DNA from: Zygnema cylindricum
Lineage: Eukaryota; Streptophyta; Zygnematophyceae; Zygnematales; Zygnemataceae
Length of the DNA: 64,000 bases
NCBI GenBank assembly: GCA_037447655.1
Contig: JBBHKE010000541.1
Span: 248,001 to 312,000, forward strand
Direction of reading: 5' to 3'
Of the stretch, positions 1 through 64,000 are shown in pieces. Position 1 is the stretch's first letter; every line of letters begins with the position of its first letter. A program made the translations under genes and the position numbers. The notes under the pieces were generated by a model. It was not told the origin of the DNA, did not search any database, and saw only the letters and a program-made list of their open reading frames with translations.

Positions 1-1272
1 GCCTGCGTCGTAAGATGAGTGGCCTGACTTTGAGTTTGTCCTCCAGCAGAGGGACGTGTCCTATAAAGTGGAGCTACCTGTCCACTAGGAATCCCTCCTG
101 ATCACTGTCTAGCCTCCTGAATGAGGAGCAGTTCGTGTTCCAATGCCTTCTTCCTTTCCTCTTCAAGAGCATCCCAGTCTATTGTGACGGGTCTGACCTC
201 CACCGTAGCCTTACTCTACCACTGAAAGAAATCAACCAGCTTCTATGTGCTGCTCACGAAAGCCGAGAGATCGGCTATCCCCAAACCCGATACCTAGGGG
301 TCTGTGGGTCTCGAACGCCGCAACCCTTCGAAAGGTCGAACAACCAGTGCAGATGGAGACAGGCAGCTTGGAGAGACTGAGGCAGAAGGGAAGAACGGCT
401 CCTTTTTAGGTCGGGGAGCAAAACTGCCCTTGCTGTCTTGGTGGTCGAACCGGTGCACCCTCTTAGGCTCTGGTAACCCCGGCTTGCTGGTTCCTTCCCC
501 GGCCGAGCCCGAGAGGTCTCCTTGCCCCTAGACGGTCTACTGGTTGTAATTTCCTGAGATTGTGTGGGCTGCTGGTGTGAAGTTTATGGCATCCCCTGTT
601 GCTCCCAGACTGAGGTTCAGGAGCCGCTCTCGGACGAACTACTCAGTAGTTCCACTACACCTCCCACTAGGCATACGATCCGGGCTCGATCGGTTCTACC
701 TACCCGCTCCACCAACTCCTGTTTAACCTTTAACTCATGGAGATTGTGAATGGCTAAGATTTCCTTGCGACCTGGCCTGTTAGGATCTACCAAAATTGTA
801 GGATCCATGTACATCTCAGCTATCGGAGCCTTAGATCTCGTATAGCGCCCTGCTTCGGGAGGGTGACCAGGGACCGATTCCTTATGGGCCAAACCCTTCC
901 TACATGTTTTAGGAGATAACGTATGTGTCTCAATCTTCTCCGCGGCCCGAGCCCTGGCATCATCTTACAACGTAGGGAAGTTCTTGGGAGAAAAGACAAA
1001 GGGGGTGGAGGAGAGGGCTGCATCACGTGTTGTTTTGGAGAAGTCTCAGCTGTAACAGCCTCAGGCATAATTTCCTCGAGAAACTGCTCTATGTTTAAGG
1101 TTATGGCCACGGAGACGAATTCCTCGGGCACCTGTGACTCTTCCTCTTGTGCAAATGCTTCTTGCCACTCCCGCTCTTCCGGACTGACACCTGAAAGATC
1201 CCTATCCTGAACTTCTCCTCCTCCCCTAGCTGACCTGAACAGAGGAGCTAAATCCCTTGATGAAAGTACCAC
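1..1272 (-). pseudogene. decayed reading frame of unknown family
   Basis: Reading the minus strand from 1272, an open stretch of 150 codons starts MVLSSRDLAPLF and is rich in Glu and Pro. Around 880-890 the frame changes and continues as a second stretch (892 to 617) beginning MAHKESVPGHPPEAG. Further down a third frame holds a Glu/Lys-rich, coiled-coil-like stretch at about 90-200, with stops on either side. The order and even composition suggest one old protein broken by at least two frameshifts and several stops. I do not recognise a domain. A retrotransposon gag or an unknown repeat-encoded protein is possible; the window edge cuts the rest. Confidence 0.35.
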
Positions 1273-2329
1273 ACCCTAAGCACCTATCCTCTTTATCCTA
1301 AGGGGACAGGTTGCTTTTTTAGTACAGTGCTAATCCACCAGAAGCCCACTAAATGCTACACCCCTAAGCACTCTCCAAAGAATGGAAATGAGAATGCCAG
1401 TCGTCAAATCTTGCCCACAAGAACTCATGACAGCAACCAGGGACGACCACTACATTGCGCAAATAACTCCTACTCAAAAATATAGAAACAATAAAAATCG
1501 GCTCTTTCATATTAAACAATATCACCTTGCCCCAGAGAATAGAAATAAAGATAGAAATCAATGATAATGGTGAAGCAAGCTCACATACCCCAGAGTGCAA
1601 CGATGACAAAACTCAGAAGAGGAAACCTCTCCAAATTATTTCGAATACAAATATGATTCTCCCTCACCCCTCGGTTCCGCCGTACGGATCCGACCAGACT
1701 CTTCTTAGTTTCAAATAGCGAAAGTACAAACCGCCCAAAGAGAGGATAGTGCCAACCACCCACCCGAGCTACGATTTCCACAAAAGACAATCCAAAACAA
1801 AGATGGCAATAAAGTCCACGACATAATGCAACAGTTCTCCAACAGAAAGATTGCTTCGATTCTCTAGGGGTTTTCTCCGTAGACAGTACTGAAAAAGCAA
1901 CCTGTCTCCTTCAGCCCCAAGTGCCTTATACAACCAAAGTTTGTCCTACATCAGGTGCCAAAGTCAAAACAATGCCAAAAGCCAATCAGCAACCAGCAAT
2001 TGTTATCGTACTGACATAACACAAAATAGGTTGTACTACACTCAGGGCAAAAAGTTAGGCGATTGGCTCCGGCAAGATTTGCAGCCTAAGGTCCTCCTAT
2101 GGTACATTAATCGGCCAAAAAGTCCTTAATTGACGTGAAACCGCCTAAATTTCACCCAACGTAATAAATGCTCTTCCCGTCTCTTGGGCATGAACTAACA
2201 TCCTACTGACAGCTAACAACAGAATCTAAAAGCCAATCCCAAAGGTTACGTGACTTTCCACAATGTACCCCTCCACTGGAGCTCCATAGAACAGATGCCA
2301 TGTCATGGAGCCGCCACCGTTGCAACGGA
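1273..2329. other. no gene seen
   Basis: Only short unrelated frames on both strands. I see no domain, RNA gene or clear repeat here. Confidence 0.5.
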
Positions 2330-3120
2330 CTAACTTCGCCGTTCCACCTCTATTTGAGATGAACTAAAGTGCGCTTCCACTTCCCTGTACGCAGGGGTTC
2401 GTACGTGGTGGAATGAGGCCCCGGAAATCCTAAGAGTAGAAATGTGCCGAAAATGCACACGAGCTTGATAGGGCTGATATTCTCGTGCCTCTTGCCCCAT
2501 GATTCCATGACACACTCGAGGCTCCAACTCATGAAACTGAGGGCTAACGTCTCCTTGGCGTAGACGTCAGGTCTTGGTGCGGTCATCACATTCTTTAACG
2601 TTGTGAATCGACATTGGATTCTGTACTGCCCTTTGTATGCTGTTTGGTGCTGGTAGAATTTGGTTCCCGCTCGTCCCATGACCATCGATCGTCATTCACG
2701 ATGCCCCCGGGATTCTGTCATAGTCGCGGAGTCCTTGGGAGCGTATTTGTGAGATGACCTTTGCTGTACGGGCGCCCTTGCTTCTCCGGACTAGCTACGC
2801 TTTCCATGAAAAAGTCAGTTCGGCCTTACAACGCACCCCGCCTCCGTGTTGATTGTCACTCGGACCCGTATTGTCTTGTGAATTCTCGTCCGTTGACCCG
2901 GCGATCCCTTTCCTAGAATTCATCATTTCGGCCCATCGGTCTTGTATTGTCGGGGTCGTTTGTACAGACCCGGATCTCGTCGTTCTCTTGTTCCTTGCCG
3001 CCTCGATTCGATCCTCTCCAAAACCCCTCTTCCATCCGATACCTCCAATTTTTTCCCCGGTTGAGTTTCCCGGCAGCCGGGCCTGACTAGGTGGTTGCCT
3101 TTCGGACATTTGCCAGACAA
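2330..3120 (-). pseudogene. decayed reading frame, unknown
   Basis: Two stretches lie in line on the minus strand: 3109-2795 (104 codons, Arg/Gly/Gln rich, starting MSERQPPSQARLPG) and 2685-2350 (111 codons, starting MVMGRAGTKFYQHQ). A second frame overlaps each of them. No motif is recognisable. The charged low-complexity N-terminal part resembles the disordered start of many gag-like proteins, but that is only a resemblance. It may belong to the same decayed unit as the relic at 1-1272, which lies downstream on the same strand. Confidence 0.25.
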
Positions 3121-4484
3121 ATGCCGAGGGGGGGGGGAGAGTGATAGGTCGGTGGAAGGGAGGGGTTTGTAACTCTCTTGGATGGCTTATTGGATGCTAG
3201 GAGGGGAAGGAGAGGACTTAGTATTTCCCAATTAGACGGATTGATGCAACTTAATGTACAGCGACATGATTTCAGTTCCGAAAATCCTTTCTCTACACCG
3301 TGTATCGCTATTAGTGTTAATGTTTTATTTGCCGCTTAAAACATCTTTTCTCCGTGCACTCTCGCTGGTTTGTTGACCCGACGGTCTCGTTTTGAAGGCA
3401 AGATTCTCACCTTCTGTCTCAAATCGAGATTCAACAGGAGTGAAGGGAGAAAAATTGTTCACTATTGTTAAAGGGATACACGGTGTACCTTTGTGGAATG
3501 GCCAAAAGTTAGGTTTTATGGTACCCAAATTTCAGTTTATGTCAGATTTCCGCTTAGTCAACCACAATGGGTCATGCCCCCAAGCGGTGGAGTAGGTGAA
3601 CAAAAAAAAAAAAAAAGGGGAGTTAGCAAATTGCACATGTTTTCCTTTCTTACCACACACGTACAATTTTTCAGGTTAGTTTCTGCCTTCAGTTTTTTGT
3701 TCCCATGCACTTGAACAGTTTACGGTCGAACTTTCTTAAAAATCTTTCTCATCAAGAAACCACTAGCTCTGGGACTATTTTGTTTTTTAGTTTGCATGTT
3801 TTTTCGGCAACGATAAAAGAGTGTTGTTTATGATGTAATCTTTCCTCTAGTTTTGCTTTGTCGTTTGTGACTGGTTCAAGTGTGCTTGGAAATATTTTAC
3901 GAATTCTTTCACATTGAAACGGATACAAACCGGTGTAAAATACAGTGTGTTTAAGGTTCTAAAGGACACAATACAAAAATTTATTTGCATCGAAAGACTA
4001 CGAAGGATTTTTTTTTAGACATGTTTTTTAAGAAAACATTTCAAATACAAAAAGAATCCTCCCAGACGGTGAAGGTAAGACAAAGATACTATCTAAGGAG
4101 CGAATAAATCATTCTAACAAACCAATAAAACCAGACAGAAAAAGAGAGAGAATAAACTCTGGATAAAAAAAAGGATGAAAGAAATTGAAGTTTCAAAATA
4201 ATCGACAAGTACAATTGTACATTTTATAAAATTCAACAATCAGACTTTATTAAGAAACTGTGATGGTAAATCACCCAAGTAAAAAGGAGGTTACAAAAAA
4301 AAAAAAAAAATTAAGACAACAAATAATTTCATGACCCTGTTGTGTACTATTCTACAATTTTGTCTTGACCTGCTTGTGAGCACTTCCTTTCGTTTTTGTC
4401 TTTTCCTCCAGTTTTGTCCCATGCAGAGAAGCCGGTGCCGCCCTTCTCTCTGCCAACCAAACTCGCCCACAACATTCACACTCC
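3121..4484. other. AT-rich intergenic, no gene seen
   Basis: Contains a G-run near 3127 and poly-A runs near 3602 and 4295, with many short frames of no recognisable content. Nothing supportable as a gene. Confidence 0.5.
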
Positions 4485-4513
4485 AAAAAAAAAAGGGGGG
4501 GGGGGGGGGGGGG
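4485..4513. repeat. A10-G19 homopolymer pair
   Basis: A run of ten A is followed directly by nineteen G. It is a possible G-quadruplex nucleus on the plus strand and a likely site of length error in assembly. Confidence 0.85.
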
Positions 4514-4595
4514 AGAGACAACTCCCATGCCACTTAAGGCAACACTGGGACGGAGCCAAGCAACAATTCAAATCAGCTCCAAAGGAGTCTCCTAT

Positions 4596-5330
4596 CCTCT
4601 TCCTTCCCTCACACACCCTCGACTTATCATTCATTCATTTGTTCACACATCTCCTTCTTTTTGCCTCCCTCTCCTCTCCCTCCTCTCATACCTTCCTGCC
4701 CTCCCTCACCACCACCTCCTTTCGCCTTCTACACCTTCCCCTCTCCCTATCTCATCCTCATCTCCCTCTCCCTCCCCCTCCCCCTCCCCAACCCCATCTC
4801 CCCTCTCCCTTCCCTCTCCCATTCTTATCTCCCCTCTCCCTCCCCTCTCCTTCTCTCGCTCACGCACACACATATGTAACAACTCGTAACTCTTTACCTT
4901 TATCCTCTCCTCCTCCTCCTCCCTCCCATCCATCCCCATCCTCCATTATCGCTCGTTTTCTCTTCTCCCTCTTCTCCGTCTTTTTCCTGGAGCCTTCTGG
5001 CCGTGCCTCCGAAGGGGAGGAGGGAAGCAAGGAAACCACCTCTGTCATTCCAAAAAGTGACTCTCTCTCCCTCCCCCCCCCCCCCCACCCCCCACAACCC
5101 CCCCACAAAAAAAAGAAAAACACTAATGAGTACAAAATTGTTTAGTATGCCTTACGCCCAAAAAAACTGCGCCACCTCCCTTCCTCTCCCCTTCCCTCCC
5201 TCCCTCCCTCCATTCCCTCTTCCTTGCATCCCAGCGTCTCTCCCTCCAGCCCCCATTTCTTCCCTCCTTCCACTCCATCTACTCTCTCCCTCCTCCCCTT
5301 CAAAAAAGAGGTAAATTCGTGTCTCACCTT
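4596..5330. repeat. poly-pyrimidine tract (CT/CCCT-rich)
   Basis: About 700 bp of almost pure C and T on the plus strand, made of irregular TCCC, CTCC and CCCTCT units with short interruptions (for example around 4990-5060). Open frames of up to 249 codons in it encode only Ser/Pro/Leu and are by-products of composition. Confidence 0.85.
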
Positions 5331-5489
5331 TCCCAGTTTGTTTGGGGGGTAAAGGAAGTCGATTTCCCTCCTCAATTTGGGCAGCACCTCTCTCTCCCCT
5401 CCCCTCTCCCTCTCCCTCTCCCTGCCCCCCTATCACACAGCTGGCACACCACATAATGGGTCTGGCTGCCGCAGTTATATTAAAAAATA

Positions 5490-5541
5490 AAGGAGGGGGG
5501 GGGGAGGGGAGGGGGGGAGGGGAGGGGGGGAGGGAGAGGGC
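5490..5541 (+). repeat. G-run cluster with quadruplex potential
   Basis: Six to eight runs of 4 to 10 G separated by single A bases. Each four successive runs satisfy the usual intramolecular G-quadruplex pattern with one-base loops. Confidence 0.8.
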
Positions 5542-5699
5542 AAGGGAAGAAACACAAAAAAAATCAGAAACTGCTTGAGAAAGGGACAAAGCACAAAAAA
5601 AGACAAAAAACAAACAGGAATGACAAAAACTGCAGAAAAAAAGGGAGAGGCAAAAAATCGTTAATTTTCTAACCACACTAAATTATGTTTTCAATCTTA

Positions 5700-5830
5700 T
5701 GCAAAAAAGAAAAAAAGAAAAAAAGAAAAAAAAGAAACAGTTTCCTTTCCCCTTTCCCCTTCCCCCTTCTCCCCTATTTCCTCTCTCCCTCACATCCCCC
5801 CCCACACTCTCCCCCTCCCCCCCCTGCCAA
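5700..5830. repeat. A/G tract followed by C/T tract
   Basis: An AAAAAGAAAA-type purine tract (5702-5738) passes into a C/T tract (5740-5826). The strand bias flips in the middle, giving a purine-to-pyrimidine switch. Confidence 0.7.
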
Positions 5831-5885
5831 GAAAAGAACAGGAAAAACCCGACAGAAAATCTGTTCATTATTCCAATTTATTTAA

Positions 5886-6165
5886 AAAGGGGAGGAGGCA
5901 GGAGAGGGAGAGGGAGAGGGAGAGGGAGAGGGGAGAAAGGCACCTGCCCCTGGCTGGTCGTCTGTGTTGGGCAGCACCACAAAGAGTGTGGAGGGGGGCA
6001 CGGGCTGCAACACCAGGGGGAGGGAAGCGCCTGAGGGGGTGGAGAGAGAGAGAGAGAGGGGGAGGAAGTGGGAAGGGGGAGGAAGAGGAGGAAAGCGAGG
6101 AAGAGGGAGAGGAAAGCGAGGAAGAGGGAGAGGAGAGCGGAAGGAAGGACAACAGGGAGAGGATT
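5886..6165. repeat. poly-purine tract (GGGAGA/GGAAGA)
   Basis: Regular GGGAGA units at 5902-5932 and GGAAGAGG/GGAAAGCGA units at 6060-6150, separated by about 100 bp of mixed sequence. Confidence 0.75.
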
Positions 6166-6507
6166 TGAAAATTTGAATTAGTAAGCTCCATGGGAAGCAC
6201 AACAGATGACGGGAGGAAAAACCCACAGGAAAAGGTCTCAGAAGAAGACAAAACAATACAAAAGGCCAAAGACGACCCGGAACAGACAAGATGACACAGA
6301 AAAGACAAGAAACAAGACACCACAAATGACAACATAGTCCGAAAAGATGATATTGCAGAAAAAGACAAACGGCTTTTGTACCGTTTTTGAGGAGAAAGTT
6401 CCCCACGGGCCTTCCGCCTTCTCTAGTTTCCAGAGCGTCACGTCCCAGGACCCATTGGGAGCCCTCCAAGTGCTGGGCCGTCACCTAAAGACAAACAACC
6501 AGCTTCA

Positions 6508-6613
6508 AAAACACTAAATCATCCTTGAAAAAACCCTAAATTGCCCTTGAAAAACCCTAAATCATCCTCAAAAAATCCTACATCATCCTTGAAAAACCCT
6601 AAATCATCCTTAA
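6508..6613. repeat. five-unit ~21-bp minisatellite with CCCTAAA cores
   Basis: Five imperfect copies of a unit close to CCCTAAATCATCCTTGAAAAA follow one another. The first four letters vary between copies (CACTAAA, CCCTAAA, CCTACAT). CCCTAAA is the complement of the plant-type telomere heptamer, but here it occurs once per unit, not in series. Confidence 0.8.
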
Positions 6614-7440
6614 CGAGCCAAAGAAAATTTGTAAAACGATTTTTTTCTTTATTTTTTCAAACTCAAAACCTTCGCAAAACCTAAACATTTATAGAAATTT
6701 TGTAATGGGAATCGAGAGGAGCCCAAAAGAGCCAACGCCAGTCAAAGGGTGCCAGAGGAGAAAGAAAAATTAGGTTAAAAATCTTAGCAATAGGCGAAGA
6801 AAATACCAAACGAGGAAAGTAAAGAAGAGGCAAAAAAAGTGGCAAGGACTAATATCTGCTGAAACACTGATTCACAAAGTGGAAAACTTTTGTTTAACTA
6901 TGCATTAGCGCCGTTAAAATCCACAATAAATATTTTTATTTGTCATTTCCTCCATTCGAGACATACAACTCAAAAAGTACATTCCAAAAACCACAAATCC
7001 CCTGTCAAAAGTTAAAAGTCAAAAGTCAAAAGATAAAAGTAAACACAAAAAAGAACCACAACAAAAAGTCAAACCTGTTTCGAATCCGGAAGTTGAAAAA
7101 GACAAAGTTCCATGTCCTCGTCCAAGAGAGAATCTCTTTCGAAATGCTTTTTACCGTTGAGTTTATAGGAAGCGGGAATCTGGAAGCTGCCATTGTCACA
7201 ACAGGTAAAAACAAAAGCACAAACGAACAGAATTGACTCAGTACACGGACACAAAAGGTCAAAAATGGGACAAAAAAAAAACGCAATTGAACCAAAAAAA
7301 ATCCACAGGACACTTAAAATTCTACACTGTCCCCCTCCAGCAGTTCCGGTCCTGACAGGTTATCCTAATTCTGAAGGATCTCTTCCTACGTTACAGCGAC
7401 GGTGGGCCTCGTGAAGGGGGCACCCCACGCTAGGAAAAAT
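6614..7440. other. intergenic with a short 7-bp repeat, no gene
   Basis: A-rich sequence. At 7004-7038 there are five units of the form GTCAAAA with small changes. No gene is supportable. Confidence 0.5.
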
Positions 7441-7469
7441 ACTGTGGATTAGTGAGGACTTCATCCATG

Positions 7470-8272
7470 GAGAGGAGAAGAGAGAGAGGCATAGGGAGAG
7501 AGCGAGAGGGGGAGAGAGGGAGAAAGGGAGAGGAAGAGAGAGGGAGAGAGAGAGGGAGAGATGGGAAGTGAGGGAGAGGGGGGAGAGAGGGGGAGAGGGA
7601 AAGAGCGAGAGGGAGAGAGAGCAAGAAGGAGAAAGAGGGAGAGAACAAGCCCGGGCGAGGGAGAAAGAGGGAGAGAACAAGCCCGGGCGAGGGAGAAAGA
7701 GGGAGAGAGCAAGCCCGGGAGAGGGAGAAAGAGGGGGAAAGGGAGAGGAAGAGGGAGGGAGAGAGGGAGAGAGAGGGCGGAAAGGGACGAAGAGAGACCG
7801 GGGGGGGAGAGGGAGAGAAGAGGGAGAGGGAGGGAGAGAGAGCGGGAGAGAGAGAGGGACAAAGTGGGGAAAAAGAGGAAGAGGGGAAGAGAAAAAGAGG
7901 GAGATGGGGGGAGAGAGAGAAAGGAGAGAGAGGGAAAAAGAGAGGGAGAGAGGGGGGGGAGGGGGGGGAGGGAGAGGAGAGGGAGAGAGAGGGGGAGAGA
8001 GAGAGGGAGGGAGAGGGAGAGGTGGAGAGGGAGAGGGAGAGGAGAGGGAGAGAGAGAGGAGGAGAGAGAGAGGGGGTGAGAGATGAGGCAGAGAGAGAGA
8101 GAGAGGGGGTGAGAGATGAGGCAGAGAGAGAGGGAGGGGGAGGGGAGGAAGAGGGGGAAGGGGAGGGGAGGGGAGGGGAGGGAGAGGGGAGTGGGAGTGG
8201 GAGAGGGAGAGGGAGAGGGAGGGGGAGTTGGAGAGGGAGGGGGAGAGGGAGAGGGAGAGGGAGAGAGGAAAT
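7470..8272. repeat. 800-bp poly-purine tract with internal tandem units
   Basis: Almost pure G and A on the plus strand (GAGAGG, GGGAGA units). Inside it, a 32-bp unit containing CAAGCCCGGG is repeated three times at about 7641-7736. A unit containing GGGGTGAGAGATGAGGCAGA is duplicated at about 8070-8130. Open frames of 172 to 282 codons on both strands are compositional artefacts (Arg/Glu/Gly or Ser/Leu/Pro only). Confidence 0.9.
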
Positions 8273-8277
8273 ATTCA

Positions 8278-8574
8278 AGGGTTTTAAAAGCTTACATCAG
8301 GGTTTTCCAACATGTGGGAGTGTTATAGAAGTCATAGAGGGTTTTTTAAGGTCTAGCGTTACATTGCCAAAGTTGAAGTTTTAGGAATTTAGTGGTGTCC
8401 TACGGTATTTTAGCGTTGTTAGGGTTTTCTAAGACAAGAAAGAATAGGGAAAATGGAAAAACCATCGAGGTTTCTGTAGTTTTTATTAGGTGTTTTTAGA
8501 ATTGACGGTTTTCTTTGGCATTGACTTCTGTAAGAACTTCAGGTTTTAGGAATTTATTATTTACTACGGTTTTC
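8278..8574. other. GGGTTTT-containing spacer
   Basis: Between two purine tracts, several AGGGTTTT words recur (8278, 8300, 8338, 8430). They resemble the complement of the minisatellite at 6508-6613. No gene seen. Confidence 0.4.
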
Positions 8575-9130
8575 AGGAGAGAGGGGAAGAGAGGGAGACA
8601 GGGAGAGAGCGAGAGAGAGAGTGAGAGAGGGAGAGAGCGAGAGAGAGAGTGAGAGAGGGAGAGAGAGGGAGAGAGTGAGGAGGGGAGAAAGAGAGGCGAG
8701 GCTCCCCACACACCTCCTCTCCCACGCCTTCCTCTACCACCTCTTTCCTCCACTTTTTCTCCTCATTTTCCCCGGAACTGTTTCCCTCCCTCCCTCCTCC
8801 CTATTGTTGTTTTCTACTCTTCCCTCTTCGTGATTCCCGCATTCCTCCCTCTTACCCTCCCTCTCCCCCCTCCTCTCCACTGTTTCTCCCATCCCTTCAC
8901 TTACTTCATCTCCCCCCCCCCCCCCCTCTCTCTCAACCTCTCTTTGTCCGTATCCCCCTTACACACCTTTCTTCCACCATCCCTCGATGAGGGAGCCGAG
9001 GAGAGAAAAAGAGTGGAATAGGGGTAGCCAAAGAGGAGGAGGCGGCGGTTGAGAGGTGAGGAGGAGGGTGGACGGAGGAAGAAGAGGGGAAAGCAGAGGG
9101 CAGAGGAGAAGGCAGAAGGCAAGCGGAGAG
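8575..9130. repeat. GA tract, CT tract and GA tract in series
   Basis: A GAGAGA-rich tract (8575-8695, with a duplicated GAGAGTGAGAGAGGGAGAGA unit) is followed by a C/T tract (8700-8990, including a C-run near 8912). Another purine tract (9000-9135) comes next. This belt ends about 500 bp upstream of the kinase start codon. Confidence 0.75.
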
Positions 9131-9599
9131 GAAAGATGATTTCACCTGAGCACCCGCATGGCCGTATCTCTCCACAAATACAAAAGCGTGCTGCAAATTT
9201 GTACCTAGAAGCTTCCGCCGAAACTTTCCAGTCCAGGCAGCATGCCAAATCGCGTCCTTTCACATGCAAACCAGACGTTAACATACATGTGCAAATGCTA
9301 CAGTACAGTACAGTGTATTCCAGTCAAACGGCGATTGCATATAGCACGGTCGTTCGTCGTTTTAGTTTCACGGACGAAAGTAAGCGAAAGCGGAACTAGA
9401 GTCTTTCTCTCTATGCTCAAGTTCAGAATTTTGAACTTTGGCGCCAGCGCCTTTCCTGCACTCACTGTATTTACAAATGTTGTTGATCTCTTCTGCATTT
9501 AGCCCATGTATTTCCTTCCGTGAAACCCTAAGAATCCTTTAAACGTCTGCCTTTTTCATGAGCATGATAATGTAAATTTGCAAACTGTTTATTAAAAGG

Positions 9600-9677
9600 A
9601 TGCTTTACGTTGAAAGCGAACGTCTCGACTATGGCCCAAGTAAATGGAAAGAACAATGGCCACAGTGTAGAATTTGA
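9600..9677 (+). other. possible upstream ORF overlapping the kinase start
   Basis: An ATG at 9600 opens a 25-codon frame that ends at a TGA at 9675-9677, past the kinase ATG at 9631 and in another frame. A shorter frame (five codons, ATG at 9558) lies just before it. If the mRNA leader covers these, they could lower translation of the kinase. The transcription start is not known, so this is only a possibility. Confidence 0.3.
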
Positions 9678-12600
9678 AGATAAAGTTTCTATTCCATCTG
9701 CTTCAGGGCTAATTTCTGGTCGCCACTCAGCAGTTTCCAGCCTCACACCTGATGGAAACGAGTCAAGAAGGCTACCTGAGGGACTCGATGACACAGCTCA
9801 TCTCCTCTCGTTCGCAAGTGAAGGAAATGTGAAGTTGACAAAACGCGTTCTTCAAAGTGGAGTAGATGTAAACGCTTCCGATTATGATGGCCGCACGGCA
9901 TTGCATCTGGCAGCAAGCGAGGGAAGAATTGAAGTTATTAAGCTTCTTCTTTCCATGGGGGCTAATGTGAATCCAACTGATCGATGGGGTAGCACGGTAT
10001 GTTTGTTGTTGTGTGATTGAGTTTCTCATAGGTTTGGTCATGGTTCTGTTTATTTGCAATGGCGGGTGCCTATGTGCGACTTAGGGCTGGACAGGTCTCG
10101 AGCCAACGAATCGCCATTATGCCTTGTGAGCGGATCAACAAAAAATGAAAGCAATTAACGATACTTTTTGCCTGGCTTGTTAGTTGTAGAAGTTTATTCA
10201 GCCAAGAAGATTCCTCTCCCAAATTTAGAAGAAATTAAGTTGAATCAGGAAGGCCCATGGCCGTTGTACTGACATTGTAGAATTAAATGTTGACTGTGAA
10301 ACTAAAAGAGTATTCTTGAATCCGCTATTAATTGGTAAACGATGAAGTAGTATTCTAAGCGCGAAAGGTAGATATTCAAAATTTCCGTTGTTTTCTCTCT
10401 CCTCCCTCTTTACAATGAGATGCAGTTCTGACGTTTATTTAAAGTCATGACCACTTTTAGGTCCCTGGTGTATAGGTTAGTGTTTTGTTGTCAGCGTGGT
10501 ACAGGGAAGTTCTGGGATTATTGGTGCCGCCACTTGTAGACTAATTCTGTTTTTTATTATTTTGGGGGCTGGGGTATTTGTATTTAGCCTCTGGCCGATG
10601 CTTTGCACTATGGTTTCATCGAGGCCAGCAAGTTGCTCAAATCGACCGGAGGGAAGGTCCCCGCGGTACTCTCCTCATCACATCACAAGCTGCTTGAAAT
10701 GCTTGAGTACAAGGGCTTAGTTGCAAGAAAATTGTAAAGGAGAGAACACTGTTAGCAGAGGTTTGCATGCAGTGGATGGAAGATCCAAAAGAAAGGGGCT
10801 ATCGGTATATTGCCAAGGGAGGGAGAGGGAGATAAAGACACTTGGCCTCCATATGCACTTTCCATGTTTTCCATTTGAATTTCTTCAATAAGGGTTCCTT
10901 CTGCTGTCCGTTTCCAAATATCGTTTAGGTTTTTCAACGTATCTGCTACAGTTTGGCCCCTGTTCATTTTTTCGATGTCAATTTGTTTCAAGCTTAATGG
11001 AGATATCCAATGACTATGCCAATTTCAAGTTCAAGGTTTTGGTTTTTGAATATTGTCCCCAAACTACTCCTTTGTCATTTTTGTTACTCTCTGTATGAAA
11101 ATGTTGGGCATATTTAATTTACCATAAGAATAAGGTATTGCGACTTAAAATAATTAATGTAGTGTGGTTCAGTTTAGTCCAGATAAACTCTCGTAGCAAA
11201 AATGGCACATAAGCAGCCATTGTGCACCCTACGTTTAATGGTGTATGACTGGATATGGTCAGGTCGGGAGGCCGATATAGTCGACCATTCAACTTTAGCA
11301 TATTTGTCAATGCAGTGTCACATGTTGGACAAATCTAGTATCATGTTTTCAGATTAACGAATGTTCAATTCGCCTGAGATTATATGATCTAAATTTGATT
11401 GAACATAGGTTCAATTGAAACTCATTGCATGTATTTTCCTTGTCTCTTTTGGTTACATTCTGTGTGTTAAACTAAATTCAGTATTGATTGTGCAGATAAT
11501 TAACATCTATATTGTTCCAATAATATTAAGCTTTAATCTCCACGTCAAATGCTTAGCTGTTATGGTATCATAGGAACGTGCGAGGTTTAATGGTCAATGG
11601 GCATGTTTGCAGGAAAGTGGACATCTGTCAACTCCTATGCTAAGCCCTGCCAGGAGTCCAGGTGATGATTTCGAAATTGATGTTTCCGAGCTCGATTTCC
11701 AGAATGCAGCATTGGTTGGTAAGGTGAGTCGGTCATCCAAACAACTCTTTTCTCCACAACAGCTTACCTGGGAGCTTAAACCCGAGTAAGTATTCTGTTG
11801 TTATAAAAACGAAACTGGATTTTTGTACGTTTTTTGTTGTTTAGTGTTTTCTTTGCCTAGGATCCATTAGTTCGAGTAAGATCTCGCTGCTTTGATGTTT
11901 TAGGACAAAATGTAATTTGTTTCAGTCGCTAGTGTGTTGTCGTAGTTCACACTTCATCTATTAGCTTATGTTTGAATTAGTGACTTAGCAAGCTTGTGTC
12001 CCTGTCAACCAAATGCACATCTATGGAAGAGGAAAGTATCACTATTGATCATGGTAACTTGTTTTGTCCAATTAAGTTTTCTTCCTAAAAATCTACAAAC
12101 TGAGGGTTTTGCCTTCCTTAGAAGAAAATCCGATCTTTTAGAGGAGGCCAAATATAACCTGGGTTGTAAATTCAAGGTTGGTATTGCTAGCAAAACATAT
12201 GATCGTGATTTGTGTTACCTTCTTATCGTGATATCATTTTATACTTTTTGGTCAAAGTTCAGTGAAGAGATTGAAAGCAGGTCAACTTAGTTTGCATTGA
12301 TAATGTTAGCATGCATTTTCATACGGACTTGACTTCTAAGCAACAATCGAACAGTGTAGGTGACGTTTTTGCAGTAATAAACGACTATTATTAGCAGAAG
12401 CCGTAATTTCAAACTTACTGATTGAGATGTACAGTCAAAACCTGTCGCTCAATTTTTTGGACGACTGGACTTCTTAATCTATCCTACCCTATGACTCTTT
12501 TTTACATTCTGGCATATACTGAGGTACAAAAAAACTGTTTTGAGGAGGATGAAGGGTGCTTTTGGGGAAATTCGCCTTGTCAATTGGAGGGGAACACGTG

Positions 12601-15600
12601 TTGCCGTGAAAACATTACACACTCAGCTATCGGCTAGGCCCGAAGTCGAGTAAGTTTTTTCTGAATTTCAGAAGAGCGTTTAGGCAAATTCCTTTTGTTT
12701 CAGCTCATTTGTTTTCTCATGTGGTATAATGAGAAAGTATTGAAGCAAGCGCAGCACCAGTAGAAAAACAATTTCCGGTTGCAAATGTAAGTAGACCTAT
12801 ATGGCTCCATCGTGTCTGTCCAAGACAGAGAAAATGGGGAATCAGTGATGGAGACTTGCTGCCATTGATTGTGGTTTGTGGAGAATGCTATTTACTTTTA
12901 ACAGGAGAGAGTTCCGTGATGAGCTCATGTTGTTGAAGAAGTTACGGCATCCCAATATTGGTAAGTCAAGAACGTTACTGGGCCCTCCCTAAATTTATTC
13001 TATCCTGGACTAGTACTTTAACTAGTATCTGCACTTGATCCTTTCCTGCTTGAATCCCTTTGATGTTATCCCCCTAGGCTAACTCAAGAACGTTAATGGA
13101 GATTTTCAACACAATCCACTTCTTGGAACTTGTGGGAGACTACCTTGCAACACTGACCTTTACAGCAGGTCTGTTTGTTTTTCTTCAGAAGTTCACTCCT
13201 TGTGTATATGCGTGTGAAAATGGCAGTGCAATTTCTAGGAGCTGTAACTCTGTCTCAACCAATGATGCTCATTACCGAGTATCTCAGTCGGGTGAGTTGC
13301 TGGTCTTTGATTCCTTAAGACTTCAAGTGTGTGTGTGGTGGTTTGTCTCCCAACCATGTCATTTTCGGAAAGTTTCCAAGTCGTTTTCCTTGATAATGGC
13401 GCTCCAGTAATTCTCAAGCCTTAACTTAGATCTTTCTCAGTACTCGATATGAAATCAACTTTTAAGGCTGGTCTATGACTGGGTTTTGTGTAATACCTGA
13501 CGGCTACACTGCCCATCGCTCTTAGAGGAAAGGGATATGAGTGTAAATGCGATATTGGAATGTAAAAGTACTAATTCAGTGCAGGAAGTTGTGTCAGATT
13601 GTAATCCACTCCCTTAAATAGTGTTATCATCACTGTTTTATGATTTTTGGTCAAAAATGTCGCGTCTGGATTAGTGTTTTTAACACTGATAGTGATGGGC
13701 AGTGTGGTATTTAGTGTTTTTCAGGATTTTTATGTATGTTAATTTATTACAAAACATGGAATTTTTGTCTTGTGCAATGCCGTCGTGTATTGTTATCTCT
13801 TAACCAGTTTATGTGTGCTTTTCATTGTTCTTTCCTGGATCTAGATTTGAACTTTTTCTTGTGGATGTTTTTTGTGTCATCTTTAAAAGTTCATTAAGTA
13901 TAATGCGGCCCTCTTTTTTTCTATTGATTTAGCTGTCACTTTTTATCAACTCAGTTGCCCCTTCCAAATTTGTACCCGCAGTTTTTTTTGTAATATGTGT
14001 TGGCAAAATTGAGTTTGGCAATAGGGGCGCAATAGGGCCGCAGGGCGATCTTCACGAGATTTTGCAACGGAAAGGCCCTCTCTGTGCAGAAGAAGCAGTT
14101 CACTACGCCCTTGATGTTGCTAGGTGTGACTCTCTTCTCCTCCATCCCTCCCCCCTGTTCTTATCTCTCATAAATTCTCCATATCTGCCCGTCACACCGA
14201 CTGCTGTAGTTAATCTGGACTACTCAATTACCGAACTGAGCTATTCAGGGGTTTCTGGTGAAGTAAAGAGATATGTATAAATGTACAAACCATGGGTTGA
14301 TGTGGACAGCAGATAAATATGTGTCGTTAGTCATGGATTCTGTGGATGTGCATTGTAGTCATGGAGTCAAAAAAAAGTCAACAACATCAGATTGAGGACA
14401 GGAAGCCCTCTGGTCGATGAAACATCCTGGAGGATTTTGTGCATTTGGAGACTCTGTTTTCTTCAGTTTGCTTCTTTTTTGTGTCTTCCTAAATAGAAGT
14501 TTAATGATGACTGTTTTTTTTCTTTTTTTTGTAAAGAGGGATGAGCTACCTCCACCAACACAAGCCTAAAGCTATAGTGCATCGGGACCTGAAACCAAGG
14601 TAAAGCCTGATTTGCTTCCAAATTTTTCTGTCCTGAAGTTTGTGTAAATTATCAGAGTCTTGAGTAATAGACAAGATATACACTCCTACAACTGTGCACA
14701 TTGGTAGGATTGGTGAACATGTTAGTTAGTTTTCTCCGATCCCATGGGGCCAAGCCTATTGCAGCAATCAGGATCTCATGCATCTGCTCGTCGTTTTTTT
14801 TTTACTTGTTTCTTCATTTAAAGCAGACTCTCCAATGTCTGTATTTTTACAGCTTTGCACGTTTTCTGAATTGGAAATAGCTTAAGTGAACGAGGATGAG
14901 TGCTCTAACTACATGTGTTATGGATGTTTTTTTTCTGAAATAAAGCAAGGGTGAAAAAGTGTCTATTTTACATGTCCACTACAATTAGTCTAATTTCACT
15001 TAAGTGTGGAAGATCTTGTTTATGTTTTTTTAAGGCATGATCAATCAACTGCGTAAGCAACCTCAGTTAATATGAGCCAAGCATCACACATGAAGTTTTG
15101 TGGACTGGCATCACAGCCGATATGCCAAGGAACTTGCTCACATAATTTATACAAAGCGTCCGGGAAGATGCTGACCAGAAAATATTATGGATTGGCAGAA
15201 ATCTTCTGAGAGATGAAGCGGGCCATTTAAAAGTGGCTGATTTTGGGCTGAGCCGTCTCCTTAAGGCACATAACAGTGAGGAGCTGCAAGAAGCATTTGA
15301 GTTATCTGACGACAAAAGCTCCTGTAAGACCTCATTGTGTAGCCTCTCGTGTCCATTTTGTTGGCTTAATATTAGTTGCTGTGATTTTGATATTTCCTAT
15401 GGGGGTCATGCTTTTTTCTTTTCTTGACGACTGGTGTTTCCCTCTGGCAGTTCTGTATGTCGCTCCAGAACTTTTGTGCAAAAAGTCTTACGATAAATCA
15501 GTGGATGTTTACTCCTTCGCCATGATTGTTTTTGAGGTGTGTGAAATGTCTTTGAATTAAGTAAGTAAAGTGGGAGGAAACTTCCAGAATCTGATGCATA

Positions 15601-17487
15601 TGGGGGACCCGTAGGCTGCAATCTGGAGTGTTCATTCCCTTTTTTTGAATGCTTCTGTTTTGTTGTTACATTTATCAGTTCACATTGCAGTTTATAAATG
15701 TACTCAGGATTTTCCAGGTTAATCCTCGGAGTTGTGAACAAGGGTATTTATTTGGAAAGTATGTTCTGTAGGTTCGGCCTAGAACTGTAGGCGGCAATCT
15801 GGAGCCATCAGTTACTTATGAACACTCCGGATTTCGACTTATTACTGCTGATACCCCATTGTTACCTACAGAAATTTGAAGGGTTTTCTCCTTTTTGATG
15901 TTGAACAGGAGGTTTTATTCGGAACTTTCCTTTTATTGAGGGCTGAAATTCGACTTGCCCATGTATTTCATTGGGATATTTTTTTTGGCTGGGCAGATGT
16001 TTGAGGGAAGCCCTGTTATTAATGAGGAAGACCCAAAAGACGCCGCAGACAAATCGGCTCAGCAAAATACGCAGCCAAATTTCACAGCAACCACTTATCC
16101 ACCCGGCATGAAAGAGTGTGTATTTTCAAACCCACCTTTTTGTTGCATGTTGTTGTTGTTATTTTTTCTGTGTTAACATCAGCATTGAGCTTCATGGATA
16201 TGGCAATTTCGAATATTGTGCATCATGAGAGATTTTACAATATTCGATTTGGATGGGAAAATCGCCCTTTGACATTTCATAATATAGCAAAAACTATTGA
16301 GTGTGTTTTTATCTCGATGCCAAGCCATTCAATATGGGTGTCAATCATAAAAAGGATTTCTCTCCATCGTAACTTAGCGACTTCCAAGCATGGTTCTAGA
16401 TGGATGTGTTAACGAATTTTGAAGTTCGTTGATTGGAGCTCATTTTTTTGGAGCATGAGCAACAGTGGGTTATAAGTGACACAAACACAACATGGCGGCC
16501 AACGTTTGGTTTTTTTATTTGCTGTTTCTTTCTAAGTGGCAGCTTTCTGATGTCCGTTCATCTAGTAGTTTCATACGCTTGTCACACTTGCGGGCTATCC
16601 ATTACAGTTAGAATCTTTGTAAAATCTGCAAGATCGTCAGATTCTCTAGCGAAGGTAATCGAGATAGTTTACGCGACGAACAAAATACAAGGACCTTGGT
16701 GTAGCTTCATTCTTTGAAGACGTTCGTCTTCTACGTCTGTTAGATGTTTTGACGTGAAATCTAGCCTCACATGTGTACTCAAATGGTTTCTACACTATTT
16801 TCCTTGTCTCCAGCGGTCAGTGGTCAACCATTATGAATTGATGGTCACCTCATCTTCAGGATAGCCGGTAAAATCCCACGCTTATATGCCCAAGAAGGTT
16901 TTATGTCTATCCTTGTCGACATGACGTCCTCTTACTGACGTATGCCGATTGTAGCGTGCACGGTCGATGGTAGTCCGCTGGTTCAATATTTGGCGTATCG
17001 TTTATTGCAATCCTCTATAATGTAACCAGACATATGGCACTGCAATGTCGTGGGCTTCTGTCAATACATTTCTGCACATACATCTTCTGTACAGTTATCA
17101 TAATGCGATTCATTGATAGGTGAAATGATACGTTATGGTTATCATTATTGATGCCCTTGTTGGCCCTTCCGCGTGGTTTGGTAAGATTTGAATTAGTCAA
17201 GGTTTGAGACACTCGCGCAGGTATCATAAGTTTTTGTTGCTTTTAATGCATCATTTTCTTGTTAAGGAGAAATTAAGGAACTCATTTTCAGTTATAATTT
17301 CTTTGACCTGTGCAGGCTCATTACTCGCTGCTGGGATCAGGATCCCAGGAAAAGGCCACAATTCCTGGAAATTGTTGGGATTTTGGAGGAAATGGAAGCT
17401 GGATTAAGTGAAGGTCGTATGGAGCATAAACGAAGCGATGAAGGGCGGGGAAGTTCTGGAGGACGATGTCGCTGCATAGTTTTGTAA
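9631..17487 (+). CDS. ankyrin-repeat Raf-like protein kinase (plant ILK family), 12 exons
   Basis: Model by splice sites and frame: 9631-9996, 10588-10719 (end uncertain), 11613-11723, 12555-12649, 12905-12960, 13227-13291, 14044-14123, 14537-14599, 15199-15323, 15451-15536, 15997-16115, 17316-17487. It gives 1470 nt, 489 residues, with no stop. All introns are GT-AG. Residues 53-165 hold about three ankyrin repeats (GRTALHLAASEGRIEVIKLL is typical). The kinase domain has the glycine loop GKGAFGE (202-208), VAVK with Lys222, helix-C Glu241, HRD (317-319), Asn324, DFG (337-339) and YVAPE (367-371), so catalysis should be intact. Order and wording match plant integrin-linked-kinase-like Raf kinases, which act in signalling at membranes. 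Odd points: an activation segment with SSFLY before APE, and a C-terminus ending CRCIVL, a CaaX-like prenylation signal. The start has a good context (A at -3, G at +4). Unsure: exon 2 end, any 5' noncoding exons. Confidence 0.85.
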
Positions 17488-19190
17488 ATGCATAATTTTG
17501 TATATGAGAGCCCAGACAGACGACAAGAGACAGAAAAGTATTTTGGCAAAAAATCCTTTTATAGAACAAGTTCTTAGTGATACTTTCTGCGTGGACCATT
17601 TCTCGTCCATGTGAAGCTGTGCATGGGAACAGATCCGAAAGCATGTATAGGTTGATATCATTGACGACTCTCTGAGCTCTTTCTTGAAGTAGGCAATATA
17701 GTAGCCACACATCATTTTGCCGTTGCGAGATGGCCAGGGCCATTGACATTGACAGGAAAAAGCCGACTTATACCAGGAGGTCAACTTGTGTTAGGAATAA
17801 TCACTGTACAGGTATTCTCTTGTTTAAGAGATGCACTTTTTGTTCAAAGGATAGTGCGGAACCGCCCTTTGTATAGTTCTACGACCAGTCTGAAGGCCTG
17901 ATCAGAATTTCTTTTAGGTCAATTTGGATATGAAAAAGTGTGATTCCCAGTGCAATAAAATGCTTTCCTATCTTGTACTGTTATGCCTTGGGCGCTGGAT
18001 GGACAAAGCACCCTATTTTTTTTGTGATTGCAGGTCTTTATGCTAAGTTTATTTTAAAAGGTTGTGGGTGTTGGTGTCGGCATTGATAACCAGAAAACAA
18101 GACACAAGAATTGCTGGAATTACAAATTTCACTATCTTTTTTGTGGTTTTGGGTTTATTCACCTACTACTATTGACTGTTGGTAATTCATTAGTATGTGT
18201 GAGACATCGGAATATTCTACCATGAAATGTACAGTGTCAAACGGGTCAAATACTATCTAAGAAATATGTTGGGGGCACCAAAAGTGGAGGAGCGAGGAAC
18301 TCTTCATATGCTGGAAGCGGAGAAGCACTCTCAGTTTAAAGAAGAGGATCGATAAGGTTAATGTTGTGTAGCGATCGAAATCGAGGTCGCCAAACAAGAA
18401 GTCGTGATATCGAAAGGCCGAAGTTTGAAGTCCTATTTTTAAAACATGGACAAAGCCATATACGCTGATTGTCAATATAGGAGAAACAGGTATATGTTGT
18501 TACCCTGCGTTGCACCTGCGATACAGTGTATAGTAATTAAGTGTTGAAAATGAAAATGTTGCCTAAGGATGCTGCCTTTGAGGTTGCCCGGTCGACGATT
18601 AATATGACTATCACTATCACCGTCACTGTGACCATCTTCGTCGCCATCACCAGCACGATCCCTATCATTGTCCCCGACGTCCATAAGGATTGAATGAAAA
18701 AACCAAAAGATACGGGCAAAGGATGCGAGAAGTTAAATAAGGGAAGGAAGTGAGAGAATCAACTAAAAGGATGCATAGTGTAAGCAACTAAAGAAGATAC
18801 AAAGTAGATTTAACTCTTCTTTAAATAGATGGGACATTTAAACATTGGAAGAGTGGGTATGATACACATCCCTATCCGATCTACTTATAAACCCCTGTTC
18901 GTATTTTTTTTAATTTATAGGAATATGATAAATTTGAGCGTCTATGGCCCATTTTTCACCTCGGATCATACAAACAACAAGAAAAAAAAGAACAAAATTA
19001 TTTAAAAATCCTTTTTTCAAGCTCCTTTTTTCCTTTTTTACGCGTCGGAAAATTAGCAATGATCACTCACCATTTTGTCCTCCTCCTTTCTGTTGTTTTT
19101 TGGAAAGCTTTCAGTCTCAGCAAATTAGTAGGACGGCAGAAAGGTAGTAATTTGTAGCGTAAGTTTCATAAAATATGCGTCATCACTTGA
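17488..19190. other. intergenic, 3' flank of kinase
   Basis: Presumably contains the kinase 3' UTR. A minus-strand stretch at 18590-18684 encodes an Asp/Gly-rich run from a GAC/GTC-like repeat. No gene is supportable. Confidence 0.4.
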
Positions 19191-19194
19191 AGAC

Positions 19195-19400
19195 AACGCA
19201 GCTGCTATGCATACAGAGCAGCACAGCAACGTAGCTGTTGTGCAGACAGAGCAGCGCAGCAGCGAAGCTGCGACACAGACAGGACAAACGCACAGACAGG
19301 ACAAACGCAGCTGTGGTTACTTTGGATATGATCCGTACAGACAACGCAGCTGCCGCTATCTTGGATATGATTCGGTACGGGACACCGCAGCTGCGTTTGA
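19195..19400. repeat. imperfect CAG/CTG-rich repeat cluster
   Basis: Contains repeated GCAGCTG words, two adjacent copies of CACAGACAGGACAAACG (19274-19307) and two longer copies of a unit with TTGGATATGAT about 50 bp apart. An open frame across it is a by-product. Confidence 0.6.
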
Positions 19401-19427
19401 TATGAATCAGGTCAACGGACCTCAACT

Positions 19428-19495
19428 TAGTGGGTAGCTCAGTGGTAGCTCAGTGGTAGCTCAGTGGTAGCTTAGTGGTAGCTCAGTGGTAGCTT
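19428..19495. repeat. 11-bp tandem array, about six units
   Basis: Units of GTGGTAGCTCA follow head to tail with one C-to-T variant and one extra G in the first unit. Each junction spells TAGCTCAGTGG, which resembles a tRNA A box. Confidence 0.85.
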
Positions 19496-19512
19496 GACAG
19501 ATTAGTATTAGC

Positions 19513-20972
19513 CTAGTAGATTGACGTACCTCTCAGGTACACTGGTATTGCCAGTACGACTGCGGGCAAATTTTTTGTCATCATGTCATCAACCATTTGC
19601 TCATCCGTTAAATAACTCAACTTCAGGACTTTTCCCATCACCTTTTCTCTCACAAAATGCAACTTGATGTCAATGTGATTACTTCTATAGTGATGGCTTG
19701 GATTAGATGCAATTGTTATGGCTGCCTGATTATCACACAACACTATTTGAGGTCCAAATTGCATAAAGAGAAGCTCTTGGAGGAGAGAATTTACTAAAAG
19801 TAACTCCTTAATTGCCGAGCTGACAGCCATGTACTCAACATCTATGGTATACTAAGCTGTTACCTTCTGAAGTTTGTTGCTCTAGCATCAAGTTCCACCG
19901 CCGATCTTTAGAATGTATCTCATTGTGGCGCGTCGAATGGGCATATCTCTATAGCTCTCATCGCTCCATGTATTAATTTTGACTTCCTCTCCATTGAGAG
20001 AGAGTCTAAGAATTCGAGTTCTTCGAAGATAAAGAGGTACTCTTATTGTTGCCTCATAATCCGACTTCCTCGGATTTTGCAAGCTTCCGCTCAAAGAATA
20101 AACCGCCGCTGCGATGTGGGGACGACTACAGTTCATGAAATAAACGAGGCTTCAGACAATCTGCTTGTAAGGAATGGATGACATACAATCTACCTCGCCT
20201 GATTCTAAGAAATCATCAACCAAAACACCACCATCCGTTTCCGTACACTCCAATGTTTGCCTGAATTCCATTGGGGTGGCACTCCCCTTTGATCGGACAT
20301 GTCAAATTTTTCTAGTTTGTTCGCGATTGCTTCTTTCTGAGTTAAATAAATATTTTTCTATTTTTTCTCTTTCTACTTGAATTCGTAGATTATACTTAGC
20401 CTCACCCAAGTCCTTTATTTCAAACTGGGAATTCAGAGCTGCTTTCATTATATTAATCTCATTGATAGATTTGCTAATCAACAGCAAATCATCTACTATC
20501 GTGCCCACATAAATCACTCTATCCTCACCTTGCATTACATAGACTGAGTTCACACATAAATCACTCCATCCTCACCTTGCATTACATAGACTGAGTGATT
20601 TGAACGGATCCTGGTAAAGCTAACATTCGTTAAAAACTCATCTTATTTCAGGTTCAATTGTCTCAGAGCCTGTTTCTGATCATATAGGTACTTCAACAGT
20701 TTACAGATTAGATTTTCTTTCCCTTATTCTGCATGCATATTTCGCTGCTTTATATAAATAACTTCCTCCAAATCACCATGCAAGAAAGTTGTCTTAACGT
20801 CCATCTGATGCAATTTGATATCCTCTATTGCAGCAAGAGATAACAAATTTCTAACAGTAAGAAAGCGAACCACAAGAGAGAAGGTCTCTTCATAATCAAT
20901 TCCCTCCTTTTGGCTAAATCCCTTAGGGACCAATGTAGCTTTATATCTTTGAATTGTAATATCGAGATTCAA
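19513..20972 (-). pseudogene. Copia element B: reverse transcriptase and RNase H, broken
   Basis: On the minus strand: an RT start (20972-20724, with QRYKATLVPKGFSQKEGIDY and HQMDVKTTFLHG), an RT core (20553-20302, containing VDDLLL and KDLGEAKYNLRIQ), and the RT end plus RNase H (20136-19888 with INTWSDESYRDMPIRRA; 19830-19513 with CDNQAAITIASNPSHHYRSN and the tail DDMMTK). The pieces lie in order but are separated by stops and frameshifts. The RT catalytic motif reads TIVDDLL, so the residue normally Tyr before Val-Asp-Asp has been replaced. This is the downstream half of the element whose upstream half lies at 28158-30871, split by element A. Confidence 0.85.
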
Positions 20973-21387
20973 TTTTAATTTGCGACCCAGTTAGAACCGA
21001 TAGCTTTCTGGTTTAGTGGGTGCTCTGCAAGTTCCCAAGTTTGGGCTTCCATAATTAACTTTATCTCGTCATTTGCATGCGAGATCCAATGATCCTTTTA
21101 AGCAACGGAAAAAGCTTCCTAAATAGTAAGCGGCTCCCTTGTGGTTGGAGAAAAAACACTCTCCACCTGGTCACCTCGAAAGCGGCTACTTTGCCTTCTT
21201 CCCCTGGAAAATCCGAAGCAAGAACTGTTGGTCCCTTAGTCTGCTGTAGAGGGCGTGGATTGGTAGAAAGATCACGAGAAAGAACAGCTCCGGAAGGAGG
21301 ATTTGACGGCCCAGAGGCATTTAGGAGAGAGGTTGAGGAAGTAGAGGAAGATGGAGTAAAAGGTACCTGCTCAAGAATGATATACTC

Positions 21388-21765
21388 TTATATTTTCTCA
21401 TACCTTTCAGCGCGATCGATACTAAAATCATCCACAGATTTACTATTTTCTTTAATCTGAATATTCTTGGCTCTTTGAAGGCATCCTCTTTGAGGATTAT
21501 ACATTCTATAACCCACAGATTCATCATCATAGCCTAAAAAGACACCAGGTATAGATTTTGGACTAAGCTTTTTAATAGGAAGATTATCCAAGATAAAACA
21601 TTTCGTACCAAAGACTCTAAAATGACCGACATTTGGCTTTCTGCCAGTCCACAATTCATTAGGTGTCTTACCCCTAATAGCTCACGTTTCCACTCTATTT
21701 CTTATGTAGGAAGAACAATGAAAAGCTTCCCCCCAAATATTTGGATCCACAACTTTATCGGCCAT
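21388..21765 (-). pseudogene. Copia element B: integrase C-terminal part
   Basis: Minus-strand reading from 21765 begins ATGGCCGATAAAG (MADKVVDP), then an IWGEAF stretch and TGRKPNVGHFRVFGTKCF and GVFLGYDDESVGYRMYNP, all typical of the Copia integrase C-terminal region. It starts exactly where element A begins, and the residues before it are found at 28158 onward, which shows the two halves were once joined. Confidence 0.85.
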
Positions 21766-22790
21766 TGTTGAAATTAATAGATTTCTTAAGTATTTTCTAG
21801 GTTTAAAATGTTAGTATAAAAGAAAAAGAAAAAGGACAAACAGCCTGCCTACATCTCCTCTCTCTAGCCCCCAAACTTGTTGTAGTCACTGAAGGATAGA
21901 GAGAATGGTTTATCCATGGCTGCCTTAGTTCAATAGGCAGATATTTTTAAGGCTACTAAAAATATACTTGACGGACCCGGGATTTGATCCCGGTACCTGC
22001 GGTTCGTCAAGCTGGCCGATAGTGGTCAGCTTTATCCTACTAGACTAGGACCAATGCTAAATGCTATAGTATGTGATAGATATATATATATTTAGGAAGG
22101 AGCAAATCCATTTAACTAAAACTGTGTACGACGTACATGGATACAGTTTTATAAATGTACCAATTCAAAACGGATACCACGCATTTTGTTTCGACAACGA
22201 AACAAATATCGCGCAAGTATTTGTTACGGCCAAGATTGCGTCTCGCTGCAAATCCAACGGCGCACATCATCGCCGAAATCCCGGAGTAGTCACTTTGGCG
22301 TTTAGTGACGTGGCATGACCTGGAGCCACATGGAGAGATGACATTCGGTCATAGGAATTCCGAGGAATGTACAGACCAGTGAAAAGGAGACACGCGTCCG
22401 CTTAATAGTCTTGTCGTACATAGGCCGTACAAAAGGTACATCGGCAGCAGTACCTTTTTGGTACGGTAGAGTAATCTGATTGGTCCGTACTTCAGTAGAT
22501 AGAAGTTATTAGAGGAAATCAAGACTTGGAAAATTTTGGTAGGCAGTCACCTCTCCCTTTGAGAGTTTGTACAAATTGGCATTTTTAGTGCCTCATAACT
22601 AATCAGCTGGTTGGCCGTTTTCAATGATTCTTTTTGCTACGGACTCAGGGGAGTCTAGGCTGCACAAGGGTGCAGTGAAATTGTCATTGTGACTTTTTGG
22701 GCAGCAGTGGCTGTGGGTTAAAGTGGGCTAGTTAACAACTATGTAGAGGCTTCCTATATTCTGTAGTCCAATGGAGGACACAGAATTGCA
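21766..22790 (+). repeat. element A 5' LTR
   Basis: Begins TGTTGAAATTAATAG and ends AGAATTGCA (TG...CA). It matches the copy at 27133-28157 end to end with scattered substitutions. The place of the TATA box reads TACAAAA (22428-22434) here, against TATAAAA in the other two copies. The gag start codon (22771) lies 20 bp before the LTR end. Confidence 0.88.
21972..22056 (-). promoter_or_regulatory. tRNA-like segment inside the LTR, antisense to the element
   Basis: On the minus strand TAGTCTAGTAGG (22036-22047) resembles a pol III A box and GGATCAAATCC (21980-21990) a B box. The B box sits in a perfect 5-bp stem with a 7-base loop (CCGGG-ATCAAAT-CCCGG), like a T arm. The 7-bp acceptor stem of a real tRNA does not form. 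Counterparts occur in the other LTRs at 27340-27426, 39781-39872, 54145-54224 and 59545-59618. Confidence 0.45.
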
Positions 22791-23680
22791 AGTTACGGGC
22801 CCACCCTCTAGGGTTCCCACTTTCAATGGATTTGGGTTCATCTATTGGGAAGCCTTGATGAGGGGAGCTTTGTGTGAAAAACGATACTAGGGTATCGTCA
22901 GTGGACAAGTGAAACGTCCACCTTCGGGAACTCCGCCAGGATTTGGAGGAGTAAGGTTTTCTGTAGCAGCGAGTGCTTCCGCGGAGGAGGCAGATAATGG
23001 GGACAGCAGTGTGTCCGAAAAGGGGAAAGGGAAGGAGACACCCCTCACCCCTATTGCCATGGCACCAGGAGCGGCGGCCGTGAAGACAGTGGAGGATGAT
23101 GTTTAAATGTGAGAAGACATAAACATGGCTGCCAAGAACTTCATTCTAAGGCATCTCACTCAAGCATTGGCCACCTCTCACCTTAATATTTACAAGGCCG
23201 AGGATTTGTGGAAAAGTGTGGTGGAGATCTATAGAGCTGGTAACATTCACGAGCTCCAGTTGGCTGAGCAAAAGCTAGTGAGTTACACGTACAAAGGAGG
23301 AAAGATGTTAGATTATTGCAATGATATTTATTGTTTGTATATGGATATGGAAAGTGCTGGTTGGACAGGCACAATGAAAATGAAAGTAAACACTCTCATC
23401 ATGAAGTTACCAGACGAGTATGAGAACTTAGTGTACCGAGTACAAGAAATGACTGATAGTTCATGGAAGTGGAATACAGTGGTCAGGATGATACTTGTGC
23501 ACGAAAATACCATGGAGATCAGGGGAGGTGGAAAGAACGTTCAACCTCTTGCCGCCGGAGGGGACAGGTGGAGACCGGAATCGAAAAAACCATACAAAGG
23601 AGAAAGAGTCCAACCTTGAGGACAGAGGCCCCCAAAGGGCCTATGTCATTTTTTGCAAAAAGCTAATGCACTTTATTGCG
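22771..23680 (+). pseudogene. element A gag, broken
   Basis: Starts MEDTELQVTGPPSRVP at 22771 inside the LTR. The same start is seen in element E (MEVSKLQVMGPPSRVP), which supports it. In-frame stops lie at 22888, 23104 and 23110 and at 23617. The core (23125-23619) has the UBN2/Copia gag look, with LNIYKAEDLWKSVVEIYRAG and MKLPDEYENLVYRVQEM. The zinc knuckle (CHFC...H...C in D and E) is split by one extra T in a T-run near 23649. Confidence 0.85.
22791..22805 (+). other. primer binding site, half initiator tRNA-Met type
   Basis: Directly after the LTR, from 22792, comes GTTACGGGCCCACC. The complement of the plant initiator tRNA-Met anticodon stem-loop is GTTATGGGCCCACCA; this copy differs at two places and element E (53377-53391) matches it fully. 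Such internal priming by a tRNA half is known for Drosophila copia and yeast Ty5. The site lies inside the gag frame. Confidence 0.75.
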
Positions 23681-25299
23681 GATTGTGCCAAGCTGGCGGA
23701 GCTGAGGCTCAAAGAGAACCAAAGAAGGGGTTCTTCCGGAGGGAAAAAAAAGGCACTTTTGGTGACAAAGGTGACAGGAGACACCGAGGACGAGTCCTCT
23801 GAGGAAGATGGGGAGCTTTTTCTTGACGAGAGTTTGGAGGAGAAGGAGATCCCTTGGAGACAAAAGTGTGCCCTTGGAGCAATTCGGGAAGCTCCACTAG
23901 AAGGATGGATCATCGACTCAGGTGCATCCATGCATATGTGTTGTGACAAGGACCTCTTAACTAAGCTAAGGAAAATCCCTACTGTAGAAATAGTGTATGG
24001 GGATGGGAGAGTTGTTACTACAGATCTAGTGGGATCAGTTGACCTAGAAGTTTTAGTGGGGGGTAAGACTTCTATTCTCACTTTCTCAGATGTGCTTTAT
24101 ATTCCTCAGCTGAGTAAAAATCTTGTTTCTACATCTGTGTTAGATGACAAAGAGTTTGATACTTTCACTAGAAAAGGAGTTTTTACAGCCAAGTATGGGG
24201 ATGAAGTTTACTTCACTGCAGATAAGGGTAGCCAAGGAATGTTTAGGCTTAACTTTAGTAATGAAAAGAAGAATGCTTACTATGTTGGTGTCCCAAAATT
24301 GATGATTTGGCATAAGCGGTTGGGGCAAGTGCATTGTGATAGGTTGAGGGAGATGAAGAAGCTGGGTGTGGTAGAAGGCATTCAGTTCAGTGATAATGAA
24401 ATGGTCGAAGACTGTAGTTGTTGTGCCCAAGGAAAAACTCACAGACTTCCTTTTCCAAAAGCCGCCACATATAGGGGGGAAAAAGTACTAGATTTGATCC
24501 CCACAGATATCTGGGGACCAACAAGGGTACCCTCAGTTGGAGGGAAAAGATATATGTTGACAATCGCTGATGATTGCTCTAGATACTCTAGAATTTATTT
24601 TCTAAAAACAAAGTCAGAAACACCAACTTACTTGAAAGAATACAAAGCCTGGAGTGAGAAATTGCATGGAACCCCCATTAAGAGAATAAGGAGTGATAAT
24701 GGGGGAGAGTATACCTCTAACCAATTTGAGGAATACCTAAGAGATGAGGGAGTTCAACACTAGAAAACTGTACCACATAATCCGGAACAAAATGGTGTAG
24801 GAGAAAGGCTAAACCGAACACTAGGAGATAGTGTATGCAGTATGTTGGCTGACAAGAAAATAGGAAAGAGATTTTGGGCAGAAGCCATGAACTGTGCCAA
24901 TTACATTAAAAATAGAGTCCTCACATCAGCAGTCAAAGGTATGACACCTTATGAGAGATGGTTGGAAGAAAACCAGATATCTCTCACCTTAAAGTTTTTG
25001 GTAGTCAAGTTTACAGTCTAGATACGGATAAGAAAAACTGGAAACTTGATGCTAAGGGAAAACCTGGATATTTTGTGGGATATAATGAGGATGTTAAGGG
25101 ATATAGAGTTTATGACTTAGCAAAGCAAGATATCATTCTGGTAAAACACCTAGTTGTCATGGATGAAGGAAAGTCGATTGACCCCTTTAAATATACTAAG
25201 AAGATAAGAATCAGGTTTGAGTCCGAGAGTGAGGAGAACTCTGTTTTTCCCGAAAAAGACATGAGTGATACCATGATTGCAGATTCAGAGGAGATCTAA
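23681..25299 (+). pseudogene. element A protease and integrase, broken
   Basis: After a Glu/Asp-rich linker, the protease site IIDSGASMHMC lies at about 23909-23941. The integrase starts near 24300 with the zinc-binding motif (WHKRLGQVH ... CSCCAQGK), then the catalytic Asp in PTDIWGP, the second in RSDNGGEYTS, and Glu in NGVGERLNRT. A TAG at 24763 interrupts between the second Asp and Glu, and a frameshift near 24955 breaks the GRKPDISHLKVFG region. The last part (24958-25299) ends at a TAA. Confidence 0.88.
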
Positions 25300-25494
25300 G
25301 ATACAGGAGAGCTACCACATACCCCACATATTCCCATGGATTTCGAGGAGACAGAAGAGGAGGAATGAGAACCATCTTCCATGAATAGGGGAGCTAATGA
25401 GACACCAAGGAGGAACCCAAGACTTCCCTCTATTCTAGCTTCAGAATTTGAAGGGGGGAGAAGGAGCAGCAAAAGGCTACAAGAGAACTAGGCG

Positions 25495-27079
25495 GCTCAT
25501 ATGGTAACTAAGCTATCACATCCTGATGAGCCTCAGTCATACTTGGAGGCAGTGAACAGTCCTGAAAAGGACAGATGGATCAGGGCCATAAATGATGAAA
25601 TGGCTTCCATCATGGAAGCAAATACCTGGGAACTACCGGGTTGCCCTCCAGACAGAAAACCTATTGGGTGAAAATGGGTCTTTAAACTAAAACTAAACCC
25701 AAACAATACCATCGAAAGATATAAGGCTCGTTTGGTGGCAAAGGGTTTCACCCAAAAGGAGGGGATTGACTATGAGGAGACATTTGCCCCAGTTGTTCGT
25801 TTCCCATCAGTTAGGATTCTCCTCACTCTAGCAGCAGCGGAAGACATGGAAATTCATCAGATGGACATCAGACCGCCTTCCTCAATGGTGAGTTAGAGGA
25901 AGAAATCTTTATGAGGCAACCAGAGGGATTTGTGGAGAATGGAGAAAAGAGTAAAGTTTGCAGGCTCATAAAATCCTTAAATGGATTTAAGCAGGCTCCA
26001 CGACAGTGGAATAAGAAACTAGATGAGTTTCTTATTGGTCTAGGATATATCAAGATCAGCTGTGACCATTCTATCTATATGTTTGAGGATGAGAATGGTG
26101 TGGTCTTTATTGCAATTTATGTTGATGATCTGCTAGTGTTAAGTAAGTCTTTGGAAAAGATCAATAAGTTGAAGAATGATCTTAGAAGCAGATTTGACAT
26201 GAAAGATTTAGGGGAGGCAAGATATATTTTGGGGATTCAAATGGAAAGAGATAGGGGTAAAAAGATCATAAGACTCACTCAGAAAGAAACAATAGGAAAT
26301 ATGCTTGAGAAATTTCAAATGGAGAAAGTTAACAGTTGTACCACTCCCATGGACTTGAAAAAAGTAAGTGATGGGAGTGTAGAAGGAGGAGTGATAATCT
26401 TAGATGATCAGATGAGTCCAGAGGAGAGAGAGTTTATAAAGTCTATTCCTTACTGACAGGTCGTAGGAAGTTTGATCTACTTTATGAACTGTACAAGGCC
26501 AGACATAACGCCAGCAGTAGGAGTCCTCAGTAGGAGTCTCAATGATCCTAGAAAGAGAGATTGGGAGGCAGCCAAGAGAGTCATGAGTTATCTGGTTGGA
26601 ACCAGAGAATTATGGTTGCATTTGGGAGGGGAGCACACTGATATCACCACTTGGAGTGATGCCAGTTATGGGGATGCACCTTTGAGAAGATGCAATTCTA
26701 GATATGTTTTGTATGTGGGGGAAGGTGCTTGGTGTTGGAGCAGTAAGCAATAAAAGGTGGTCCCTCAGTCTAGTATGGAGGCTGAGTATATGGCGTCTTG
26801 TTCTGCTGTAAAAGAACTAATGTGGGTGAAGTCATTATTGCAAGAACTGGGATATATGAAGGAGGGAGTGCATGAAATCTTTTGTGATAATCAAGCTGCA
26901 ATCGCAATTTCAGCCAATCCAAAACACCATTTCAAAGCAAAACATATGGACATAAGATTAAGCTTCGTAAGAGAAAAAGTTGATAGTAAAATTTTAAATC
27001 GTGTGTATAGACCTGATGAAGAAATGGTGGCTGACATGATGACCAAACCTGTGCCCTCTCCTAAATTAAAATATTGTTG
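25495..27079 (+). pseudogene. element A reverse transcriptase and RNase H, broken
   Basis: RT begins near 25510 (NDEMASIMEANTWELPG), with a TGA at 25669, [20 protein letters not shown], then a frameshift at about 25868 in the MDIKTAFLNG region. The RT core (25911-26456) keeps YVDDLL at 26118 and ends in TGA. RNase H (26472-27079) has NCTRPDI, TTWSDASYGDAPLRRC, a stop at 26751, AEYMA, CDNQAAIAIS and DMMTKPVPSP. Copia-family Pol order and motifs are all present but not translatable as one protein. Confidence 0.9.
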
Positions 27080-27118
27080 AGAAAAATGCGGGTTGAAAGA
27101 AAAATTAAAATTAGACTT

Positions 27119-27132
27119 GAAAATAAGGGGAG
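27119..27132 (+). other. element A polypurine tract
   Basis: AAAATAAGGGGAG lies directly before the 3' LTR. The same tract precedes the LTRs of element D (near 54427-54441, minus) and, with changes, of B0 (near 30872, minus). It would prime plus-strand DNA synthesis. Confidence 0.75.
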
Positions 27133-28157
27133 TGTTGAAATTAATAGATTTCTTGAGTATTTTCTAGGTTTAAAATGTTAGTATAAAAGAAAAAGAAAAA
27201 GAACATGCATCCTGCTTACACCTCCTCTCTCTAGCCCCCATACTTGTTGTAGTCACTAAAGGATAGAGAGAGTGGTTGATCCATGGCTGCCTTAGTTCAA
27301 CAGACAGATATTTTTAAGGCTACTAAAAATATACCTGACGGACCAGGAATTTGATCCCGGTACCTACGGTTCGTCAAACTTGCCGATAGTGGTCAGGTTT
27401 ATCCTACTAGACTAGAACCAATGCTAAATGCTATAGTATGTGATAGATATATATATATTTATGAAGGAGCAAATCCATTTAACTAAAATTGTGTACGGCG
27501 TACATGGATACAGTTTTATAAATGTACCAATTCAAAACGGATACCGCGCATTTTGTTTCGACAACGAAACAAATATCGCGCAAGTATTTGTTACGGCCAA
27601 GATTCTGTCTCGCTGCAAACCCAACAGCGCACATCATCGCCGAAATCCCGTAGTAGTCACTTTGGCGTTTAGTGACGTGGCATGACCTGGAGCCACATGG
27701 AGAGATGACATTCGGTCATAGGAATTCCGAGGAATGTACAGACCAGTGAAAAGGAGACACGCGTCCGCTTAATAGTCTCTGTCGTACATAGGCCGTATAA
27801 AAGGTACACCAGCACTAATACCTTTTTGGTACGGTACAGTAATCTGATTGGTCCGTACTTCAGTAGATAGAAGTTATAAGAGGAAATCAGGACTTAGAAA
27901 ATTTTGGTAGGCAGTCACCTCTCCCTTTGAGAGTTTGTACAATTTGGCATTTTTACTGCCTCATAACTAATCGGCTGGTTGGCCGTTTTTAGTGATCTTT
28001 TTGCTACGGACTGAGGGGAGTCCATGCTGCACAGGGGTGCTATCAAATTGCCAGTGTGACTTTTTGTGCAGGAGTGGCTGTGGGTTATAGTGGGCTAGTT
28101 AACAACTATCTAGAGGCTTCATGTATTCTGTAGTCCAATGGAGGACACAGATTTGCA
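27133..28157 (+). repeat. element A 3' LTR
   Basis: Same ends and length as the 5' LTR; it also carries the ATG plus 20 bp that starts gag in the 5' copy, ending ACAGATTTGCA. The last ~370 bp are practically identical to the LTR at 39049-40072, while the first ~650 bp are not. Confidence 0.88.
27796..27802 (+). promoter_or_regulatory. probable LTR TATA box
   Basis: TATAAAA within GGCCGTATAAAAGGTAC, about 360 bp before the LTR end. The inverted LTR copy keeps it (39404-39410), the 5' LTR of element A has TACAAAA. Confidence 0.5.
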
Positions 28158-28918
28158 GCATCATGGAGCGAGCACATTCAGTCAAAGTCCTATTATGTCT
28201 CTCGGCCACACCATTTTGTTCCTATGTGTATGTAGCAATCATTTCATGAGAGATGCCAATTTCTTTCAAAAAATCATCAAAGGCATGGGATACATACTCT
28301 CCGCCATTATCCGTTTGCAAAGCAAGAATAGATTTGGCGTGAAGTTTCTCCGCCCAAATTTTGTAGTGCTTAAAGTGAGTGAAGACTTCTCTCTTCTCTT
28401 TCACGAAGTATAGGCGACTGTACCATTAGTCGTCGTTTGTAAACGTGACAAAATAGTGGCTGCCACGAAGAGAGGTAACTTTGGAAGTGCCGAAAACATC
28501 AAAGTGAATAATACCAAGGATATATGTGGCTCGGTGATCATAAACTTGTGGTAAGGGAAGCTTGTGAAGCTTTCCAAGACCACACCCATCACAAAACATA
28601 AGACTCTTTTTGACCAAGCTTGACTCCCTCTATCATATCATCATTTATCATCTTAGTAAGCCTCTCATGATGCACATGACCAAGCCTTTTATGCCACAGA
28701 ACATTATCACATAGGACATTGGAGTAAGCAAAATTAATTTTATTAGTAAGGTCCATGCGGTACAAAACGTTTAGGCCTCTAATTCCTACTAGAGCTACTC
28801 TTTCATCCTTGCTCACTATACTCTTGCCATTTTTTTTGAGAACCTCAAAGCCTTTGCTTTTAGCTACATATGTAGAAAAGTAGATTTTTCTTAAACTTTG
28901 GAACATACAAGAAATCAT
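28158..28918 (-). pseudogene. Copia element B: integrase N-terminal and core part
   Basis: Minus strand: WHKRLGHVHHERL zinc motif, CDGCGLGKLHKLPLPQ, HFDVFGT, LQTDNGGEYVSHAF, a TAG at about 28223-28225, then AERHNRTLTECARSMM up to the element A border. A one-frame jump occurs near 28600. It is almost the same as 38589-39048 on the plus strand, including the TAG. The last bases before element A hold the damaged target duplication. Confidence 0.88.
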
Positions 28919-30134
28919 ACAAAGTTCTCATAACAACCTTTCCATCTACCACACAATCCAGATCTATATTTCTTTTGGCATTTGATTCAACGGCATAGCC
29001 ACAAGCATAAAAGATCTGACGCAAAGGAATAAAAGACATCTCCTTAAACCAAGGATTGTTCCAACACATGTGTCAAGAACTGTCGGAATCCATTATCCAT
29101 CCAAGGTCATTTTCTCCTTCCATCATATCGATTTTGGCAAGAGCAAAGAACTCTTTGTCATCAGTTTTGGGAAAACTAGTCACATCAGGTTTATCTTCCT
29201 CGGTCTTCTTCTTCTCCAATTGCGTATACTCCGCTAAAAACTCAAAAGTTTTGATCGGAGGTTTTTGGAAATTGGAAGGTCAACGGTGTTTCCATCCTTT
29301 CGAAAAGTGGCCTGTTTCAAGAGATTTTTTATACAAAGGACAAGCTCTGAAGGAATGACCATCAGTATAGCAATAAACACATTTCTCAAATTGAGGATTA
29401 AACTGGTTCCCTTGATATCTACTTTCCTTCTGAAATTGAGTCGTGAATGCTACAGCTTGTTTTCCAAATCCTACAATATTCTAAGTAGCCTATTATGCCA
29501 AGATAAACTATATAGCTGTTTGCAAATTCTAAAGAGATTTAAACAATTTTATCATTTCATCTGAGGCTTGTTTATATTCACTAGGAAGTCCCTTTAAGAG
29601 AATCATGGCATGATGATAAAAGGAGAAAGTCCACTTAGAACATGCATATTTTGACAATAACATTCGAATGCGATTAATGTATTCCACCATGCTAGCGCAT
29701 GTGTACTTATACTCATAGAACTGACCAACAATTAGAATTTCATGCTGGTCACTAACTTTAACATAAGAAGATTTTAATGCATCCCAAATATTGTGATACC
29801 ATTGTAACATTAATATATGTCATATGCAATTATTTCGATAAAATAAACTTCACTAAAAGCAAAGCTTCATCATTTTTTTGATCAAAGCTGGCATCATATT
29901 CGCCACGGATCCATTTAGTATTTCAATAAGTTTTACTTGCTTGAAGTAAGACTTAACCAAATCTTCCCAAAACAGATTTTCAGGTCCATCAAAAACCGCA
30001 ATTTGTGAAGCCACGCCCATGATCTTTTGTTCAGAGACAACTGCTGGTTGTGAAGATGGAGAAGAGGCAGTAGTAGTCATTGTAGAACAAATCAAAAAAG
30101 GAAGCTTCCACAAAGGCTGATGGCCGAACAACAA
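28860..30134 (-). pseudogene. Copia element B: gag and protease, broken
   Basis: Minus strand from about 30080: start MTTTASSPSSQPAVVSEQ, then NLFWEDLVKSYFKQ, then 29810-29529 with GLPSEYKQASDEMIKL of the Copia gag, a zinc knuckle CVYCYTDGHSFRAC near 29370, and a protease region with IMDSDSS followed by a stop near 29070 (element C has IMDSGSS). Several stops and frameshifts. The arrangement equals element C on the plus strand at 37110-38253. Confidence 0.85.
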
Positions 30135-30871
30135 CTTTTACACATAATAACTCTCAATATAGGGACACAATAGTCCAACAAATCTACCATAGTGTAGATA
30201 ACATACAGAAGAATATACACACAAAATTTTACTTCATTTTGCTCACAAATCTATGAGATACTCAGAGATGAAATTTTTATAAATCCGAGTGTCCAGTTTT
30301 CATATCATTTGTTCCCCTAAACTCCAAAATTTTCGAAGTCCTACGTTTATACTGAAGCTATACTAAACTGTACGGAGGCATTCTAACCGTACATCTAACA
30401 AAATTACTGTGAATATACCTATGTACACAAGGTATGTCATAAATCACTTATTCTACACTAATCAACTAATTCACTATAGACAAATTATATTATAACAAAT
30501 ATTTAGACCGACAATCAGATCATGATCATGGAGAAAAGTTATCGTGATCTAGTCATGCCTCGTCAACAATTGTCGGTGGCAGCTGTCAACTATCTGATCA
30601 CCGAATTCAGCACCATGGATGTGCTCTCCAGAATCATGTGGTCCTTACTGAATGTATGTATGTCCACGGAAGACATACTAAAGCATTCCTTGGAGCAGAT
30701 GACGCGTGTCCCTAGTGTGACTAAACCATGAAATCCCAATTTCAATATCACACTAATTTTAGCAAATACTGAACCAAACATACCCAAATATCAACTAAGT
30801 CCTAAACAGCTCTCTCGCTCTCTCTCTCAAAACCTAGAATTAAAAAAGACTAAAGCTTTCCAAAAACAACA
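30135..30871 (-). repeat. LTR of the B/C family, shared by B0 and B
   Basis: Minus-strand LTR starting TGTTGTTTTTGG at 30871, preceded by a GGGGAG purine tract and the RNase H end of B0, and followed by the gag of B. So one LTR serves as end of one element and start of the next. It matches the plus-strand copy at 36316-37100 with many substitutions. The exact inner end is uncertain. Open frames in it (for example 30522-30731) are not coding. Confidence 0.7.
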
Positions 30872-31790
30872 CTCCCCTAAATCTTAAAACTCACTAGTCA
30901 CTTAACCCACATGCTTCCCTACCGAATTTTAATTTTGGTGTGGGCAAAGGTTTTGTCATCATGTAAGCAACCATTTGCTCATCTGTTAAATAACTCAACT
31001 TCAGGACTTTTCCCATCACCTTTTCTCTCACAAAATGAAATTTGATGTTAATGTGCTTACTCTTAAAGTGTTGGCATAGATTAGATGTAATTACAATGGC
31101 TGCCTAATTATCACACCACACTATATGAGATATAGATTGCATAAAGAGAAGCTCTTGGAGGAGAGAATTTACCCAAAGTAACTCCTTAACTACCAAGCTG
31201 GCAGCCATGTACTCAGCCTCTATGGTAGACTGAGCTGTTACCATCTAAAGTTTGCTGCTCCAGCAACAAGTTCCACTGCCAATATTCAAAATGTGTTCGA
31301 AGGTGGAGCGTCAGATGGGCATGTCTCTATAGCGCACATCGCTCCATGTATGAATTTTGACTTCCTCTCCACCGAGAAAGAGTCTAAAATTTGAAGTTCT
31401 TGCAAGTAAACGAAGATCTCTCATTGCTGCATCATATTCTAACCTCATCGGATTTTGCAGGCTTTGGCTCAAAGAACCAACAGCCGCTGCGATGTTAAGA
31501 CGAGTACAGTTCATAAAATAAATGAGCCTTCCGAGAATATTCTTGAAAGGAATGGAGGAGATAGAATGTGCCTCGCATGAATCTACAAAATCATCAACCA
31601 AAACACCACCATCAGTTTCCTTACCCTCCAATTTTTGCTTGAACTCCATAGGGGTCGCACTCCCCTTTGCTCTAACATGCCAATCTTTTCTAGCATGTTC
31701 CCGATTTCTTTTTTTTTAGTTAAATAAATAATTTTATGTTTCTTGTCTCTTTCTACCTCAATTCCTATAACATATTGGAAAGTAAGCTTT
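30872..31790 (-). pseudogene. Copia fragment B0: RT end and RNase H
   Basis: Minus strand: 31649-31311 holds MEFKQKLEGKETDGG, GRLIYFMNCTRLNIAAAVGS and IHTWSDVRYRDMPI; 31270-30900 holds the RNase H tail (KVLKLSYLTDEQMV, MMTKPLPTPKLKF) with stops. It belongs to the same family as element B, as shown by the matching RDMPI and REKVMGKVLKLSYLTDEQMV stretches. The rest of B0 upstream is missing; the sequence changes to another element near 31790. Confidence 0.8.
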
Positions 31791-32306
31791 AGTAAGCCTT
31801 AGATATTGGATTGTAGGACTTAGAATATTTTTTGGACTTAGACTTTTCAATATTGACCACATTTAGTGTGGATTTTTGTAATATGTACATGGTTTGTTTT
31901 TAGGAGGAAACGAATATGCACGGTCGCCAATGAATGTAGACGTAAAAAATATCTCACTAATATTTTGGGTGTAATATTGTTACTACACAATTCTGGTCAA
32001 GTACTTAGATTTTTGTCAATAGATTTTTAGGTGAACCATGTACAATCGTTTTAGATGTTTTCTAGATCTTTTGAGTATTTAGTTCAATTAGGAACAATCT
32101 GTTTGATACAGAATGTACATTCTACACAGAGTTAAGGAAATGAGAGCACTAAGTACACTTTAAGTTGGTTTTTGTTCTATTGTCCTTGATTTGGCTGTGG
32201 TATATGTTTGTTTAGTTGAAAGACCTCTTTTATTTGGAGTTACATATCTTACACTATAGATCTTGTCTCTTAGGCATTTCTCTTTGGGTTTGCTTCTACT
32301 GTCATG
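31791..32306 (+). other. probable leader or LTR of Copia element X
   Basis: AT-rich, without frames, directly upstream of X gag. It may be the 5' LTR of X, but no second copy is in the window to define its ends. Confidence 0.35.
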
Positions 32307-33230
32307 TCTTCAGGTGGCTTAGTCTTGCGGGCGCAAGTGCTCCTCCAACACCTACTACAGGGACAAATATACCAACAGGTGCGAGTATGACGCCGAGTGC
32401 TAATGGATCACAATTAATTCAGAGTGCCTATGACCTTCAAGAGGTTATGGGCACACCGCCCAAATTGCCTATTTTTGATAGAACTGACTACTTAAACTGG
32501 TAAGATATGTTGAGCTCATATTTCAAGGCGAGGGACTTGTCACCAATTGTGGAAGGAACTGCTGATGAGACTACGCCGGATTAGAGAAAGAAGAATCTCC
32601 ACTGCCTTAACGTCTTGAAACAATCAATGACAAAAAAGTTGGTAATCTCGTATCTTGAGCCGAAGAAAGCCTCTGAAGTTTGGTTCAGTGTATGCGCTAT
32701 GTAAGTTTAGCTAGATGTTACTGTCTAGACTAACATAGCCACTCAGATCTTTGAATTTAAGTATTCTGGAGGTAGTATGTCACATCATTGTCATGCTATG
32801 AAAAGGTTGTTCTTTCAGAGTATTAGTGCAGGTGGGGATTTTTCACCACCTCAGCAGGCTAAGTTGTCGATGAGAACTTTGCCCAATGAATATAAGAGAG
32901 CCATGGATAGGCTTAGAGCTCTTCAATTGTGTCAGTGGAATATAGCGTTAGCAATTCAGTTTATTTTAATAGAAGAAGCTAACTAGATTTCACAAAGAGG
33001 TAGTAGTAAGTCTTTGCACGCACTAGCTTAGCAAATTTCAGACTCTAAGAATGGAAGTGGCAGTGGGAGAGATGGTGGTGCTAGAAAGCCACCTTTAACA
33101 TGCTATTACTATGATGAAAGAGGGCATATGTTCAGAATATGTAATGCCTACAAGAGGGCGAAAGCCACAGGAAATTTTCGCTTTTGTTGGGACGAAAGGC
33201 GGGTTCCTTCTTAATCACGTGGATGACCAA
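32307..33230 (+). pseudogene. Copia element X gag, broken
   Basis: Pro/Thr-rich start (near 32330-32400), then AYDLQEVMGTPPKLPIFD and DYLNW followed by a stop, FKARDLSPIVEG, and 32777-32986 with TLPNEYKRAMDRLRALQ. A zinc knuckle near 33097 reads CYYYDERGHMFRIC, so its second Cys is Tyr. At least five in-frame stops. Family: Copia gag of a subfamily different from A-G. Confidence 0.75.
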
Positions 33231-33262
33231 GTGCCTTATTCAACAAACTTAAGGAGAAGGAC

Positions 33263-34400
33263 GTGAGCTGCTTTCCCATCAACAGCGAAAAGAAATACTT
33301 TGCAATGGCACAAGCAACGGAAGGCGTGGAGGAAGACGAATGGATAATGGACTCCAGTGCATCTACACATATGTGCCGCAGTCGCCATCTGTTTGAGAGT
33401 ATTCAATCTACTTCACCCATTAAAATTTATTCTAATGATGATTCTTTTGTTGAGTCTAAAGCAAAAGGGAGGGTGTCACTTATGTTGAACATAGAGGGGA
33501 AACCTGTGAAAAGGGTTTTCGAAGATGTGTTACATGTCCCAGCATTTAAAAGAAATTTTATCTCTACGTCTATGGTAGAAAAGAAAGGTTTTAAAACTAT
33601 ATCTGAGAATGGGAAGAAAAAAGTGAGTAAGAATGGGAAAATAGCTGAAGAGGGATTTGCTGGAGGAAACAATTTGTATCGATTAAGTCTTTCAAATGAT
33701 AATGAGAATGATGTTATGAACTTAAGTGTAATCATTGATTTTGATTTTTGGTTAAAACGTTTAGGATATGTGAATTATGATAGATTAGAAAAGATGGTAA
33801 ATCAAAAAATGGTGGAAGGTGTAAAAATCAATCAAAAGCCAGCATCAAATGTATGTGATGGTTGTGCAATGAGAAAAATTCATAAGTTGCCTTTTCTTTC
33901 GCAAACTAATCATAGAAGTAGCAGGGTGCTAAAACTTATTTATTCAGATGTAATGGGGCCATCTAGATACCCATGTGTTGGAGGTGTTAAGTTTATGCTA
34001 ACCTTTATAGACGACTATTGTAGATTTACTACAGTTTATTTTTTGAAGAGTAAGGATGAAGTTTTTGCAAAGTTTACGGAGTATAAAGCTTGGGTTGAAA
34101 ATCTGCATGAGAGAAAGATAACACTATTCAGATCCCATAATGGAGCGGAGTACATTTCTAATGAGTTTGCAAAATTCTTAAAATTGAATGGGATCTCACG
34201 TCAGCTAACTGTTCTTTATTCTCCAAATCAAAACGGTGGAAAGGATGAATAGGACCTTATCAGAGTGTGCTACGACAATGATGGCTGATATGAACATATA
34301 TTTCAAATTTTGGGTCGAGGCTATGAATTGTGTGGTTTATGCAGTAAAAGATAAAACTCCCATGAAATGTGGACAGGACAAAAACCTGATGTAAGTCACT
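33263..34400 (+). pseudogene. Copia element X protease and integrase
   Basis: 329 open codons (33263-34252). Protease site IMDSSASTHMC (Gly to Ser). Integrase: the usual HKRLGH reads LKRLGY, so zinc-binding His residues are gone; CDGCAMRKIHKLPF is kept; first catalytic Asp in YSDVMGP is kept; the second (RSDNGGEY in relatives) reads RSHNGAEY, Asp to His. After a frameshift at about 34245 the frame continues with RTLSECATTMMAD and on to the GRKP-like region. The losses make an active integrase unlikely. Confidence 0.85.
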
Positions 34401-34999
34401 TCATGGTTTTTGGAAGTAAGATTTTCACGCTAGATAATGATTCGTAGAAATGGAATGAGAACCAAAAGACATACTAGGCTATTTTGAAGATATGATGATA
34501 ATGCCAAAGGTTATAGAGTGTATGAGATTAAGAGAAATAGAGTTGTGGTAGGCATAAACATCATAGGGAAAGATGAAGGAAAATAAGTACATGTATTTAA
34601 TAAGCATATAGATGAAAAGAAAAAAAAAAGTGTTGATTATATCTTTTTGGAGATAAATCCTATGTTTTTTAGATTAAGTGGAAGAAATGCATCTCCACTA
34701 ACTCAATGTGACTACTAGCATTAAAAACCATCTCCTCCACCAGAAACAGGACATGTTATGCCTGGAAAAGTTGCAAACTCTCTTCTGCCTCAAATTGAAA
34801 CTGAATCACAAAAAAAATCACATGTATCGAGGAGGTTGGCCCAACCATCTATACCAGCGATAGAATTTGCAAATGGAGTCTGGCAAAGTGCACAATTGAG
34901 GGGAGAAAGTGCAACCTTTGCTCACTCTACACACAGACAAGGCTTTTAACGTTGACAAAAACTTTTTTCGAGTAATAAATGGGAAAACTGGGTTGAAAC
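34401..34999 (+). pseudogene. element X integrase tail and linker, degraded
   Basis: Remnants of the integrase C-terminal region (DVSHFMVFGSK, YFEDMMIMPKVIECM-like, broken by frameshifts) and a linker. A 63-codon frame at 34758-34949 is part of this linker. Confidence 0.5.
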
Positions 35000-36315
35000 A
35001 GTCAATGAAGAAATGAAGTCCATCATGGAGGTCCAAACATGTGATTTGTTGGAACTTCGTCAAGGAGAAAGGCTATTGGGATTAAACAGGTGTTTAAATT
35101 AAAATTGAACCCAGATAATACTATAGACAGGTATAAGGCTCGCTTGGTTTCTAACGGAAATAATCAAAAGGTGGGGATAGATTATGAAAAAACCTTTTCA
35201 CTTGTTGTAAGGTTTCCATCTGTCCGCATCTTACTTATATTAGCTACCATAAAGGAGTTTGACATCCACCGAATGGATGTCTAAACCGCCTTTTTGCGTG
35301 GTGATTTAGATGAGGTCATTTATATGAAACAGCCTAATGGTTATGAGGATGCAGGAAAAGAAAATCTTGTATGCAGACTTTTAAAACCTTTGTATGGCCT
35401 AAATAATGCCCGAAAGCAGTGGAACAAAAAGTAAAATGAGTTCTTAATAGGGTTAAGATTTATTGAAATTAGCTATGATCATTTATTATATGTGATGTGT
35501 GGTGATAATCCTGATGAGGTGATACTTATTGCCGTGTATATTGATGATTGGTTACTAATCAGTAACAACAAAGAGGGAATTGCTAAAGTTAATCACGCTC
35601 ACAATTCACAATTTGAAATGAAAGATTTGGGTGAGGCAAAATATATCCTTGGAATACTGGAAGAAAGAGATAGAGAAAAGAAAATTATTAGGCTAATTCA
35701 AAAAGAAGCGATAGGAAAAATGTTGGAAAAATTTGGTTTGGCTAATGCCAAAGGTTGTGCAACTCCTAAAGAGTATAAGCAGACACTTGAAGGAATGGAA
35801 CATGAGTTTGGTGTCATAATATATGAGGAACTTAGTGTAAAAGAGCAAAAATTTATTTCCCAAATACCCTAGTGACATGTAGTAGGAAGTCTAATTTACT
35901 TCATGAATTGCACTATGCCTAATATAGCGGTAGTTGTTGGTGTATTAAGTAGAAGTCTATAAAATACACGAAAGAGAGACTGGGAGGCAACAAAAAGGGT
36001 CTTAAGATATCTTGTTGGTCCTTGAAATCTTTGGCTTTCTTTGGGAGGGGCAAGGTTAGCATTAACACTTGGAGTGATGCTAGCTATGGTGATGTGCCTA
36101 GTATAAAATCTACAACTCGATATGTCATTAAGATTGGAATTGGAACTTGTACTTGGAGTAGTAAACTTCAAATGGTCACGACTTTATATACGATAGAAGT
36201 CGAATAGATGGCTGCGAGCGCAGTCTTAAAAGAGCTGCTTTGGATTAAGGCATTTCTTCAAGAATTGGGTTTTACACAACACAAGACAAAATTTATTGTT
36301 TTTTGTGGAAATCTT
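35000..36315 (+). pseudogene. Copia element X reverse transcriptase and RNase H, broken
   Basis: RT start at 35090-35284 (KARLVSNGNNQKVGIDYEKT, HRMDV then TAA), RT core at 35492-35872 (VYIDDWLLIS, the YVDDL site with Val to Ile and a Trp; KDLGEAKYILGI), then a TAG at 35870. RNase H follows from about 35880 (LIYFMNC, INTWSDASYGDVPSIK) and 36208 (ELLWIKAFLQELGF). It stops at FCGNL with a TAG at 36317, where the B/C-family LTR begins. Confidence 0.82.
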
Positions 36316-37100
36316 TAGTCCTCTTTTTTTTTGGGTTGTGAGAGAGAGAGAGAGCTGTTCAGGACTTAGTTGATTTTTTGGTAAGTCTGGTTGAATATTT
36401 CTTAAAATTAGTGTGATTGTAAAATTGGGAGTTCACGGTATAGTCATACTAGGGACACGCGTCTCCTGCGAGCAATGTTTGAGTATATCCTCTGTGGACA
36501 TACATACATTCGCTAAGGACCACATGATTCTTGAGAGCACATCCATGGTGCCAAATTTGGTGATCAGACAGCTGACAGCTGCCGCCGACAACTGTTGACA
36601 AGGCGTGACTAGAACACAATAACTTTTCTCTATTATCGTGATTTGATTGTCGGTGTAAATATTTGTTAGAACATAATTTTGTTTGTAGTGAATTAGTTCA
36701 TTAGTGTAGAATACGTGATTTATGACATACCTTATGTACACAAGTATACTCACAATATTTTTGTTAAATGTACGGTTGGAATGCCTCCGTACATTTAGTA
36801 TAGCTTTAGTATAAAAGTTGGAATTTGAAAATTTTGGAGTGTAGGGGAACAAATGGTATGAAACCTGGACACTCAGTTTTATGTAATTTCATCTCTAAAT
36901 ATCTTATAGGTTTGTGAGCAAATTTTAGGGTTTTTTATGGTTATTTAGGGTATTTTAGGGTTTTTTACGGTGATTGAAATTTTGTGTGTATTTTCCTCTC
37001 TATGTTATCTACAATGTGGTAGATTTGTAGAACTATCTTGTCTCTGTATTGCGAGTTATTATCTATCAAATATGTTATTATGCCATCGCGCTTAGTGGAA
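36316..37100 (+). repeat. LTR of the B/C family, 5' to element C
   Basis: Plus-strand relative of 30135-30871, lacking its first bases. At 36926-36976 it carries about 50 bp absent from the other copy, containing TTTAGGG three times. The inner end, near 37060-37100, is not exact. Confidence 0.7.
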
Positions 37101-37870
37101 GCTTCCTCTCTTGATTTGTTCTATGATGACTACTACTACCTCTTTTTCATCTTCAGTACCAGTAGTTGTCTCAGAACAACTATTCACGGGCCCGCCTTCA
37201 CGAATTGCGGTTTTTCATGGACGTGAATATCTGTATTGGGCAGATTTTGGTTAAGTCTTACTTCAAGCAAGTGAAACATATTGATGTGTTAAATGGATCC
37301 CAAGCAGAATCCGATTGCAGCATTGATCAGAAAAATGACCAAGCTTTGCATTTAGTGAAGCTTATGATATCAAAAGAATTGCATATGACATATTTTATCT
37401 TACAAAGGTATCAGAATTGAATGATGCATTGAAATCTTCCTATGTTAAATTTAGTGACCAGCATAAGATTCTAAGTGCTGGTGAGTTCAATGATTATAAG
37501 TACACAAGCGGTAGCATGGTGGAATACACTAATTGGTTTCGAATGTTACTGTTAGAAAATGCATGTTCTAGGGGGACTTTCTCCTCTTATCATCAGGCCA
37601 TGATTCTCCTAAAGGGACTTCCTACTGAATATAAACGAGCCTCAAATGAAATGATAAAATTGTCTAAATCTCTTTAGAATTTCCATATAGCTATAGAGTT
37701 TATCTTGGCAGAAGAGGCTACTCAGACTGTTTTAGGATTTGGAAAACCAACTGCAGCATTCACAGCTCAATTTTAGAGGGAAAGTAGATATGAAGGGAAC
37801 CAGTTTAATCCTCAGTTTGAGAAATGTGTTTATTGTTATACTGATGGTCATTCCTTCAGAGCTTGTCCTT
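37101..37870 (+). pseudogene. Copia element C gag, broken
   Basis: Starts near 37124 (MMTTTTSFSSSVPVVVSEQ-like, with frame changes), LVKSYFKQVKHIDVLNGS, then 37417-37677 with ALKSSYVKFSDQHKIL and GLPTEYKRASNEMIKL, a TAG at 37675, and a knuckle CVYCYTDGHSFRAC near 37830. About three quarters of the residues match element B here, clearly fewer than in the integrase part. Confidence 0.82.
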
Positions 37871-39048
37871 TGTATAAAAAATCTCTTGAAAGAGGTATCT
37901 TCTGGAAAGGATGGAAACACCGCGGACCTCCCGTTTTCCAAAAACTTCCGAACAAAATTGTTGTGTTTTCAGCGGAGGATACGCAATTGGAGAAGAAGAA
38001 GACCGAGGAAGAGACACCTGATGTGACCAGTTTTCCGAAAACTGATGACAAAGAGTTATTTGCTCTTGCCAAAATCTATATGACGAAAGGAGAAAATGAC
38101 CTCGAATGGATAATGGATTCCGGCAGCTCTTCACACATGTGCTGGAACAAGTCTTGGTTTAAAGAGATGTCTTTTATTCCTTTATGTCATATCTTTTATG
38201 CTTGTTTCTATGCCGTTGAATCAAATGCCAAAGGAAATATAGATCTAGATTAGGTGGTAGATGGAAAGGTTGTTAAGAGAACTTTGTATGATTTCTTGTA
38301 TGTTCGAATGTTTAAGAAAAATATATTTTTCTACATCTGTAGCTGAAAGCAAAGGCTTTGAGGCTCTCCAGAAAAATGGCAAGAAAATAGTGAGCAAGGA
38401 TAGAAGAGTAGCTCTAGTAGGAATTAGAGGCCTAAACGTTTTGTACCGCATGGACCTTGCTAATAAAATTAATTTTGCTTACTCCAATGTCCTATGTGAT
38501 AATGTTTTGTGGCATAAAAGGCTTGGTCATGTGCATCATGAGAGGCTTACTAAGATGATAAATGATGATATGATAGAGGGAGTCAAGCTTGGTCAAAAAG
38601 AGTCTTATGTTTTGTGATGGGTGTGGTCTTGGAAAGCTTCACAAGCTTCCCTTACCACAAGTTTATGATCACCGAGCCACATATATCCTTGGTATTATTC
38701 ACTTTGATGTTTTCGGCACTTCCAAAGTTACCTCTCTTCGTGGCAGCCACTATTTTGTCACGTTTACAAAGGACGACTCATGGTACAGTCGCCTATACTT
38801 CATGAAAGAGAAGAGAGAAGTCTTCACTCACTTTAAGCACTACAAAATTTGGGCGGAGAAACTTCACGCCAAATCTATTCTTGCTTTGCAAACGGATAAT
38901 GGCGGAGAGTATGTATCCCATGCCTTTGATGATTTTTTGAAAGAAATTGGCATCTCTCATGAAATGATTGCTACATACACATAGGAACAAAATGGTGTGG
39001 CCGAGAGACATAATAGGACTTTGACTGAATGTGCTCGCTCCATGATGC
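37871..39048 (+). pseudogene. Copia element C protease and integrase, truncated
   Basis: Protease IMDSGSSSHMC near 38108. A TAG at 38251 and a frameshift near 38590 break the frame. Integrase motifs: WHKRLGHVHHERL, CDGCGLGK, HFDVFGT, LQTDNGGEYVSHAF, then TAG at 38982, and AERHNRTLTECARSMM. It ends in an A-family LTR at 39049, exactly where element A cuts element B, with the same missing base. Confidence 0.87.
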
Positions 39049-40072
39049 TGCAAATCTGTGTCCTCCATTGGACTACAGAATACATGAAGCCTCTAGATAG
39101 TTGTTAACTAGCCCACTATAACCCACAGCCACTCCTGCACAAAAAGTCACACTGGCAATTTGATAGCACCCCTGTGCAGCATGGACTCCCCTCAGTCCGT
39201 AGCAAAAAGATCACTAAAAACGGCCAACCAGCCGATTAGTTATGAGGCAGTAAAAATGCCAAATTGTACAAACTCTCAAAGGGAGAGGTGACTGCCTACC
39301 AAAATTTTCTAAGTCCTGATTTCCTCTTATAACTTCTATCTACTGAAGTACGGACCAATCAGATTACTGTACCGTACCAAAAAGGTATTAGTGCTGGTGT
39401 ACCTTTTATACGGCCTATGTACGACAGAACTATTAAGCGGACGTGTGTCTCTTTTTCACTCGTCCATACATTCCTCGGAATTCCTATGACCGAATGTCAT
39501 CTCTCCACGTGGCTCCAGGTCATGCCACGTCACTACACGCCAAAGTGACTACTGCGGGATTTCGGCGATGATGTGCGCCGTTGGATTTGCAGCGAGACGC
39601 AATCTTGGCCGTAACAAATACTTGCGCGATATTTGTTTTGTTGTTGAAACAAAATGCGCGGTATCCGTTTTGAATTGGTACATTTATAAAACTATATCCA
39701 TGTACGCCGTACACAGTTTTAGTTAAAAGGATTTGCTCCTTCCTAAATATATATATATCTATCACATACTATAGCATTTAGCATTGGTTCTAGTCTAGTA
39801 GGATAAAGCTGACCACTATCGGCCAGCTTGACAAACCGCAGGTACCGGGATCAAATCCCGGGTCCGTCAGGTATATTTTTAGTAGCTTTAAAAATATCTG
39901 CCTGTTGAACTAAGGCAGCCATGGATCAACCACTCTCTCTATCCTTCACTGACTACAACAAGTATGGGGGCTAGAGAGAGGAGGTGTAGGCAGGCTGCCT
40001 GTCCTTTTTCTTTTTCTTTTATACTAACATTTTAAACCTAGAAAATACTCAAGAAATCTATTAATTTCAACA
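39049..40072 (-). repeat. A-family LTR, third copy, inverted
   Basis: 1024 bp, minus-strand start TGTTGAAATTAATAG at 40072 and end at 39049. No A-family internal sequence follows. The 39049-39415 part is practically identical to the end of the 3' LTR of element A; the outer part differs from both other copies at scattered sites. The bases after 40072 do not match element B, so the left border is a breakpoint. Confidence 0.85.
39781..39872 (+). promoter_or_regulatory. tRNA-like segment in the inverted LTR
   Basis: A-box-like TAGTCTAGTAGG at 39791-39802 and B-box-like GGATCAAATCC at 39848-39858, with a perfect CCGGG/CCCGG stem around a 7-base loop. It is antisense to the LTR, as in the other copies. 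Confidence 0.45.
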
Positions 40073-42170
40073 ACTAAGCATCATCAAAGTTAAACTACAA
40101 AAATGTTGTTGGCGCAATTTTGGAAATCAAACATATATAGCAATTAAAACTTGTAAGACTAGCTTGTGGACGCGTCAACGGTTATTACGGCTGATGAACA
40201 TGCCCTAACACATGGTGCGACACACTTAAAAGAAGGTTTTATTTTTTTTTGCGGGAAATAAAGTATGCTCGAGGTAGGAAGGTGTTGAGCAAAACATTTG
40301 TTGTGATCGTAAACTCCATTAGGAAATATACATACTGGCCAAAATTTTGACATTACAAGGTCCAATAACAACGCATCTTCAACACTTAGTGCTTAAACGA
40401 AAGGTCTTTTGTAGGTCAATACAAAATTTTAATGCGCTTTTGCAAAGGAGCAACACAAAACTAACCTTTTGGGCACCAAGCCAAACATTTTATTGGTTTA
40501 GCAAACATATCAACCTAATAAACTCGTTCCACAAAAATTGAAACGTAGAGATAACTTGGTCAATAAGAACCATCATATATGTGTTGTATGTGATGGAGGA
40601 GACTAAACAACCATTAAAGGTCGTAGTTTGATGCGTGTAGAGCTTTAAGGTTGACTAAAAAATTAAGGTGCCCTTTAACGATTACCTTGACGAGTGCGAG
40701 TTACAAATATGAAGGTGGCCATAACAAATTTAGGAACCTTGAAAAGAAAGACTAAAAAAATATTGAAGAATTATTATATGGTTATAGGATAAATTCCTTC
40801 AAAAGGCTCGAAAAGAGCAATAAGACTTGTCGCAACAATAAGCGGTGTAACATTGTGAAGTATGTATGGTCGAACCATCTTTGAAGCCACTTTGAATGTA
40901 TTAGTGCAACCTTAAGATGGGCTCTAAGAGTAAATACATATCGAAGGAGTTTATAGGCCATTCCGGTTGGACCTTACGCTAAAAGGTGAGGGGAGCTGAT
41001 CACAACCTTGATAAACGCTTCGCAATCGAAGTCAAACTATCTCAAAAGATAATGGACATGAGCGAATGGAAAGATGTCTTAAGGTGTTGGAGGATGTAGC
41101 AATGTTTAAGATTTCACACTTTCACATAGAGCCAAGTTTGAACATAGTCACAGAAAGGATTAAACGCAGATTTGGCCGCGCCCTCTCATTCGTGAAAGAT
41201 GGCCAAAGTATGTCAGGGTCTCGTCCATTTTATCGAGTACGATGAATACTTGCTAAGTTTGACAGCGTATTTAAAAAGTAAAGTTCGTACAGAAAGTATG
41301 TTCAAACTTGAAGTTCGAACTAAGATATAAAGTTCGGATACAGGTCGTACACTATGTTATTTGTGCATGAAACGTATAAAAAGTGCATCGACGGCCAGGG
41401 TGATGTCCTCTAAATCGGGAAGTAAAATGAATAGATTTTATTTCCAAGAACGCGATGGTAATACCATCACAGTACAAAACATGATTGTCACTAAAAAGTA
41501 TTGATGACCAACAAAGGTTAAAGACCAAAATCCTAAAGGACTAAAAACACAACAAAAATGCGTTAAAAGCCTAAAAGGAAAGAAAGAAAGCAAGTACAAC
41601 AAAACCAAACTATTGAAACACTACAAACTAACCTAGACGCTAAAGCCTCAAACTACGCCCAACTAAAGATCAGAACTACGGATATCGTCTATATGCGCCG
41701 GGTGGCGCGAATAACGCTCTGTATCCAGAGATCCGGTCTTCGAATGCCTTCCCAGCTTCCCCCCAAAACAATAGTTTTTTGATTTTTTTTTTCAGAGGTT
41801 TACCGTACATATATCTGTACGGCAGCATACTCCACAGTACGTTCTGTACTTCTTGCCGGCGCTCCTTCCCTACAATTCCGCTGACTCTCAACGGTAATGT
41901 CATAGATTTCAAAATGTAAAAAAAAAAACGGAAACATTATATATGTTGTTTTATGAAGTAAACACGTAAAAAACTAAAAAACAGCAGCAAACCGTATAAT
42001 ACGCGTATTTTAAATAGTCTTCGCACGTTTAAACTAGCCGTGAAGTTCTATGCTGTTGATTCTGTTTGTCGTTTTCCCGCCACAACGCTCCTCTCCTTCC
42101 CTCCCTCTCTTTCCCTCGCATTTTCAAATTTCAAGTGCAACTATTGGCTTCCCCTGGTTCGTGACATTCG

Positions 42171-42173
<3 letters not shown>
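40073..42173. other. AT-rich intergenic, no gene seen
   Basis: Short frames only (for example 41912-41676 minus, 78 codons, Lys/Arg rich, no motif). No LTR, RNA gene or conserved domain recognised. Confidence 0.5.

Positions 42174-42243
<70 letters not shown>
42174..42243. repeat. (CT)n microsatellite
   Basis: About 35 perfect CT dinucleotides. Confidence 0.95.
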
Positions 42244-42248
<5 letters not shown>

Positions 42249-42325
42249 CTCCCACTATCTCCCTTTCCACAGGCGTACGGATATATTGTTTTCTCCTCTA
42301 TTTCCCTGTCCTTTTCATATTTGAA

Positions 42326-42358
42326 GTCTCTCTCTCTCTCTCTCTCTCNNNNNNNNNN
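42326..42358. other. (TC)n microsatellite running into a 10-N assembly gap
   Basis: TC repeats from about 42327 to 42348, then ten N at 42349-42358. The true length is unknown. Confidence 0.95.
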
Positions 42359-45300
42359 GCTTGTGTTAGAGGTTGTGTTGGAAGGCCAAATACACGGAAC
42401 GACAAATGACTTGAGCTGTCAAAATGAGGATTGAAGAAGGCGGAAGGGTAAGGATGGGTTGAGATGAGCCGACGGATCCGCACGAGCCTTCCGGGGGGGG
42501 GTAAGGGCGGGTAAAAACATGCTCCACGTTAACGAGATGGGAGAGCCTCGTATTTAGGGGAAAAGCGAGGCTGGAAGAGGGGGTCATTTGGTGACGTAAG
42601 TTGAGAGTGTGTTGGAGATTGTGTTCGCCGAGTCGAAAAACCATCGACCTTGGCTAAGGGTTATAATGGATTGAGCAGGATTTGGGCCATATCTTTGCGA
42701 CGAGACATCGGAGTTACGCGCCTTTGTGGGTGTCTCAAATAAGACTATGCGAGCTTTCCGACGACCTATCGCACGCCAAAATCCGGCAAACAAGAGGAAA
42801 CAAGAGTGAAACGGGTAGTTGTTCCCCTAAATTGGGTATCGCGGCAAATTTCAGCCGTATCTTTGGAACGAGCCATGGGAAACGTGCACCGTTTATTTCG
42901 CTGTAGAAAAGACTTCGAAAGCAACGTAACGACATAACACACGTTGATTTCTGCATAAGGCGAGTGGCAAAATCCGAAAGTTTCACTTAGTACCGGAAGT
43001 CGTATGCGGCGAGTCAAAAATGCCAAAAATCCGACCAAGTACCGTGAACCCCCCCTCCCCTCCCCCCTCCCTTTTACTACACTCACTTATCGACGTAAAA
43101 CCACAATCTACCGTCTCGTTAACTAGTCTATGTCGTGTGAGTCTGTTCGAGACCACCCTTGGTGTACCTTAATAATAGATCAAAAATAAAGTTTATTCTA
43201 AGTGAAATCCAACGAAATCCGGTGCTTTTTGAAGCGATTTAATCAAAAAACCACCGATATCAACAGACATGGCAAATTTTGCACTTGAAGAAGATACTTT
43301 CACACCATACTGGGCTAAGATAAGGTTCCATAGACTTTAAACTACTCAACATGCCATTTTTGGAGAAAATAAGGTCGAAATTAGGTGGTATTTAGAGAAG
43401 CCTACGTAACATGCTATTACTATGAAAACAACCCAATTTTGACCTTGTTTTCCCGAAATATGAAATATTGAAATGAGTTTTCTTCTGATAAAACAAAGTC
43501 ATATTCCGATACGATGTTCAAGTTTCGACTTCAAATGCCAAATTTGGGACAGTTTGTAATGGTGTGTCCATACCATTTCGGACGAATCACAAGTATCATT
43601 TTCTTTACCAACAGCTGAGTTTATCTTCCCATGGCCAGCGCCTTCTTTCTAGTCAATCGGGTGATGATAATGAGACCGTATTTTACTAATAACTCACTCT
43701 CACGAATTACAAGCGCTCGACAATGGCTTTTTTTTTGAGAACCAAGAAAAAGTCAGGGGTATCCCAGGGAGAGGTTGCGATGAAGCAAACACTCCTAATA
43801 CGTCCGACTCTTGCTGGTATTCGCCAAAAATGCGATGTTCGAGTTGGGTTGAATTACGTTCAAACGAGGTTACTTTCCAATACGGTGTTCAAATTAAGCC
43901 ATCAAATGCGAAATTTGGTACCGAGTTTCCTATAGGAAAACGGTAAGCATTATCATCTGATTGGGAAAGTGTAGCACCACAATACAACGCAACACCCAAT
44001 ATTCTCATTCGGGGCAAAGTGTCGTCTAAATTCCATTCAAAAATGAGTAAAATTACACACAAAATTTTTATACCCATTTCCGCCAACCAACTTTGCACCG
44101 GTTCCGACCAATTTTACTTTACTCATAAAAAGTACCAGGATCATGAAGCCAACAATTTATTCCAATATAAGATGTCATTTTAAGACTTTTCCATTAGAAC
44201 AACACATGCCGAATTCTCCACCGATCATCCGTTGTAATTCCTCAAAATTTGTTTGCTCGTAGTCCACTTTAGTGGACTGAAATGAAGCAGCTCTACGGTT
44301 TAGAACTTTATTTCACTTAATTTGGATAATTAGGCTACAAGATATGTGAGGTCAAAGTAGTGTTTTGGTGCAGATTGTAGAAACTTTGACGTTCAATATC
44401 TTTTCAACGGCTTGGTTAAACATGCTTTATTTTATATTGATAGATAGAACATTTTAATACCTTTCTAATGAATGTTTGTTTGGATTGATCGGATAGAAAT
44501 TATTAGAGATATGGCAGTTTCTGTAAACTGCATAATCTAGGTTAATTATTGACTTTTTGAAGTAATGATTGCTTTTGCCGGTTGGAAATTAGTACAGGCT
44601 GTCCAACCGACTTTTCATAAGTCAGAATTTCTGACGTTTTCGGGAAATAAACATAGAATGAGTCTCGTAGTGTCAGATTTTGATGCTAAGTATTAGTTCT
44701 AAGTACTTTAGGTTGTTGGAATTCAATATTGTCTTGGAAAATGAAGGCTAAGAACTGTCTCTCTGTTCTGTCGCCTTCCAAAACCTGAACACACCAGAAA
44801 AGAGCTATTTTGCCACCCTCCCTTTTGCCATCTTTGGATCATGTTGGAGTTGCCTTCCAGTTAGTCAATTTGTGTCTTGTTTGGCAACAAGGATACTTGG
44901 GGCTTTCTGATTGCAATAGTCATTGGGATTCTAAAGGAGGGAGTTGGACGGATCCCCGATTGGGAGGGATCCGTGGGGTTTCGAGAGCTTTGGAGTCTGA
45001 TCACGGGAGTTTTTCCGTAGCCTCAGTTTGCTTCTCTAGGTGGGTCAAAACACTTATTAACTTAGCATTCGGGGACGCTTGAATGTTACTTATTTTGTGC
45101 TAAATTCTTTGGAATATGTTTATATATTGTGGTGAATGGCTTCTATTTGAGTAGGGTAGGAGGCAATATTGTTAAGCTTGCGGGAGGCAATATTGTTAAG
45201 TCTGCAGAGATCACTGTTATAAATGTTATGGCAGTCTAAATTATTTCCATTTTGATTTGATATGTTAATTCCCGAATTAGGGTTATGGTTGACTTTCTTT

Positions 45301-45520
45301 TGTTTAAAGTTGTTAGCATAGCCCAGCGAGCTTGATGATATTAAAGCTCGCGGTTAGACAAAACTGAGAGACCGTGCATTGTTTTGTTTCATAAGGTGCA
45401 CTTGTGTCTTTCATTTCGGTTTATTTTTTATATAAAAATGTCAAAAAAAAATATAGATGGATGTTGGAATAGAAGGGGAGGTGGGGGGGCACCTCGTAGA
45501 CACATGTTTGGAACCCCGGA
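42359..45520. other. unrecognised non-coding region upstream of the Gypsy element
   Basis: No convincing frame. A motif like TATCTTTG-ACGAG-CAT-GGA occurs near 42692 and 42854, about 160 bp apart. Another, ending CAAATGC-AAATTTGG, occurs near 43530 and 43903. A C-rich run lies at 43049-43074. The 5' LTR of the Gypsy element should lie in the last kilobase, but I cannot set its ends without the second copy. Confidence 0.4.
45159..45200. repeat. two direct copies of an 18-bp word
   Basis: GGAGGCAATATTGTTAAG occurs at 45159-45176 and 45183-45200. Confidence 0.85.
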
Positions 45521-47645
45521 ATGGGTGAAACTAGCTCTTCCTCTCGAAGGGCTGGCCAAATTTTTGCAGATTCGGGGATGCCATTGGTGCCATCAGTTTC
45601 CTTTACAGGTGGAGGACAAGACATTCCAAATCTCTTAAGTCCTCCCCCAATTTCACAATTTTGGCCCCACTCGGCTGAAGATTTCACAAGGGATTATAGA
45701 GACTGATGATACTATTTTTGGATCTGATGCATTGGTAAAGGAAAAGACGGGGACGAAAGCAAAACCCATTTCATCACCAAATGGAATAGACAATCGGAGA
45801 GTTAGACTTCGACTAGATCTAGGGGTGATTTTCAAGGAGAATTTTTAGAAAATACGAGAAAATTTGGAAATTAGGTTGCAGCAACACTCACCCATACCTA
45901 AAGCTATTCTTGTTATCACTCCCCAGACAAGAACAAACCCTTCTCCTTCCCCTCCTTCTCCCTCTAGCTCCTCCACCTCGTCTTCTACACCATCTTCACC
46001 CATTTCCCCTCTTCCTCCTTCAAGAGGTTTACCCCTCAACCCTACCTTTAACTCTTTTCATTTCCCTCCTCCACCTAGTGATGAAGAGGAACATTTACAC
46101 CGGCAGGGTGATGGAGGTAACATTATAGATAAATCAATTTCATCTCATTCCACTCCTTCATCACCATCCACCCCTTCTTCACCTCCTTCTCCAAAATCCT
46201 CGTCATTGGTCCCTGATTCTTATAGTCCTTCGGAGCCACCCGATCCTCCTTCACCGATTGGGAGTGTGCCGTCTTTGGGGAACCCTATTTATCCTATTTT
46301 TGATACCACTTCTTCGGAAAACAGAGGATTTCGATTGCCGTTTGAAAACGGTTTCCGCATGGGGGATAACTCGAGGTTATTTACAAGGGATGCATCGGGC
46401 ATTTCTTTTTCTTTGTTTAAACTCTAATGGGAGTCTTTTTATGCCGCTGAAGTTAACAAGTACCGAGGAGGTGTGGTTGCGGCCGACTTAGAGCGGATGT
46501 TATTTCCGATGATGGTAGATTGATAGGCAGGAGGGGTTTTATCAGATTATATGGAGAGGAAGACTGGCTTGACTACTCCAACTATTAAGATTTCGGATCC
46601 GACTTTGGACAAGTCCCATGTTACTGCGGTGGTTGATCTCCAGGCAACCATCCGTTAGCCTATTTCAGCCACGTACATGTTTGATGATAAGTTACGTGAT
46701 GAGACATTACCTTACTCCTAGATGAAGAGATCAGAGTATGTGGCTATTGTTGCTACGAGGATGGAGGTGAATTCCCAACCTTGTACCACATTACTTGGTA
46801 TATGGGAGACTCAGTATACAGAGCGAGGTGAGTCTTCCATGAGAGAGTTTCATGAATTTAAACGGAAGCTTGATGAAACTCCTCTCACTATGTACAACCG
46901 CCTTGCTAACCTTTGTGTTCGAACTCAGCAAGATATTAAAAATCCGTTGATAATTGCTAAGTTTGAACACGCGTTGTCGAAATCCCTTGACCTGAAGACG
47001 ACCCGAAATTTAGAAAATTGGACAGCTCAGAAAGCTCTTAATGGTCTTCCTATCACTGCTTTTGATCTTGCTACCGTTGCTCAAAAATACCATGACCACT
47101 TTGCAGATCGGGAAGCTCAGGAGAGGACCATGATAGGGAAAGTTCGTAAAGATGAAGCATTTTCTGGATCCAACACTCCTTTTGTCACCAATGCTGAATT
47201 GAATGCTGCTATATCACGAGCAATGAAAGGGAAGGGAGTAGCAGAGCCGAATCCGCAAGCTCATGGAGCGGATAGACAAATCCTATTCTCATGCAACAAT
47301 TGTGGAGAGGTTGGACATGGTTGGCAAAAATGTCCGAGACCTTTATCAGTTGAGTTCGCAGCAAAGAGGGCAAAGATTGACGCCGAACGAGATGCTCGGA
47401 ATGTGGCACGTGGAGTTGGTGATCAGAGAAAGGGGAAAGATGGTGGAGGTCGAGACAACAGGAAAGGAGGTGACACCTCAGATGCACAACAAGTGGAATT
47501 TCAGAGAATTCGTCGAATTAGGCTTCCTCAGTTGGACCATCGAAACATTCCTGATGATTTGAGGGCAAAGTTCTCCACTCCTAATACGACATGCGTGGCG
47601 TGTCGATATCAGAGCCATACGGCGGCTCAATGTTTTCGAAAATAA
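45521..47645 (+). pseudogene. Gypsy gag with two CCHC knuckles, broken
   Basis: Starts MGETSSSSRRAGQIFAD at 45521; a frameshift near 45676-45706 moves it into the main phase. The next part (45864-46427) is Ser/Pro-rich and disordered. The capsid-like part follows (WESFYAAEVNKYRGGVVAAD, later LLGIWETQYTERGES, LDETPLTMYNRLANLC, typical of retrotransposon gag). In the 307-codon frame from 46722, knuckles lie at residues 191-204 (CNNCGEVGHGWQKC) and 291-304 (CVACRYQSHTAAQC). Six or more stops break it. Confidence 0.82.
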
Positions 47646-49211
47646 CGGATTCCGAAAGAATTGCTTAAATATGTGAAGACAAATCCTGCTACAAGGAAAG
47701 CATTTATGAGCATTCCCACTTTTTGTCAAATTTATCTCCCTCGTGGGACGTTTCGACCCGAGGGGGAGAGGAACGAGCCCGATCCGGTTTGGGGGGCACA
47801 ATTCGGAAATCCAACTCCTTTTTAGACGAAATTACAAAAAAAGTTGTTGGAAGTCAAACAGAAACTTGATTCATTGATGAGAGAGAACACAAGTGAAGGT
47901 GCTTCTTCTTCAAAGTCGGCCAAGAAATTAGAGAAAGAGGCACGGTTGGCTTACCTAACTAAACAAATGGCAGCTATACAGACGGAAGATTCAGATTCAG
48001 ATGATGATCCGGAAGGATGGGAGAGGTCAGACCACTTCCGGATGAGTGGATTATTTGCAGGTGATCCGATTTTGTTTAATGTTGGCATAGGAGAGAGTAG
48101 GAGGCAATTACGAAAAACCACTGAAGATCAAAGGAAAGACAAGTTACAAGCAAGGACTAATGATCATGAGAGGAAAAGGCAATCCGACATTCTTTCTTTT
48201 ACCCCTCGACAAGTCATTTTGAAGACGAAAGTTGGTTTAGGGGTTAAAGCTGATTCTCCACCACCATCTCCACCAAAGGTAACCACTTCTAATGATCAAA
48301 CCACTGATTCCTCCTCACCAGAGACCACTGAAGACAAACTGGACGACTATTTCACTCCTCTCACCACTCGGGTGGATTCTCATCCTACTTCGACATCAGA
48401 TCCGCCCATCCCACCTTCTCGACCTTCCGCCATGTTAGTGGATCTTCTCATCCCACACTCTATAGAGTTAGTTCGCACTTTGGCTAACTCCCATCAAATT
48501 TCGGATGAAAAACTCATTTCGGCATTAGGATCAAAGTTCACCGGCAAGGTGACATCCACAGATGCTTTTGGAGCACCCATTTCATCTTCCGATTCCAGTT
48601 TTGGTAGCTCGGCGAAGGTTCCAATTGCGGATAGGGATTACTCTTCTTTGGCTGTTGCATATATTGGTAACTCTTCCGGACACTTTAAGATTAATGGTTT
48701 CGGTGGTTTCCTCCAAACCTTGGTGGATACTGCGGCCTTTCTTAACCTTATCTCTACTAGTGCTTTGGAGAAATTGCCACCCAATTGTAGGCCAAAAGTA
48801 TTTTCCAGTAAAGTGTGCCTAAGCACGGTTAGTAGTGGTAATCAACCAGTGTTTGGTATGGTGAAGGGAATGGATATCGAATTTGGAGATGATGCAGGTC
48901 AAAAGATTTTTATTCGTCTCCCGTTTCTTGTGGTGGAGGGCAATCAGTTTGAAATTTTATTGGGAACCCATACATGGTCACAATTGGGAGCCATGGTAGA
49001 TTTTTGGAGCGAGCAAATCTGCATTCGGGATTTGTCAACTTCACTCGCTCGCCGCGTTTTTGTCCCTCTCACTTTGTGGGGACGTCATCATTCCCAGGAA
49101 GCGGCGGCAGGCTGCTACCCGGTCTACACTAGCAATGCTTTCTCAATTCATTCTTCTAAATTTTCCATTGAATCGGAGGATGAATCCACCGACATTGCCC
49201 CTCTTATATAG
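47646..49211 (+). pseudogene. Gypsy linker and retropepsin-like protease
   Basis: Open from 47844 for 455 codons. Residues 1-60 are charged, with an acidic patch; 135-195 are Ser/Thr/Pro-rich. The protease region is about 275-395: LVDTAAFLNLIS holds the catalytic Asp295 with Thr and Ala instead of the common Thr/Ser-Gly, and FEILLGTHTWSQLGAMVDF is the usual second half (ILLG followed by the Trp-Leu region). A TAG at 49209 separates it from the methyltransferase, in the same phase. Confidence 0.75.
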
Positions 49212-49256
49212 CAATTCCCGATCTCCGCTGAGTGGGAGGAATCCCACAAACGGAGA

Positions 49257-50500
49257 TTGGAGGTAGCGGCTTCTTTGAGACGAGGTCACGAAAAAGTGTT
49301 CAATGTTTTGATAGATGAGAAGACATTACCGTGTTCGACAAATGTATCCAAAAGAAGAACCGAATTTCGACATTTTGTTCAGGGGCATATTTTGACGCCA
49401 CTTCCTCGAGAGGTGGTTCATTTGACACCAGAGCCGGCAGGGTTAACGGTGGTCTCTTTGTTTTCTGGCATTAGTACGGATTTAGAAGCTATATTGATGA
49501 ACGGCCACCAGATTAGAAGTTATTGGGCCGTGGAAATTTCATCTTCAGCTCGGGCAGCGAGTGAATTTCGACTATTAGAGCTTCACCGATTGTACCCTCT
49601 CCAATTACCTGTATCTGCTATTTCACAATCTCATCATCGACTCCCACAAAATGTTGACTTAATTACTTCACAAGATATCCGAGATTTGGGGGGGGTAGAT
49701 TTAGTGATAGCTGGTTGGCCTTGTCAAGGATATTCTCAGGCAGGGAAAGGAAGGGGAAATAGTGACACTCGGAGTCGTTTATTTTATCAGATGGTTTATA
49801 TCCTCAACCTTTTACAACTACATCAACATAAGCCGTTGGGATACTTGTTGGAAAATGTCTTCCCTGGTGCGGATCAACGTAGTAAGGTAGTTACTGCTTG
49901 GCAGGAGACCATTCACTATTTGGGGGAACCTTTAGTATTTGATGCAGCTCAGATGGGGTCTCGTGCTTTCCGTCTTCGCTCATATTGGACTAATCTTGCT
50001 CCTCTTCCACTATTAAAGGCCGCCGTGGGATTACAAAAGCGTCCGCCAAACCTCACCGTCGATCAGATTTTAGACAAAGGCCGTACAGCTACTCCTGTCA
50101 CATCTACATCTCGACAACTATTTTTTGACTGCAACAAATCTGGTCAACCAAAAAACGCACTTCCCACTCTACATCTGACAACTATTTTTTGACTGCAACA
50201 AATCTGGTCAACCAAGAAACGCACTTCCCACTCTGGTTTCATTTCCTCGGAGCCATGCTTATCGTTTAGGTTCCCCTGGCATGATCTTTGACACTAATAC
50301 AAAGAAATGGGATGTGCCCAATATCAATGAACGAGAACGAGCCATGGGTTTTCGCACCAATACTACTGCCGCTCCTAATCTCTCCCTTGACACCCGTTGC
50401 CGTTTGATAGGTCAAGCTATAGATTTACACGCATTACAGTGGTTAGTTGGTCTTACACTATCTCATGGTCCTTTGCATTCTTACCAGCATCGCACTTCAT
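49257..50500 (+). CDS. retrotransposon-borne C5 cytosine DNA methyltransferase (DNMT3-like), split by a frameshift
   Basis: Transfers a methyl group from S-adenosylmethionine to cytosine C5. In the 311-codon frame from 49257: motif I VVSLFSGIS (65-73), motif II YWAVEIS (89-95), motif IV DLVIAGWPCQGYSQAGKG (148-165) with catalytic Cys156, motif VI LLENV (197-201) with Glu199, motif VIII GSRAFRLRSYWTNL (234-247). After a 64-bp duplication the frame moves by one; there 50281-50500 gives NERERAMGF (motif IX) and RLIGQAIDLHALQWL (motif X). The motif I, VI and VIII wording is nearer DNMT3/DRM than DNMT1. All catalytic residues are kept. It lies between protease and RT in phase with the Gypsy polyprotein. 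Reading frame damage makes this copy inactive as it stands; ancestors were probably active. Confidence 0.85.
50104..50232 (+). repeat. tandem duplication of 65 and 64 bp inside the methyltransferase
   Basis: Units 50104-50168 and 50169-50232 are the same but for one missing C and an A-to-G change. The second unit shifts the frame by one and causes the stop at 50190-50192. Confidence 0.9.
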
Positions 50501-50935
50501 TTTTACAAGCTCCAGCTCGCCTGGCTATGCAGGTCACACTAGCGCTTGGGGGGGGGAGAGATAGAAAAATTCATCAAAAGATCCAACAACAGAAAACCAA
50601 GGAGGGGAGACCAAAAGAACGAGAGAAGCAAGTGCATAAGGTAGAGGATGTTTTGTGGGTGTCTAGTAGGGTGTTACAGGAAGGAGATAGAGCAAAGGGG
50701 TTGGGGGGGGACGAGTATGATCCGTCCCAGTGGACGAGGCCACCGGAGAGTTTTGCAACTGTAGAACCGGGGAAGATGGATTGAATTATTGAAGAACGTT
50801 TAGAGGAGAGCCAAAAGTCTAGAATTGTGGATCTATTGGGAAGGAATAAGGATGTGTTTTCGTGGGCTGATTCAGATGTTGGGATTTACAAGGGCACACC
50901 ACCTACAAGAATGTCATTTTCTCTAAAACCAGGAT
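50501..50935 (+). pseudogene. Gypsy linker and first residues of the RT region
   Basis: Open to a TGA at 50782-50784, Lys/Arg/Gln-rich, with DPSQWTRPPESFATVEPGK; then ERLEESQKSRIVDLLGRNKD and VFSWADSDVGIY, which matches the conserved stretch preceding Gypsy reverse transcriptase (compare DVFAW...DMPGI in relatives), ending at MSFSLKPG. RT itself is absent. Confidence 0.75.
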
Positions 50936-51830
50936 AGTTAGTGAGCTCAAAGTCATCGGAATTTTTTGACTCAAATATGATCGTTACTGACTTTGTATAC
51001 TTGAAGGGATCCACAAACTTTCCTTCATCCATAACTACTAGATGCTTTACTAAGATTATATCTTCCTTTTTTAGATCGTAAACTCTATATCGTTTAACAT
51101 CCTCATCATATCTTAATAAGTATCCCGGTTTTCTTTTAGGATCTAGCTTTCAATTAGACCGATCTGTATCTAGACTGAATACTTGACTGCCGAAAACCTT
51201 TAAGTGAGATATGTCTGGTTTTCGGCCGGTCCATCTCTCATAAGGTGTTTGATCTTTTATAGCTAAAGTAAGAACTCTATTTTTGAGGTAATTAGCATAG
51301 TTCATTGCTTCTGCCCAAAACGTTTTTCATATCTTCTTATCTGACAACATACTTCTAGCAGTATCACTTAGTGTCCTATTTAATCTTTCTGCTACCCCAT
51401 TCTATTCCGGGTTTTCTAGAACTATCTTTTGGTGTTGAACTCTATCTTCCCTCAGAAAATCCTCAAACTTGTTAGAAGTATACTCTCCACCATTGTCTCT
51501 CCTTACTCTCTTGATTAGAGTTTCATGGAGTTTTTCGCTCCATGCTTTATATTGTCTAAAAAAATCCTGAGATTTTGACTTGTTTTTCAAAAAATACACC
51601 TTGGAATACCGAGACCAATCATCAGTGATAGTCATCATAAATCTCTTCCTCCCCGGTGAGGGCACTTTGGCCGGCCCCCAAATATCCGTGTGTACTAAAT
51701 CTAGAATTTTTTCTCCCTTATAGTGAGTTGTTTTGGGAAAGGTTAATCTGTGTGCTTTACCTTGAGCACATCCACTATAATCACTTAGATTCTCACTCTC
51801 ACCGAACTGAATCCCTTCCACCACTCAATC
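50936..51830 (-). pseudogene. Copia element E: integrase, truncated element
   Basis: Minus strand 51824-51402: CAQGKAHRLTFPKTT, LVHTDIWGPAKVPSPG, VRRDNGGEYTSNKFEDFL, followed by a stop and degraded ENPE-AERLNRTLSD; further down GRKPDISHLKVFGSQVFSL and a KDLIL-KHLVVMDEGK stretch. The element ends at 50936 against the Gypsy remnant. RT and RNase H of E are missing. Confidence 0.85.
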
Positions 51831-51951
51831 TTTTTCATCTCTCTTAGCTTATTTAGATTCACATGCCCAAGCCTCTTATGCCACATCATTATTTCATGAA
51901 CACCAGCATAATAAAGTTTCTTGTTTTCATTGCTTAAAATCAGCCTAAACA

Positions 51952-53411
51952 TCACTTGGCTACCTTTTTAAGCAGTGAAATAAACTTCACTCCTTCCCTA
52001 TTGCTGGTATCAAAGCCTTTATCATCTAATATAGACGTATAGATGAGGTTTTTGTTCAGCTCCAAAATAAACAATACATCGGAGAATGTAACTAACGATG
52101 TCTTTCCTTCTGGTAACACTTTCAAATCTACCGATTGTACAAAAGTAGTAGTGACTATCCTCCCATCCTCGTACTCTATCTCTACGGTATGAATCTTTCT
52201 TATCTTAGTGAACAGGTGGTTATCCTTACACATGTACATCGAGGCACTTGAATCTACAATCCAGCCTACTTCACCTTTCAATAAACCGAAAGCACATTTC
52301 TGCTTTCGTGGAATTTCTATCTTGTTTGTCGCTTTCAACTCCTCATCCAATAGGTGCTCATCGTCCTCGTCTTTGGATTCCACCTTATGTACCTGTGTCA
52401 CAAGGGCCTTTTTCTTTCCTCTCGGGGTTCCACCGGTCTGCCCCTCCTTTAACCGAAGCTCGGTTAGCTTAGTGCACTCCGCCATATAGTGCCCTAGTTT
52501 CTTACAGAAATGACATAAATCCTTAGGAGCTCTTGGTCCGAACTCGTCGGTCTGATTTTTCTCCTCCCACCCTCTGTATTTTCCGACCGATTTCCATAAA
52601 TCCTTGTTCCTCCAATCGGTCCTTGCTGCCAAGACTTGCCCACTCTTTCCTCCCATTCGGATCTCAATTGTATTCTCTCGAACGAGAATCATTCCTACCA
52701 ATGAGTTCCATATCCACCTTGAATCCGGCAAGTCCTCCACTCGGTTGACTATGTTCTCGAACTCATCGGGTAACTTCATCAGTAGATAGTTAACCTTTTC
52801 TTTTTCACTGAAATATTTTACAGCACTCTCTAGCTCCATGAAAAGTGTAGCAAGCTCATTGCAAAAATCCAATATCGTCCCCTCTTTGTATACATACTCC
52901 TTAACTTTTTGATAAACCAACAGTTGTTGTTGAATCGTACCACTTCGGTACATCTCTATAAAGCCACCCAAATATCGGATGCCCTTTCTACGTGCAAATG
53001 AGGACATGCAAGTCCTTGAGTAAGATGGAAGAGGATGAAGTGCTTTGGCGCCATATTGTTGAAGTCCCACGTATCAGTATCATTCTCCTCGTTCCTCGGA
53101 ATAGGTGACATGAATTCTGAACCAGTTGCTATTGGTGTGACCGTCTCCTTCTCTTTTCGTTTGTTCACCACCTCCCCTTCCTTTGTCTCCTCCGTTGAAG
53201 ATGGATCTGCATCTCTAGTGAATTTGCCTCCTGTAAACCCTGGAGGTATCCCAAGACTTGATGGACGCCTCACCCGTCCACTCACTATTCCCCAAAAACG
53301 TTTCTCACATAAAGCTTCTGTCATTATAATTTCCCAGTATATGAAGCTTGCTCCATTGAATATGGGCACCCTAGATGGTGGGCCCATAACTTGCAACTTT
53401 GAGACTTCCAT
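51952..53411 (-). pseudogene. Copia element E: gag and protease
   Basis: Starts at 53411 with MEVSKLQVMGPPSRVPIFNG inside the LTR and PBS. A frameshift near 52960-53060 joins it to a 372-codon frame with YLLMKLPDEFENIVNRVEDL, zinc knuckle CHFCKKLGHYMAEC (near 52465-52506), KKKALVTQVHKVESKDEDDE, and a protease site WIVDSSASMYMC (Gly to Ser). Close relative of elements D and A. One of the longest open gag-protease frames in the window. Confidence 0.88.
53377..53391 (-). other. element E primer binding site, half initiator tRNA-Met
   Basis: Minus strand GTTATGGGCCCACCA, complementary over all 15 bases to the plant initiator tRNA-Met anticodon region (UGGUGGGCCCAUAAC, from my knowledge of that tRNA). 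It lies directly inside the LTR end and encodes VMGPP of gag. Confidence 0.78.
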
Positions 53412-54426
53412 AGGCCCTCAAAGTAGGCAGCTCACATGAAGCCTCTAAGATAACCCTAACCCCTTTGTGTTTCAGCAAGAATAACTACCACCCTGGCACA
53501 CAAAAACACTGATAACCTTCACCTCTATGAACGCAAGACTTCCTTGAGCCGATAGCAAAAAGAATCTCTGAATTTGCTCCCCTGAGCAGTACGTTATGAA
53601 GGGTCAAAGTTGAACTTTTGTATAGAAGCTCTTTGGGAGATATGGTCCAATCTATGAAATTTTTTTAAGTCATATCTCTCTCTAAAACTCTATCTACTAA
53701 AGTACGGCATCAATCATTATACTGTATCGCACAGAATGGTACAAGTGCCGGTGTACTTTATGTATCGCCATTGTACGACATGGCCAATAAGTCAACACAT
53801 GTCATTTTTGGATTCGATCCTGAAATCCCAAGAGATGTCGTATTCCAATATAGTTGTGCCATGTGTCATTCGATGTGACGTTGACCGCAAATTACCAAAA
53901 AACTATTCCACAATCTCAGCATGCTTCGCGACAGTCTGATTAAAACAGATTTCAATTGTAGCCGTCATATATACTTGCGCGATATTTGTTTTGCCTTCGA
54001 AACAAATTATGCGGTATCCGTTACAACTATTCCGTATGCCGTAAATTACAAATTTTTTTTATGTCAAAATATCCTGTTAAATGAAATGGCCTACGTGTAC
54101 AGATTTATCTATTTATCAAACCCTATATCCTATAACTTTGATTTTAGTCTAATTGGCTAAGGCTACCGGCTACATGCAGCTTTGGCGGACGGTAGGTACC
54201 AGGTTCAAATCCTAGGTCCGTCAATAACTATTTTGGTAAATTTATTAATCTAAAGTCTGTCCCCGTCTAGATAGCATAGGCGACCATGGCTCTATCTCCC
54301 TCTCCAACTTTTAGTGACTGCGGCAAGTGTGGGAGTTGGAGAGAGGAGTTAGAGGCAGACTGCCTCTGCTTCTTTACTGCATTTTACACAACCTAGAAAA
54401 TACTAAAATAGCATTTAATTTCTACA
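53392..54426 (-). repeat. LTR shared by elements D and E
   Basis: 1035 bp, minus-strand start TGTAGAAATTAAATGC at 54426 after the purine tract AAAATAAGGGGAG, end AAAGTTGCA at 53392. It is the 3' LTR of D and the 5' LTR of E. Confidence 0.85.
54145..54224 (+). promoter_or_regulatory. tRNA-like segment in the D/E LTR
   Basis: TAGTCTAATTGG (54145-54156) fits an A box and GGTTCAAATCC (54202-54212) fits the B-box consensus exactly, about 45 bp apart as in tRNA genes. It is antisense to the LTR. No full cloverleaf forms. Confidence 0.5.
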
Positions 54427-54439
54427 CTCCCCTTATTTT

Positions 54440-55960
54440 CTAATCACTCTTTATTTTAAGACCACACTTCTCTCGGCAGAAAATTAGTTTAGGAGAAGGC
54501 ATAGGTTTGGTCATCATATATGCTACCATTTCACTATCTGGTTTATACTCCAAACTGATTATTTTGTTTTCTACTTTCTCTCTAACAAAGCTAAGTCTAA
54601 TGTCCATGTGTTTGGCTTTAAAGTGAAGTTTAGGATTGGCAGAAATGGCAATGGCAGCCTGATTATCACAAAACAATTTTTGGACATCACTCTTAAGATG
54701 ACCAAGCTCACAAAGCAAAGACTTGACCCACATTAGTTCTTTTACAGCAGAGCAAGAAGCCATGTACTCAGCCTACATGGTGGACAGGGCAATGACCTTT
54801 TGTTCCTTGTTGCTCCAGCAGCAAGCTCCATCACCCACATATAATACATATCCAGATGTGCATTTCCTCATATGAGCATCCCCATAGCTGGCATCACTCC
54901 AAGTGGTGATGTCAGTATTGTTCCCACCAAAATGTAACCATAGATCCCTAGTTCCTATGAGATATCTAAAGACTCTCTTAGCTACCTCCCAATTTTTTTT
55001 AGTGGGAGCATTTAGACTCTTACTTAGTACTCCTACAGCTGCGGCTATGTCCGGACGGATACAATTCAAGAAATATATTAGGCTGCCCAATACTTGTCTA
55101 TTAGGGATGGTCTACATGATTTTTTTCTTTTCCGGGCCTACCTCATCATCTAGGATTATAACTCCATATTCCACACTCCCCTCTCTTCCCTTGTTTAATT
55201 CCATAGGAGTGGTACAACTATTAGCCTTGTCCATTTGGATTTTTTCTAACATATTTCCAATGGCCTCTTTTTAAGTTAATCGTATTATTTTCCTATCTTT
55301 GTCTCTCTCTACCTGAATTCCCAAAATAACTCTTGCTTCTCCCATATCCTTCATCTCAAATCTTCATTTTTGATCATTTTTCAACTTATTTATTTTATCC
55401 ATAGATTTACTTAAAACAAGCAAATCATCAACATAAATTGCAATAAAAATAATTCCTTCCTCCTCCTCGAACAAATAAATTGAGTGATCTGAGCTGATCC
55501 GAATATATCCCAAACCTGTAAGAAACTCATCGAGCTTCTTGTTCTATTGTCGGGGCGCCTGTTTCAGCCCATACAAAGATTTGATCAATCGGCATACCTT
55601 GCTTTCCTCCCCTTGCTCCACAAATTCTTCGGGCTATCGCATAAAAATTTCCTCTTCCAACTCTCTATGTAGGAAGGCCGTCTTGATGTCCATCTGATGC
55701 ACTTCCATGTCTTCTGCTGCCGCCATACTGAGAAGTATCCAAACCGAATGAAACGTGACGACCGGAGCAAAAGTCACCTCGTAGTCAATTCCCTCTTTTT
55801 GGGTAAATCCCTTCGCCACTAATTGAACCTTTTGGCGCTCAATGGTGTTATCCGGGTTGAGTTTCAACTTAAACACCCATTTACACCCAATTGGCTTCCT
55901 GTTAGTAGGACAATCCATCAATTCTCATGTATCGGCAGCCATAATTGAGGCCATCTCCTC
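54440..55960 (-). pseudogene. element D reverse transcriptase and RNase H, broken
   Basis: RT starts near 55921 ([59 protein letters not shown] then a stop). The catalytic AIYVDDLLV is at about 55413-55443. Several stops follow (QR-stop, FRKW-stop type changes). RNase H: 55090-54773 with NCIRPDIAAAVGVLSKSL and TTWSDASYGDAHMRKC, a stop in the STM-AEYMA region, and 54763-54440 with CDNQAAIAISANPKLHFKAK and MMTKPMPSPKL. Confidence 0.88.
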
Positions 55961-56046
55961 ATTAATGGCTGTCTTCCACCATCTTCTCTCAGGACAAGTC
56001 ATTGCCTCAATGTAAGTTTGAGGTTCTTCGAGGTGAGACAGTTTGG

Positions 56047-57310
56047 TTACCTTATTGTTGACTTGCCTCTCTTGCAGTCTTTTGCTGCTTCTTCTTCCTC
56101 CCTCAAACTCGGTTGCCGAAATGATGGCTCTCTTGAATTCTTCCGATCAATTTCTACTTCTTCCCTATCCCTTGCTTCCGCGTCGATTTCCACCACGTCT
56201 TCCGCTTCGGTTGGAGTTAATACTAGGGGTTTCACATTTGGGTCCTTCTCGATTTGATTTGTGCCTGCAAGATCATCATCTTCTTGAAATCTTGGATAGT
56301 TAGGAAGCTCAAAGTCATCAGAATTTTTTGACTCAAATCTGATTCTGACTGTCTTTGTATGCTTAAAGGGGTCTATGGATTTTCCTTCATCCATAACCAC
56401 TAGATGCTTCACTAGGATAATATCCTCTCTTTTGAGAGCATAGACTCTATATCCTTTTACATCTTCATCATATCCTAGTAGATATCATGGTTTTCCTTTT
56501 GGATCTAACTTCTAGTTTGACCGATTTGTGTTTAAACTAAACATTTGACTATCGAAAACCTTTAAGTGTGAAATATTTGGTTTTCGGCCTGTCCATCTCT
56601 CATATGGTGTTTGGCCTTTTACTACTGAAGTAAGATCTCTATTCTTGAGATAATTTGCACAATTCATTGCTTCGGCCCAAAAGTTCTTTCCTATCTACTT
56701 ATCTGACAGCATACTCCTAGCACTTTCACTCAATGTTCTATTTAATCTTTCAGCTACACCATTCTGCTCAGGATTTTTCGGAACTGTCTTTTGATGTTGC
56801 ACTCCATCTTCTCTCAGAAAAATCCTCAAACTCGTTAGTGGTATACTCTCCACCATTGTCACTCCATACTCTCTTGATTGAGGTTTCATGGAGTTTTTCA
56901 CTACATGCTTTATATTGTTTAAAACATTCCTGAGCCTTTGACTTATTTTTCAAAAAATACACCTTGGAATACCGAGACCAATCATCGGTGATAGTCTTCA
57001 TAAATCTCTTCCCCCCGGGTGATGGCACTCTAGCTGGCCCCCAAATATCTGTGTGTACTAAAATCTTTTCTCCCTTATAGGTGGCAGTTTTTAGGAAGGG
57101 TAACCTGTTTGCTTTACCTTGAGCACATCCACTACAATCACTTAGATTCTCACTCTCACCGAACTGAATTCCTTCCACTACTCCGATCTTTTTCATCTTT
57201 CTTAACTTAACTAGATTCACATGCCCAAACCTCTTACGCCACAACATTATATCATGAACACCAGCATAATAAAGTATTTTGTTTTCATTGCTTACAATAC
57301 CCCTAAACAT
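56047..57310 (-). pseudogene. element D integrase and linker, broken
   Basis: Minus strand 57310-56768: MLWRKRFGHVNLVKLRKMKK (zinc motif with His to Arg), CSGCAQGKANRLPF, VHTDIWGPARVPSPGG, RVWSDNGGEYTTNEF, then a one-base shift; EQNGVAERLNRTLSESARSM continues in another frame. The C-terminal GRKP region (near 56590) and a linker 56412-56047 (KHLVVMDEGKSIDPFKHTKT, Glu-rich) follow. Confidence 0.86.
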
Positions 57311-57439
57311 CTCTTAGCTACCTTTTCAGCAGTAAAACAAACTTCCTCCTCAAAACTAGCATTAAAGACTCCTTTCCTAGTGCTATTATCAAAACCCTTA
57401 TCATCTAATACAGACATAGAGATGAGGTTTTTAAGCAGC

Positions 57440-58790
57440 TCAAATAAACAATACATCGGAGAATGTAACTATGGATGTCTTTCCTTCTACTAACATTTTT
57501 AGATCTACCGATCCTACAAGGGTAGTAGTGACTATCCTCCCATCCCGGTACTCTATGTATACGGTGGGAATCTTTCTTATCTTAGTGAACAGGTGTTTAT
57601 CTTTACACATGTTCATGGATGCACCTGAGTCTACAGTCCAACGTGCTTCACCTTTTAATCCACCGAAAGCACATTTCTGCTTTCGTGGAATTTCGACCTC
57701 GTTTTTCGCTTCCAACTCCTCATCCAATAGGAGTTCATCGTCCTCGTCCTCAGATTTCGCCTCATGTACTTGTGTCACAAGGGCCTTTTTCTTTCCTCTC
57801 GGGGGTCCACCGGTCTGCCCCTCCTTTAACCGCAGCTTGGTTAACTTAGTGCATTCAGCCATATTGTGCCCGGGTTTCTTACAAAAATGGCACAAACCCT
57901 TGGGAGTCCTTCGTCCAAACTCCTCGGTCTGATTTTTCTGCCCCTCACCTCGATAATTTCCAACCTGATTCTTGGAATCATTATTCCTCCAATCGATCCC
58001 AGCTGCCAAAGCTTGCCCACTCATTCCTCCCCTTCGGATCTCAATCATATTCTCCCGAAACAAGAATCATTGCTACCACTGAATTCCAAATCCACCTTGA
58101 GTCCGCCAAGTATTGCACACGATTGACTATGTTCTCGAACTCATCGGGTAACTTAATCTTTAAACAGCTAACCTTTTCCTTTTCACTAAATACTTTTCCA
58201 CCACTCTCTAGTTCTATGAAAAGTGTAGCAAGCTCATTGCAAAAGTCCAACATCTTCCCCCCTTTGTATTCATACTCCTTATTTTTATGATTAGCCAATT
58301 GTTGTTGTTAAATCGTACCACTTTGGTACATCTTTATGAGAGCCACCCAAAGATCGCATGCTGTCTCTACCTGCAAATGGGGAGATGCAAGCCCTTGAGT
58401 AAGATGGTGGAGGATGAAGTGCTTAGCCGCCATATTCTTGTAGTCCTAGGTATCGATATCATTCTCCTCGTTCCTCGGAATGGGTGACATGAATGCCGAA
58501 CCGGTTGCTACTAGTGTTACCGTCTCCTTCTCCTTTCTTTTGTCCACCACCTCCCCTTCTTTTATCTCCTCCTTTCAATATGGATCTACATCTTTAGTGA
58601 ATATGCCTCCTATAAACCTTAGAGGTATCCCAAGACTTGATGGACGCCTCACCCGTCCACTCAATATTCCCCAAAAACGTTTCTCACATAGAGCTCATGT
58701 CATCATACTTTCCCAGTATATGAAGCCATCTTCATTGAATATGGGCACCCAAGATGGTGTGCCTATAACCTGTAACTTTGAGACCTCCAT
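57440..58790 (-). pseudogene. element D gag and protease, broken
   Basis: Gag starts at 58790 (MEVSKLQVI-like, in the LTR). 58298-58041 holds MLDFCNELATLFIELESG and KLPDEFENIVNRVQYLAD; after a shift, 58063-57440 holds the zinc knuckle CHFCKKPGHNMAEC, a Glu/Asp-rich linker and the protease site WTVDSGASMNMC with the standard Asp-Ser-Gly. Confidence 0.86.
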
Positions 58791-59824
58791 AGGCCCTCAA
58801 AGTAGGCAGACCTCCATAGGCCCTCAAAGTAGGCAGCTCACATGATGCCTCTAAGATAACCCTAACCCCTTTGTGTTTCACCAAGAATAACTACCACCCT
58901 GGCACACAAAAACTCTAATCACCTTCATCCTTGTGAAGAGAAGACTCTCGTTAGTCGATAGCAAAATGAATCTTTGAATATGCTCCCCTGAGCAGTAAGT
59001 TATGAAGGGTCAAATTTGACCTTTTGTACAGAAGCACTCTGGGAGAGAGGGTCCAATCTATGAAATTTCCTATCTCTCTCTAAAACTCTATCTACCGAAG
59101 TACAGCACCAATCATAATATTATATCGTACAGAAAGATATAGGTGTCGGTGTACTTTTTGTACGGCCATTGTACGACATGGCCAATATGTCGACACATGT
59201 CATATTTGGATTCGATCCTTAAATCGCTGGAGATGTCGTATTCCAATATGGTTGTGCCATGTGTCATTCGATGTGACGTTGACTGCAAACTGCTGAAAAA
59301 CTCTTCCACGATCTCGGCATGCTTCGCGGTTGTCGGATTAAAACGGATTCCAATCGTAGCCGTCATAAATACTTGCGTGATATTTGTTTTGCCTTCAAAA
59401 CAAATTGCGCAGTATCCGTTTCGACTATTCCAAACTCCGTACATTACAAACGGTTTCTATGTCCAAATATTCTGTTAAATGAAATAGCCTACATGTACAG
59501 ATTTATCTATTTATCAAACCCTATATCGTATAACTTTGATTCTAATGTAATTCGCTAAGGCTACCAGCTACAAGCAGCTTTGACGGACGGTAGGTACCAA
59601 GTTCAAATCTTGGGTCCGACAATAACTTTTTTGGTAAATCTACCAATCTAAAGTCTCTCCCAGTCTGGATAGCATAGGCGGCCATGGCTCTATCTCCCTC
59701 TCCAACTTTCACTGACTTCGACAAATGTGGGAGGTGGAGAGAGGAGTTAGGGGCAGACTGCCTTTGCTTCTTTTCTGCATTTTACACAACCTAGAAAATA
59801 ATAAAATAGCTTTTAATTTCTACA
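58771..59824 (-). repeat. element D 5' LTR
   Basis: 1054 bp, minus-strand start TGTAGAAATTAAAAGC at 59824, end AAAGTTACA at 58771. It contains a 27-bp tandem duplication (about 58782-58836) of the part holding CCTCCATAGGCCCTC, which also doubles the gag start codon. A tRNA-like segment lies antisense at 59545-59618, with the canonical loop TTCAAAT in a perfect 5-bp stem. Confidence 0.84.
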
Positions 59825-61289
59825 CAAAGATGGGAGTAGATGCAAAGGTAGAGATTCTAAGATCTCCAACAACTAGATATTAACATAGAGCTCCACATCA
59901 GATGCTACTTTTGTCTCCTTCACGAAGGTGATGCAATCGGCATCAACTTCCCAAATGGATTCAATGATCACATTGCTTATCCTATCCCTTCCTAATAAAG
60001 TGGCTAATCAACTCACCGAGATCGGAGGAAGGTGACACGGAGCACAGCAATAGAGGAGTTGAAAAAATCCCGGGCCAACACGGAATTCGAGTCACTCGGC
60101 GATAAAGACCCTATAATCTCCACCAACGCATCTGCTACAAGTGGACAAAGAGGATCAAAAGCTGTCAGAAATCGGCAAAGATTGAGGTACAAGTCCTAGA
60201 TCAGGAGCACAACCATAGAAGCAACGACGCTGCTGATTACAACAACTCCAAGGGAGAAGGAAGGGACGGACATGAGAAATCTGCAAACGGATGGCAGAAA
60301 ATCAGATGGCAGAAAAATATTAAAACATCAGTCCACACAAGAAAAGTTTGGCCAAATTCCAAGAAACGCAAGGAAAGCGTGGTCACACATGAGTGTCATT
60401 TCACAATGACAAGCAGAGAATTAGTGGGAGGATAAAGGCGAGGGAAAAGGAAGGGGACGACTCACAAAGCAGCCTTCGTCATCATGTGACAAAAATCAGA
60501 CTGCCCCGTGGATTAGGAAATTAGACACAACCACCTACACCTTCACCACCAATGTTGACAGATCTAGAAAAGAAATTTATGTTCTGTGAATGAAGAAAAG
60601 TGTTACATGTCAGACATAGAGAAACTAAGAAACAAAAACAGAAATTATGTAAACCAAGAAACAAAACCAGAAATTATGTTAGTAAATCTGACAACAAAAC
60701 CAGAATTTGGTAGATGACTCAAACTGATAACGATGTATTTTTTTTTACGTAAGCAAAGACAAGGTAAGAACCAAGTCAATCTTTAGTAAAATTCAGTGTA
60801 TCTGAACAGACTCAAAATCACTTCTCAAAACAAGTTACAAATCAGGTTTTAATGGAGACTTTGGAGGGAGGTAGACAAGATTCAAAGAGAGGCAGTAAGA
60901 ACATCAAAACTCTCATTTCTAAAGGTCATAAAACTCACCAAACAGAAAGAGTCAAGACTGAGAAGAGGCACGTGAGGAGTTATGATGTCAAAAGTAGCCA
61001 TTGGACCATAAATGGGTACATAAATCCGTTAATGTTCATATAGACTAAGGCGGAGAGGACAGTAAGGTCTATCTGCATGATAGTTAAGTGGACTCATCAG
61101 ATCTAGAGTCACCAAGGTAGGGGAACCAAGATGAAGCCAAAATAGGAGAAAAGTATGTTGGATACTAAAGGGACAAACTAAAAAATTTTGAGGGAGAAGA
61201 TCTAGTGCACATATTAGTAAGGAGACCAACAAAAAAAAAAAAAACAAGTCTAGCTCTGAGAAACAACTCCAAAGACCAGAGTGCATTCT
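59825..61289. other. no gene or known repeat recognised
   Basis: A-rich sequence with short frames only. An A-run occurs near 61229. Nothing supportable. Confidence 0.5.
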
Positions 61290-61637
61290 GTTGTTCTGAG
61301 ACAACTGCTGACATTGAAGATGAAGAAGATGCAGCAGTAGTCATCATAGAACAAATCAAGAGAGGAAGCTTCCACAAATACCGATGGCTGAACAGAAACT
61401 TTGACAGACTATAACTTTCAGTACAGTAATCTAGTTGTCCTGAAAATATATCACAGTTTAGATAACAAAAAAAAACACACACACACAAAATTTCAATCAA
61501 TTCCGCTAACAAATCTGTGAGATATGCAGAAATGAAATTACATAAAACTGAGTGTACAGTTTTCATATCATTTGTTCCTAATGAATCAAATTCACTAAGT
61601 CCTACTTCTATACACCGAAACTACACTAAGCTGTACG
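61290..61637 (-). repeat. B/C-family fragment: LTR part and gag start
   Basis: Minus strand: YLWKLPLLICSMMTTAASSS and AVVSEQ match the gag start of elements B and C (near 61400-61290). The 61410-61637 part matches their LTR (compare 30200-30380). It ends at CTAAGCTGTACGG against the RT of element F. Confidence 0.78.
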
Positions 61638-62629
61638 GATTAGTTGCAAAAGGTTATACACAGAAAGAAGGGATAGACTACGCAGAAACCTTTGCACCTG
61701 TAGTCAGATTTCCTTCTGTTAGAATCCTTTTAAGTATAGTCGCAGCGGAGGAAATGGAAATCCACCAGATGGATGTTAAAACGGCCTTTTTGCACGGAGA
61801 GTTGGAAGAAGAAATTTACTTGAGGCAACCGGAAGGATTCTTGGAAAGTGGGGAAGTAAATAAAGTTTGCAAACTGATAAAATCACTCTATGGGCTTAAG
61901 CTAGCCTCGCGACAGTGGAATATAAAGCTAGACGAATTTCTGACCGGTTTGGGGTATATAAGAATTAGTTCTGATCACTCTATATATATATTTGAGGATG
62001 AGGATGGAGTGATATTTATTGCTATTTATGTGGATGATTTGTTGGTCTTAAGCAAGTCCTTAGATAAAATTAACAAACTAAAACAGAATCTTAGAATCAT
62101 TTTTGATATGATAGATCTCGGCGAAGCAAAGTACATTTTGGGAATTCAGATGGAGAGAGATAGAGGGAATAAAATTATAAGACTCACTCAAAAAGAAGCA
62201 ATTGGTAATATGCTAGAAAAATTTCAAATGGAGATTGCAAACGGATATACTACTCCTATGGATTTGAAGAAAGTGAGTGAGGGGAGGGAAGAGGGAGGAA
62301 TATTGATCATTAATGATGAGATGGATGAGATAGAAATAAAATTTATGGAAAATATCCCTTATCGGCATATTGTAGGCAGTTTAATTTATTTTATGAACTG
62401 TACCCGTCCGGATATAGCTGCAGCTATAGGTGTCCTTAGTAGAAATCTAAATGAACCAAGAAAAAGAGACTGGGAGGCTGCCAAAAGGGTGATGAGGTAT
62501 CTAGTGGGGACAAGGGATTTATGGTTGCATTTGGGAGGGGAGCACACTGACATCAACACTTGGAGTGATGCCAGTTATGGAGATGTGCCTTTAAAAAGGT
62601 GTACGATTGGATATGTATTGCAAATTTGA
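61517..62629 (+). CDS. Copia element F: uninterrupted RT and RNase H frame, chimeric start
   Basis: 370 open codons. The first ~40 come from the antisense of a B/C-family LTR; true RT begins at [20 protein letters not shown] (61638). RT motifs in order: HQMDVKTAFLHGELEEEIYL, SLYGLKLASRQWN, FIAIYVDDLLVLSKS (catalytic Tyr-Val-Asp-Asp near 62027), LGEAKYILGIQMERD, then RNase H start MNCTRPDIAAAIGVLSRNL and NTWSDASYGDVPLKRC. It ends after GYVLQI where an LTR fragment begins, so the RNase H tail is missing. Best preserved RT in the window; closest to element A in wording. No gag or integrase is attached. Confidence 0.85.
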   Translation: MRYAEMKLHKTECTVFISFVPNESNSLSPTSIHRNYTKLYGLVAKGYTQKEGIDYAETFAPVVRFPSVRILLSIVAAEEMEIHQMDVKTAFLHGELEEEIYLRQPEGFLESGEVNKVCKLIKSLYGLKLASRQWNIKLDEFLTGLGYIRISSDHSIYIFEDEDGVIFIAIYVDDLLVLSKSLDKINKLKQNLRIIFDMIDLGEAKYILGIQMERDRGNKIIRLTQKEAIGNMLEKFQMEIANGYTTPMDLKKVSEGREEGGILIINDEMDEIEIKFMENIPYRHIVGSLIYFMNCTRPDIAAAIGVLSRNLNEPRKRDWEAAKRVMRYLVGTRDLWLHLGGEHTDINTWSDASYGDVPLKRCTIGYVLQI

Positions 62630-62639
62630 ATATGAAGCG

Positions 62640-63198
62640 TGTAAATATGTTTAGATCGGACGGCCGGCATTGTAGCCGCCACACGAAGTGAGCTTTTGGC
62701 GTCATTTGGAGATAGCGTCACGCGGTGCCACGTGGCGCCACATTATTTGATACCGGAGAAGATGGGAGGAGGAACCATGGCTCTCGTTTTCACAGGTGTC
62801 ACCTTGTAGACCATGTCGTACAATGGCCATATAATAAGTAAATCTCTTATTGTACCTTCTTGTACTATATAGTGTTCCTATTAGAGTTGGGTTTGGTTTT
62901 AGGTAGTCGTGAGTACGCAGACCAAGACTTAGTGAGATTTAGGTACCTCTCTCTAAGAGAGCTTGTTACTATAAAGGTCATCTTTGACCATCCATAACTT
63001 ACTTCTTAGGGGAGCAAATTCAGTGATTTTTTTGCGTTTGACTCAAAGAAGTCACGTCCTCACACGGGTGATGGTGGTCAGAATATTTGTTTTCCTGGGC
63101 GGCACTTATTCAGTGGGAAAGTGGAAGGGGCAAATATTATCCTAGAGGCTTTACATAGGCTGCCCATTCTGTGGGTCAATGGAGACCACATAATTTCA
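62640..63198 (+). repeat. LTR fragment of a third Copia subfamily, 3' part
   Basis: Ends TAGAGGCTTTACATAGG..., then ATGGAGACCACATAATTTCA, where the ATG is 20 bp before the end as in the A and D/E LTRs. The LTR start is missing. Confidence 0.65.
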
Positions 63199-63204
63199 AA
63201 TTCC

Positions 63205-64000
63205 CTAAATATGTTTACCCTCCCCTAAATCCTTCTTGTCATTTCTACATTTAAGATCTTTCTTAAGTCTATTTATCTTTTCCAAAGACTTACTCAATAC
63301 CAGCAAGTCATCCACACAGATTGCATTAAAAATGACACCAATCTCATCCTCAAACATATAAATAGAATGGTCAGCACTGATCCGAATATACCCTAGACTG
63401 ATAAGAAACTCATCTAGTTTCTTATTCCATTGTCTGGGGGGCTGTTTCAGTCCATATAAGGACTTTACAAGTCTGCAGACTTTGCTTTCCTGTCCTTCCT
63501 CTACGAAACCTTTTGGTTGCCGAATGAAGATTTCCTCCTCTAGTTCACCGTTGAGGAAGGCGGTCTGAATTTCCATCTGATGTATCTCCATGTCTTCCGC
63601 TGCAACTAAACTAAGGAGAATCCTTACAGATAGGAATCGAACTACCGAAGCAAAGGTCTCCTCATAATCTATCCCTTCTTTTTGGGTGAGCCCTTTTGCC
63701 ACCAACCGAGCCTTATATCTCTCAATGGTATTATTTGGGTTCAGTTTCAAATTAAATACCTATTTACAGCCATTAGGTTATCTATCTGGTGGACAGTCCA
63801 CCAGCTCCCAAGTATTTGCCTCCATGATTGAGGCCATCTCATCATTAATGGCTCTGACCCATATCTCTTTCTCCGGACTGTCTTTTGCCTCCGAGTATGA
63901 CTGAGGCTCATCTGGGTGAGAACGCTTTGTTACCTTGTGAGCACCTTGTTTTTCTTGAAGCCTTTTGCTGCTCCTTCGTCCTCCCTCAAAGTGCGAAGCT
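63205..64000 (-). pseudogene. Copia element G: reverse transcriptase, truncated, runs off the window
   Basis: Minus strand: linker and RT start near 63900-63760 (SPEKEIWVRAINDEMASIME) with stops at the DRxPNGC region, then 63750-63205: [78 protein letters not shown] (Tyr to Cys in the catalytic motif). It breaks off at KKDLGEGKHI against the LTR fragment. Confidence 0.86.

Follow-up and report, generated by a model that had tools for sequence, protein, structure and literature searches.

The Gypsy element KnitGypsy-Dnmt3 of Klebsormidium nitens combines a Gypsy Pol with a Dnmt3-type DNA methyltransferase (MTase) and DIRS-like repeats, and its MTase has a Ka/Ks below 0.2, as described in the main text of PMC5890265. 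The same main text describes SymbioDIRS-Dnmt3 and SymbioLINE-Dnmt of Symbiodinium, two further retrotransposon-borne DNMTs that were acquired separately. The initial annotation of the DNA studied here had mentioned de novo CG activity for such enzymes. In that main text this holds for the Symbiodinium DIRS-type enzymes, but the Klebsormidium Gypsy enzyme was inconclusive in yeast (PMC5890265).

The elements that we describe here also have a DNMT3-type MTase in a Gypsy Pol frame and are multicopy and intronless. On the evidence of the PMC5890265 main text, KnitGypsy-Dnmt3 is the nearest described class. It shares the unrearranged Dnmt3-type MTase inside the Gypsy Pol frame, the presence of several intronless copies, purifying selection on the MTase, and a repeat order of A-coding-B-A-B, which we found in a copy on contig C895. 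That main text, to which the comparison is confined, does not mention a PHD finger, zinc, Marchantia, readthrough, or frameshifting. SymbioDIRS-Dnmt3 is likewise of the Dnmt3 type and shares its Pol with a reverse transcriptase (RT), but the two Symbiodinium elements use a tyrosine recombinase or LINE machinery (PMC5890265, main text), whereas the element described here has a DDE integrase. Among the papers listed from the open-licence PMC literature, we found no others on DNMT-bearing Gypsy elements. Nor did we find there, with PMC5890265 represented by its main text, the conserved stop, the PHD finger, the spread in bryophytes, or a layout of RNase H, MTase, integrase, and PHD.

The window, by which we mean the whole 64,000-nucleotide stretch of DNA that was analysed, is part of contig C412. 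It contains a dead, truncated copy of a multicopy Ty3/Gypsy-type retrotransposon carrying a DNMT3-type MTase. The assembly is 352.8 Mb, and the K. nitens genome is about 104 Mb. All parts of the copy are on the plus strand. It begins with a terminal repeat, A (44301 to 45363), which lacks approximately its first 211 bp and matches the A2 side of the C895 copy (56399 to 57437) at 89.3%. The A1 side of C895 (45197 to 46528) matches window positions 44301 to 45653 at 88.6%. Frames and alignment to C895 place a leader and the N-terminal part of gag, with stops inside, at 45364 to 46721; about 1.3 kb of the C895 copy (46528 to 47835) is absent between window positions 45653 and 45685. The next gag frame (46722 to 47645) encodes two CCHC-type zinc knuckles (47292 to 47333 and 47592 to 47633), as the initial annotation had stated, and other copies and relatives have the same order. 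The C-terminal part of gag and an aspartic protease lie at 47826 to 49208. The protease match (48624 to 49199) is 54% to the protease of another copy, its active site is DTA (48726 to 48734) where other copies have DTG, and its retropepsin-like stretch matches PF13650 with an E value of 0.016, under the curated cut-off.

A TAG stop at 49209 to 49211, in the context TAG CAA TTC, is the proposed readthrough site. It is followed by the MTase, motifs I to VIII of which lie at 49212 to 50192 and were recognised by PF00145, a family profile, and alignment. The initial annotation had called a C5 MTase in the frame read from 49257, and a Pfam search of the MTase frame bears this out (PF00145 at 49212 to 50189; reported start, 49212; E = 6.5e-14). 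Motif I is at about 49458. The catalytic residues that had been numbered from 49257 as Cys156 and Glu199 agree exactly with the aligned Cys codon at 49722 and the Glu codon of ENV at 49851. The gag and protease frame upstream is in the same phase as the MTase frame, with nine further in-frame stops (three TAA, five TAG, and one TGA) between 45402 and the junction TAG. Within the MTase, the frame is shifted by a tandem duplication of 58 bp at a spacing of 64 (50113 to 50170 and 50177 to 50234, spanning 50113 to 50234). Among 14 loci with this unit, only the window and one other (L040) have the duplication, and the other 12 have a single copy. The C-terminal part of the MTase (motif X region) and a linker continue in the next frame at 50179 to 50784, with 53% over 86 amino acids to the C terminus of P0001, the nearest database relative. 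The linker of the window copy contains runs of G. The motifs had been described as lying in phase between protease and pre-RT linker. That is correct for motifs I to VIII, but the TAG splits the protease from the MTase and motif X is in the next frame.

A pre-RT region follows at 50785 to 50936, and DNA homology to the C895 copy stops at about 50901. The element is then truncated by unrelated Ty1/Copia sequence on the minus strand (50937 to 53417, from reading frames), which is not part of it. The proposed location of the MTase between protease and pre-RT therefore stands as an order, with the pre-RT traced to about 50901, but no RT of the MTase-bearing element was seen in the listed reading frames of the window, where Copia sequence follows. 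A second fragment, from a related element, runs off the left edge on the minus strand (14 to 2471). It comprises a terminal repeat A and the N-terminal part of gag, and it matches C1374 positions 20755 to 23114 at 77% over 2367 columns. Broken Ty1/Copia copies are also numerous in the window, on either strand (19500 to 40000 and 51000 to 64000), and the listed frames show long purine/pyrimidine-rich stretches resembling simple repeats (4000 to 9000 and 42000 to 42400). Exons resembling a plant ankyrin-repeat kinase extend over about 8 kb of the plus strand (9793 to 17406), as seen with an approximate probe sequence, and suggest that the host is a streptophyte.

A search of the same genome with the window MTase frame gave at least 126 match rows, corresponding to at least 122 places because four contigs (C1326, C2362, C1100, and C1268) each had two rows that were pieces of one place. 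These counts are lower bounds from 123 scored candidates of 1577. The MTases fall into a small group 77 to 94% identical to that of the window and a large group at 46 to 57%. Among the best 30 loci, window included, 27 have a protease upstream, 24 have RT or pre-RT downstream, and 22 have both. The order protease-MTase-RT that the initial annotation had proposed for a Gypsy element is supported. In two loci (L056 and L058), one frame leads from the junction through the MTase into RT and stays open as far as the sequence was read. Open frames reach 1520 amino acids in L058 and 1525 in C544:127453.

The design of the full element was read from two copies, C1374 and C895, neither of which is free of stops or frame breaks. 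In C1374, a knuckle-bearing gag and the protease precede the TAG, and MTase, RT, RNase H, integrase (H2C2 and rve), and a PHD-like end follow it; the gag-protease part of this copy contains stops. C895, which belongs to the subfamily of the window copy, has the same order and a frame break after the MTase. For the PHD finger, the match in C1374 does not reach the Pfam cut-off (E = 0.005; 17.3 of 24 bits), and that in C895 narrowly passes it (2.8e-5; 24.5 bits). Chromoviruses are Gypsy elements with a chromodomain, a chromatin reader, at the integrase C terminus. The position of a chromatin-reader domain is therefore alike, but here the domain is a PHD finger. The DDE integrase and the RT-RNase H-integrase order of Ty3/Gypsy were found in C1374, C895, and L001 (an element from another source, described below). 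The window copy is without these, and of the repeat scheme it retains only the truncated A.

In place of two simple LTRs, C895 and C1374 have split repeats. C895 is laid out as A-coding-B-A-B over about 12.66 kb, with DIRS-like repeats. Its A repeats (44986 to 46235 and 56188 to 57437) differ at only 8 of 1250 sites, and the insertion is therefore recent. Its B repeats are at 55974 to 56188 and 57435 to 57649, its ends are TGTC...GACA, and AAGT is present on both sides. The inner B-A junction GACAGCTGTC was also found in L001, L046, L060, and L072. In C1374, the first B lies 3.7 kb away from B-A-B. The copy at C544:120700-136300 has A at its 5' end and a first B followed by non-element DNA, with no A, in the stretches read. 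C1374 and C544 have TG...CA-type ends, and no matching target duplication was found in the flanks read. At C398, C2462, and C1735, the short stretches read did not take in both ends of the element. Within about 60 nucleotides after repeat A, there was no TGG-type primer site in C895, C1374, or the window. The anatomy predicted from these copies (A, Gag with knuckles, protease, TAG, MTase, RT, RNase H, DDE integrase, PHD, and B-A-B) is almost certainly that of the element.

Relatives exist in other sources. A search with the family profile matched 184 proteins at 1e-10 (120 of the 184 were listed), and a long-query search matched 37. Among the matches listed, the named hosts were Marchantia polymorpha, Calypogeia fissa, Sphagnum troendelagicum (a 281-amino-acid MTase fragment only), and, weakly, Closterium sp. 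NIES-53. The remainder are mostly metagenome proteins, many of them Gag-protease-MTase polyproteins of about 1,160 to 1,450 amino acids. One relative carries an Obscuribacterales MAG label, which is probably contamination. Among prokaryote genomes, the matches were L001 and four Streptomyces loci, and a further 33 loci, mostly short segments at 25 to 59% identity, came from IMG/VR contigs. L001 (positions 1 to 9285) is filed under a Synechococcales MAG (cyanobacterium) and closes on itself with a 127-bp overlap. It encodes Gag-protease-MTase, then TAG CAA TCA, and then RT-RNase H-integrase-PHD, all in one phase. It is a eukaryotic-type retrotransposon and a probable contaminant of a bacterial genome set. 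Bryophyte and metagenome relatives are in the same MTase clade as the elements in this genome, but the stop of L001 comes after the MTase, whereas in this genome it comes before. Twelve long proteins (P0121 to P0126 and P0131 to P0136) have one of two shared endings after the MTase, as if they ended at the same stop as L001, judged from the proteins alone.

P0118, P0144, and P0148 have MTase and then RT in one protein. Three others (P0150, P0153, and P0156) have RT, RNase H, MTase, integrase, and PHD, and so differ from the elements of this genome in having the MTase between RNase H and integrase. Their MTase was placed by coverage and position, and Pfam reports none. P0154 has MTase (below the cut-off), integrase, and PHD; P0068 has RNase H and then MTase; and P0057 has MTase and then integrase. 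This second layout suggests a change in the position of the MTase or a further capture of it.

Selection on the MTase was estimated from stop-free segments only, which were available for 15 MTase, 6 RT, and 11 protease loci of the 30. For the MTase, 35 of 105 pairs were usable (68 were saturated and 2 were too similar). Median dN/dS was 0.116 in subfamily A (6 pairs, up to 0.47), 0.159 in B1 (15 pairs, up to 0.46), 0.156 in B2 (8 pairs), and 0.075 between B1 and B2 (6 pairs, with dS near saturation). RT medians were 0.135 (1 pair), 0.079 (3 pairs), and 0.020 (6 pairs), with 5 pairs saturated. Within subfamilies, the MTase is under purifying selection. Comparison of the copies at the sequence level shows the predicted DNMT3-type MTase to be a conserved, selected part of a multicopy Gypsy-type element with split repeats.

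The enzyme would methylate cytosines of the element's own new DNA or of the chromatin that it enters, and the PHD finger on the integrase would direct insertion through binding to a histone tail. Whether self-methylation is the main role of the MTase we judge at a little under an even chance. There was no CpG depletion (observed/expected 0.674 in 44301 to 50936 versus 0.587 elsewhere in the window; median of loci in this genome, 0.665), and CG self-methylation followed by deamination therefore gets no support. The lack of depletion favours a different role, as does the PHD finger adjoining the integrase, which suggests contact with chromatin: the MTase might act chiefly on the host, by changing methylation or marking target sites, and not on element cDNA. 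However, the position of the MTase would tie it to Gag-Pol and hence to the particle. We regard a mainly host-directed enzyme as possible, though we do not favour it.

The second question is how an MTase behind a stop codon is made. The junction codon could be read at 26 of the 30 loci. It is TAG in 23, TAA in one (L042), TTT in one (L046), and TAC in one (L051). The TAG is kept across subfamilies that are only about 50% identical in the MTase, CAA TTC directly follows it in all 23 TAG copies, and the codon after that varies. Five of the 23 (L044, L049, L055, L061, and L062) contain no other in-frame stop within 1500 nucleotides upstream. As raw pattern counts, TAGCAATTYCCNAT had 480 matches in the genome and its reversed control had 7. 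Because this in-frame TAG is conserved, we infer that it is likely to be a programmed readthrough site. Translation would mostly end at the TAG and yield Gag-protease; a minority of ribosomes would continue past it and add an MTase-Pol extension, and MTase and RT would thus enter the same particle at a low dose. The stop lies before the MTase in this genome and after it in L001, between MTase and RT, which suggests that enzyme dose matters.

Alternatively, the TAG could simply end ORF1, with MTase-Pol made by re-initiation, from a spliced or separate mRNA, or by frameshifting. The classical readthrough context is UAG CAR YYA; the context here, UAG CAA UUC, differs from it, and that of L001 is UAG CAA UCA. 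A conserved RNA structure after the stop was considered and rejected, as there was no clear local drop in synonymous change just after the stop in 14 group-B loci, an ungapped comparison used only up to codon +35, beyond which it is out of register. The lack of a visible stimulatory structure and the nonclassical context are in keeping with a plain end, and so are the downstream frame breaks in many copies. Motif I was recognised in 21 TAG copies, and in six of these a Met precedes it (L043, and L058 and L062 to L065 at residue 19), which also accords with a plain end. However, the two frames adjoin directly in the same phase, the TAG CAA TTC context is invariant in the TAG copies, and the other 15 of the 21 have no Met between the TAG and motif I, which disfavours re-initiation. 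We consider a plain ORF1 end unlikely and prefer programmed readthrough. Past the junction, 10 of the 23 TAG copies have their first stop at residues 449 to 569, in the linker before RT. These linker stops may stem from decay or from homopolymer errors in the assembly, or they may mark a frameshift site.

The MTase has its motifs in unpermuted order by alignment, and the catalytic Cys (PCQ), ENV, and R-x-R that are nearly invariant in the family alignments (A2/A3) are present in the window. Motif VIII, whose wording the initial annotation had placed near DNMT3, needs a qualification: the nearly invariant AHR of the family reads AFR in the window. It is AFR or AYR in all loci of the window's subfamily that show the motif, and so it is a subfamily trait and not copy damage. 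A search of solved structures with the window MTase returned DNMT3B/3A first (6.4e-7), as did a search with P0001. A 33-member family profile matched DNMT3A best (1e-23), followed by 4onj (1.8e-13), which we take to be tobacco DRM, DRM2 (7e-10), and DNMT2 (about 1e-7). Neither DNMT1 nor CMT was among its 48 rows at 1e-5. The predicted structure of P0001, which models that relative and not the broken window copy, has a mean pLDDT of 83.8 and a pTM of 0.86, and its best 50 of 232 structural matches (E ≤ 0.001) are all DNMT3 entries (best, 8.3e-19). Profile and model therefore support the DNMT3-like type given by the initial annotation, with DNMT3 the predicted closest relative among C5 MTases.

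A bacterial or phage origin has some matches in its favour. The MTase matches 324 phage records, the ten best of them at 28 to 30% identity, and the NCBIfam dcm model under its cut-off. However, the same family profile reached only 2e-7 for bacterial HaeIII and 3e-6 for HhaI, far below DNMT3A, and the 50 listed folds are DNMT3. Acquisition from a bacterium or phage is very unlikely, and we retain a eukaryotic DNMT3 as the probable source. A tree was built from 165 of 178 sequences, with one DNMT3A fragment as the sole outside sequence kept; a DNMT3B fragment and all six viral/bacterial MTases were left out for coverage. The window grouped with subfamily A (1.0), next with the 11 loci of this genome that were used (0.995), and after these with P0001, P0118, and further sequences (1.0). 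Another clade (0.98) unites the named bryophyte sequences, and the DNMT3A fragment is on a long branch near the class with MTase between RNase H and integrase (0.81). As built from these sequences, the tree does not separate one MTase capture from several.

If this genome decoded TAG (or TAR) as glutamine, the junction would contain no stop. In the Copia frames of the window, 11 TAG and 10 TAA positions do coincide with Gln of a relative. However, TAG is found equally at Trp (12) and Leu (10), TAA is mostly at Tyr (14), and TGA is at Arg (16), Gly (12), and Trp (6). This mix is what decay under the standard code is expected to produce, and glutamine recoding was therefore rejected, on a comparison that is indicative only because it includes low-complexity and wrong-strand frames. 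Five copies also retain the junction TAG as their sole stop in 500 codons. We consider recoding highly improbable and continue to treat the TAG as a stop. Finally, a join produced by transposons hitting a host DNMT3 gene or pseudogene, which the initial annotation had named as a refuter, or by an assembly artefact would fit the density of broken Copia copies in the window and the damage to this copy. However, the at least 122 places, together with the flanking protease and RT or pre-RT in 22 of 30 loci, rule out a host gene that had simply received a transposon insertion. Proteins of other origin in which MTase and RT are joined (P0118, P0144, and P0148) also stand against such a join, and we give it almost no credence.

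Taken as a whole, we hold the following explanation with good confidence: the window copy is dead, the element has the design given above, its junction stop would be read through, its MTase would be particle borne, and its insertion would be guided by the PHD finger. Transposons are normally silenced by cytosine methylation, and elements that carry and conserve an MTase are therefore a puzzle. More speculatively, there might be a wide streptophyte clade of Gypsy elements that pair a methylation writer (the DNMT3-type MTase) with a chromatin reader (the PHD finger). A leaky UAG, with a place that depends on lineage, would set the dose of the writer, making it a Gag-level or a Pol-level enzyme; the element would have its own epigenetic state, and its split repeats would be moved by a DDE integrase. 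We offer this tentatively, as a proposal that could well be wrong. If it is true, the element brings and controls its own epigenetic state. With more than 100 copies, some with long open frames, and with relatives in the laboratory plant Marchantia, the role of the MTase in the element itself, in integration, or in the host is testable.
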